The notes under the pieces: generated by a model
The model's input: the letters and a program-made list of their open reading frames with translations, nothing else
Told to the model about the DNA's origin: nothing
Database searches by the model: none
Part shown: positions 1-41,525 of the stretch, piece by piece
Layout of the letters: each line of letters starts with the position of its first letter
Numbering within the stretch: position 1 is the first letter of the stretch
Source: Nanobdellota archaeon
GTDB taxonomy: Archaea; Nanobdellota; Nanobdellia; Pacearchaeales; GW2011-AR1
Assembly: GCA_018830525.1 (NCBI GenBank)
Contig: JAHJSH010000029.1
Coordinates: forward strand, 1-41,525
Reading direction: 5' to 3'
DNA length: 41,525 nucleotides
Translations under genes and position numbers: made by a program

Positions 1-1
1 C

Positions 2-36
2 AAAGAAGTAGGGTCAACTTCCCTACTTTCTTTAAT
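2..36 (+). terminator. Stem-loop with T-rich 3' flank (AAAGAAGTAGGG...CCCTACTTTCTTT), likely terminator of an upstream gene
   Basis: Inverted repeat GTAGGG/CCCTAC extended by AAAGA/TTTCTTT with one bulge, followed by T-rich DNA. Confidence 0.5.
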
Positions 37-199
37 ATTTTTTAGAATATATATTTATTGACGACGAAGTTTGCCAACTAGAAGCACAATTCATCTCCTC
101 ACTAAACTAAGGAGATTTCTTGATGCGGCAAACTTTTAAACCTTTCCCCTAGTACCAAGCAATCAAAACATTTATAAAGTATATTTTCTTATATAAATC

Positions 200-667
200 A
201 TGAAAAAAGAGGGGGTTAAAATTGGTTCTCCATTTGTAAGAGAGAGTGAAACTCATGAAAAAATTCACATCCATTTAAAGGAACATCCCCGAGGATTAAC
301 AACTCAAGATATCGAAGAACAAACAGGAATTTCTAGAAAGGCTGTTGAAAAACATTTACAAATGCTTTTATTTTCTAATGATATTTATATGAAACAAGTT
401 GGGAGTGCAAGAATTTATTATCCAAATCACAGATATCATCATTTAGATTTTAAGTATTTTGATTTTGGCAAAAAAAGATTTTATATTGATTTAATTGATA
501 ATAATTATGGAAAATCTTTATTAGTTCAACAAAAAATAAAAGAAGGAGAGAAATGGATAATGAAAGGGAGTGTGTTTATTCCTTTAGAAGCTGCAAAAGA
601 TTTTTTAAGTAACTTTAAAGATTTAATGAACTCTAAAAAATTAAAAGAGGAGATAGCAAAAGGTTAA
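200..667 (+). CDS. Winged-helix/HTH DNA-binding protein, possible R-M controller
   Basis: N-terminal HTH pattern (GLTTQDIEEQTGISRKAVEKHLQML); starts just after a TATA-like stretch; immediately precedes two methyltransferase genes. Confidence 0.6.
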   Translation: MKKEGVKIGSPFVRESETHEKIHIHLKEHPRGLTTQDIEEQTGISRKAVEKHLQMLLFSNDIYMKQVGSARIYYPNHRYHHLDFKYFDFGKKRFYIDLIDNNYGKSLLVQQKIKEGEKWIMKGSVFIPLEAAKDFLSNFKDLMNSKKLKEEIAKG

Positions 668-668
668 G

Positions 669-2195
669 ATGGAACCACAATTATTTCTTGAAAATTCTCC
701 CGCACTGAAACTCAAAAAAGATTTTTTTAGTTATACTTTTGAAAAAAATAATTCTGTTGAAACTAGGCATGAAAAGGGTCAATACTTTACTCATAAAGAA
801 CTTGTGAAGATGATCCTTGATCAAGTCCCCATAACTTCTGAAAGTAAAATTTTAGACCCTACTTGCGGGGCTGGGGCCTTCCTTATGGAAGCTTTAAAGA
901 AGGGAGATATTACCAATATCTATGGGGTGGACATAGATAAAAAAGCATTAGAGTCCTGCAAAATGAATCTTGGCTCTAAATCTACAAATTTAATTGAAGA
1001 AAATTTTATAAAAGAAAAAATCTTTGAAAAAGAATTTTTTGATGTAATTATTGGGAATCCCCCCTTTCAAAATTTGAGGGCTGATGGTTTAGATTATGAT
1101 CCTTATTATCCTATTTATCAAAAAGTTACTTCAGGAATTGCAAATTCATCTACATTAGTTTTAGCAAAATCTTATGAATTATTAAAAGAGGGAGGATATT
1201 TAGGATTTGTTTTGCCTAAGAATTTTATTAGGGTTGATTCTTTTAGAAATATAAGAAAATTTTTATTAGAAAATACTAGGATAATTTCTATAATTGATGT
1301 AGACCATCATTTCAAAGATGTTAGATGCGACCAAATTTTAATGATACTTCAAAAAAAAAGATTAACACAAGAAGAATTAAAAAAGAACCTTGTAAGTATC
1401 ACACCTTATAAAAAATTAATAGAACTTAATAAGCAGGAAGCATATGGTATCATCCAATCTGAATTTTTTAATTATGCTTTTTATCCCTTATTTTATGATC
1501 TAGAAGTTAAAAAAATAGCAGATAAATTAATAAAAATAGGTAAAACCTTAAAAGATTGTTCTCAAATTTTTAGGGGAATCTCAATCGGTTCATTACATCT
1601 TAGTTTATCTAAATCTAATGGGCCCAACTTAATTAAATGTTATAGGGGGGATTCAATTAAAAGATTTGGTTTAAAATATTATCTTTATTTAGACGAATCT
1701 AAACTTATCCCAACAGAAATAAAAAAATTATCAAGATTATTAAAAGAAAAAATTGTCATCCAAAACATTTTCTCAAAAGAAGGAGGGGTTTTTTTAAATT
1801 TTAGTAGTTCTGATGAAGTTTCTTTAGATACTGTAACAAATATCATTCCAAATAAAGATATAAATCCATTTTTATTAATGGGGATATTAGGATCAAAACT
1901 ATCAAATTTCTTTTTAATTAATGTAGTTTACCTTAATTCAAATTTTACTATGCACACGGATAAACTTTACATAGGAACAATACCAGTAATACTCCCCGAT
2001 AAACAAAAAGAAGATTTAATTCAAGGACATGTTGAAAAGTTGATTGGAATTAAAGACAAATACTCTCCTGAATTTAATGAAACCTATGCTAAATTAAACA
2101 AAATAATATATCAGATTTATCAAATAACAGGTGCTGAGATTAAGACAATAGAAGAATTTTTAAAGGGAGCTATGAGTAAAAAACACCATGGCTGA
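669..2195 (+). CDS. N6-adenine DNA methyltransferase (type I/IIG-like M domain)
   Basis: SAM motif LDPTCGAGAFLMEAL and catalytic NPPF (IIGNPPFQN); long C-terminal region may hold target recognition. Confidence 0.85.
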   Translation: MEPQLFLENSPALKLKKDFFSYTFEKNNSVETRHEKGQYFTHKELVKMILDQVPITSESKILDPTCGAGAFLMEALKKGDITNIYGVDIDKKALESCKMNLGSKSTNLIEENFIKEKIFEKEFFDVIIGNPPFQNLRADGLDYDPYYPIYQKVTSGIANSSTLVLAKSYELLKEGGYLGFVLPKNFIRVDSFRNIRKFLLENTRIISIIDVDHHFKDVRCDQILMILQKKRLTQEELKKNLVSITPYKKLIELNKQEAYGIIQSEFFNYAFYPLFYDLEVKKIADKLIKIGKTLKDCSQIFRGISIGSLHLSLSKSNGPNLIKCYRGDSIKRFGLKYYLYLDESKLIPTEIKKLSRLLKEKIVIQNIFSKEGGVFLNFSSSDEVSLDTVTNIIPNKDINPFLLMGILGSKLSNFFLINVVYLNSNFTMHTDKLYIGTIPVILPDKQKEDLIQGHVEKLIGIKDKYSPEFNETYAKLNKIIYQIYQITGAEIKTIEEFLKGAMSKKHHG

Positions 2196-2979
2196 AAAAA
2201 TGAATGATTTTAATGGAAAAGAATGGCTTCAAAATTCCTTTTCTATTTGGAGAGATATAAAAAAAAGTAAGGAAGAAAGAGCACTTAAACATCCAGCAAT
2301 GTTCCCAATAACCCTCGCTGAAAAATTAATTAAAATTTATACAAAAGACGAAGATAATGCAATTGTTCTAGACCCCTTTGTAGGGGTTGGATCTACTCTG
2401 ATTGCAGCACAAAATTTAGGTAGAAAGGGGATTGGAGTAGATTTGAATAAAGAATTTTGCAAAATTTCTAAAGAAAGAACTAAAACAGGATCTGAAGTTA
2501 AGATATATAATAAAAATTCGAAATATCTAACAAAATTTATTGATGAAGGCATAGATCTTTGTATAAATTCTCCACCCTATTGGGATATTTTAAATCAACG
2601 AAGAACTGCAGATAAAAAAGATTCTATTAATTATTCAGATTCAAAAGATGACATCGGAAACATAGAAGATTATCAGGATTTTTTATCTGAATTAAAAGAA
2701 GTGTATTCGGGAGTGTATGAATTGTTAAAACCTAATAAGAGATGTTGCGTAATAGTGATGGATATAAGAAAAAAAGATAAATTTTTCCCATTGCATATAG
2801 ATATAACAAAAATTATGGAAGAAATAGGTTTTGAACTAGAGGAATTTATAATTTGGGATAGACAACATGAATATAATAACATGAAAACATTAGGATATCC
2901 TTGGGTTTTTAGGGTAAACAAGGTCCATGAATTTATCTGTGTTTTTTGGAAAAGAGATAAAGAAAAGAAGAAAAAATAA
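2188..2979 (+). CDS. DNA methyltransferase with SPPYW catalytic motif (m4C or m6A)
   Basis: VLDPFVGVGSTLIAAQNLGRKGIGVDLN plus CINSPPYWDIL; overlaps the preceding gene by 8 nt. Confidence 0.85.
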   Translation: MAEKMNDFNGKEWLQNSFSIWRDIKKSKEERALKHPAMFPITLAEKLIKIYTKDEDNAIVLDPFVGVGSTLIAAQNLGRKGIGVDLNKEFCKISKERTKTGSEVKIYNKNSKYLTKFIDEGIDLCINSPPYWDILNQRRTADKKDSINYSDSKDDIGNIEDYQDFLSELKEVYSGVYELLKPNKRCCVIVMDIRKKDKFFPLHIDITKIMEEIGFELEEFIIWDRQHEYNNMKTLGYPWVFRVNKVHEFICVFWKRDKEKKKK

Positions 2980-3486
2980 TCATTCTAACAAAAAACCCTT
3001 TTTGTTAATTGGAAAGATTGAATTTTTGTCTACACTCTTTGATTTAATATTATATTTAAAAACCAATATTTTTTTATCTTTATTATATGTTAATAGGGAA
3101 TTCTCAATATCTTCATTTAATAATAAAAGATTCACTTCATCAGGTAACCCTTTAGAAGAAACTATAAAAGATATTTTTGGTTTTGCTAGTTTGCTATAAC
3201 AATGCATTTCTCCTATTTTCTTTAAACCAATTGCGCTAACCTCTCTGTTAAGGAAAACCAGTTCAATCTTTTTTGTAGACTTCTTTATTAATATCCCTAA
3301 TATATCTGGTTTGAATTCTAATGAAGAATAATCCTCAACTTGTTTTATCTCTGGAATTGCTAATTTTGATAGATTTGATTCTGGGATAATTATTTTTATT
3401 TCATATTCTGGAGAATATTTATTTCTTAAAAAATTCTCTAACCAGGTTTTTAGGATATTTGTGAAATTTTCTTTTTCAGTTGTCAT
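2980..3486 (-). CDS. PD-(D/E)XK-like domain protein with degraded active site, paralogous to the C-terminus of the next gene
   Basis: FKPDILGILIKK...ELVFLNREVSAIGLKKIGEMHCYSKLAKPKISFIVSSK aligns with FKIRPDIVGFILK...GFIEVKIGELTIQDIGQLLGYCLVANPKIAILISPK of the 545-aa protein. Confidence 0.5.
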   Translation of the reverse strand: MTTEKENFTNILKTWLENFLRNKYSPEYEIKIIIPESNLSKLAIPEIKQVEDYSSLEFKPDILGILIKKSTKKIELVFLNREVSAIGLKKIGEMHCYSKLAKPKISFIVSSKGLPDEVNLLLLNEDIENSLLTYNKDKKILVFKYNIKSKSVDKNSIFPINKKGFLLE

Positions 3487-5120
3487 TTTAAATCAAAAAA
3501 TTTAAATTTATTATCTTTCCAAGTAGCTATTAAAATTTTTTTATCATGATGATAAGATAACAAATAAGGATGAGCTTTTAATATTTTAATTAAATTCATT
3601 GAGGGCTCTTTTGGAGAAATTAGTATAGCAATTTTTGGATTTGCTACAAGGCAATAACCTAATAATTGACCTATATCTTGGATGGTTAGTTCTCCTATTT
3701 TAACTTCAATAAATCCTAACTCATGAGATTTTAGAATAAAACCTACAATATCGGGTCTAATCTTGAACTGATTACAAAAATCAAAATCATCAAATAGACC
3801 ATTTCTTATAATAAAATTATCTAAATTAACTGGGGATGTATCATGTGCCTTTACCTCAGTTTTTAATAATCTTTTCAAGTATCCTTCAAAATAAATAGTA
3901 ATTGGCGCATATAATTGTTGTTCAGGATTTGTTCTTTGATTAATAATAATCTTTTTCTGTGCTCCTTTAGTTTTACCATAATTCGCTTTGATAATATTCT
4001 TTGTAAGAACCCTTCTTTTTTTATTAAGTTCATTAAAAATCTTTTTTTCATCTAATTTTTCATCTTTTCCAGTTATAAATAAAATATTTTTATTCTTGGA
4101 TTTGTTCAGTTTATTTTTACAATAAATACAACCCAATTTGCAACAAACTTGCCAATATGAATCAAAATGCCCCTTTATTTCTAAAGGTAGTCTTATATCT
4201 TTTTCACCAGGATGAAAAGCTTTTATTTGATTTATTCGGATAGGGCTCGGAGGTTGACAATCATCAGAATTGTAAAATTTTACCTTAAGATTATAGTTTT
4301 TTAATTCATTAAACATATCTTGTTTATGTTTCAATCTTATTTTAAAAGCATTATAATATTCTGGAAAAAACTTAATTTGATGTTCTCTCCCCCAACTCAA
4401 AGGATTTGTATTATAATAATCTTCCAAATTAGAATCTCTAATATTTGGATGCCCCCAGTCAATTGTATGGATTGGTAGAGATAATTCTTTTTTAAGAAAG
4501 TTACAAATCAATACAGGCATTTTCCAATTTCTAACAATCTGAAAATAAGCCCTCATTCTCCCAGTTCCATTTTCTCCATCTCTTGGAAGCCATCCGCCAC
4601 GATTAAAAAAACCTGCAGTATCTAATAGTCCGTTAACAAATTCAATTTTATATTCTTTAGGAGAAGAATATATAGTATTAGGGATCTCAAAAGAATCAAA
4701 ATTTATTTTACCATTAAATAAAGAAGTGATTTTTCTATAAGATTCTAAATCATTTTTAAATTCTAAAACTAAGAAAGTCATATGGTCATTCCCAATAATA
4801 TCATAATCAATTTTGAATTTTTTTAAAAGAAAAGGCATAACGCTGTTATTTATTGAATTGATTGTAGAATCTCTCTGTTCATATTCTTTTTTTGAGTCTT
4901 TTGATACAATAGTTCCACAGGTTTTACAAATAAGATTTTTATCTTCATTATCTTCTTTTTTTTCAGTTGCGAGATTGCCACATTTTGGACAAGTAGCTAT
5001 TCCATAAACAAACCTATTTTTATGAGCAAATTCAATAATAATCCTCTTTTCTTTATTGAATATATGTCCCCTTCCACACATTAGTCCCATTAAATAAGAT
5101 TCTTGTTTACTTATGTTCAT
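3483..5120 (-). CDS. Putative restriction endonuclease: degenerate LAGLIDADG-like N-terminus with zinc-ribbon insertion plus C-terminal PD-(D/E)XK domain
   Basis: YLMGLMCGRGHI and EFVNGLLDTAGFF resemble paired LAGLIDADG helices; CPKCG...CKTCG; C-terminal RPDIVGF...GFIEVK; convergent with two MTases. Confidence 0.55.
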   Translation of the reverse strand: MNISKQESYLMGLMCGRGHIFNKEKRIIIEFAHKNRFVYGIATCPKCGNLATEKKEDNEDKNLICKTCGTIVSKDSKKEYEQRDSTINSINNSVMPFLLKKFKIDYDIIGNDHMTFLVLEFKNDLESYRKITSLFNGKINFDSFEIPNTIYSSPKEYKIEFVNGLLDTAGFFNRGGWLPRDGENGTGRMRAYFQIVRNWKMPVLICNFLKKELSLPIHTIDWGHPNIRDSNLEDYYNTNPLSWGREHQIKFFPEYYNAFKIRLKHKQDMFNELKNYNLKVKFYNSDDCQPPSPIRINQIKAFHPGEKDIRLPLEIKGHFDSYWQVCCKLGCIYCKNKLNKSKNKNILFITGKDEKLDEKKIFNELNKKRRVLTKNIIKANYGKTKGAQKKIIINQRTNPEQQLYAPITIYFEGYLKRLLKTEVKAHDTSPVNLDNFIIRNGLFDDFDFCNQFKIRPDIVGFILKSHELGFIEVKIGELTIQDIGQLLGYCLVANPKIAILISPKEPSMNLIKILKAHPYLLSYHHDKKILIATWKDNKFKFFDLK

Positions 5121-5184
5121 TTTAAAGTGTCTTTTTTGAAAGTTTATAGTATTTTATCAAGAAATCCTAAGATTTTAAGTTTAC

Positions 5185-6207
5185 CTATCCCTCTTGTTTT
5201 TTATAAGCTTCTTTAATCAACTCAAAAATTTCATCCAAATTTTCATTATTCTCAATAGTTAATTCAAAACAAGGCCGATTATACCAATTCTGTATCCCTA
5301 GTTTATAAGATTTAAATTTATGATTCTTAATTATTTTTTCTCCTTCTTCAAAAGGAACCATCGGGACCATAATTATTTTTCCTTTTTTAAGATAAAAATA
5401 AACAAAATTGATGTTATTTCTAAAAACAATATAATATTTCCTAGGATTTATTTCTGTTTGGGAATTTAAGTTCAAAACAAACTCTTTTATTTCTTGGTAT
5501 AATGAAACAATTGAAGGATTAATTTCATTAAAATGATAATTTTCAGTATAATTTATTCTCATTTCCGGTTCTTTTTGTGTTTCTTCAGATTCTATTATTA
5601 ATTCTTTTTCTGAAAAGTCTGGCTCTAAAATAAAGACCTCTTTATTTTCTTTTTTGTATACACTAAGAATCTCTGGAATTACCAATTTGTCCCAAGTATC
5701 TGTATAAACTCTTTGTGCTTCCTCAATCTCTGGTTTTTCATTATCAATTATTAAAAGAATTTTCTGATTATTTTCTACAGCATCTTTTATTGATTTATAT
5801 AACTCCTGTCCATTTAACAATCCTTCAAATTCAGATTTTATTTCAGGATTACTAGTTATGTATGAATGAATTCTTTCAATAAGATTGTTTTGGCTTACAG
5901 GATTCTTATAAAAAGCAAAAAACTTAGTTATCTGTGGAAAAATATGTTCATAAAATGGATGTTTTGCAAGTTCAACCTCCACTAAATAAAATTTTATATC
6001 TTCTGGGTCTTCTAAATCAAAAAGAAGTCCGTCAGGGATAGACCCCCCAAGTGAAATAGACTCTATTTTCTTTTTAGTATCTAAGTAAATTGTTTTGTTT
6101 CCAAAAAGTTTTTTAGAATTATTTTTAACTTCTCTTTCAAAATCCTCTTCAAGATTGAAAGTTTGTTTTTCTAATTTAACTCCATTACAATATACTGCTT
6201 GATTCAT
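5185..6207 (-). CDS. PD-(D/E)XK-like nuclease-fold protein with DUF5655-like C-terminus
   Basis: GGSIPDGLLFDLEDPEDIKFYLVEVELAKHPFYEHIFPQI (PD...ExE) and C-terminal PRKYYIVFRNNINFVYFYLKKGKI...FELTIENNENLDEIFELIKEAY. Confidence 0.5.
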   Translation of the reverse strand: MNQAVYCNGVKLEKQTFNLEEDFEREVKNNSKKLFGNKTIYLDTKKKIESISLGGSIPDGLLFDLEDPEDIKFYLVEVELAKHPFYEHIFPQITKFFAFYKNPVSQNNLIERIHSYITSNPEIKSEFEGLLNGQELYKSIKDAVENNQKILLIIDNEKPEIEEAQRVYTDTWDKLVIPEILSVYKKENKEVFILEPDFSEKELIIESEETQKEPEMRINYTENYHFNEINPSIVSLYQEIKEFVLNLNSQTEINPRKYYIVFRNNINFVYFYLKKGKIIMVPMVPFEEGEKIIKNHKFKSYKLGIQNWYNRPCFELTIENNENLDEIFELIKEAYKKQEG

Positions 6208-6283
6208 TTTGATTTTTCTCAGAAATCCCTGAGGTTTTTCACCTCTAATTTAATTAAATATTATCTTATTTAAATCTTCCCTA

Positions 6284-6405
6284 TTCCTCTTCTTCTTCAC
6301 CCCCCCTTTTACTCAAACTTATCTTCACACCCTTCACAATATCAACACTCTGAATAACATCATCATCTAAAACTCCTTTTCTTCCTCTTGCATTAAATTT
6401 AGCAT
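6284..6405 (-). pseudogene. C-terminal remnant of an unidentified ORF
   Basis: Minus-strand reading KFNARGRKGVLDDDVIQSVDIVKGVKISLSKRGGEEEE* is open but has no start; it abuts a tandem ATTTAGCATA repeat. Confidence 0.3.
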
Positions 6406-6427
6406 AATTTAGCATAATTTAGCATAA
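6397..6427. repeat. Three tandem ~10-bp units (ATTTAGCATA)
   Basis: aaatttagcataatttagcataatttagcataac. Confidence 0.7.
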
Positions 6428-6737
6428 CAAACTCTTCCCAAAATCCTTTTTCTTTTCTCTTAAAGATTTCATCACCTTTTCATAATACTTGGGATAACTT
6501 ACTTTTATTCTATTGAGTTTTATTTTTATGTATTTCTTTCTGCATTTTTCTGAACAAAATAACAAAACTTTTTCATGTCGGAAATTAAACCACATTATTT
6601 AGAATGTGGAAGTAGTTGTTTTAATTTCCGAGCATCCTAAAAACAACTGCTACATTGTTTTTTTCATCTCTAAATTGTGGAGCTAACCATATTCCACTGT
6701 TAAATTCTTTTTTACGGGTTTTGCAGGTTTGGGTCAT
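6419..6737 (-). pseudogene. Disrupted second copy of the 67-aa zinc-finger (TRASH/MYM-like) gene
   Basis: Long nucleotide identity to 8438-8641 (e.g. cataatacttgggataacttacttttattctattgagttt) interrupted by an ~83-bp insertion at 6577-6659. Confidence 0.75.
6577..6659. mobile_element. MITE-like ~83-bp insertion flanked by the 8-bp direct repeat TTTTTCAT
   Basis: Absent from the intact copy at 8438-8641; internal inverted repeats GGAAATTAAA/TTTAATTTCC and CCACATT/AATGTGG. Confidence 0.5.
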
Positions 6738-6801
6738 GTTGTTTATTCTTTTGTTTCTTCTTTTGTTTCTTCTTTTGTTTTTTCTTTTGTTTTTTCTTTT
6801 G
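6738..6801. repeat. Low-complexity tandem repeat (TTTTGTTTCTTC-like units)
   Basis: Repeated ttgtttcttctt/ttgttttttctt units; read on the minus strand as (R/K)NKR repeats. Confidence 0.7.
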
Positions 6802-6802
6802 T

Positions 6803-8290
6803 TTATATAAATGAGAAAGTAGTTATTGGAATATAAATAACATTTTCTTCTTTTTTTATTTTTTGACAATCGCAGATAACAATACCATATTTTGAACTGA
6901 ATTTTTTAATTGCTCTTTTTATTTGACCTTTATCTTTTTTACCATAACCTACTTCAACTGGAATGATATTTTCCTTTGAATCTTGAATTAAGAAATCAAC
7001 CCCCCCATCATTAGAATCATAGAATATTCCTGTTGGCTGATTAACTGTTTCTTTCATTCTTATGAAATATGATGCAACCATATTTTCTACAAGAACACCA
7101 AACATTTCTTTATTATTTCTATCAAAGGCTCCAAGTTTAAATCTTATAGCAGTATTTATTGAAGGAGAAAGAAAATAATATTTCCAAGATTTTCTAACTA
7201 TTTTTCCAGCCCCGCCATGAGGTTTGACATTAAAAATCAGATGAGTCTTTTCTAAAACATCTAAAATACTTCTAACCAGTGTTGGCGATATGCCCAATCG
7301 TTCTGAAAGTTTTGAATCAGAAGTCCCTCCTGGAGATTGCAAAGCTAAGAAAGTTAATATTCTAGATATCATATTTCTTGTATCTGTATTAAATGATTGT
7401 ATTGAAAATATGTCTTTTTCGATTACTCTATCAATCATGCTAAATATTTTTTCATGAGCTTCTATTTGAGACATATTTAGAGTAAATGGAAATCCCTTAT
7501 AACAAACAAAATCTTCCCATTCCTTTTCAATTGGTCTTTCTATTTTTAATATTTTTTTAGTTAATTCATTTTCTTTTGATGAAGCAAGTTCAAAAATAGT
7601 TTCATTATCTCCTTTAAAGATTAAATTCCTAATACTCTCAGCCATGTCTTTAGGAGGGAACCAGTTTTCATATTTTAGAGTTAAATATTCTGAAAAATTC
7701 ATTGGGAAAATAATTTCTTTAGTTGTTCTTCTAGCAGCATCAACATTTAACTCCAAGCTTAATGCAGAAGATCCAGTGAAAATCATAAATATTTTTTTGC
7801 TTTTATCAAAAAACACTTTTGCGGTTTCACTCCAATTATGATCAAAGTGTGCTTCATCTACAAAAATAAATACTTCTTTATCCAAATGAACCGGAGAGAT
7901 TTTATGAACTTCTTGGATAAAAGTGTCTGCAACATCTAAAATCTTTTTCCCTAAATATGCTTTAAGTTCATCTGCTGAAAAATAAAGGAGCCTATCTTGT
8001 TCAATTTTTTTCTCATTTTTTAGATAGTCATAAATCTGAAACACCAAAGTAGTTTTTCCTACGCCTCTTAATCCAGGAAGAACAACTAATCTTTTTGTTA
8101 TATTTCCTAGTCGTTCACCCATGAGAAAGTCATCAACATGTTTTTTTATTCTTAGGTAAGCTCTTCTGTGTTTCAGGATTCTTCCCCCTTCTTCAAGATG
8201 ATTTTTAACTAGTTGTGGAGCTTCAGCTAATTTTGCAAGAGTATACTTCAATAGTATTTCCTTACTATCAGTTTCATTTGGTTCTGCCAT
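6803..8290 (-). CDS. AAA ATPase with C-terminal DUF4143-like region (AAA_14 family)
   Basis: Walker A LPGLRGVGKTTLV; Walker B VFIFVDEAH; C-terminal DSNDGGVDFLIQD...IPVEVGYGKK; start set at MAEPNE. Confidence 0.8.
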   Translation of the reverse strand: MAEPNETDSKEILLKYTLAKLAEAPQLVKNHLEEGGRILKHRRAYLRIKKHVDDFLMGERLGNITKRLVVLPGLRGVGKTTLVFQIYDYLKNEKKIEQDRLLYFSADELKAYLGKKILDVADTFIQEVHKISPVHLDKEVFIFVDEAHFDHNWSETAKVFFDKSKKIFMIFTGSSALSLELNVDAARRTTKEIIFPMNFSEYLTLKYENWFPPKDMAESIRNLIFKGDNETIFELASSKENELTKKILKIERPIEKEWEDFVCYKGFPFTLNMSQIEAHEKIFSMIDRVIEKDIFSIQSFNTDTRNMISRILTFLALQSPGGTSDSKLSERLGISPTLVRSILDVLEKTHLIFNVKPHGGAGKIVRKSWKYYFLSPSINTAIRFKLGAFDRNNKEMFGVLVENMVASYFIRMKETVNQPTGIFYDSNDGGVDFLIQDSKENIIPVEVGYGKKDKGQIKRAIKKFSSKYGIVICDCQKIKKEENVIYIPITTFSFI

Positions 8291-8298
8291 TTTATTCT

Positions 8299-8350
8299 TA
8301 TACATTTTTATGTATATCTATTTATAAATGCCTATACATTTTAATGTATA
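8299..8350. promoter_or_regulatory. Twin 18-bp palindromes flanking a TATA-like element upstream of the AAA ATPase
   Basis: TATACATTTTTATGTATA (8299-8316) and TATACATTTTAATGTATA (8333-8350), with tttataaatg between. Confidence 0.6.
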
Positions 8351-8437
8351 AGCTTATTTAAGCTTTGTGGTAGTTAATGTAGTAGTTTTAGTGGTAGGAT
8401 AATTAGCCGCATAAGTGGTAATACTTCTTTTCTCTTC

Positions 8438-8641
8438 CTAACCCATCCAATCTTTTACTTCTCCCTTCATCACCTTTTCATAATACTTGGGATAACTTAC
8501 TTTTATTCTATTGAGTTTTGTTTTTATGTATTCCTTTCTGCATTTTTCTGAACAAAATAATAAAACTTTTTCATCTCTAAATTGTGGGGCTAACCATATC
8601 CCGCTATTAATCTCTTTTTTACAGGTTTTGCATTTTTCCAT
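8438..8641 (-). CDS. Small zinc-finger protein (TRASH/MYM-like)
   Basis: CKTCKKEINSGIWLAPQFRDEKVLLFCSEKCRKEY. Confidence 0.6.
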   Translation of the reverse strand: MEKCKTCKKEINSGIWLAPQFRDEKVLLFCSEKCRKEYIKTKLNRIKVSYPKYYEKVMKGEVKDWMG

Positions 8642-8646
8642 TTTAA

Positions 8647-9306
8647 TTATTCTCCACCATATTCCTCCACCATATAGTCTACTTCTGAATTTTCTAACAC
8701 TCCTCTAAATTTTTCACACATTTTTAGATACTTTTCTTTATCTTTTCTTTCGTTTGCTATATCCATTAAAAAATAGATAATTTCATGTTTCTCTTCATCT
8801 TTGTAAGTCATACCAATAGTTTTAGAAATCATTTTTTCTTCTAACTGATTTAATTGTTCTTTGTTTAGATTATTTAACAAAACTTCTTTGTCAGAATTAA
8901 ATCCATAAATATCTAATGAAGAAGCATATTCAGAAACTTTATCTACTAGTTCATCGATATTACAAGTTTTAACAAGGCAGATGAAGTAATTTTTAATATA
9001 AATGTCAAAATCATCTTTGATTTTTGCTAATAAATCATTGTAATCAAAGAGATCTGTTGACCCAGTAGATGCTTTTAATAAAAAAGGTATGAGTTTATGA
9101 TAACAATTTTTACATTCTTCTAATTCATTATTTTTAAATTTTTCATTCAATATTCTGAAATATTGTTTTATTATTTTTAGTCCTTCATTATCATACATCT
9201 TATCCATATGAAACTGCCCTTTTTTAGAAATTTCAATAAATTTATCTATATCTTTTTCTAAAGTTTCTTCAGTTAATTTATATTTTATTATTTTTGTTAG
9301 TTTCAT
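8647..9306 (-). CDS. Hypothetical protein
   Basis: Long ORF in a minus-strand gene run; start placed at MKLTKIIK. Confidence 0.5.
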   Translation of the reverse strand: MKLTKIIKYKLTEETLEKDIDKFIEISKKGQFHMDKMYDNEGLKIIKQYFRILNEKFKNNELEECKNCYHKLIPFLLKASTGSTDLFDYNDLLAKIKDDFDIYIKNYFICLVKTCNIDELVDKVSEYASSLDIYGFNSDKEVLLNNLNKEQLNQLEEKMISKTIGMTYKDEEKHEIIYFLMDIANERKDKEKYLKMCEKFRGVLENSEVDYMVEEYGGE

Positions 9307-9307
9307 T

Positions 9308-9736
9308 TTAATCTCGATAATCTGAAATGTTTTCAAATTTCATTTCAAGAGGTTTTTCAAATACTTTATTTGCTTTTTTCAAACCATTATCTTTAATTAG
9401 ATTATCAAATTCTTTTTCTCTTTTTTTTATTTTTTCAGATAAATATCTTACATTTATTAAATCATTATCCAGCTCGTGCTCTTCTCCTTCTTCGTCTGTT
9501 ATCATTAATTGTTGATAATATCCACCGGAATAAATAGAGCAACCACCAATATCAAAATTTAGGTCATCGGCATAACCCTCTTCAATTTCTCCAAGTCCGG
9601 TTTTAATAATTAATCTATTTAGTGTTTGATGGATTTCCTGCTTTAATTCATATAATTCTCGACTGCCTTTTAAAATTTTAAGTTCTGATTCACTAAGGTT
9701 TTCAGGATTATTTTTGGATTTTTTCTTTTTCTTCAT
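9308..9736 (-). CDS. Hypothetical protein
   Basis: 142-aa ORF directly upstream of the preceding gene. Confidence 0.5.
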   Translation of the reverse strand: MKKKKKSKNNPENLSESELKILKGSRELYELKQEIHQTLNRLIIKTGLGEIEEGYADDLNFDIGGCSIYSGGYYQQLMITDEEGEEHELDNDLINVRYLSEKIKKREKEFDNLIKDNGLKKANKVFEKPLEMKFENISDYRD

Positions 9737-9757
9737 ATTTAAAAATATATGCAGAGC

Positions 9758-9910
9758 TTATTTTATCTTCAGGCAAGGTTCTTTTAATCTCTTTTTAACT
9801 TCATTTTCAGACTTTCCGGAAGTTATAACTTGCGAGTTTACAATTGCAAAATATCCCCTCTTATGCTGATGTGCCTTGATGAATCTTTTTTTGACATATC
9901 TTTCATTTAC
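9758..9910 (-). pseudogene. Short DUF5678-like remnant
   Basis: Minus-strand reading VNERYVKKRFIKAHQHKRGYFAIVNSQVITSGKSENEVKKRLKEPCLKIK*, no in-frame start codon. Confidence 0.35.
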
Positions 9911-10287
9911 CCTTTAGAATTTTGCCATACTCCATTATCAAACATATTGTCTGCCAGTTCTTTTAGCCTTTTCTCCCCATTATCTTCTTCAAAATTTTCG
10001 TCATCATAATCATCCCACTCAAAATTCATAAATCTGCTTGGCCTTGTTTCATCAAAGATATTTTTCGGTTCTTCTCCATAAATTTCTTTGTGCATTTCAA
10101 CAGGAGTTTTTCCTGTATCGCTTTGCTTTCTCATATAATTATACCAATGATGAAATTCTTCTTGTTGTTTTTTGTCTTCTTCATCATTTTTAGGATTAGG
10201 TTTGTCTTTAAAGAATTCTGTCCAAGCCATATCAAATTCTTTCATGCTTCTAAGCCCTTCTTTTTCTATTTCTTCTTTATCCATCAT
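9907..10287 (-). CDS. Hypothetical acidic protein
   Basis: 126-aa ORF overlapping the upstream nuclease gene by 4 nt. Confidence 0.5.
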   Translation of the reverse strand: MMDKEEIEKEGLRSMKEFDMAWTEFFKDKPNPKNDEEDKKQQEEFHHWYNYMRKQSDTGKTPVEMHKEIYGEEPKNIFDETRPSRFMNFEWDDYDDENFEEDNGEKRLKELADNMFDNGVWQNSKG

Positions 10288-10937
10288 CGTCTCCCATCAC
10301 ACCACTCACACCCCTCCCTCGGACACTCTCCTTCCAACAACCTTAGCGCATCTTTCCATGCTTTCTCGGCCATCTTAACATCTACTTTCATCTTGACTAG
10401 GTCGGTATCGAAGATAACTTCTCCAGTTGGCATTACTTCCTTAGGGACATAAAATAACAAGAAAAAGAAATCTTCCGTTTCATAACCATTTTTCCCCAAT
10501 AAGAAATTGTAGATATTTTGTTGAAGTCTATAATGTTCGGCCGTGTCTTCCTTTAGGGCGTATCCCCTCGTTTTATAATCCAAAACAATTAATTTCTTTC
10601 CCTTGACTAAAATATTATCTACTGCCCCATGAAGTTCATTGCCATCTTTATCTGTCCAAGAGATTCCTTTAAAATTAGATTGCCAGATTTTCATCTTATC
10701 TTTGTCATCAAATATCTTCATGCCTGTGCAATTATCATTCTCACAGAGTTCGGGAGGAAGTTTCCCCTTTTCCATGAACTTGTCGAAATGCGTTTTGAGA
10801 ATTCGATCCATTCCACTCGGAAGGCTCGGGAATATCCCGCTAGGTCTCTTCCAAACCTTATGTTGATGAAGCCAGAAGCAACGAGGGCAATCTTTTATGA
10901 GGTTTAGGGCTGAAGGGGAGAGTTTGTATGTTTCCAT
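10284..10937 (-). CDS. PD-(D/E)XK (RecB/Cas4-like) nuclease with possible Fe-S cysteines
   Basis: SPSALNLIKDCPRCFWLHQ; GAVDNILVKGKKLIVLDYKTRG...YRLQQNIYNFLL; C-terminal CPREGCEWC; start placed at METYKLS. Confidence 0.75.
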   Translation of the reverse strand: METYKLSPSALNLIKDCPRCFWLHQHKVWKRPSGIFPSLPSGMDRILKTHFDKFMEKGKLPPELCENDNCTGMKIFDDKDKMKIWQSNFKGISWTDKDGNELHGAVDNILVKGKKLIVLDYKTRGYALKEDTAEHYRLQQNIYNFLLGKNGYETEDFFFLLFYVPKEVMPTGEVIFDTDLVKMKVDVKMAEKAWKDALRLLEGECPREGCEWCDGRR

Positions 10938-10984
10938 TAGAACAGTTATATGAAAGGACCTTAAAAATGTTGGGTTCCACACCA

Positions 10985-12307
10985 CTAACTCCTCTCGAGA
11001 TTACCGCTGACTCGTTTTGGCTCGAAGGTTCCTTTCATTCTTTTTTCGAATTTTTCTGAAGTTTGTTTCAATTGATCTTCGGGTTTTTGTGGTCCTATTT
11101 TTTTCTGTCTTTTGTAAAGATAATATCCCCCGGCTCCGAGTGCGGCGAAGATTAGGAGTGCAATTAGCCAGCCATATCCTTCGCCACCTTCTTTTTTCTG
11201 CGAAGGTTTAGCAATACAATTTCCCTTGCAACAGTATTCTCCGATATCAGTAAATTCGATAGTACCATTGCATAGTTGGATTCCAGAACTACAAACGCTT
11301 CCACCGAGTTCAGCACAGGATAAATTGGAGATTGCGAAATCTGAGATTTCGCTTCCGGCAGGGAGTATAAAAAAATCTAAGGGGAGGAAAAGAGTTTTCG
11401 TTTCGTTATTGTGGAGATAGGAGATGTTAATAGTTCCTTCGAAATGTCCAGGGAGTTTTGGTGCGATAGTTAAGGATAAATTTTTAATCTCTCTTCCTTC
11501 AAGGGTTTCTAGATTTTCTAATTCTATGAAATCAAAATCTGATGCTATTTCAAAATCAGTAAAATTGTCGTCGCCAAAATTAAATAATTGAAGTTGTTTT
11601 TCTATCGGTTCTCCGAGAGTAATGTTTAGTGAAATTGATTCTGGATTAGTTTTTAGATTGTGGCTTACTGGGAGAACTATGATCTCTCCAGGTTTTGTCC
11701 GTATTACGGGAATAAGGAATTCTTTGTATGCCAAGCAAGATAAGAATTCAAATTGGGATTCTTGTTCGAAGGATATTTTTTCTGACGCTAAAGGTTCTAG
11801 GGATATTTCTTGGTCTTGGCAGGTTACATTAAATGAAGAATTTCCTTTATTTGTGAAGGTTATATTTAATTCATTAGAGAATTTTATGAACCCGGGTTTG
11901 ATTGAAAGGATTTCTGTTCTGGTAACGTTCTCTTCTATGATTAATTCTTCCTGAACTTGGAAATCTTTTTTCAATATTGCGGCTTGAAGGTTTCCATCTT
12001 CTTTATAGAGAATATCAGAGATTTCCAATGTGAAGTTTCCTTCTCGTGTCGTGTAAGTATAGAAATAATAGGTTCCATTGAAATATGTTAAATCGAATTC
12101 GAAGAATACTTTTTTTCGGCCTTCTAAAAAAGTTATATCTGACTCCAGGATTTCTTTTGTTAATTCTCCGGGAATAGAAATTGTCGCGAAGATAGTTTCC
12201 CCGGGTTGAGTTTCGTTATATTGAAACGTAATCTCTGGGCCTGCAGATACTAGGGATATAGAGAATAATCCTAGGAATAATAAAAATAATATTGCATCAC
12301 CTTTCAT
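10985..12307 (-). CDS. Secreted, C-terminally membrane-anchored surface protein
   Basis: Signal peptide (AILFLLFLGLFSISLVSAG), many N-glycosylation-like sequons, C-terminal TM (GWLIALLIFAALGAGGYYLY) with basic tail. Confidence 0.65.
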   Translation of the reverse strand: MKGDAILFLLFLGLFSISLVSAGPEITFQYNETQPGETIFATISIPGELTKEILESDITFLEGRKKVFFEFDLTYFNGTYYFYTYTTREGNFTLEISDILYKEDGNLQAAILKKDFQVQEELIIEENVTRTEILSIKPGFIKFSNELNITFTNKGNSSFNVTCQDQEISLEPLASEKISFEQESQFEFLSCLAYKEFLIPVIRTKPGEIIVLPVSHNLKTNPESISLNITLGEPIEKQLQLFNFGDDNFTDFEIASDFDFIELENLETLEGREIKNLSLTIAPKLPGHFEGTINISYLHNNETKTLFLPLDFFILPAGSEISDFAISNLSCAELGGSVCSSGIQLCNGTIEFTDIGEYCCKGNCIAKPSQKKEGGEGYGWLIALLIFAALGAGGYYLYKRQKKIGPQKPEDQLKQTSEKFEKRMKGTFEPKRVSGNLERS

Positions 12308-12342
12308 AATTTCATTAAGGCCAGGGGATTAATAAAGTTTGC

Positions 12343-14250
12343 TTACCTAGACATGTCTTGAAGTTTTTTGAAAGTATCAGACATACGAGCATCTCTTCGG
12401 TCATAACGTCTTCCTTGAGGAGGAGCCCCTCTTCCTTGAGACATTATTCTTTGAGGCATTCTTCTCACCGGAGGGAATCCAGGTCTTGGCGGCATTCCCG
12501 GTCTTGGTCCTTGGAATGATGCGGGTGAAGATGAATCTTTCCCTTTATCTTTTTTGAACTTGGATCTCATCTTGAACCAAAATAATTTTAGCTCTTCTCT
12601 TTTTACCCATCCGATTGCTCCGAGAACTGCGAGGATTAGGATTATTAGAACCCAGATCCACCATGTGCTGCCCCCCCCTTTAGTTGTTACTGATTTGGTT
12701 TTACAACAAACTTGGACCCCATCGCAATCGTAATCTGCGGATTCTTGGTTATCTGAACAAGAGTCTTTACAAGTATAGAAATAATCTTCACAGGGAGTAG
12801 TGTCGCTTCTTTCGATACAAGTCCCAGTACAACAAGAAGTTGTATCTGTTGCTTTCCGAGTATTTCCAGAACAGACTTCCCCAGAGTCACATTCTGATCC
12901 TCCATAGTCTGTGCAGCTTTTTAGGCTTTCGGCCATACAGCAAGTGTCAGATAGGGATGCGCAGAAAAAGTTATTTCCGACATCATTTGATGAAGGAACA
13001 CAGTCGGTTTTAGGAATACAAAAGTAACCTGCTGCAGAACAATAGTTTACTCCGCTTCCTCCTGAGTTTTTTCCAGCCCTTCCTTCTAATGCCCAGAGCA
13101 CGATTGCAGTATCTCTTACAGAATTTTGCCAACAACCATTAGCGCCTTGTGAAAATAATAACCAGTCCCTTGCTTTAGTAATTTGTTCTGCGGATGATGA
13201 ACTTCCTAAGGATATTAATGCTAGGGATGTGTCGTAAAACTTATTGTATGCCGAGCTTGGCGCTTCCCAATAATTTCCTAATCTTTGGTCTGCGATAAGT
13301 TGGCTTGCATAATCTTCGTAATTAGTGGACATGTAAATAAATGCGTAAGGTAAATATTGCTTGTTGCTTTCGGCCATTGCGATGATGTATGGAATAAATT
13401 CGTCTACGTTATATCCTTTTTCAAGTAATGCCTGTGTTGCCCAGGCTGTTGCCTCATATTCACAGGAAGTTGTTCCAAAACATTTTGAATTTACCTTTAA
13501 CTTTATTGAACCAAATGCAGGTGAAGATTCTGTTCCCTCGATTGGATAGATTGTTGGAGAGTTTTTATTTTTGTATAATAATGTGGCGATGAAATTTTTG
13601 TCACACTCGATGTTGAATTCTTCGTCATAACAGCTGGGGTTAACTTCTAGCCAGAAATTTGATTGTGCCCGCGTTAAACATGACCCGGCGTTGACGTCTA
13701 TTTTTTTATTTTCTCCTATGCTGATAGAGTAATCGTTTGTTTGGTATCCGATATTACAAGTTACTGCCTCGTTAGAATCTTGTTCTAAGTACCAGATTAA
13801 TTCTGTTGGAGTTCGCACTTGGCTGAGTAACCATAATTCTGACGCTTCAGTATCTTTTCCTGCGTGGTCTAATGCTAAGATTGCTAATGCTGTGTCTCGG
13901 ACGTTTCCCCAATTATCTGAAGATTTTCTGTCCTCTAATACTTTAACACATTCATCGAAGATATTGTCCGGGGTTGCTAAAATTGTGTATGCAATTTCTT
14001 GAGTTGTTAATCCGGAACAATCTGCGGCCTTTTCTTCGAGACAATCGTAACCTGCTACTATTTTATTTGGATCTTGTTGTGCAGTTGTTGTAGAACTAGA
14101 GGTGCTACTTGAAGTACATTCGCTATTTTGACAGGTTTCTCCAGAATCACAATCGCTGAGAGAATCGCATGCGTCTCCTTCTGCCGCGAATGCTAGCGGG
14201 ACTAATGAGAAAACTAATAATAAGAATATGAATACACCCGTTTTTTTCAT
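12343..14250 (-). CDS. Secreted, membrane-anchored protein with alpha/alpha-toroid-like repeats and Cys-rich stalk
   Basis: Signal peptide MKKTGVFIFLLLVFSLVPLAFA; RDTALAILALDHAG and WQNSVRDTAIVLWALEG repeats; Cys-rich region; C-terminal TM; start moved from the ORF-track start. Confidence 0.6.
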   Translation of the reverse strand: MKKTGVFIFLLLVFSLVPLAFAAEGDACDSLSDCDSGETCQNSECTSSSTSSSTTTAQQDPNKIVAGYDCLEEKAADCSGLTTQEIAYTILATPDNIFDECVKVLEDRKSSDNWGNVRDTALAILALDHAGKDTEASELWLLSQVRTPTELIWYLEQDSNEAVTCNIGYQTNDYSISIGENKKIDVNAGSCLTRAQSNFWLEVNPSCYDEEFNIECDKNFIATLLYKNKNSPTIYPIEGTESSPAFGSIKLKVNSKCFGTTSCEYEATAWATQALLEKGYNVDEFIPYIIAMAESNKQYLPYAFIYMSTNYEDYASQLIADQRLGNYWEAPSSAYNKFYDTSLALISLGSSSSAEQITKARDWLLFSQGANGCWQNSVRDTAIVLWALEGRAGKNSGGSGVNYCSAAGYFCIPKTDCVPSSNDVGNNFFCASLSDTCCMAESLKSCTDYGGSECDSGEVCSGNTRKATDTTSCCTGTCIERSDTTPCEDYFYTCKDSCSDNQESADYDCDGVQVCCKTKSVTTKGGGSTWWIWVLIILILAVLGAIGWVKREELKLFWFKMRSKFKKDKGKDSSSPASFQGPRPGMPPRPGFPPVRRMPQRIMSQGRGAPPQGRRYDRRDARMSDTFKKLQDMSR

Positions 14251-14284
14251 ATAGAATAAAGAGGTCGATTGTTTATAAAGATTG

Positions 14285-15883
14285 TTAAATTTCAGAACCA
14301 CCTTTTTTTGGAGAGGATTTTTTCGGTTTGTTCCATTCTGTCTTACTTTTCGCCCGCATCGCCATCTTGATAGTGTAATTTATAGGGTTTTTCATCCCGG
14401 GTTCGGGAGGATTTCGGATTCCAAATTCTTTATAAATTGGATTTGTATAGTTGGGGGGGAGTCGCTTATTTTTGACATTCCAGTCGATTTGAGATTTTAT
14501 ATAACCATATTTCAGAGGATGATAATTTTTCTTGTTCCATTCTTCTATTTTTTCTTCTATGAAATCTTTTGGGAATTCGAGGCTGGTGAAAAAAGATAGC
14601 ATTAGGGAAAGTGCTCGTTTTCGGCCGTCGTCTTTTATTCCTTCGAGGATTTTTTTTATTATAGGGGGGTACATGTCCTCGGTGATTGTTAGGCCTTTCA
14701 TGTCGATTCCAGCCCCTTCATATTTTTTCGTTCGTTCTTTTGGCGCGTTTTCTTGTGCCCATTCCAGAGCTTCAAGTAAAAGTTCTCGTGCTTCACCCGG
14801 AATTACTTCTGGCATGAAAGATTTTATTTCATTTATCTTTAGGGGATCCGCGTCGGTAGGTTTGAAATCTTCGATTTGATCTTTTGTTAATGGGATTGAT
14901 GCGAATGCGGTTTTTTCGTGAAGCGAATAAGGGGCTCGAAAAAGATGTCGGGGAGCTACAAGTACGAAGTCTACTGAATTCTCTGTAGACTTTGTTGTGA
15001 GTTCTTCTTTAAATTCTATTTGATTTTTTCTGATTTCCCCGCCAAAGGAACTTGCAGCTTCGAGGTTTGCAGTATTGATTTTACAAGTTTCACAGAAATG
15101 GATTTCCCTCTCGGAAACTCGAGCCATTTTTCCGTTGCAAGATGGGCAGAGCATTTCTTTTCTATTTGATTTCATTGATTCTACCTCAGATCTGCATCGG
15201 ATGTCTGGGCAAACGTACTTTCCTACTTTTTTTGTTTCAGTAGGATTTCCGCATTTTGGGCAGAGATGTTCAGAGACTAGTTCTCCTTTCTCTTCGAGTT
15301 GTTCCCTACTTGATAATCTTAGAATTTCTCGGTTCATAGGATCTTTGATTTGGTTAAATAAATATTGTGCGATTGCTCTTGGCCATTCTGGAAACTGGTC
15401 TTTTGTTAATTCTCCGGAGACTTCGGGGGGGAAAGCTGCGAAGGGGAGGAGGATATGGAAACCTTTTGACCCGGAGAATTTAATTCCGTAGTTTTTGATT
15501 CCATGTTTTTCGAATTCTTTGATTAGAAGTTTTGCGGCGATTTTTCCGTAATCTAAATATGGGGAGTCGATATCTATTATAAGGTCCCAGCCGATTTTTA
15601 TTTTGTTGTATTGTTCGGGCGTCATATCGGTGTTTATGTCTAGCGGGTTTTCCCAGATTTCTTCAGAGCAATGGAAAGATGTTGCGCCTTGTCGTACGGC
15701 GTTAATTATGTCTGTCGGATAATCGAAAGTGTCTGGTCGTTTTGCGAAGAATTTATTGTTGAAGTTTCCGATGGTTTCGCGGTGTTTACAGAAGTCGAAC
15801 ATTGCTTGCCGGATTTCTTTTCTTGCATAGTAAGACAGTGCTGTGACTTGCGCTTTTGACATAGATTTGTTATAATCCTCCAT
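14285..15883 (-). CDS. priS: Archaeal DNA primase, PriS catalytic core with zinc ribbons and PriL-CTD-like extension
   Basis: LIIDIDSPYLDY and FSGSKGFHILLPF catalytic motifs; CPKCG...CPDIRC and CPSC...CETC; C-terminal PPIIKKILEGIKDDGRKRAL. Confidence 0.85.
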   Translation of the reverse strand: MEDYNKSMSKAQVTALSYYARKEIRQAMFDFCKHRETIGNFNNKFFAKRPDTFDYPTDIINAVRQGATSFHCSEEIWENPLDINTDMTPEQYNKIKIGWDLIIDIDSPYLDYGKIAAKLLIKEFEKHGIKNYGIKFSGSKGFHILLPFAAFPPEVSGELTKDQFPEWPRAIAQYLFNQIKDPMNREILRLSSREQLEEKGELVSEHLCPKCGNPTETKKVGKYVCPDIRCRSEVESMKSNRKEMLCPSCNGKMARVSEREIHFCETCKINTANLEAASSFGGEIRKNQIEFKEELTTKSTENSVDFVLVAPRHLFRAPYSLHEKTAFASIPLTKDQIEDFKPTDADPLKINEIKSFMPEVIPGEARELLLEALEWAQENAPKERTKKYEGAGIDMKGLTITEDMYPPIIKKILEGIKDDGRKRALSLMLSFFTSLEFPKDFIEEKIEEWNKKNYHPLKYGYIKSQIDWNVKNKRLPPNYTNPIYKEFGIRNPPEPGMKNPINYTIKMAMRAKSKTEWNKPKKSSPKKGGSEI

Positions 15884-15957
15884 AGATTATATAGGAGATA
15901 AAGGTTTTTAGGGATTTAGGTAGAAAATTATATAAAGGAAGATTTATTTTAATAAAT

Positions 15958-16098
15958 ATGAGGTTTGGAAAGAAAGGCGGTCTTTGGATGTGGTTTTGGA
16001 TATTTGTGGCTATTATTGTTGGTGCGATTGGACTTTATTTTTTGATTTTGAATGTGACGGATATTAACACTATTACGAGTATTGGGCAGACTCCTTAA
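15958..16098 (+). CDS. Small single-TM protein (46 aa), not in the ORF track
   Basis: MRFGKKGGLWMWFWIFVAIIVGAIGLYFLILNVTDINTITSIGQTP*; TATA-like ttatataaagg about 25 nt upstream. Confidence 0.55.
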   Translation: MRFGKKGGLWMWFWIFVAIIVGAIGLYFLILNVTDINTITSIGQTP

Positions 16099-16182
16099 GT
16101 TTGATTCTAGTATAATAATGCTTAAAAACGGAATGTTGTTGTTCTTATTATGATACTTAAACTATTGGAGGAATTAATCTCT

Positions 16183-16259
16183 AGATTATGCAATGGCAGA
16201 GCCCTTGCGGATCACCGGGTAGGTGATCTGGTGATCAAAAAATCTTTAGATTTTTGCTA
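16183..16259 (+). ncRNA. Structured 5' leader element, copy 1 (upstream of pcn)
   Basis: Ungapped 77-nt match to 18766-18842 ending at the start codon; three predicted hairpins. Confidence 0.65.
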
Positions 16260-16982
16260 ATGATATTGAAATTGGACAATCCGAAGTTGCTTGCGGACGC
16301 AGTGAGTATTGTTTCTGAGTTGGTGAATGAGGTTCGGATTAAATTGCTTGAAGACGGGATGTCAATTGTTGCGGTCGATCCAGCGAATGTTGCGTTAGTT
16401 ATTTTTAAATTTCCGAAGGAGAGCTTTAGTCAATATGAATGTGGGAATGAAGTTTGGGGTGTTAATCTTGAGGATTTGAAGAGAATTTTGAAAAGGGCTT
16501 CGACTTCGTCTAGTATTGTTTTTGAGCAGGAAGATAATCAGTTGAAGATTTCTATTTTTGATAAGATTAAGAGAGTTTTTACTTTGGCCTTGATTAATGT
16601 TGAAAGTGAGGATAAAGATGTTCCCAATTTGAGTTTTGCTTGTAGGGTTGAGATGGATTCTTCGAATTTTTCACAATCGGTTGAGGATGCTCATATTGTC
16701 GCTGATTCTTGTTCTTTAATTGCGGGAGAGGGATTTTTTATGGTTGAAGGTTCGGGGAATTTGAATTCTGCTCGAGCCGAGTTTTCTGGGGACGAAGCAG
16801 TTATTTCTGGGATCGGAAAATCTAAATATTCCTTGGAATATTTAATGAAGTTTATCAAAGCAACGAAAATTTCTGACAAGGTTGTGATTAATTATTCTGA
16901 CGATTATCCCTTAAGATTGGATTTCCCGGGGGAGAAAATGGGTATAGGTTTCGTTTTGGCGCCACGTGTTGAAAATGATTAA
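16260..16982 (+). CDS. pcn: DNA polymerase sliding clamp (PCNA)
   Basis: LDNPKLLADAVSIVSELVNEVRIKLLEDGMSIVAVDPANVALV and C-terminal YPLRLDFPGEKMGIGFVLAPRVEND. Confidence 0.92.
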   Translation: MILKLDNPKLLADAVSIVSELVNEVRIKLLEDGMSIVAVDPANVALVIFKFPKESFSQYECGNEVWGVNLEDLKRILKRASTSSSIVFEQEDNQLKISIFDKIKRVFTLALINVESEDKDVPNLSFACRVEMDSSNFSQSVEDAHIVADSCSLIAGEGFFMVEGSGNLNSARAEFSGDEAVISGIGKSKYSLEYLMKFIKATKISDKVVINYSDDYPLRLDFPGEKMGIGFVLAPRVEND

Positions 16983-17691
16983 AGTAAATAAAATCTTAGG
17001 TCTGAGAAGGGCTACGGGAGAAAGTGTTATAAATTTCAGGGAGAAGGTTGATGTTGTTATGGCGCAGTATGGATATTCTCTTGATGGAAGATATGAAGAG
17101 CAAAACGGTGCGGTGAAAGTTCGTACTTATTCAGGGGTTAATAATCAATTTTTGGTGTGCAAATTTCCTGCGAGAGAAGATGGAAAATCTCTTTTGAGTC
17201 TTAGAAAAAATTCCGGAGCTGAAGAGAAATGTGGGATATTTATTAGGATGAAAGAGATTCCTGAAAACATTGCGCAAGAATTAGTTAAGGATTTGAGAAA
17301 ATATGACTTACCAAAGATTGAGGAAAGTTACAAGGTTCAATATGTTCTGGGGATTCTGAAAGTTCCTGAAGAAAATCGTAGGGAATTCAGGACGTGGCTT
17401 GATGGATTTTTAAGTTTCCATGATTTTAAGGGGGGAAATTTTTTAAGTTCAGATAATGGAAATTTTTTGTATAAAACTTATCTAAGAGATAAACGGCAGA
17501 AGATTGAGGTTATCTGTCTTGGAGATAATGTCCCTGAAACGGAAGGTTTTGACTTTATCGCTCGGGAAGAATTTTATCCTTATGATTCAGGTATAGAAGA
17601 TCTTGCAGATGCAGCTCTAGTCTTTGATGAAGTCTCGAGCAAAGAAAGAAAAGAAATTCATAGAGAATTAGAAAAGAAATTTATCGTATGA
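16975..17691 (+). CDS. Hypothetical protein, translationally coupled to pcn
   Basis: ORF overlaps the pcn stop by 8 nt; start placed at MIKVNKILG. Confidence 0.55.
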   Translation: MIKVNKILGLRRATGESVINFREKVDVVMAQYGYSLDGRYEEQNGAVKVRTYSGVNNQFLVCKFPAREDGKSLLSLRKNSGAEEKCGIFIRMKEIPENIAQELVKDLRKYDLPKIEESYKVQYVLGILKVPEENRREFRTWLDGFLSFHDFKGGNFLSSDNGNFLYKTYLRDKRQKIEVICLGDNVPETEGFDFIAREEFYPYDSGIEDLADAALVFDEVSSKERKEIHRELEKKFIV

Positions 17692-17730
17692 TTTTGATGG
17701 CATTTTTATTCTCAAAACATTTATATATCT

Positions 17731-17985
17731 ATGAATATACATAATAAGATAAGGAGTATTATACCTATTAATATACTTACTAATATCCCTATTAATAGAC
17801 CTATGGAGATTCATAATAAAATATTAAGCTTAGTGAGGAAAGAAAAAGTTGTAACTAGTTCAGAGGTAGCCAGTTTTATAGGGGTTTCATGGAATACTGC
17901 AGAAAAATATTTACTAGAATTGGTTATTGATGGGAAAATTGAGAAGGTTAAAAAAATAGGAGTGAATTTATGGTTACTGAAATAA
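17731..17985 (+). CDS. Small winged-HTH protein
   Basis: KVVTSSEVASFIGVSWNTAEKYLLELVIDGKIEKVKKIG; TATA-like element in the preceding 30 nt; internal start at MEIHNKI possible. Confidence 0.55.
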   Translation: MNIHNKIRSIIPINILTNIPINRPMEIHNKILSLVRKEKVVTSSEVASFIGVSWNTAEKYLLELVIDGKIEKVKKIGVNLWLLK

Positions 17986-18734
17986 ATAATAAGCGTGGAC
18001 AGTTGACAATTTTTATTATCGTCGCTGTTGTGTTAGTTGTGGCTATCATCGCGGCGTTTTGGTTCATTGGAAAGAGAACTACTGAAACCCCAGCAAACTT
18101 GAATCCAAAACAATTTGTGCAGAAATGTGTGCGAGATGCCGTCGAGAATTCGGTTGAGAAGATGTTAGAAAATGGGGGACAGCGAATGCCGAGCCAAGCG
18201 ATTTCGTACCAGGGGACTGAATGGAATTATCTTTGTTATCAAGCAGACTTCTATCTGGGATGTTATAATTTGCATCCGATGTTGGAATTTTTGATTGAGA
18301 ACGAAATTAAGGAAGACACAAAGAGGGAGGTTCAAGCTTGTTTTGACTCGATGAGAGAAGATTTTGAGAGTAAGGGTTTTGATGTTTCTGGTGGTTCGAC
18401 AGATTATTCAATTGATTTGTTGCCGGGAATGGTCGAGGTTAATTTAAAGAAAAGAATTGATGTTGTTAGGGGAGATTCGTCGCAGAGTTACGAAGATTTT
18501 GGTACGAAGATTTTGTCTCCGATTTATGAATTGATGAGGATTGCGCGGGAAGTGGTAAATTCTGAATCACAATATTGTCACTTTGAATACAATGGCTATA
18601 TGCTTTTATATCCCGATTATGAGATTAGGAGAATTGACTACAGCGATAGTAAAATTTATCGTTTGATTGACCGTCGGACGAAAGCTGAATTTAAATTTGC
18701 AGTGAGGAGTTGTGCATTTGCGCCAGGAGTATAA
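17970..18734 (+). CDS. KRGQ-type membrane-anchored (pilin-like) protein, module A small partner
   Basis: NKRGQLTIFIIVAVVLVVAIIAAFW N-terminus; paralogous to 22696-23496 and 26681-27418 (FDSMREDFESKGFDVSGGSTDYSIDLLPGM). Confidence 0.65.
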   Translation: MVTEINNKRGQLTIFIIVAVVLVVAIIAAFWFIGKRTTETPANLNPKQFVQKCVRDAVENSVEKMLENGGQRMPSQAISYQGTEWNYLCYQADFYLGCYNLHPMLEFLIENEIKEDTKREVQACFDSMREDFESKGFDVSGGSTDYSIDLLPGMVEVNLKKRIDVVRGDSSQSYEDFGTKILSPIYELMRIAREVVNSESQYCHFEYNGYMLLYPDYEIRRIDYSDSKIYRLIDRRTKAEFKFAVRSCAFAPGV

Positions 18735-18765
18735 AGAGGATACATAAATGGAGAATAATAAATTT

Positions 18766-18842
18766 AGATTATGCAATGACCAAGTCCTTGCGAATCACCC
18801 CGTAGGTGATCTGGTAATCAAAAAATCGGAGGATTTTTGCTA
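18766..18842 (+). ncRNA. Structured 5' leader element, copy 2 (upstream of module A giant gene)
   Basis: Ungapped 77-nt match to 16183-16259 ending at the start codon; a compensatory pair change in stem 1. Confidence 0.65.
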
Positions 18843-21800
18843 ATGAATAATAAAAAAGCGATTGCGAGTTTTGAATTGGCCTTGTTGGTAGTTTCGCTGT
18901 TCGCGTTCTCCCATTTGATGTATGCCTCGGAAGGGGTTTTTGAAGAATTGGATGATATTTATGAAGAAGCACGAGCAGAGAATGCTAGACAAATTGCTGA
19001 TATGGCAACTCCTGAAAAAACTATTCCGAGAAAAACTATTTTGTCTTCGATAATTGGTTATTTGAAAAAGCCGATGATTCCTCAAGTGTCTGCGGAAATT
19101 ACGGAAACGATTATTGGATATGATGACTTTGGTCAACCAATTATTCTTACGGAAGAAACAACAATAACGAATTTTGAGATTTCATCTAATTCTTTCGGGT
19201 CCGGTTGTTGTGGTTTGACGACGGGAGGACAGAAATGTGCGACGGTATCTCCCGAAGATTGTGGGGCCAGTTCGCAGTTTGCCGAGGGAGCGTTATGTGA
19301 TTCTACATCGTTTTGTCAGAAAGGTTGTTGTTACGATGAGAGTTCAGGAACTTATGATAAGAATGTTTTGAAGACAGAATGTCCGAAGAGTTGGGTTAGG
19401 GATCCTAATTGTAATATGCCTGCGGCGAAATTGGGGTGTTGTATGCTTGGGACGTCCTCATTTTTTGAGACCTTAGGGCAATGCGAGGTCGATACTTTTG
19501 GACGGGCACTCGGAACTAATGCTGTCGTCGATTGGCGAGAAGATTTGAATGAGGCAGGATGTTTGATTCTTTCATCTATTCAGACCGAAGGTGCTTGTGT
19601 TTTGGCAGGAGGAGATTGTAAATATGGGACGGAAATTGATTGTTTAAGTTATCAAGGACAATTCAATGAAGGTTATCTTTGTACTTCTCCCAGCCTTAAT
19701 ACTTCTTGCGAGATGACAGAGCAAACGACTTGTGTCGAGGGAAGGGATGGTGTTTACTTCTTGGATTCTTGTGGAAACTATGCGAATGTTTATGATTCTT
19801 CAAGGAAAGATGATCCGACTTATTGGAACCAGATTGTCGCGCCGGAGGATATTTGTGGAGATAATGATGTTGAGGGAGGAAATGCCAAATCCAAGAGTTG
19901 TGGGAATTGTAATCGATTTTTGGGAGGGATTTGTAGTTCGGCTTCAGAGGATAATTTTGATGTAAATGTTGGAGAGTTTTATTGTAAGGATACAGGATGT
20001 ATGTATGATGGAGACCATTATGAGAATGGGGAATCGTGGTGTGTTTATGATGGAAAGATTGGGGATGGGGATGATATCGTTGGGTCGAGGCATTGGAAAT
20101 ATGTTTGTTCACAAGGGGTGACTCAGGTAGAACCTTGTGCAGATTATCGAAATCAGATTTGTGTTCAATCTAACACTTTTGAAGTGAATGGGACTGAGGC
20201 CCAATTTAGAAATGCAGCGTGTATTGCAAATAATTGGAGGGAATGTGTTGACTTGAATAGCCAGGAAGGAGGGCTAGAACGATGTGAGGAGACGCTGAAT
20301 TGTAGAATCGAAAAAATTGCGATTGCAGATAAATTTGCTTTTAGTGTATGTACGGGAAAATATCCTGGGGGATTTAGTTTTAGCGACGAGAGATATCAGG
20401 AGACGGCTAAGAAGATTTGTGGAATGGCGGATCAGACTTGTAAGGTAATTTACAAAGCTAAGACTTGGGGGGGCTGTGAGATCGCGGTTAATGAAGATTG
20501 TCTTGAAGAAGGATTCGCTCAAGGGATGAATGATTTATGCCGGGCCCTTGGAGATTGTGGGGGTGCGGTTAATGTCGAAGGAGTTTATAGTGAGAATTAT
20601 AATGTCAAGGAATCTCCAATGCTTGGCGCGGGAGCGATTGCTAAATTAGTGGCTATGGCGACGCCGATTAAGGGGCAGTTTGCTGAAGTGGAAGATTATA
20701 CAGAATTTTTGGAAGCTGCTGGGCTTATTGGAAGTCCGGGAGATCCGGGAGATGGAGAGGATGATGAAGGACTTATAAGTTCTAAAAATGTGAACATGGT
20801 TGGAGCAGGGATGGCTGGAATTGCATTTGCAGGATATGCTGCAGGATTTTCGGCATTTACTGTCGCTGCCGCTCCAGCTACAGGTATTTATGGGGCCACT
20901 TCCCTATCCCAAGTTGCCACCGCAGGGCAAGCATGGATGGGGGGAGCATCCGCAGGAACACCGGCAACATCTGCAGGAATGGCTCCTTTCGCGGGAGCGA
21001 TGATGGGAGCTGGAATCGGATTGATGGTAGGATTTATGGTTGCGAAGCAAATGGGTTTAAGCCCGGGTGGTTCGATTCTTATGGGAATTGGAGGAGCACT
21101 TATGGGGGTTAAGATAGCGAGTGTCCTACTGGGTGGAGGGAATGTATTGTTATTCACACCATTATTTTTTATCGCATTATTTTTAATTTTGATTGCGATG
21201 TATTTCAAGGCGAAGTGTGAGGCTATGAATACGGATGTAACTTTCGAATGTAAACCATGGCAACCGCCGACAGGAGGAAGTGATTGTGAGAAATGTAATG
21301 ATGATTTGTTAAAGCCGTGTTCGGAATATCGTTGTAAAAGCTTGGGAGCGGCTTGTGAATTGGTGAATGTTGGGGAAGAAAATGAGATGTGCCATTCTAA
21401 AGCAGATGATGGAAAGCCACCAGTTTTGAATCCTCAACTTGGAGTCATCTCTGAGGATATGGAATATGATGACATTACTGGTGGAGGATTTAGTATAACC
21501 TCTGTTGGTGGGGGATGTATCGAAGCTTATACTCCGTTGATTTTCGGGGTTGTTACTAATGAATTGGCGCAATGTAGGTTTGATATGATAGCAGAGGATT
21601 TTGCTGAAATGGATTTCGACTTGGGGGGAAATTCCTACAAGTATAATCATACTACGACGTTTACTTTACCGGATCCGAGTCATGGGCAGAGTCAGGGCGC
21701 GAATTGGACTGGAGATATAACATTATATGTGAAATGTCGGGATGCGTTTGGGCACGAGAATCCTGGGTTTTATCAAATTGATAGTTGTGTTAAAGAAGGT

Positions 21801-22688
21801 CCTGATAAAATGGGACCGGTGATAAGAGCAACTAATCCGGGTAATGATGCTATTGTCGGTTTTGCTGTTTCGGAAAAAAATGTGAGTATTATGACTAATG
21901 AGCTTTCGACTTGTCGATGGGATTCTTCAGATTTGGCTTATTCAGCAATGGCTAATTCCATGGAATGTACAGATACATTTGGACACCCGTCTAATAATCA
22001 AGGATATGTTTGTTCGGACGTTCTTCCAACTTCGAGAGCAGAGAATGTTTATTATATTCGATGTATGGATCAGCCGTGGTTGGACGCATTGAATAGAAGT
22101 GATGAGAGAAATCCAAATGAAGAGAGCCTTGTTTACATATTGAGAAAGCCGGAGAAAAGTATTGAGATTGATTGGATTGAGCCGAGTCAGGATTTTGAGA
22201 CGAATACGGAGATGACGTCGATTGAATTGAAGGTTCAGACTTCTGGTGGGGGCGAGTGGCATTTCTGTTCCTACTCATTCCAAAGCTTTGATAATCTGAT
22301 TGAAATGTTGGAGACGGGGGCTGAGAGAATTCATGTTCAGCCATTGAACCGGCCGGCGGGGACGGACAAGATTTATATTGAGTGTAAGGACGAGACTGGA
22401 GACTTTGTCCAAAGTACTATAGAGTTCAGAATTATTTATGATACTTCAACTCCGCAGATTGCGAGAGTTTGGCAAACGGGTGCAACGATGCATGTGATTA
22501 CAACCGAGCCTGCAGAATGTATTTATACTACTACTGGTTGTAGTTACAATTGGATTAATGGGACGGCGATGGGTAATGGGATAGAACATTCGATTACTAC
22601 GATTGCAGGTAAGAAATATTATATTAAATGTAAGGATGAGTTCGGAAATGCTCCTCCGGGATGTTCAATTGCGGTTCATGCCGTCTAG
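18843..22688 (+). CDS. Giant Cys-rich surface protein, module A
   Basis: Prepilin-like N-terminus NKKAIASFELALLVVSLFAF; Cys-rich SGCCGLTTGGQKC; repeated TNELAQCRFD/TNELSTCRWD motifs; central Gly/Ala-rich hydrophobic block. Confidence 0.7.
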   Translation: MNNKKAIASFELALLVVSLFAFSHLMYASEGVFEELDDIYEEARAENARQIADMATPEKTIPRKTILSSIIGYLKKPMIPQVSAEITETIIGYDDFGQPIILTEETTITNFEISSNSFGSGCCGLTTGGQKCATVSPEDCGASSQFAEGALCDSTSFCQKGCCYDESSGTYDKNVLKTECPKSWVRDPNCNMPAAKLGCCMLGTSSFFETLGQCEVDTFGRALGTNAVVDWREDLNEAGCLILSSIQTEGACVLAGGDCKYGTEIDCLSYQGQFNEGYLCTSPSLNTSCEMTEQTTCVEGRDGVYFLDSCGNYANVYDSSRKDDPTYWNQIVAPEDICGDNDVEGGNAKSKSCGNCNRFLGGICSSASEDNFDVNVGEFYCKDTGCMYDGDHYENGESWCVYDGKIGDGDDIVGSRHWKYVCSQGVTQVEPCADYRNQICVQSNTFEVNGTEAQFRNAACIANNWRECVDLNSQEGGLERCEETLNCRIEKIAIADKFAFSVCTGKYPGGFSFSDERYQETAKKICGMADQTCKVIYKAKTWGGCEIAVNEDCLEEGFAQGMNDLCRALGDCGGAVNVEGVYSENYNVKESPMLGAGAIAKLVAMATPIKGQFAEVEDYTEFLEAAGLIGSPGDPGDGEDDEGLISSKNVNMVGAGMAGIAFAGYAAGFSAFTVAAAPATGIYGATSLSQVATAGQAWMGGASAGTPATSAGMAPFAGAMMGAGIGLMVGFMVAKQMGLSPGGSILMGIGGALMGVKIASVLLGGGNVLLFTPLFFIALFLILIAMYFKAKCEAMNTDVTFECKPWQPPTGGSDCEKCNDDLLKPCSEYRCKSLGAACELVNVGEENEMCHSKADDGKPPVLNPQLGVISEDMEYDDITGGGFSITSVGGGCIEAYTPLIFGVVTNELAQCRFDMIAEDFAEMDFDLGGNSYKYNHTTTFTLPDPSHGQSQGANWTGDITLYVKCRDAFGHENPGFYQIDSCVKEGPDKMGPVIRATNPGNDAIVGFAVSEKNVSIMTNELSTCRWDSSDLAYSAMANSMECTDTFGHPSNNQGYVCSDVLPTSRAENVYYIRCMDQPWLDALNRSDERNPNEESLVYILRKPEKSIEIDWIEPSQDFETNTEMTSIELKVQTSGGGEWHFCSYSFQSFDNLIEMLETGAERIHVQPLNRPAGTDKIYIECKDETGDFVQSTIEFRIIYDTSTPQIARVWQTGATMHVITTEPAECIYTTTGCSYNWINGTAMGNGIEHSITTIAGKKYYIKCKDEFGNAPPGCSIAVHAV

Positions 22689-22695
22689 TGATAAA

Positions 22696-23496
22696 ATGGA
22701 AAAAAAAGTAAGTTTAAAAAAACTTTCATGTTTTTCTCGAGGAAACTCTCGAAAAAAAGCACAACTAACGATTTTTATTATTGTTGCGATGCTAATAGTC
22801 GTAGCTATCTTGGGTTTAATTTTCATTAGGGGCGGCGAAAAAATTGGAAAGGTTCATATTGAAGACCCCAAACAATTTATCCGGAAATGTGTCGCTGATG
22901 CCGTCGAGGATGCACTTCCAGTAATTTTGAAAAATGGGGGAGTAATTGATCCGGAAAATATAGTTACATATCAGGATGAAGAATATAATTATCTTTGTTA
23001 CCAGGCGGAGTATTATAAGCATTGTATTAATACACATCCGATGCTGGAGAGCCGAATAGAAAAAGAAATAAAGGAATATACTCGACAAGCTGTTCAATAT
23101 TGTTTTGACTCGATGAGGGAAGATTATGAAAGTCGGGGGTTTGATGTTTCTGGCGGTTCGACAGATTATTCAATTGATTTGTTGCCGGGAATGATTGAAA
23201 TTCGTCTGAGGAAAAATGTGGAGATTAGTCGGGAAGGAAGTTCGGAGCTGGTTGATGTTTTTGATACTTATGTTAATACTCCGCTTTATTGGTTGACGAT
23301 GATTGCCCGAGATATTATTAATGATGAGGCGAGTAATTGTGATGTTAATTATAATGAATATGTGTTGATGTATCCGAAATATAAAATCTCGAAGACGAAT
23401 TATGATTTTTCGGAGATATATATTATCGAGGACAGAAATACTAGGGATGAATTTAAATTTGCTGTGAGGGGCTGTGCATTTGCGCCGGGATTATGA
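22696..23496 (+). CDS. KxAQ-type membrane-anchored protein, module B small partner
   Basis: RKKAQLTIFIIVAMLIVVAILGLIFI; shares FDVSGGSTDYSIDLLPGM and FKFAVRGCAFAPG with module A. Confidence 0.65.
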   Translation: MEKKVSLKKLSCFSRGNSRKKAQLTIFIIVAMLIVVAILGLIFIRGGEKIGKVHIEDPKQFIRKCVADAVEDALPVILKNGGVIDPENIVTYQDEEYNYLCYQAEYYKHCINTHPMLESRIEKEIKEYTRQAVQYCFDSMREDYESRGFDVSGGSTDYSIDLLPGMIEIRLRKNVEISREGSSELVDVFDTYVNTPLYWLTMIARDIINDEASNCDVNYNEYVLMYPKYKISKTNYDFSEIYIIEDRNTRDEFKFAVRGCAFAPGL

Positions 23497-26400
23497 AGAA
23501 AAATTTAATTTTGTTTTTAGGAATTTTATTTGTCTTAGTTTTCTCATTTAGTTTAATTGTAGCTTCGGGATGCTGTAGCCTCACAAATGGTGGAGCGCAA
23601 TGTGTGAATACTCTTCATTTTGAATGTGCTGATGGGGCAGATTTTTCAGAAGGGGCGGATTGTGAATTTACTTCCTATTGTCAGGAAGGTTGTTGTTACG
23701 ACGAAGATATTGGGGTATTTGATTCGCGAGTTTTGAAAACTGCATGTGATGTCGATTGGGTTAAGAATCCTACCTGTGACTTACCGGCGGCTCAGCGAGG
23801 CTGTTGTGTTCTTGGAGAAGAGACTATTTATGAAACAGAAGGGCAATGTTGGGTCGATACCGTCGAGAGAGCTTTGGGCCCGAATAGTGAAGTGGACTGG
23901 AGGGCGGTAGATAGACAGACATGTTTTGGAATTGCGGAATATCAGAGTCGTGGTGCGTGTGTTACAGACAATCAGGGATGTACTTTTGTGACTGAGAGTG
24001 AATGTTGGGAACAGGGAGGACAGTTTAGTACAAATTATCTTTGTACTTCTCCCAGCCTTAATACTTCTTGTGAGATGACTGGAGAAACAAGTTGTGTCGA
24101 AGGTAGGGATGGTGTTTACTTTGTGGATTCTTGTGGAAACATTGCAAATATCTATGATTCTTCAAAATTAAATGACCCAGATTATTGGAGCCAGGTAATT
24201 CGGGTGGAAAGTTCTTGTGGATTTGGTGATGTGGATGGGAATGCTAATTCGACTAGTTGTGGAAATTGTGATCGTTTTGCAGGAGGTATGTGCCGTTCAG
24301 CGATAGAGAATAATTTTGATGTGAACTCTGGAAATTTTTATTGTAAAGACCTTTCGTGTTATTATAATGGGACAACCTATGACAATGGAGAGTCGTGGTG
24401 CGATTATGATGGTGTAATTGGAAATGGATTGGATCCGGCAGGTTCGAGACATTGGAGATATACTTGTAATTATGGGGAAATCCAAATTGATGCTTGTGAC
24501 GATTATAGGAATGATATTTGTGTTCAGAATTTTTTGAAAGAGAATGCGGGAGAGGATGCTGTTGATGCTCGGTGTGTGAAGAATGATTGGAGAGAATGTA
24601 TAGATTATAATGAAGAATCAGATGCAGATGGTTGTAATAAGAATCCGTTTTGTGAGATTCGGGAAGTTACGATTGACGAATTTAGAGTTAGCATCTGTAG
24701 ACCAAAGTATCCGGGAGGATTTGATTTCATAAATGTAAGTGAAAAAAGACAAGAAGATAATGAAGAAGTTTGTGGATTAGCGACTCGAACATGTACTTCC
24801 TTTTATGTTAAAGTATTTAGTGGAACGAGTTTTGTGTGGAAATGCCAAGTAAATTGTGAATGTGAAACTATCTCTTTTGTAGAATCAATGAATGATCTTT
24901 GTATTGGGTTGGGAGATTGTGGAGGTTATGTGAATTATCAAGGTAATTATACTGATGAGGGATATGATTCAAATAGGGGGAAGATTGGTGAAGCGCTGAT
25001 TTCTTCTTACAAGAATAATATAATTCCGGTTCCAGGATTATTTATCGTAATGTCTGAGTACCTCAATGCAACTGCGAAGGGGGAGGGATCTTTAGGTGGT
25101 TCTGGTGGGGGGTATCCTGAAAGAAACATTATACAAAAACTTCTAGGAGGTATTGGATTATGGGGAGACATTAAAAGTGTGAAGTCAACATTTACTTGTA
25201 AACCGTGGCAGCCTCCGGTAGGGGGAAGCGATTGTACAAACTGTAATAATGACCCTTTGAGGCCGTGTTCGAACTACCGTTGCGAAAGTCTTGGTGCGGG
25301 ATGTGAAATTGTTAACAAAGGAACTGAAGAAGAGATGTGTGATTCAGGGGAAGATGATGGGATGCCCCCGAGCCTTGGACCTTCGTTGGAAACTATTTCA
25401 GATAATGAAATGTATAGTAATGTTGGAGAGAACGGGTTTGATTTGACTTCGAAGAATGGGGGATGTATCCCGGCTTATACTCCGATAGAATTTGGAATAG
25501 TGACAAATGAATTGGCGCAGTGTAAGTTTGATATTGAAATGGTGGAGTATGAAGAAATGGATTACGACCTTGGGGGGAATAATTATATTTATGACCATAA
25601 GACGATATTTACCTTGCCGGACCCGAGTCATGGGCAGAGTCAAGGATTAGACTGGGAAGGAGATTTGACTTTCTATATCAAATGCCGAGATAGGTTTGGA
25701 CATGAGACTCCAGAATTTTATACTGTTGACATGTGTGTGATAGAAGGTCCTGATAACGCGGCTCCTTTGATTCGAAGGTTTGACCCGATAGATAATACTC
25801 TTTTTAGATTTGGGACAACCCAGGCGAATATTAGTATAATCACAAATGAACTTGCAACTTGTCGATGGAGTTTTGGCGATGTGGCATATGGGAATATGGA
25901 AAATGAAATGGTTTGTGCGGATGTTCTCAATTCCCCTTCATCGACTCAAGGATATGTTTGTACCGACACTTTAGAATTAGTTGATACGACTAATACTTAT
26001 TATATCCGATGTATGGACCAGCCGTGGTTAGAAGGAACTGCCGACGTGGGTGATAGAAATCCTAATCAAGAAAGTACGCTTTATCGATTGAGAGTTCCGG
26101 AAGAAATGATTGGTATTGAGAAGATTAGTCCGGATAGTGATTTTGAAAGCCCGACTGCGCAGACTGAAATAGAACTAAAGGTTCGGACGATTAACGGTGG
26201 TGAAGAGCATACTTGCTCTTACTCATTCTCGGGATATACAAATATGGTTGAGATGTTTGAGACTGGAACGGTTGGAACTCATGTTCAGCCATTAAAACGG
26301 CCGGCGGGGACGGATAAAATTTATATTGAATGTGTTGATGAATCTGGCGACTCCGTTCAAGGCAGTACCGAGTTTAGAATTATTCATGATACTTCAACTC

Positions 26401-26636
26401 CACAGATTGCGAGAGTTTGGCAAATTGGAAACACCCTTCATCTTATCACTGTGGAAAATTCGGAATGTGTTTACTCGACGGAAAACTGTAACTTCAAATG
26501 GGAAGATGGAACTTCGACTCAGGGTGGTGAAGAGCATACGATTAGTGTTATTCCGGGTAAAAAATATCATATTAAATGTAAAGACGCGTTCGAAAATGCT
26601 CCATTGGGATGTTCAATAAGTGTTCATGCTATTTAG
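23493..26636 (+). CDS. Giant Cys-rich surface protein, module B (Sec or lipoprotein-type signal)
   Basis: MKKNLILFLGILFVLVFSFSLIVASGCCSLTNGG; near-identical blocks with module A; start overlaps the previous stop (ATGA). Confidence 0.7.
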   Translation: MKKNLILFLGILFVLVFSFSLIVASGCCSLTNGGAQCVNTLHFECADGADFSEGADCEFTSYCQEGCCYDEDIGVFDSRVLKTACDVDWVKNPTCDLPAAQRGCCVLGEETIYETEGQCWVDTVERALGPNSEVDWRAVDRQTCFGIAEYQSRGACVTDNQGCTFVTESECWEQGGQFSTNYLCTSPSLNTSCEMTGETSCVEGRDGVYFVDSCGNIANIYDSSKLNDPDYWSQVIRVESSCGFGDVDGNANSTSCGNCDRFAGGMCRSAIENNFDVNSGNFYCKDLSCYYNGTTYDNGESWCDYDGVIGNGLDPAGSRHWRYTCNYGEIQIDACDDYRNDICVQNFLKENAGEDAVDARCVKNDWRECIDYNEESDADGCNKNPFCEIREVTIDEFRVSICRPKYPGGFDFINVSEKRQEDNEEVCGLATRTCTSFYVKVFSGTSFVWKCQVNCECETISFVESMNDLCIGLGDCGGYVNYQGNYTDEGYDSNRGKIGEALISSYKNNIIPVPGLFIVMSEYLNATAKGEGSLGGSGGGYPERNIIQKLLGGIGLWGDIKSVKSTFTCKPWQPPVGGSDCTNCNNDPLRPCSNYRCESLGAGCEIVNKGTEEEMCDSGEDDGMPPSLGPSLETISDNEMYSNVGENGFDLTSKNGGCIPAYTPIEFGIVTNELAQCKFDIEMVEYEEMDYDLGGNNYIYDHKTIFTLPDPSHGQSQGLDWEGDLTFYIKCRDRFGHETPEFYTVDMCVIEGPDNAAPLIRRFDPIDNTLFRFGTTQANISIITNELATCRWSFGDVAYGNMENEMVCADVLNSPSSTQGYVCTDTLELVDTTNTYYIRCMDQPWLEGTADVGDRNPNQESTLYRLRVPEEMIGIEKISPDSDFESPTAQTEIELKVRTINGGEEHTCSYSFSGYTNMVEMFETGTVGTHVQPLKRPAGTDKIYIECVDESGDSVQGSTEFRIIHDTSTPQIARVWQIGNTLHLITVENSECVYSTENCNFKWEDGTSTQGGEEHTISVIPGKKYHIKCKDAFENAPLGCSISVHAI

Positions 26637-26680
26637 TGGAATATAATAGAATTTATAAAGAAAAGATGGTTGGAATAAAT

Positions 26681-27418
26681 ATGGGAAAAAAGGGGCAGGT
26701 TACGTTGTTTATTTTGATAGCAGTGATAATAGTTTCCGTAATTCTTGTTTTCTTTTTGTGGATACGTCCGGAATATTTTCTCGAGAAATCTAGGGGGTTG
26801 AAGTTTGAAGGTTGTGTGCGAGATGCACTTGAAGAATCTATCGATGACTTGGGTATGAATGCAGGGTTTGTTAATCCAACATTTACTTATCCTTACAATG
26901 GGGAAGATTTTACCTATCTGTGTTATACTGAAGAATACTATCAGACCTGTGTTGTGCAAGTTCCTTTTTTGAAGAATACTTTTGAAGCGCAGGCGAAGGG
27001 AGCATTGAAGGAGAAAATTGATTCTTGTTATTCTAGTTCTATTGAAGATTTGAGGGCGCAGGGTTATGAGGTTAGTTCTGGAACTGTAGATTATGAAATT
27101 CTTCTTGAGCCGGGAGTTGCGAAGGTTCAGATTGAGGCGCCTACGACGGTTGGTTCTCAGAAGTTTACGAGGTTTAATGTTGAATTGAATTCTCATATAT
27201 ATGATATGCTTATGATTTCTACTTCGATTTTGCAATATGAGGCGCAGTTGGGAGATTCAGATGTGACTTCTATGATGGTACTTTATCCGGATTATATTAT
27301 TGATAAGATTAAGCGGAGCGATGGGACGACAGTTTATATTTTGGAAGATAAAGTTTTTGGAACTAAATTTCAGTTTGCTAGCAAGAGTCTTGTTTGGCCA
27401 GTAGGATATTCACTATGA
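26681..27418 (+). CDS. KKGQ-type membrane-anchored protein, module C small partner
   Basis: MGKKGQVTLFILIAVIIVSVILVFFLW; YEVSSGTVDYEILLEPGV equivalent; TATA-like atttataaag about 25 nt upstream. Confidence 0.6.
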   Translation: MGKKGQVTLFILIAVIIVSVILVFFLWIRPEYFLEKSRGLKFEGCVRDALEESIDDLGMNAGFVNPTFTYPYNGEDFTYLCYTEEYYQTCVVQVPFLKNTFEAQAKGALKEKIDSCYSSSIEDLRAQGYEVSSGTVDYEILLEPGVAKVQIEAPTTVGSQKFTRFNVELNSHIYDMLMISTSILQYEAQLGDSDVTSMMVLYPDYIIDKIKRSDGTTVYILEDKVFGTKFQFASKSLVWPVGYSL

Positions 27419-27726
27419 TGAGCGCAAAAGAAATATTTGAATTTTTGAAACCTAATAAGTGGAACGTTATTGTGACTATATTCTTGGTGGTAGTAATATA
27501 TGTCGTCTGGAATTATATTTTGCCTGGGACAAATTACCTTAATGCATTGAGGGTTCCAGAAGAGCTTGGTGCGTCGGGAAGTAGATTAATCGGAAAACTT
27601 ATAGCTTCGGTGATGGCCGGATTTATCGTGATAACATATACTTTAATTAGTTTGGTTGTTTATTTTATCAAGGAAGATTATAAAGATGATAAATCCAAAA
27701 AGGAGGACAATAAAGATGAAAAGTAA
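27415..27726 (+). CDS. Small membrane protein with two TM segments
   Basis: IVTIFLVVVIYVVWNYIL and IASVMAGFIVITYTLISLVVYF; ATGA overlap with the preceding gene. Confidence 0.6.
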   Translation: MMSAKEIFEFLKPNKWNVIVTIFLVVVIYVVWNYILPGTNYLNALRVPEELGASGSRLIGKLIASVMAGFIVITYTLISLVVYFIKEDYKDDKSKKEDNKDEK

Positions 27727-30700
27727 CCAAAGGTCATACCCCCTCGGGGCACGAAAACCTGTGAACAGGCGAGAACCTCTGCGAGGTAAAAAAGTTATTG
27801 CAAGTTTTGAATTGATTTTGATGATGGTGTCTTTATTTGCGTTTAGTTTTTTGATTGGTGCTACCATTCCGGTTGTTGATGAAGTTCAGGATGGAGATTC
27901 GGCAATAAAAATTCTTTTGTCCGGGATGTTTAATCGTTTGAAAAAGCCGATGGTTCCAGTTGTCTCTGCTCAGGCTGTGGTTTCTCAACCGAGTTATTGT
28001 TGTGAGAAGACGAGTGATGGATCTTATTGTATAAATACTGATGAGTCAAATTGTGTGGATAATTTTAAATCTGCGCCCTCTTCTTGTGAGACGACTTCAT
28101 ATTGTAGATTAGGAACTTGTTATGAATCTGGGGAGGGAATTTGTATGGCGAATACACCTCAAAGAGTTTGTGATGCTAACGGTGGAACTTGGGATGCTAG
28201 AGAGATTAATGAAGTTCCTCAATGCCAGCTAGGATGTTGTATTATTGCGGAGCAGGCGGCGTTTGTTCCGTTGGTCCGATGTAAGAGATTGTCCACATTG
28301 TTTGGAGTTGAGAATGATTATCGGATGGATGTCACTAGTGAAATTGCTTGTATTGCTACTGCTCAATCGCAGGATATGGGAGCTTGTGTTTTTGAAAAAG
28401 AGTTTGAGAGACTTTGTAAATTTACGACTCGGGGCGAATGTGGGGCGAGTCAGGAAGTTGAAACGGTTGGTGGAAATATTAGTGATGGAGCAATAGAAAC
28501 TACAACTGAGAAAAAGTTTTATGAAAATTATTTATGTTCGGCAGAAGAGTTGAATACTGCTTGTGCTAAGCAGACTTCTACCGGGTGTTATGATGGGAAG
28601 GTCTATGAGTTTGACTCGTGTGGGAACCGGGAGAATGTTTATTCTTCAGATAAAGATGCGAGTTGGAATAAGGGTATGGTCGCGGAGCCAGGAGAAGTTT
28701 GTGCTGAAAATGATGGTTCAAATAAAAATTGTGGAAACTGTGAATATCTTTTGGGCTCGCGGTGTGCAGAGTGGGATGGAATTTTGGGAATCGGAAAGCC
28801 TTCCGGAAGCGACCATTATTGTCAGACTACCGAATGTGTGGACCGGGATGGTAATAAGAGGCTGAATGGGGAATCGTGGTGTGTTAATGACGGGCAGATT
28901 GGAGAAGGAAGTGATACTGTTGGCTCGAGATATTATAAGGAAGTTTGTGTGGATGGTGAAGTTCGAGTTGAGCCGTGTGCCGATTTTAGGAAGGAAGTAT
29001 GTATAAGTGGTTCGATAGAGATTGGATCTGGGTCTTTTGGGACTGCAGCATGTAGGGTGAATAGATGGCAGACTTGTGCGCAAATTACTGATGAAGAGGA
29101 TTGTACTAATATTGATAAAGTTGATTGTATGTGGTTGCCTTCTGTGACTGGAATGGTCTTTAGTGTGAGTGCGGACGGTGGAGGTCAGGCATTTAGTAAT
29201 CCTACGGCAAGTGGAAGTGGAGAGGCGTTTGGTAATCCTACGGCAAGTGGGGATCCTTCGATTACAGGAAGTGTTATTTCTCCGATAACCGGTAATGCGC
29301 TCTTTGGGGGTGGTGGTGATGAAGAGACTGAAGAGACTAAGACAAATCGGGGAGGAGGAATTTGTCTTCCTAATTTTCCTCCGGGATTGGAATTCTGGGA
29401 GGAAAACACCGCAAAGCAGATGTGTGGTGTTGCTAATGCGAAATGTACTGCTATTTTTGAGAAGGGTTTGATTGGGGGGAGCTGGAAATGTATCGAGAAT
29501 TGTGAATGTTTAGAAGATGATTGGGCAGTAAGTGCAAACCAGATTTGTGTGGCGCTTGGTGATTGTGGAGGTTATATTAATTATCAAGGAGAATATTCGG
29601 ATGAGGGTTATTTATGGAGATTTGATGGGGAGGAAAAAGAGATTAAGGAAGAAGGTATTATGGAGAAGATAGGTCAAGGATTTACTGGACTTGTCGCGGC
29701 TATGACTGGATTGGTTGCTGGAGGATTTGGAATGATTACTGGAATGTCTGAAATTGGTGGTGCCTCAGAGACAGTTACTGTGGACGCCCCAAGTGTGGAA
29801 GTAGCAAAAGATTCTGCAATTGGTGATGCCCTTAGTGATGGTGGTGGGGGTGCTGGTGGAGTTGAGAAGGTTGCTGAAGGGGGAGTTGAGAAGGTTGCTG
29901 AAGGGGGAGTTGAGAAGGTTGCTGAAGGGGGAGTTGAGAAGGTTGTTCCTGGTGCTATTACTACGGCGACTACATCTCTTGTACCAATAAAGGGAACTAG
30001 TTTTTTATCTAAGACATTTTTGACGAAAAAAATGACTGCAGCTACTGGTGGTGGTGGATTGATGGCGAATGCTGTTCTTTCTGGATTCCAGTGGGGGGCA
30101 ATTGCTTATGGGGCTGGACAATTAATTGGACCAATGATTGGATTAAATAAGAAGAACACTAATGCACTTTCAATGGCAATGGGTGCAGGATTTTTTGCGT
30201 ATAAGACCGCTTCGATTTATAATGCGGCTGCAGTTAAAGCTGCTACGATTGCTTCGACTCCAGGTACAACTGTAGCACCTGCGACTAATCTTTTGACAGT
30301 TAACCCAGCACTTACTGGAGTTGTAATTGGAGTTGTAATTTTCCTTGTGATGTATAAAAAGACTGAAACAAAGACTATTGAATTTAATTGTATGCCATGG
30401 CAGGCGCCGACGGGCGGAGATGTTTGTGAAGTATGTAATGATGAGAATTTGCCGTGTTCGGAATATAGATGTCGGTCGCTTGGACAGAATTGTGAAATTG
30501 TTAATAGTGGAAGTGATCAAGAGCGTTGTGTGAATGTTCGTCCGAATGATGTGGACCAGCCAGTTATTAGGCCTAATGATGAGAAGTTGACAGAAGGCCA
30601 TAAATACACTAATGTTAAGAACTCGCCACCGGGACCTGGATTTACGATTATTAATTTGAATAGTAGTGATGGATGTTTGAAAGCGTTTACTCCGCTTGAG

Positions 30701-31876
30701 TTTGGTGTGAATACTAATGAGCCAGCGCAATGTAAGATTGATTTCAAGCACACTTTGAAGTTTGATGATATGGCGGCGTATATGGGTGGAAGTAACTTTT
30801 ATGCTTATAATCATTCCGAGCAGTTTGCCCTTCCAGGAGCTGAAGTGTTAGCGAATGCCTCTTTCATCTTAGAGAATGGAAGGGATTGGTTGTTCTATAT
30901 TAGATGTAAAGATACGAATGGTAATGCGAATGATGCGGAGTATGCGGTGAAGTTCTGTATTGACCCAACGCCAGATAGCACCGCTCCAGAAGTTAAGGCG
31001 ACTTCGATTTTGAATGGTGGTTGTGTTGCAGAAGAACAGTCTAATGCGGAAGTTGAGTTCTATACTAATGAGCCAGCAGAATGTAGATGGAGTAAGGAGG
31101 ATCAGGATTATGATAGTATGCAAAATGATATGAGTTGCACTAATGCATTATTCCAAATGAACGCGCTTCAGTTGTTTACATGTAGGACAGTTTTGACTGG
31201 AGTTTCTAGAGACGAGACGAAATTCTATATTAGATGTAAAGACCAGCCAGGTAAGCCAGATAATGATAGGAATGAAAATCAGGAGAGTTATGAGTTTAGC
31301 CTTCGGGGAAGTACTGGGTTGAAGATGAAGAACTTGCAACCAAATGGGACAATTTTCGGAGCGGTTAATCCTGCGCCTGTTGAGTTATACGCGGAGACAT
31401 TGTTTGGATGTAATGATGGTCAGGCAGTTTGCTTTTATGCAACAGAAGACAAGAATAGTGAGTATATTCAGTTCTTTGATACAAATACTATTGATGGAAT
31501 CCATACGCAGAGATTAGATTTGGGCGCTGGACAACACAAGTATTATATTAAGTGTGTTGATGAAGGTGGAAATGTTGTGAAGGATACTCTTAATTTCAAG
31601 CTGGATATTGACGAGAACGCGCCAGTTGTTGCGAGAGTTTATGAAGAAGACGATTTGTTGAAATTGGTGACTGTACGGAAGAGTGAATGTGTTTATACTT
31701 TTGACGATTGTGATTTCAGTTTCCAGGAAGGAACAGTGATGCCTTACGCTAATTCGACGGTTCATGTTGCGGAGTGGAATGAAGAGAAGACATATTACAT
31801 TAAGTGTCGGGACGAATTTAGAAACGAAGATGCCGACTGTTCAATTATCGTTAGACCGAGCCGGAATTTTCTTTAG
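27716..31876 (+). CDS. Giant Cys-rich surface protein, module C
   Basis: ATG preceded by aggagg; KKVIASFELILMMVSLFAFSFL; paralogous throughout to modules A and B (CMPWQAPTGGDVCEVC, TNEPAQCKID, TNEPAECRWS). Confidence 0.7.
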   Translation: MKSNQRSYPLGARKPVNRREPLRGKKVIASFELILMMVSLFAFSFLIGATIPVVDEVQDGDSAIKILLSGMFNRLKKPMVPVVSAQAVVSQPSYCCEKTSDGSYCINTDESNCVDNFKSAPSSCETTSYCRLGTCYESGEGICMANTPQRVCDANGGTWDAREINEVPQCQLGCCIIAEQAAFVPLVRCKRLSTLFGVENDYRMDVTSEIACIATAQSQDMGACVFEKEFERLCKFTTRGECGASQEVETVGGNISDGAIETTTEKKFYENYLCSAEELNTACAKQTSTGCYDGKVYEFDSCGNRENVYSSDKDASWNKGMVAEPGEVCAENDGSNKNCGNCEYLLGSRCAEWDGILGIGKPSGSDHYCQTTECVDRDGNKRLNGESWCVNDGQIGEGSDTVGSRYYKEVCVDGEVRVEPCADFRKEVCISGSIEIGSGSFGTAACRVNRWQTCAQITDEEDCTNIDKVDCMWLPSVTGMVFSVSADGGGQAFSNPTASGSGEAFGNPTASGDPSITGSVISPITGNALFGGGGDEETEETKTNRGGGICLPNFPPGLEFWEENTAKQMCGVANAKCTAIFEKGLIGGSWKCIENCECLEDDWAVSANQICVALGDCGGYINYQGEYSDEGYLWRFDGEEKEIKEEGIMEKIGQGFTGLVAAMTGLVAGGFGMITGMSEIGGASETVTVDAPSVEVAKDSAIGDALSDGGGGAGGVEKVAEGGVEKVAEGGVEKVAEGGVEKVVPGAITTATTSLVPIKGTSFLSKTFLTKKMTAATGGGGLMANAVLSGFQWGAIAYGAGQLIGPMIGLNKKNTNALSMAMGAGFFAYKTASIYNAAAVKAATIASTPGTTVAPATNLLTVNPALTGVVIGVVIFLVMYKKTETKTIEFNCMPWQAPTGGDVCEVCNDENLPCSEYRCRSLGQNCEIVNSGSDQERCVNVRPNDVDQPVIRPNDEKLTEGHKYTNVKNSPPGPGFTIINLNSSDGCLKAFTPLEFGVNTNEPAQCKIDFKHTLKFDDMAAYMGGSNFYAYNHSEQFALPGAEVLANASFILENGRDWLFYIRCKDTNGNANDAEYAVKFCIDPTPDSTAPEVKATSILNGGCVAEEQSNAEVEFYTNEPAECRWSKEDQDYDSMQNDMSCTNALFQMNALQLFTCRTVLTGVSRDETKFYIRCKDQPGKPDNDRNENQESYEFSLRGSTGLKMKNLQPNGTIFGAVNPAPVELYAETLFGCNDGQAVCFYATEDKNSEYIQFFDTNTIDGIHTQRLDLGAGQHKYYIKCVDEGGNVVKDTLNFKLDIDENAPVVARVYEEDDLLKLVTVRKSECVYTFDDCDFSFQEGTVMPYANSTVHVAEWNEEKTYYIKCRDEFRNEDADCSIIVRPSRNFL
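29858..29945 (+). repeat. 24-bp in-frame minisatellite (GGVEKVAE-like), about 3.7 copies
   Basis: ggagttgagaaggttgctgaaggg repeated perfectly three times plus a 16-nt partial unit. Confidence 0.9.
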
Positions 31877-31915
31877 AACGATAATGCTTAAATAGGATTT
31901 TATTAGTCTATTTTT

Positions 31916-32914
31916 ATGGAAGATGTCCATTTGGAAGTTACTGGAACTGGAGCCTATCTGCCTGAGAAAGTTGTGAAAAATGAAGATTTTGAAGGGAGAC
32001 TTTTTTATGCTTATGATGGTTTTGGAAATCGGATTGGGGATGGGGAGGAAATAACTTCTGAGAAGATTTATGAGTTGTCAGGGATTCGCGAGAGACATTA
32101 TGCTGCTAGGGGTGAGACTCCTTCAAGTATGGGAACTCTTGCTGCGATTAAGGCGATTGATGATTCTGGAACTGACCCGAAGGATTTGGTGGGAATAATT
32201 TTGGCGACGGTTAGTGAGAAAATAAATTTTCCAAGTGGTGCTTGTAAAATACAGAGAGCTTTGGGAAATTATTATGGGATTGAGCTCTCATGTGAGGCTG
32301 AGGATATTGCGGTTGCTTGTGCTGGGGCGGTTAAGGGGATGATTAATGCCAATTCTCGGGTTCTTCGGAGGAAAGGGAATTATTTAGTTGTAGGGGCCGA
32401 AGATGTTTCGGGGATGACTGAAGATGATGATCGAAATAAATTTTTATTTGGAGCTGGAGCTGGAGCAGTTGTTTTGACTCCGATCACGGGAAATAAGGGA
32501 ATTATTAGAGAGTATTCGATTAGTAATCCTTATGAGGGTCGTGATAGTTGGATAATTCGTGATGAGAATAATTATCTGCGAATGTCGGAAGGGAGGAAGG
32601 TTATGAAAGAAGCAATTAAAGGAATGTTATTTTCTGTGAAGAAATTAAAAGAAGATGTTGGATGGGATTGTGCGGATGTTTATATTCCTCATCAGGCGAA
32701 CGGGAGAATTTTGGATAAAGTAGAAATGGGTGTTGCGAGAGATGGCTCGATTGTTTATAGAAATATTGATAGGACGGGGAACATGTCTTCGGCGACTTGT
32801 CTTGTTGCTTTGGATGATGCGAGAAAAGAAGGCGTTGTTAAGAAAGGTTCTAAGGTTATTATGACAAGTTTTGGAAGTGGACTTGTGACTTCTGCTGTGG
32901 CTATTCAGTTTTAA
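31916..32914 (+). CDS. 3-oxoacyl-ACP synthase III-like (FabH/KASIII thiolase-fold) protein
   Basis: Possible Cys-His-Asn triad: DIAVACAGAVKGM, IPHQANGRI, GNMSSA; GFGSGLV-like SFGSGLVTSAVAI; promoter ataatgcttaaata about 30 nt upstream. Confidence 0.75.
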   Translation: MEDVHLEVTGTGAYLPEKVVKNEDFEGRLFYAYDGFGNRIGDGEEITSEKIYELSGIRERHYAARGETPSSMGTLAAIKAIDDSGTDPKDLVGIILATVSEKINFPSGACKIQRALGNYYGIELSCEAEDIAVACAGAVKGMINANSRVLRRKGNYLVVGAEDVSGMTEDDDRNKFLFGAGAGAVVLTPITGNKGIIREYSISNPYEGRDSWIIRDENNYLRMSEGRKVMKEAIKGMLFSVKKLKEDVGWDCADVYIPHQANGRILDKVEMGVARDGSIVYRNIDRTGNMSSATCLVALDDARKEGVVKKGSKVIMTSFGSGLVTSAVAIQF

Positions 32915-32954
32915 GTTTGTATAAATTTATAAATCTCTTCTGCATTGGATTGTT

Positions 32955-33455
32955 ATGAAGAGGATTGGTTCTAAAAGGGGACAACAGATAATGGGGATGC
33001 CGTTTAGTATGATGTTTGCTATATTTTTGATAATTATTTTTATTGTTGTCGCGTTTATGGGGATTCGGTTCTTCTTGAGTTTTGGGAGAACAGCAGATGT
33101 CGGATTGTTTTATGAGGAATTGCAAGGGGCAGTGGATGATGCGTGGTCGGGACAATCTGGTTCATTTAGCTTTGAAATTAATTTGCCGGATAAAATTCAG
33201 AAAATTTGTTTTGCGAATCTTTCTGCTCCGATAACTGGAAATCGGGAAGAATATAATCAGATTGAACTTTATGAGTTTAAGTCAGTTAATCTTTTTTTGA
33301 TTCCTCCCGGGGACGCTGAGGGGATGCATTATAAACAGATTGAACATCTTGACCTCGCAAGAATTATTGAGACTCAAAATCCGTATTGTGTTGATGTAAA
33401 GGACGGTTTAACTATTCAGAAAGATTTCTATGATAAATTGGTTTGGATTGAATGA
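32955..33455 (+). CDS. KRGQ-type pilin-like membrane-anchored protein
   Basis: SKRGQQIMGMPFSMMFAIFLIIIFIVVAFMGI. Confidence 0.6.
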   Translation: MKRIGSKRGQQIMGMPFSMMFAIFLIIIFIVVAFMGIRFFLSFGRTADVGLFYEELQGAVDDAWSGQSGSFSFEINLPDKIQKICFANLSAPITGNREEYNQIELYEFKSVNLFLIPPGDAEGMHYKQIEHLDLARIIETQNPYCVDVKDGLTIQKDFYDKLVWIE

Positions 33456-33509
33456 TGGGGAAAGTTTATATAGCATCATACTACTATAATATAGCTTAAT
33501 TAGGATAAA

Positions 33510-33998
33510 ATGGAATTATTTGATAAAATAAAAAATCCCTCTATGCGAAAACTTTTTGGAAAGAAAGAGATAGAAATTATTCAGAAACAGCTTTTTGGGA
33601 TTTCGTTGACTCCCTCTGAACAAACCATTCTATCGAGAGATATAAGGAAAAAGTTTTTGGTGATCAAAGAATTAGGTTCTTGTCAAGAAGATTTTAATTT
33701 AAAAAAGGGTATTTTGCCCATTCAGATAGTTCAAAGAGTTAAGAACAGGATATTAAATAGCGTTTATAAAAAAAATATAAAAAAAATGATTTGGTTCGGC
33801 TCTTTTGTTTCTGGTCATGTGACCTTTAGTTCAGATGTAGATTTGTCAGTAGAGTTTGATGAAATTAGCTTAAAAGATTCTTTAAAATTCCGTGCTTTTG
33901 CATCTCAAGAAAATATGCTTGATGTTCTCGTTTATAATCATCTTCCTAAAAAACTAAAAAATGAGGTTGATAATGGGAGAGTTATCTATAAAAGATAG
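33510..33998 (+). CDS. MNT-type minimal nucleotidyltransferase antitoxin (MntA-like)
   Basis: GSFVSGHVTFSSDVD fits GSX10DXD; followed by a HEPN gene; TATA-like gtttatata upstream. Confidence 0.8.
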   Translation: MELFDKIKNPSMRKLFGKKEIEIIQKQLFGISLTPSEQTILSRDIRKKFLVIKELGSCQEDFNLKKGILPIQIVQRVKNRILNSVYKKNIKKMIWFGSFVSGHVTFSSDVDLSVEFDEISLKDSLKFRAFASQENMLDVLVYNHLPKKLKNEVDNGRVIYKR

Positions 33999-34395
33999 AT
34001 TAAATTTGAAGTTGAAAGATTTAAAAGAATATTTAGAATTTTTGGCTAATAAAATTCCTACCGAATTGAAAGATTATGAAGAAGATAAAATTATTAAGGC
34101 CGTGTGTGAGAGATATTTCGAGAAAATTATTGAGGCGACAATTGATATAGGTTTTTTAATGGTAAAATTGAGGGATATCAGAGTTCCATTGCTAGAAGAA
34201 TCAGTTTTTAATGTTCTTGCAGAAAATAAAATAATAAGTTTAGAATTATCTGAAAGATTATCGGATGCTAAATGTATGAGAAATTTTATTATACATCAAT
34301 ATGGGGGGATAGATGATGAAAAGATTTTTTTATCAATTAGAGAGGAATTAATCCCTGACATAGAAGAATTTTTGGAGGAAATAAATGGGAAATAA
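33973..34395 (+). CDS. HEPN toxin (HepT/DUF86-like)
   Basis: RNFIIHQY fits RX4HXY; overlaps the MNT gene. Confidence 0.8.
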   Translation: MGELSIKDRLNLKLKDLKEYLEFLANKIPTELKDYEEDKIIKAVCERYFEKIIEATIDIGFLMVKLRDIRVPLLEESVFNVLAENKIISLELSERLSDAKCMRNFIIHQYGGIDDEKIFLSIREELIPDIEEFLEEINGK

Positions 34396-35329
34396 ACGGG
34401 GGCAATTTAACTTCGTTTGGCTTTTTGCAATAGTTGCTGGAGCGGCGGTTTTGGTCCTGGCGATTTATGGGGCGACTAAGGCTGGAGATACTATGAGGTT
34501 TCAGACAGATACGGAGATTGCGAAAAGCCTCGCGATAATTACGGACCCGTTGCAAGCAGGATTTGCAGAAGGTTCGTTTGGAAAAATTATATTTAGACAG
34601 GAAACGCGAATAAATAATGTTTGTCTTGATGGAAAGTTTGGTCGGCATAAGATTTCTGTTTCTACCCGTTTGAACATTGGTCAGGAATGGAATATCCCTG
34701 GAGAGGAAGTTCCGGTGCACAATAAGTATATTTTTTCTTCTGAGAGAAGTACAGGAAAGGAATACTATGTTTTTTCTAAGCCATTTGAATTTCCATATAA
34801 GGTCGCGGATTTGACGATGATGATTCCAGAGGAATATTGTTTGGTGAATGCACCGGAGGAAATTGCGGAGGAAATTAATTTTAATGTTAAGAATATTCAG
34901 GTAGAAAATTGCTCGGAAAAGGGGATGATTAATGTTTGTTTTGGATCAGGAAATAATTGTGATATCACTGTTTATGGTGCATGCACTTCTGGCTGTGATT
35001 CTGTTTATGATATGGGGACTGTTGAGAAATTTGGTTCGACTATGAAATATGTCGGGAATTTGATGTGGGCTGCGATTTTTTCGGAAAAGGAAATTTACGA
35101 GTGTAATGTTAATCGTTTAATGTATCGGACAGGGAAGATTGCGGAAGGATTTGCAGATAAAGCAGATTTGATGGATGCGCGGGGCTGTAATACTAATTTG
35201 AAACCTGATTTGGTGATGTGGGCTGGACAGACTACTGGTGCGGGTGTAGAAAATCTTATGTCTTTGAACTCTATTGCAGAGACCTTGGGGAATAAAAATG
35301 ATCGGGAGGATTGCGGGATATGGGACTGA
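34385..35329 (+). CDS. KRGQ-type membrane-anchored pilin-like protein
   Basis: NKRGQFNFVWLFAIVAGAAVLVLAIYGATKAG; start overlaps the hepT stop by 11 nt. Confidence 0.6.
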   Translation: MGNKRGQFNFVWLFAIVAGAAVLVLAIYGATKAGDTMRFQTDTEIAKSLAIITDPLQAGFAEGSFGKIIFRQETRINNVCLDGKFGRHKISVSTRLNIGQEWNIPGEEVPVHNKYIFSSERSTGKEYYVFSKPFEFPYKVADLTMMIPEEYCLVNAPEEIAEEINFNVKNIQVENCSEKGMINVCFGSGNNCDITVYGACTSGCDSVYDMGTVEKFGSTMKYVGNLMWAAIFSEKEIYECNVNRLMYRTGKIAEGFADKADLMDARGCNTNLKPDLVMWAGQTTGAGVENLMSLNSIAETLGNKNDREDCGIWD

Positions 35330-35727
35330 AGATTAGGAAGGCACAAAAAAAGGATATTAAAGAAATTTTAGAATTGCAAAAATCTTATAGTGAATCTTAC
35401 TGGAAGGAAGAAGATTTTGAGCGAGCAATTAAGGATAAACTGGTTATTTTTTTAGTTGCCGAAGAAGAACATATTGTTGGTTCTATCCTTGGTTTTATTA
35501 CTCCCAGTAAAAGAACTGATGCGATGTTGCATGAAACAAGAGTCCATAAAAAATATCAAAAGAAAGGTATTGGAAAGGCACTTGTTGATGAATTTTGTAA
35601 AAGAATTTTTAAGAAAGGTGTGAAGGATATTTATGCTCAGATTACGGAGGAACATATTCCATTTTATATTAAATCATGTAAATTCAAGAAGTCAGATTCT
35701 TGGATCGAGGTAAAGAAATCACAATGA
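35320..35727 (+). CDS. GNAT-family N-acetyltransferase
   Basis: VHKKYQKKGIGKALVDEFCKR acetyl-CoA binding motif; start placed at MGLKIRK. Confidence 0.8.
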   Translation: MGLKIRKAQKKDIKEILELQKSYSESYWKEEDFERAIKDKLVIFLVAEEEHIVGSILGFITPSKRTDAMLHETRVHKKYQKKGIGKALVDEFCKRIFKKGVKDIYAQITEEHIPFYIKSCKFKKSDSWIEVKKSQ

Positions 35728-36224
35728 AGGCGCAAATGAAAATCCAGCAGATGGCGTTTATGTTAATGGCAGTGTTTTTCTTTTTTGTATTGGTTGGGCT
35801 TTTCTTTTTGGGGATTTCGTTTAGGGGTGTTGAAGATAGTGCGCAACAATTGCAAAGGGAGCAGGCACTTTCGTCCTTAGAAGTTATTGCGGATATGCCT
35901 GAGTTGAATTTTAATTCGGTGACGTCAATGGCTTTGGATGAGGATAAGTTGAGGGTTATGTCCGGTAATCTGAGTGAAGATTATGCGAATTTTTGGCCGG
36001 TTGCTTCCATAAAAGCGTATAAGATTTATCCGAAGCCAGAGAGTTTTGTGAAATGTCCTGCGGTAGATTGTAATTATTTTGAGGTTTATGATAGTGGGCA
36101 GACGAATGTGCAGGAGTATTCGGCTTATGTGTCTATTTGTAAAAAGGTTCGGGAATCTGGATATACTTATGATAAATGCGAGGCGGGTAAATTGGTTTTG
36201 GGGGTGATTGATGTTGACGGATAG
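35724..36224 (+). CDS. Pilin-like membrane-anchored protein
   Basis: MKAQMKIQQMAFMLMAVFFFFVLVGLFFLG; ATGA overlap with the GNAT gene. Confidence 0.55.
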   Translation: MKAQMKIQQMAFMLMAVFFFFVLVGLFFLGISFRGVEDSAQQLQREQALSSLEVIADMPELNFNSVTSMALDEDKLRVMSGNLSEDYANFWPVASIKAYKIYPKPESFVKCPAVDCNYFEVYDSGQTNVQEYSAYVSICKKVRESGYTYDKCEAGKLVLGVIDVDG

Positions 36225-36711
36225 GGGCCAGCAAGAGATGGTTGGTTTTATTTTGATAGTTGTAATTGTGATGATTGGATTGATGGTCTTTTTAATTATT
36301 TCACTAAGAACTTCTCCGGAAAAATTGGATAGTCTTGAAGTTGGGAATATGTTAAATGCTATTATGATGCATACTACTGATTGCGCGATTCCGGCGATTC
36401 CGTATTATGAGACTTTTGAAGATTTGTTTAAGAGTTGTTATGAGAATGATGATTGCGCTGGAGTTAATCGCCCCGCGTGTGAATATCTTAATGAGACATT
36501 GAGAGAGATTTTGGCGGACTTGATGGACACGGAAGCCACGGTTAGTGCTTATCAAATGGATATCTTGGTTGCAGGGGATGAAGGACAAGAAGGTCTTTTA
36601 AGAATTTTTGAAGGAAATTGTACTGGAACTGCTTTGGGTGCTCAGAGAAAAATTAGCGCGGGAGCAGAAGATTTGATTATTCAATTGAGGATTTGTAAGG
36701 GAGAAGATTAG
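36211..36711 (+). CDS. RGQ-type pilin-like membrane-anchored protein
   Basis: MLTDRGQQEMVGFILIVVIVMIGLMVFLIISL. Confidence 0.6.
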   Translation: MLTDRGQQEMVGFILIVVIVMIGLMVFLIISLRTSPEKLDSLEVGNMLNAIMMHTTDCAIPAIPYYETFEDLFKSCYENDDCAGVNRPACEYLNETLREILADLMDTEATVSAYQMDILVAGDEGQEGLLRIFEGNCTGTALGAQRKISAGAEDLIIQLRICKGED

Positions 36712-36774
36712 ATAGTCTTATGGCGCATACAAGGTGTACCCTTTTTAGGAGATTCATAATCTCAAGATTAAAAC

Positions 36775-36848
36775 GGGCAAAGTCATGCGTGAAAATCTGC
36801 CCACAATTTGCATTCGCATTATTTTCATATTTGCGCGAAAGCGAATTG
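36775..36848. terminator. Two strong stem-loops between convergent genes
   Basis: CGGGCA...TGCCC, and CAATTTGCATTCGC (36804-36817) / GCGAAAGCGAATTG (36835-36848) with one mismatch. Confidence 0.5.
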
Positions 36849-36889
36849 CGTGTTCGCCCAGTCGCTTGCTGCGATTTTAAAGGTTCTGC

Positions 36890-37138
36890 TTATTGAAAAT
36901 TTTTATGATATAAATTTAAGATAATTATCTTGTTTTCATTTGAAAGATAAGCATATGAAAGACGGAATGGTTTAATGTATAGTTCTCTTGTTCCTTTCCG
37001 AACATTTCGCATTGGTTTTCCAAACGAAGGATTATCTTTTAATTTTTCTAATTGTTTAATAATTTTTGTTTTTAGAAGATTGTCTTTTATTTTAGAAAAA
37101 TATTTTTTAAATTTTTCATCAAAAAGAATTTCTACCAT
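36890..37138 (-). CDS. RelE/ParE-type toxin
   Basis: FDEKFKKYFSKIKDNLLKTKIIKQLEKLKDNPSFGKPMRNVRKGTRELYIKPFRLSYAY. Confidence 0.8.
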   Translation of the reverse strand: MVEILFDEKFKKYFSKIKDNLLKTKIIKQLEKLKDNPSFGKPMRNVRKGTRELYIKPFRLSYAYLSNENKIIILNLYHKNFQ

Positions 37139-37398
37139 TTGTTTATTTTTTCTAAAAACTTATCAGAATCCATAGAAATAAACTTTCCCGCATCATATCG
37201 CCTCCACGCTTCTTCTGTTCGTTTAGCAAATATTAAATCCTCTTCAAGATTTTTTCTAAATGCGCTTGCTTTTTTAAGAATTAGTTGATCATTATCTTGG
37301 ATAATTATTAATTTTTCCCCATTACTGAACTGTTGTCTCATTTCTCGGGGGATCACAATTTGTCCTTTAGAACTTAATCGAGTTACATCTATATTCAT
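37132..37398 (-). CDS. AbrB/MazE-type antitoxin
   Basis: VTRLSSKGQIVIPREMRQQF; overlaps the toxin gene. Confidence 0.85.
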   Translation of the reverse strand: MNIDVTRLSSKGQIVIPREMRQQFSNGEKLIIIQDNDQLILKKASAFRKNLEEDLIFAKRTEEAWRRYDAGKFISMDSDKFLEKINKW

Positions 37399-37435
37399 AG
37401 TAAGATTGGTCTTACTAGTTATTTAAACCTACCTA

Positions 37436-37792
37436 TTAGATTTCAATTTGGATTTGCAAACTATCTATAACTAATACGGGTTTTAGGGACTCCCGATTTC
37501 CGGTTTTTTCTGCATGGAATTCAATGAATCCGAATCTTTCTAAGACTTTTATGTCTTCCCTTACAGACTTAAAATCCCTGCCAAGAATTTTTGCCAGTTC
37601 ATAGATTGATCTAGGATTCTTGGATTTTAATACATAAAGGATTCTTGATTTTTCATTACTGAGAAGATTTCGCAAGAGTTTAATGTCCGAAAAATCGTGG
37701 GGAGTTTTTTCTCCGATAAGTTTCGAGACGAAGTTCCCACTTTTTACATTGACTTCAACATATCTTACTTTTATTCTTTTTTTTGTTGCCAT
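37436..37792 (-). CDS. HTH transcriptional regulator (HVO_A0114-like family)
   Basis: NPRSIYELAKILGRDFKSVREDIKVLERFGFIEF. Confidence 0.65.
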   Translation of the reverse strand: MATKKRIKVRYVEVNVKSGNFVSKLIGEKTPHDFSDIKLLRNLLSNEKSRILYVLKSKNPRSIYELAKILGRDFKSVREDIKVLERFGFIEFHAEKTGNRESLKPVLVIDSLQIQIEI

Positions 37793-37962
37793 ATGAAAAT
37801 ATTTGGCTTTTTAAGCTCCTTTTTATATATGGGGTGATGTTGTCTAGATATATAAATCTTATGTTTTAGATATATGTGGGATTTTATACCCTCTATTTGT
37901 ATTCTCGAGCTATATCTCTAGATAATCAATTTATAAAAGTGTTGTACTTTAATGTAATAACA

Positions 37963-38047
37963 CAAACTTTATAAAGAAACTGGTGGAAACAGAAGATTTT
38001 AAGAGCATTTTGGAGAGATTCTGGGGGCGGAGGGCAAACTTTATAAA
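37963..38047 (+). promoter_or_regulatory. Tandem promoters: identical 13-mer caaactttataaa twice
   Basis: Copies at 37963-37975 and 38035-38047, each with a TATA box, upstream of the S-layer gene. Confidence 0.55.
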
Positions 38048-38070
38048 TGAAAAATGGGTTAGATAATTAG

Positions 38071-38310
38071 GCGTTATTGTTAATCAATAATGCTGACTAG
38101 TCAGTGTTCATATAGGGACCCTAGTGATGACACTTATAACGCTCCCTAGTTATAAGTCCAAAAACTTTTACTCTTCGAAAGTTTAACTTTCGTTATGACA
38201 AAATTGTCGTGAAGAGCAAAAATTTTTCCGGCCAGGCTATTAGAAAATCCGAACTCGCATTTGCGAGGCCTTGAAGAAGGCGGCTAAACTAATGGTACTG
38301 AAAGGAGGTT
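38071..38310 (+). promoter_or_regulatory. Long structured 5' leader of the S-layer gene
   Basis: Hairpins GCGTTATTG/CAATAATGC, ACTTATAAC/GTTATAAGT, CGAAAG/CTTTCG and GACAA/TTGTC inside CTCTTC/GAAGAG, CTCGCA/TGCGAG; SD aaaggaggtt at the end. Confidence 0.6.
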
Positions 38311-38319
38311 TAAAAAATA

Positions 38320-40938
38320 ATGAATAAAATATTTAGAAAAGCTATTACAATTTTAGGAAGTGCTGCTTTGATTGGAATGACTGTAGGTGCGGCGGCTGCT
38401 GCTTCTTACCCATCTCCTTTTACAAGTAATACTGCTATTGTTTACGGTTCTAATGCTGCTTTATCCGATAGAGCTGCAGTTACAGACATTGCTGAAAATA
38501 TTGACGCAGCTACTGCAGTTTCTGCAGGAGGTGCTGTGACTACAACTTCTGGAGATATAGTTTCATTAGATACTGGTTCTACCCGTATCTATTTGAATAC
38601 ATCGTTAAATACTGCGAAATCAGTATTTACAAAAACTGCTTTACCAGTGGTTCTTGCTGATGAGACTTTCTCAGGAAATGTAGATGCTGCTATGACTCAA
38701 ACAATTAAGTTTGCTGCTGGCGCAGCTGCAGGTGACGATAATAGTGGTAAGGTAATTTTTGCGAAACAACCAAGTAGTAATACAGACCCTAAGTTTGGTA
38801 TTAGTTTGGGAACTTCGCATTCTGATGATATTCTTTACAATGCTTCTGTTACTTTTGGAACTGCTGTGATGTTTAATCACACTGATTCAACAGGTGAAAA
38901 TATAAGATTATTTGGAAAGGATTTTGTTGTTAGTACTGCTACTACTGCTAGTAAATTGGTATTATTTTCTTCTGCTACTGAAATAAACTTAGTTGCGGGG
39001 GGGGCTAGTGCTAATCCAAGTTCTACAGTTGTGATTGATGGAACTTCTTATGAAGTTGAGTTAGTTACAGGTACAAGTACAACTGCTACAATCGCTGTAA
39101 ATGGTGAAAGTAAAGAAGTTACTGAAGGTTCTTCAAAGAAGATCAATGGAATCGATGTTGCTGTTAAATCAGTTACAGAATCCACTGCTCTTAGTACAGT
39201 TACTGCAAGTATTCTTGTGGGTTCTAATAAGATAACATTCCAGGCTTCTAGCCAGGTTCTTATGGGTTCAGATGATGATCCTGTAGATGGAACTTATGTT
39301 TATCTAACTGGAACTCCAGATTCATTAACAGGTTTAACTATTGCTACATTCAGACCAGACTCAAGCACTGATGCTATTCTTCCCGGACAGTCTTTCGTAG
39401 ACCCAGTCTTTGGAAGTTTCAAGGTAGATTTTGCTGGAATGAATATCGCAGATAATTCTGATGACAGGGAAACTATTTCTGTTCAGAATTCTGGAGACGA
39501 CACAATATCTGTGAAATTTACAGATGCTAATGCAAACGCTGGAACTGTTGAATTTGCACACAACGCAAGTGGATTGTTTTACTTAGCTGATGATAACAAC
39601 TACACTATGCATGTGATGGAAATGGCTAACTTGACAGAGAATGATTACATTATTATCGGAAACGAAGAATACGGAAAAATTCTTCAATTGACTGATATAT
39701 ACAATCAGACAACAGGTACCACATCTAAAACAAATGATAGGGTAAAATTCCAGAATGTTATGGATAGCACAGATACTTATAATACTGTGTTTACAACTAC
39801 TGAAGGATCAGGAACTCTTACTGTAGAGGGTAAGGAGTATACTGTTACTTTCTCTGGTTCAGATGATACTGGATGGGCAACTATTAAGAATCCTACTGGA
39901 GAGTCTGCTAATGCAAACACATTCGTAGTTTATCCTACTGTGAGAACTAAAAATAATGGATTGCTTGCTGTTTATGAGCCATTGAATATCGTATTAGGTA
40001 ATAATCGGACTACTTCCGGTGGAGCAAATTCTGTTACAACACTTAGATTCCCTGATGGTGATGGATATACGGATTTAGTTGCTACCTTTGCAGGTAATGT
40101 AACTGATGCTGTGTGGACACTTAGTGGTGCTGTTGCCGATACTTTGAATACTTCGGTGGGAGATTCCGCTACTCTTGTTATAGGACAATTAACCTATAAC
40201 CTAAGTACATCAGGTACTGCTAACGCAACTACGTTATACCTTATCGATCCTGAAGGAACTGCTAACATTGATCAACCGGCTATTGTTCTTTTCGAAGGAA
40301 AAGACGATAAGAATGAGTATCATGCTGTTGTTGTAGATTTAGAAGATAATTCTGCGGCTACTAGCTCGAACGGTGTTGGAGTGAATGATGTATTGTTTAG
40401 TTCTGACTACTACCATGCTTCTGCAACTCTTAACAGTGACAGTGACCTTACACAGGATGCTGATTTCTGGGGGACAATCACAACATTAAATGCTGATGAT
40501 TCCGACCAGAAGACAGTCTCGATAAGTTATCCAGGTAGCCAAATATATGCGCAAGTATATGTTGGTGAAGCGGATGCTACTATTGGTGGAGACGGTACTA
40601 GTGTAGGTGTAAAAACTTACGCTGATACTGAGGCTGCTTCATTCGCTGGAATGAATTTAGTTGTTGTTGGTGGTTCTGCTATCAACGCAATTGCTGCTGA
40701 GTTACTTGGTAGTGCTTACAGTGAAGGTGCGTTTACTACTGCTACTGGAATCGGTGCTGGAGAATTCTTAATCAAATCTTACGATAGATCTGGTAAGACT
40801 GCTCTATTAGTCGCTGGTTACAATGCTGCTGATACTGAAAAGGCTGCGAAGGTTCTTCTTAACGAAGTAATCAACACAGCTGTAGGAAAGGAATACAAAG
40901 GTGTTTCTTCTACTGAAGCAATCACGGTTATAGCTTAG
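38320..40938 (+). CDS. S-layer protein (methanogen-type family)
   Basis: Signal peptide, YPSPFTSNTAIVYGSNAALSDRAAVTDIAENI N-terminus; C-terminal SYDRSGKTALLVAGYNAADTEKAAKVLLN. Confidence 0.88.
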   Translation: MNKIFRKAITILGSAALIGMTVGAAAAASYPSPFTSNTAIVYGSNAALSDRAAVTDIAENIDAATAVSAGGAVTTTSGDIVSLDTGSTRIYLNTSLNTAKSVFTKTALPVVLADETFSGNVDAAMTQTIKFAAGAAAGDDNSGKVIFAKQPSSNTDPKFGISLGTSHSDDILYNASVTFGTAVMFNHTDSTGENIRLFGKDFVVSTATTASKLVLFSSATEINLVAGGASANPSSTVVIDGTSYEVELVTGTSTTATIAVNGESKEVTEGSSKKINGIDVAVKSVTESTALSTVTASILVGSNKITFQASSQVLMGSDDDPVDGTYVYLTGTPDSLTGLTIATFRPDSSTDAILPGQSFVDPVFGSFKVDFAGMNIADNSDDRETISVQNSGDDTISVKFTDANANAGTVEFAHNASGLFYLADDNNYTMHVMEMANLTENDYIIIGNEEYGKILQLTDIYNQTTGTTSKTNDRVKFQNVMDSTDTYNTVFTTTEGSGTLTVEGKEYTVTFSGSDDTGWATIKNPTGESANANTFVVYPTVRTKNNGLLAVYEPLNIVLGNNRTTSGGANSVTTLRFPDGDGYTDLVATFAGNVTDAVWTLSGAVADTLNTSVGDSATLVIGQLTYNLSTSGTANATTLYLIDPEGTANIDQPAIVLFEGKDDKNEYHAVVVDLEDNSAATSSNGVGVNDVLFSSDYYHASATLNSDSDLTQDADFWGTITTLNADDSDQKTVSISYPGSQIYAQVYVGEADATIGGDGTSVGVKTYADTEAASFAGMNLVVVGGSAINAIAAELLGSAYSEGAFTTATGIGAGEFLIKSYDRSGKTALLVAGYNAADTEKAAKVLLNEVINTAVGKEYKGVSSTEAITVIA

Positions 40939-40981
40939 ATAATCCAAAAGAAAAAGTAAAACAAAAATTTAATTTTAACAC

Positions 40982-41012
40982 GCCCGACCCCAAAAAGGTC
41001 GGGCTTTTTTTA
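40982..41012 (+). terminator. Stem-loop/T-tract terminator of the S-layer gene
   Basis: GCCCGACC CCAAAAA GGTCGGGC TTTTTTT. Confidence 0.8.
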
Positions 41013-41059
41013 TGTTCGACGGAACCTAAGGTTCCCTACAAGTAGCCTCCCCAGATAGC

Positions 41060-41133
41060 GATAATCAAAAATCGATTTTTCATTTGTTTTTGTTGTACAA
41101 AAACCTTGCGTGAAAAATCAATTTGGTCTTATC
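41060..41133. repeat. ~74-nt imperfect long hairpin (nested inverted repeats)
   Basis: GATAATCAAAAATCGATTTTTCA versus TGAAAAATCAATTTGGTCTTATC, enclosing GTTTTTGT/ACAAAAAC. Confidence 0.55.
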
Positions 41134-41250
41134 GTATACAAGGCGAAATAAGATTTCTTGACGACTTCGTCCTCTCCCTTCGGGCCGGACAACCTGCGCC
41201 TAAAATATTATTTCGTGGGACGCTTAGGGGAATGTTGGGGCGACTTGCTC

Positions 41251-41388
41251 GGCTCGAAAAAAGTAGGCCGAGAAAGACCTTCATGTTTTTCTCTCAGGCT
41301 CGAAAAAAATTGGTCGAGGAAGACCTTCATGTTTTTCTCTCAGGCTCGAAAAAAATTGGTCGAGGAAGACCTTCATGTTTTTCTCTCA
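41251..41388. repeat. Three tandem 46-bp repeats plus trailing partial copy
   Basis: ggctcgaaaaaaattggtcgaggaagaccttcatgtttttctctca units at 41251, 41297 and 41343. Confidence 0.9.
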
Positions 41389-41480
41389 GGCTCGAAAAAA
41401 AGGTCGGGCTTTTTTTATGTTGTTTTGTTGATGGAAACCATGGGCGTAATTTTTATAAAGTCAATTTCCGACGGTTAGGT

Positions 41481-41525
41481 ATGAAAAGAATTCAGACTGC
41501 AGATATTTTGAAGCGTAAGGCTCGG
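41481..41525 (+). CDS. 5' end of a truncated gene (unidentified)
   Basis: MKRIQTADILKRKAR...; TATA-like tttttataaag about 30 nt upstream; runs off the window. Confidence 0.5.
   Translation, partial: MKRIQTADILKRKAR

Follow-up and report, generated by a model that had tools for sequence, protein, structure and literature searches.

The archaea of the phylum Nanobdellota are tiny and probably host-dependent, and how DPANN archaea attach to their hosts is a long-standing question. SPEARE and other giant DPANN surface proteins are very large, are found in host-dependent archaea and carry Ig-like repeats, like the giants described below. CryoET has shown a large attachment organelle (PMC11420986) and nanotubes (PMC11329633), and the proteins behind them are largely unassigned. 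Secretion ATPases without identifiable cognate pilins are noted in nanoarchaea by Makarova et al. 2016 (PMC4858521), and a 2019 dark-matter survey places diverged DPANN pilins beside type IV pilus (T4P) genes (PMC6393860).

A conserved cell-surface gene cluster, apparently undescribed, is found in a genome of this phylum (0.96 Mb, 86% complete). It lies in the window (the whole stretch of DNA that was analysed, which begins a 218 kb contig and spans 41.5 kb). Assignment to DPANN follows from PCNA, an S-layer-like gene, and the nearest named relatives, Ca. Pacearchaeota and other Nanoarchaeota. Three pairs of a small protein (S) and a giant (G) are followed by four pilin-like genes, P1 to P4 (Table 1). 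An earlier note on this DNA had called it a candidate for an undescribed system, and no description of the locus in DPANN was found in the accessible parts of the literature searched, which mostly did not include subscription papers and preprints. It is regarded as a new gene system because the core families tested are unmatched, because gene order and co-occurrence define the system, and because T4P fails on two features.

The locus resembles archaeal T4P (TadA/TadC; PMC4858521) in having a basic residue and G/A-Q before a hydrophobic helix and small pilin-like genes in a group, and large Cys-containing secreted partners, as the giants are here, exist in some archaeal T4P loci. Unlike in archaeal T4P, however, S has no Glu at +5 and carries a globular alpha/beta domain for which no relative has been solved, the ATPase and TadC genes are neither in nor near the locus, and TadC is not clear in some genomes that bear it. 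The minor pilin-PilY1 tip also combines a small pilin-like cluster with one large surface protein, a possible tip adhesin. The locus differs from it in that G1-G3 have no PilY1/PilC match in Pfam/NCBIfam, each giant comes with an S of its own, and the giants have a Cys-rich head and an Ig-like stalk. A putative archaeal secretion system (arCOG01314/arCOG02884) shares membrane-anchored, Ig-like and S-layer-like proteins in a conserved neighbourhood, but the MoxR ATPase, vWA and DUF4350 genes of that system (PMC5898192) are absent among the window genes scanned. In contrast to SPEARE, the giants are tied one-to-one with S, and with P1-P4, in a fixed locus, and Pfam scans found no protease or other enzymatic domain in them.

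Table 1. Features of the locus, in positions of the window
Feature	Position	Strand	Description
PCNA	16254..16982	+	Pfam PCNA_N/PCNA_C; conserved upstream landmark of the locus
Small winged-HTH gene	17731..17985	+	Pfam HTH matches; overlaps the start of S1; homologues in 10 loci
S1	17970..18734	+	Basic-G-Q N-terminus, single membrane helix (8-34), alpha/beta ectodomain
G1	18843..22688	+	Hydrophobic segment at the N-terminus; Cys-rich half and Ig-like half, with 3-4 hydrophobic helices between them
S2	22696..23496	+	266 aa from ATG 22696; clusters with S1 in the S tree
G2	23493..26636	+	One N-terminal hydrophobic segment; no middle helices
S3	26681..27418	+	ATG 26681; second S class, whose usual partner in relatives is a split giant
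Small two-helix membrane protein	about 27415..27726	+	Between S3 and G3; ORF and helix prediction
G3	27716..31876	+	Fused form; most relatives encode separate N and C halves
P1	32955..33455	+	Pilin-like membrane protein (KRGQQ...); homologues in 35 loci, order conserved
P2	34385..35329	+	Pilin-like membrane protein (KRGQF...); order and N-terminal motif conserved
P3	35724..36224	+	Pilin-like membrane protein (KAQMKIQQM...); order and N-terminal motif conserved
P4	36214..36711	+	Pilin-like membrane protein (RGQQEMVGF...); order and N-terminal motif conserved
S-layer-like protein	38320..40938	+	Sub-threshold Pfam S_layer_C; conserved downstream end of the locus

Three S-G pairs had been reported at 17970-31876, and six long plus-strand ORFs are indeed present there, with the lengths given before (S1 254, S2 266, S3 245, G1 1281, G2 1047, and G3 1386 aa). 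Paralogy, as claimed, holds for both partners across the three pairs and is far above chance by BLASTP: S1 and S2 are 53% identical (E 7e-97) and S1 and S3 32% (E 2e-43), while G1 and G2 match at 59% and 49% (E 0 and 2e-155) and G1 and G3 are 30-32% identical (E 2e-99). The shared motifs cited for the small and giant partners are visible in the S and G alignments. The third pair, with 30-35% identity to pairs 1 and 2, is an older branch. G1-G3 have 64-66 Cys each (4.7-6.1%). From PCNA through P4 all genes are on a single strand with intergenic gaps of -38 to +108 bases, which gives this part an operon-like look. The two-helix protein between S3 and G3 has no homologue among the fetched loci. 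Between G3 and P1 (31916-32914) lies a gene similar to 3-oxoacyl-ACP synthase III/HMG-CoA synthase, which has no relatives in the other loci.

GTDB genomes scanned with the giant alignment gave 74 loci, labelled nearly all as Pacearchaeota, Woesearchaeota or Nanoarchaeota. The same locus also occurs under two 'Patescibacteria' labels, in one instance with PCNA; these are probably mislabelled bins. The usual order is PriS (on the opposite strand), PCNA, S-G, S-G, P1-P2-P3-P4, a small opposite-strand gene, and the S-layer gene, where the second giant is often split (Gn-Gc). S or G is found within six ORFs after PCNA for all 41 PCNA genes in the named loci. The S-layer-like gene has homologues in 23 loci, mostly after P4. 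Across loci, identity is 32-44% for S and G, 51-57% for PCNA, and 24% for the S-layer protein. Thus S and G evolve more slowly than the S-layer protein and faster than PCNA, a pattern that fits a structural machine better than it fits hypervariable adhesins alone.

Complete giants number 152: 62 full-length ones, 55 N halves with a median of 559 aa, and 35 C halves with a median of 748 aa. In 33 cases an N half and a C half are consecutive. The split falls in a linker between the Cys-rich and Ig-like halves, which carries two to four extra hydrophobic helices in G1 and G3; G2 lacks these helices, and its linker is disordered in the structural model (residues 528-556). A constant lipoprotein partner between the giant halves was considered and rejected, since a lipobox-like ORF is there in just 10 of the 33 cases. 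The type of giant follows the S tree. A class B clade of 52 rows (support 100/89) has half-length giants in 47 and full ones in 5, and S3 is placed inside it, in a tree whose bootstrap is not fully settled. S1 and S2 group apart from it, in a clade whose giants are mostly full. Because S1/S2 and S3 fall in separate clades, the row of three pairs is read as an old two-class module with an extra copy of the first class. The 'triplicated module' of the earlier note therefore holds for the number of pairs, but not as a simple triplication.

The earlier note took the retention of pairs to imply a functional two-component unit and suggested examining genomic pairing. Of the S genes in the named loci, 115 have a downstream neighbour that can be read, and in 104 of these G comes directly after S; in most of the others MNT/HEPN toxin-antitoxin genes or another ORF stand before G. 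The great majority of homologues are thus paired, and the refuting outcome named in the earlier note, mostly unpaired genes, did not arise. The two partners are also coinherited. In 39 genomes with at least two pairs each, distances among S correlate with those among the Cys-rich halves of the neighbouring G (Mantel r=0.81), whereas partner swaps within genomes give a mean r of 0.27 and a maximum of 0.53 (1000 trials). In one distant genome (locus L143) the two are fused in a single ORF, the S domain at 3-225 and the Cys-rich domain of G at 274-612. Pairing, coinheritance, and this one fusion support the S-G pair as a real two-component unit, at the level of sequence comparison. The S domain is also N-terminal in longer proteins of 600-1000 aa in several relatives. 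A stand-alone 632 aa protein with the S domain at its start is encoded elsewhere in this genome (L154 280-2175, minus strand).

In the AF2 model of S1 (pLDDT 92.9) an alpha/beta domain comes after a membrane helix, and Foldseek found no match to S at E<=0.001 in PDB or among viral models; S is predicted to be a new fold. The model of G2 (pLDDT 87.0, pTM 0.58) has a Cys-rich half, and another half made of a Cys module and Ig-like sandwiches. As modelled, G is a Cys-rich head with an Ig-like stalk. Foldseek matches of G2 are solely to generic Ig/FN3/cadherin-like adhesion stalks, which give no functional clue. Many Cys are invariant among distant giants, and the Cys may well form disulphide bonds in extracellular domains. 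Searches of S and P4 against Pfam/NCBIfam, as single proteins and as alignments, returned chance-level matches alone, and profile searches of PDB sequences had no match. With 27 giants against Pfam, Ig-like matches alone were obtained, and these are weak and limited to a few giants.

In archaeal class III signals, a basic residue and G/A precede position +1, a hydrophobic helix follows, and prepilin peptidase trims at this point. A [KR][GAS]Q motif with a hydrophobic helix immediately after it is found in 100 of 117 S and 88 of 128 P1-P4, against 1 of 166 G and 1 of 447 other ORFs. Since it resembles the class III signals, it suggests that S and P1-P4 are trimmed by prepilin peptidase at G/A-Q. 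Residue +5 of S is Phe in 91 of 117 and another non-Glu residue in 26; it is never Glu. P1-P4 of the window likewise have no Glu at +5, and in P4 a Glu is conserved at +3 rather than +5. Homology between P1-P4 and S, if any, is confined to the N-termini. The tie between the pairs and the downstream pilin-like genes, drawn in the earlier note, is upheld by the conserved order, the common N-terminal signal, and strict co-occurrence. Giants themselves were considered as pilins from the G1 sequence KA-IASFEL, with Glu at +5, and this was rejected: it is not kept in G2 or most relatives, and the Q motif occurs in the one G counted above.

Of the 380 genomes sampled, 323 (~85%) carry S, and its absence is all-or-none for whole families. 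P2 and P4 are present in 20/20 S-positive and 0/16 S-negative genomes tested (Fisher p 1e-10, uncorrected for kinship), where genomes were chosen partly by S status and the S-negative set represents a limited number of families. Full-length giants are detectable by the model in genomes with strong S matches. None of 20 S-negative genomes has one; what matches there is Ig-like repeats in other proteins. Where S matches weakly, the giants have diverged beyond the reach of the model; still, four such loci from distant families keep the order, with a protein bearing the S domain, then at least one giant (~930 to 4888 aa), and then P1-P2-P3-P4 (P4 is outside the detectable matches in one of the four). 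S, G, and P are one conserved, co-occurring gene set. This six-family set, missing as a whole from the other genomes tested, offers with its defined two-component unit and predicted new fold concrete targets for proteomics, localisation, and structure determination. In one distant relative (L164 5237-19903) S is followed by a giant encoded in one frame of 4888 aa or more.

The earlier note saw in the pairs and pilin-like genes a surface appendage or contact apparatus. The link to the pilin-like genes stands, while an appendage or a role in contact is conjectural: S and P1-P4 of the window lack Glu at +5, the motor genes are unlinked, and three near-complete genomes keep the locus without a clear TadC. 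Tentatively, the locus is best read as encoding a membrane-anchored envelope or contact complex that is processed by prepilin peptidase and does not need the T4P motor. This is favoured because of the pilin signal, S without Glu at +5, the unlinked motor, and three genomes without clear TadC. A prepilin peptidase encoded elsewhere would trim S and P1-P4 at G/A-Q, leaving each anchored by one helix. Each S would dock its own giant via the alpha/beta ectodomain, and the giant may extend into or through the S-layer with its disulphide-rich head and Ig-like stalk. P1-P4 would be a common base into which one to three S-G pairs plug, so that different pairs could be different tips on one platform. 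Its role might be envelope organisation, contact with partner cells, or both, and the T4P motor would probably be unneeded. If this is true, the prepilin-peptidase signal is used for large envelope complexes outside pili.

The alternative that survives best, though unlikely, is a T4P tip or pseudopilus built by TadA/TadC encoded elsewhere, in which P1-P4 and S act as minor pilins with G as a PilY1-like tip adhesin; the locus would then be a variety of T4P, not a separate kind. The pilin-like N-termini of S and P1-P4 agree with it, and four small pilin-like genes beside a giant resemble the minor pilin-PilY1 tip complex (PMC7541494). It would also suit the nanoarchaeal ATPases for which PMC4858521 notes no identified cognate pilins. 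As the earlier note stated, neither a secretion ATPase nor a prepilin peptidase is present in the window. Both exist elsewhere in the same genome, the peptidase gene ~150 kb away on the same contig and the T4P ATPase with two TadC genes on another contig. Their presence fits a tip, but the ATPase/TadC locus has its own pilin-like genes, and Glu at +5, as noted, is never found in S (Phe 91/117). With one Pfam model on draft genomes, TadC is clear in 17 of 20 S/P-positive genomes, not found in G160 and G204, and marginal in G061 (E 6.6e-4). These three, of 90-100% estimated completeness, all retain S, P2, P4, and prepilin peptidase. Because TadC is also found in 16/16 S-negative genomes, the S/P set and TadC are taken to be distributed independently, which argues against the tip. 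Prepilin peptidase occurs in 20/20 S/P-positive genomes and also in most S-negative ones, hence it is not specific.

Less probable again is S-layer anchoring or assembly, where the giants tether the lattice to the membrane, S and P1-P4 anchor them, and there is no role in cell contact. The S-layer-like gene at the end of many loci, the position beside the core genes PCNA and PriS, the wide occurrence of S, and the Ig-like stalks of the giants are consistent with such a tether. Families lacking S altogether, however, are presumably also enveloped, tandem and split paralogous pairs exceed the needs of a uniform anchor, and S-layer homologues are found elsewhere too. An uptake or secretion pseudopilus for DNA or protein, with the giants as receptors, is very improbable: the class III-like signal on many subunits and the much reduced biosynthesis of DPANN, some of which are believed to take up nucleic acids through pili (PMC9563170), agree with it, but the conserved genes of the locus include none for a channel, a nuclease, a DNA-binding protein, or an ATPase.

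The preferred envelope or contact complex can be extended to a motor-free, peptidase-processed contact machine of S-G on a P1-P4 base, present in most of the phylum, that physically couples DPANN to their hosts, where swappable giants set the choice of partner. This is doubtful.

Several other genes were noticed in the window and elsewhere in this genome. An MNT nucleotidyltransferase and a HepT-like protein (PF01934, E 1.5e-22) form a toxin-antitoxin pair between P1 and P2 (33510-34395), and similar MNT/HepT pairs are inside the locus in relatives (L013, L021, L025, L032, L035, L036, L045, and L078). Small RelE-like and AbrB-like genes just after P4 (36890-37398, minus strand) are apparently a second toxin-antitoxin module. 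By PriS (10985-14301, minus strand) are genes for two secreted or membrane proteins, one of 440 aa and a Cys-rich one of 652 aa with a C-terminal helix; each is conserved in 25 loci, and they perhaps belong to the same envelope programme. The T4P operon of this genome (L101 1351-12152) encodes the ATPase and two TadC along with its pilins, namely several of KKGISAIVATVLIIL type, one with KKGQVWVETV, and one of 628 aa in which DUF285-like repeats are numerous; a Pfam N_methyl search of this genome had no match. At L101 13240-15663 is a HerA-like ATPase frame with a seemingly intein-like insert, which starts with CLTGDTMI and ends with FIANGLISHN. Toward the beginning of the window, a region of low GC (26-29%; 669-8305) encodes Eco57I/TaqI-like and N4/N6 DNA methylases and an AAA_14/DUF4143 ATPase, and is probably a mobile or defence island.

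Follow-up and report, generated by a model that had tools for sequence, protein, structure and literature searches.

The 5′ UTR stabiliser of E. coli ompA is a long leader on the mRNA of an abundant surface protein, with a hairpin at its 5′ end and a strong Shine-Dalgarno sequence. The S-layer mRNA slpA of Thermus thermophilus also has a long regulatory leader, and control by proteins acting on this 5′ UTR has been reported. To our knowledge, cis-acting RNA elements have seldom been demonstrated in archaea. The fluoride (crcB) and preQ1 riboswitches are structured 5′ UTR RNAs that occur in archaea, and a transcriptome study of 2014 noted that in vivo regulation by archaeal riboswitches or attenuators lacked direct experimental support (PMC4247193). 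The mRNA of Bacillus, in which RNase J acts, is stabilised when a hairpin, a ribosome site or a bound protein lies close to its 5′ end (PMC3997798, PMC7509114); a 5′ hairpin likewise stabilises mRNA in E. coli (PMC3997798). The SLH motif is a bacterial riboswitch candidate of unproven function found upstream of S-layer-homology genes (PMC6429828).

Here we analysed the leader of an archaeal S-layer gene in a 41,525-nt stretch of DNA (the window), which belongs to a 0.96-Mb draft genome. The comparison genomes were also drafts; among relatives with names, the element occurs in metagenome assemblies of 'Candidatus Pacearchaeota' and Nanoarchaeota. The leader resembles ompA in the features given above, but it is unrelated to it in sequence and domain of life, it has a kissing-type pairing between a loop and an upstream segment, to which one clade adds a covarying junction domain that reaches the Shine-Dalgarno sequence, and its stabilising role is predicted, with decay expected by an RNase J-type enzyme where that of ompA is by RNase E. 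It shares with slpA a long leader on an S-layer mRNA, although slpA is bacterial and unrelated, and its reported control is protein-mediated. Compared by description only, the SLH motif is also a candidate structured leader upstream of surface-layer genes, but it is set apart by its hosts (Synergistaceae, Clostridia and Negativicutes) and by its SLH-domain genes, the archaeal gene here being of the S_layer_C type. The crcB and preQ1 riboswitches differ from it in architecture and gene context, and no Rfam match links them to it.

Results

The S-layer locus

The TATA box of the S-layer promoter, TTTATAAA, lies at 38040–38047 on the plus strand, and CTTTATAWA is kept in all aligned relatives. 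Transcription starts here and below are those predicted from TATA boxes only. The gene that follows (38320–40938, plus strand) encodes a protein of 872 amino acids. On its own, this protein gave nothing above cut-off against Pfam, NCBIfam or PDB, scoring only 14.4 bits with Pfam S_layer_C; it was identified as an S-layer protein because its homologues pass this model (2.8e-11 and 4.4e-10). Of 164 genomes of the family, 143 contain such a homologue. The N- and C-terminal parts of the protein are conserved and its middle is barely alignable even inside the genus, a pattern of sequence variation that suggests rapid diversification or exchange.

A winged-helix gene is transcribed divergently (37436–37792, minus strand; PF25212 HVO_A0114, with weak Phr/ArsR similarity); at almost every locus examined in the family, it lies beside the S-layer gene. 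The two genes form a conserved divergent pair, and the winged-helix protein is a candidate regulator of S-layer transcription. On the 3′ side of the S-layer gene, 41106–41525 contains overlapping ORFs with repeated segments (SRKTFMFFSQARKKLVEEDLHVFLSGSKK) and has the look of tandemly repeated DNA, not of a gene.

The leader is strongly folded and outlasts its protein in conservation

On the sequence evidence, this region encodes the 5′ UTR of the S-layer mRNA. The RNA is a structured element acting in cis, conserved and covarying, in which related species have preserved the folds more than the letters. The 258-nt leader, taken between the predicted transcription start and the start codon, folds at −73.2 kcal/mol as compared to −52.7 ± 4.5 kcal/mol in 200 dinucleotide shuffles (z = −4.5), none of which was as low as the native sequence. 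Random 200-nt pieces of the window gave a z of 0.03 ± 1.1 and thus average about zero, so the folding of the leader is not due to genome composition. The mean z was −3.5 in 16 leaders of the clade carrying the R1 domain (described below) and −2.3 in 99 other S-layer leaders. All the hairpins and the palindrome listed in an earlier sequence-only reading of this DNA are present. A search of Rfam 15 with the leader at a permissive E-value returned no family; the only match was at chance level (16.1 bits, against a gathering score of 52) and on the other strand. The leader points to a previously undescribed RNA element; the element is new, but structured mRNA leaders as a kind are known.

A DNA search recovered the leader as two blocks, one from the promoter to hairpin B and the other covering the last 90 nt before the gene, both present in the genus and in some sister genera. 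Inside the genus, the blocks are mostly 77–92% identical, with two weaker 5′ blocks near 72%. At the sequence level, the leader is far better conserved than its protein. Between the window and one relative (G011), the leader is 85% identical and the S-layer protein 36%; the protein of another (G014) is closer, at 55%. In most other S-layer proteins, alignment is limited to the N-terminal part (about 30–34%) and the last 145 residues (44–62%), with no detectable similarity between these parts. The palindrome CTGACTAGTCAG (38093–38104, plus strand) is kept in most of the genus and not beyond.

We compared a wider set of 116 S-layer leaders from the family. The recurrent features were a hairpin at the start nucleotide, a hairpin with a CCCUR loop together with an upstream YAGGG, and a strong Shine-Dalgarno sequence. 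Depending on the stem threshold, 36 to 50 of the 116 leaders have no CCCUR hairpin and show other multi-hairpin arrangements instead. Among the S-layer leaders there is a second type without the CCCUA hairpin (L101, L102, L106, L107, L112, L117 and L118), in which several consecutive hairpins are closed by a GGC/GCC helix 5′ of the Shine-Dalgarno sequence.

A hairpin at the predicted first nucleotide

The first hairpin, P0 (38071–38093, plus strand), has the stem GCGTTATTG/CAATAATGC (38071–38079/38085–38093). Given the TATA box at 38040–38047, it starts 24 nt past this box, at the predicted transcription start. Relatives have hairpins of unrelated sequence at the same distance from the TATA box, the sequence differing between genera. 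Counted from the last base of the TATA box, hairpins most often begin at +20 to +22, where the first nucleotide is expected, and a hairpin at +19 to +25 was present in 43 of 106 leaders as against 13 of 497 other TATA-like sites. When one imperfect pair was allowed, the stem was extended by a G-T pair in 17 leaders and by an A-C pair in 1, read on the mRNA-sense strand. Such a preference (17:1) is the mark of a hairpin in RNA, as opposed to an operator palindrome in DNA.

Hairpin B and its pairing with an upstream segment

Hairpin B (38132–38157, plus strand) has the stem ACTTATAAC/GTTATAAGT (38132–38140/38149–38157). Its loop GCUCCCUA would pair with UAGGGA (38113–38118, plus strand), the 5′ side of a pseudoknot or kissing interaction; the loop sequence GCTCCCTA is complementary to TAGGGA at these positions. 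The stem is paired in all 9 of 9 relatives, with compensatory, both-side changes in 4 of 8 pairs. As a generic scan for complementarity between loops and upstream segments was swamped by AT-rich noise, it was replaced by a targeted CCCUR test with control loops. A hairpin of at least 6 bp with a CCCUR loop was found in 66 of the 116 family leaders, and 54 of these 66 have YAGGG within 110 nt upstream, where shuffling predicts 7.6. Permuted control loops gave 0–3 hairpins, except one that overlaps the motif itself.

The UAGGG/CCCUA core is nearly invariant, so covariation evidence from the core is limited; in one relative (G007), CAGGGA is paired with UCCCUG. The flanking pair of the interaction matches in 32 of 61 leaders against 21.5 expected (p = 0.002, an indicative value, since the permutation tests ignore relatedness). 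The putative pseudoknot, which the earlier reading had proposed for the TCCCTA loop and TAGGGA, is thus borne out by covariation of this flanking pair and by recurrence across the family. In many relatives AGGG lies inside the loop of a small hairpin, e.g. UCUAAU[AGGGA]AUUAGA, and there the interaction looks like a kissing loop. In the window's own clade this upstream hairpin is harder to make out, and UAGGG could alternatively pair locally with CCCUA at 38119–38123.

By eye, the same UAGGG/CCCUA pair was seen in leaders of two other families of the order (f2 and f5). S-layer leaders outside the family (L198, L199, L200 and L214) also have UAGGG, mostly together with CCCUA hairpins. These occurrences suggest that the leader may be order-wide. 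Several leaders outside the family carry a recurrent CTGGCCAGT palindrome.

An archaeal box C/D guide RNA, which needs conserved boxes C (RUGAUGA) and D (CUGA), was considered for this part of the leader and rejected, as GUGAUGA at 38124–38130 is replaced by GUGAUUA or GAGUUAA in relatives.

An insert shared with one relative

CTCTTC/GAAGAG (38171–38176/38211–38216) encloses two smaller hairpins, and this is the three-way junction of the sequence-only reading. In all relatives except G011 the two leader blocks are nearly adjacent, which makes 38158–38227 (plus strand) an insert present only in the window's genome (G000) and G011. It folds alike in both, with changed pairs. The junction is therefore a real fold, as had been claimed, but it lies outside the conserved element. 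A mobile element was rejected as the origin of the insert: there is no second copy in this genome and matches elsewhere are weak and partial.

The R1 domain encloses the start of the Shine-Dalgarno sequence

A conserved three-way junction, R1 (83 nt; 38226–38308, plus strand), lies directly before the gene. It is made of the helices P1 (38228–38229/38304–38305), P1a (38233–38235/38298–38300) and P2 (38236–38243/38289–38296), the hairpins P3 (CTCGC/GCGAG, 38254–38258/38263–38267) and P4 (38268–38272/38277–38281), and the conserved junction strand GGCUAA (38282–38287), all on the plus strand. The earlier reading had noted the CTCGC hairpin, which is indeed present, but it is one arm of this larger domain, which that reading mostly missed. 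In R1, the junction strands hardly vary (GAA and GGCUAA).

The Shine-Dalgarno sequence GGAGGT (38304–38309, plus strand) lies inside the conserved UGAAAGGAGG. The 16S tail of the same genome, GGATCACCTCCT, is complementary to AGGAGG, and UGAAAGGAGG, present in nearly all leaders, is a strong Shine-Dalgarno sequence. Its first two G's pair in P1, which pairs only 2–4 nt of it.

Covariance was assessed on 17 R1 sequences, using a common aligner and a structure-fitted model; a structure-free first alignment (A1) gave the same result. We observed that 97.9% of the cells were paired and that both sides had changed in 11 of 25 pairs. There were 39 compensatory cells compared to 10.2 in shuffled alignments, none of 500 shuffles being as high, and pairing fell to 29–53% when the partner was slid by 1–3 columns. 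The earlier reading had staked the structured leader on conservation and covariation of its stems, and the stems of both R1 and hairpin B show them.

The R1 covariance model matched 17 of 181 genomes of the family, in 6 genera of this one Pacearchaeota family, and had no match in other genomes of the order or in a phylum sample of 371. A search of viral contigs with the R1 pattern also gave no match. Wherever the gene 3′ of R1 was readable it was the S-layer gene, and all but one of the genomes have a single copy of the leader.

A crossing pair inside R1 (38231–38232 with 38283–38284; GYC before P2 and GRC after P4) was not retained. It is geometrically strained, and its both-side changes occur only in two copies in one genome (G052), which count as one compensatory event and do not establish it. 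An alternative local GUU/GGC pairing may form instead, though it fits fewer sequences.

Discussion

We propose that the leader would shield the S-layer mRNA from decay at its 5′ end and that in this clade R1 may also gate the ribosome site, a reading that we regard as an even call. A hairpin is predicted to start at the very first nucleotide of the transcript, the CCCUA loop of the second hairpin (B) can pair with the upstream UAGGG, and in this clade the first two G's of the Shine-Dalgarno sequence partly close R1. The blocked 5′ end and the compact fold would shield an abundant mRNA from 5′-end-dependent decay by an RNase J-type nuclease, making the S-layer message long-lived, and in this clade R1 would tune how readily ribosomes bind, by sequestering or freeing the Shine-Dalgarno sequence. 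Protection of the mRNA is favoured because the start hairpin, the tertiary pairing and the strong Shine-Dalgarno sequence match stabilisers of the ompA type, whose marks of a hairpin at or near the 5′ end (here at the predicted start) and a strong ribosome-binding site are both found, and because the genome encodes an RNase J-family protein. The sequence-only reading had offered a stability element or a riboswitch-like regulator; this proposal is supported in part, as the structure is conserved and covarying but its anatomy speaks for an element of stability or ribosome access rather than for a riboswitch.

The near-invariant GAA and GGCUAA of R1 exceed the needs of a simple stabiliser and hint at a bound ligand or protein. 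R1 could be an archaea-specific, ligand- or protein-sensing switch that gates the S-layer Shine-Dalgarno sequence on an order-wide kissing-loop leader. We consider this rather unlikely; if true, R1 would rank with the first cis-regulatory RNA switches to be known from DPANN archaea alone.

Feedback by a protein is an alternative of which we are similarly doubtful. The S-layer protein, or a dedicated RNA-binding protein, would bind R1 or the kissing core and repress translation when the coat protein is in excess. A single-copy element that always stands 5′ of the S-layer gene, with conserved unpaired junction strands beside a partly paired Shine-Dalgarno sequence, would suit such control, and the reported behaviour of the slpA leader counts in its favour. 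The S-layer protein, however, diverges strongly and the leader does not, so the variable part of the protein is unlikely to be the reader.

It is improbable that R1 is the aptamer of a small-molecule or ion riboswitch, whose ligand (e.g. an envelope precursor or a divalent ion) would open or close the Shine-Dalgarno sequence. R1 does have an aptamer-like fold conserved in 17 sequences, a three-way junction with near-invariant unpaired strands whose P1 closes on the Shine-Dalgarno sequence. Unlike most riboswitch classes, it is limited to one gene in 6 genera of one family (occurrence before several pathway genes or in many lineages being supportive of a riboswitch rather than strictly defining), sister genera make the same protein without R1, and there is no Rfam match.

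That the element acts at the level of DNA is very unlikely. The palindromes would then be operators for the divergent winged-helix regulator, whose gene is a conserved neighbour, or the leader would be a recombination anchor between S-layer alleles, as the hypervariable protein middle behind a conserved leader might suggest. Against both stand the compensatory stem changes, including G-U pairs on the mRNA-sense strand, the start-site hairpins unrelated in sequence between genera and the single leader copy in all but one genome. Chance structure can practically be dismissed: the genome is AT-rich, short inverted repeats are common in such intergenic DNA and the generic complementarity scan was noisy, but the z of −4.5, the covariation of R1 and hairpin B and the controls near zero argue against it.

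The finding adds a family-wide structured leader, supported by covariation and absent from Rfam, in uncultured archaea with reduced genomes, and the leader could be put to use as an expression module in laboratory archaea. The S-layer mRNA probably ranks among the cell's most abundant, and from its anatomy the leader probably helps to set the amount of coat protein made. It makes testable how small archaea sustain high S-layer synthesis.
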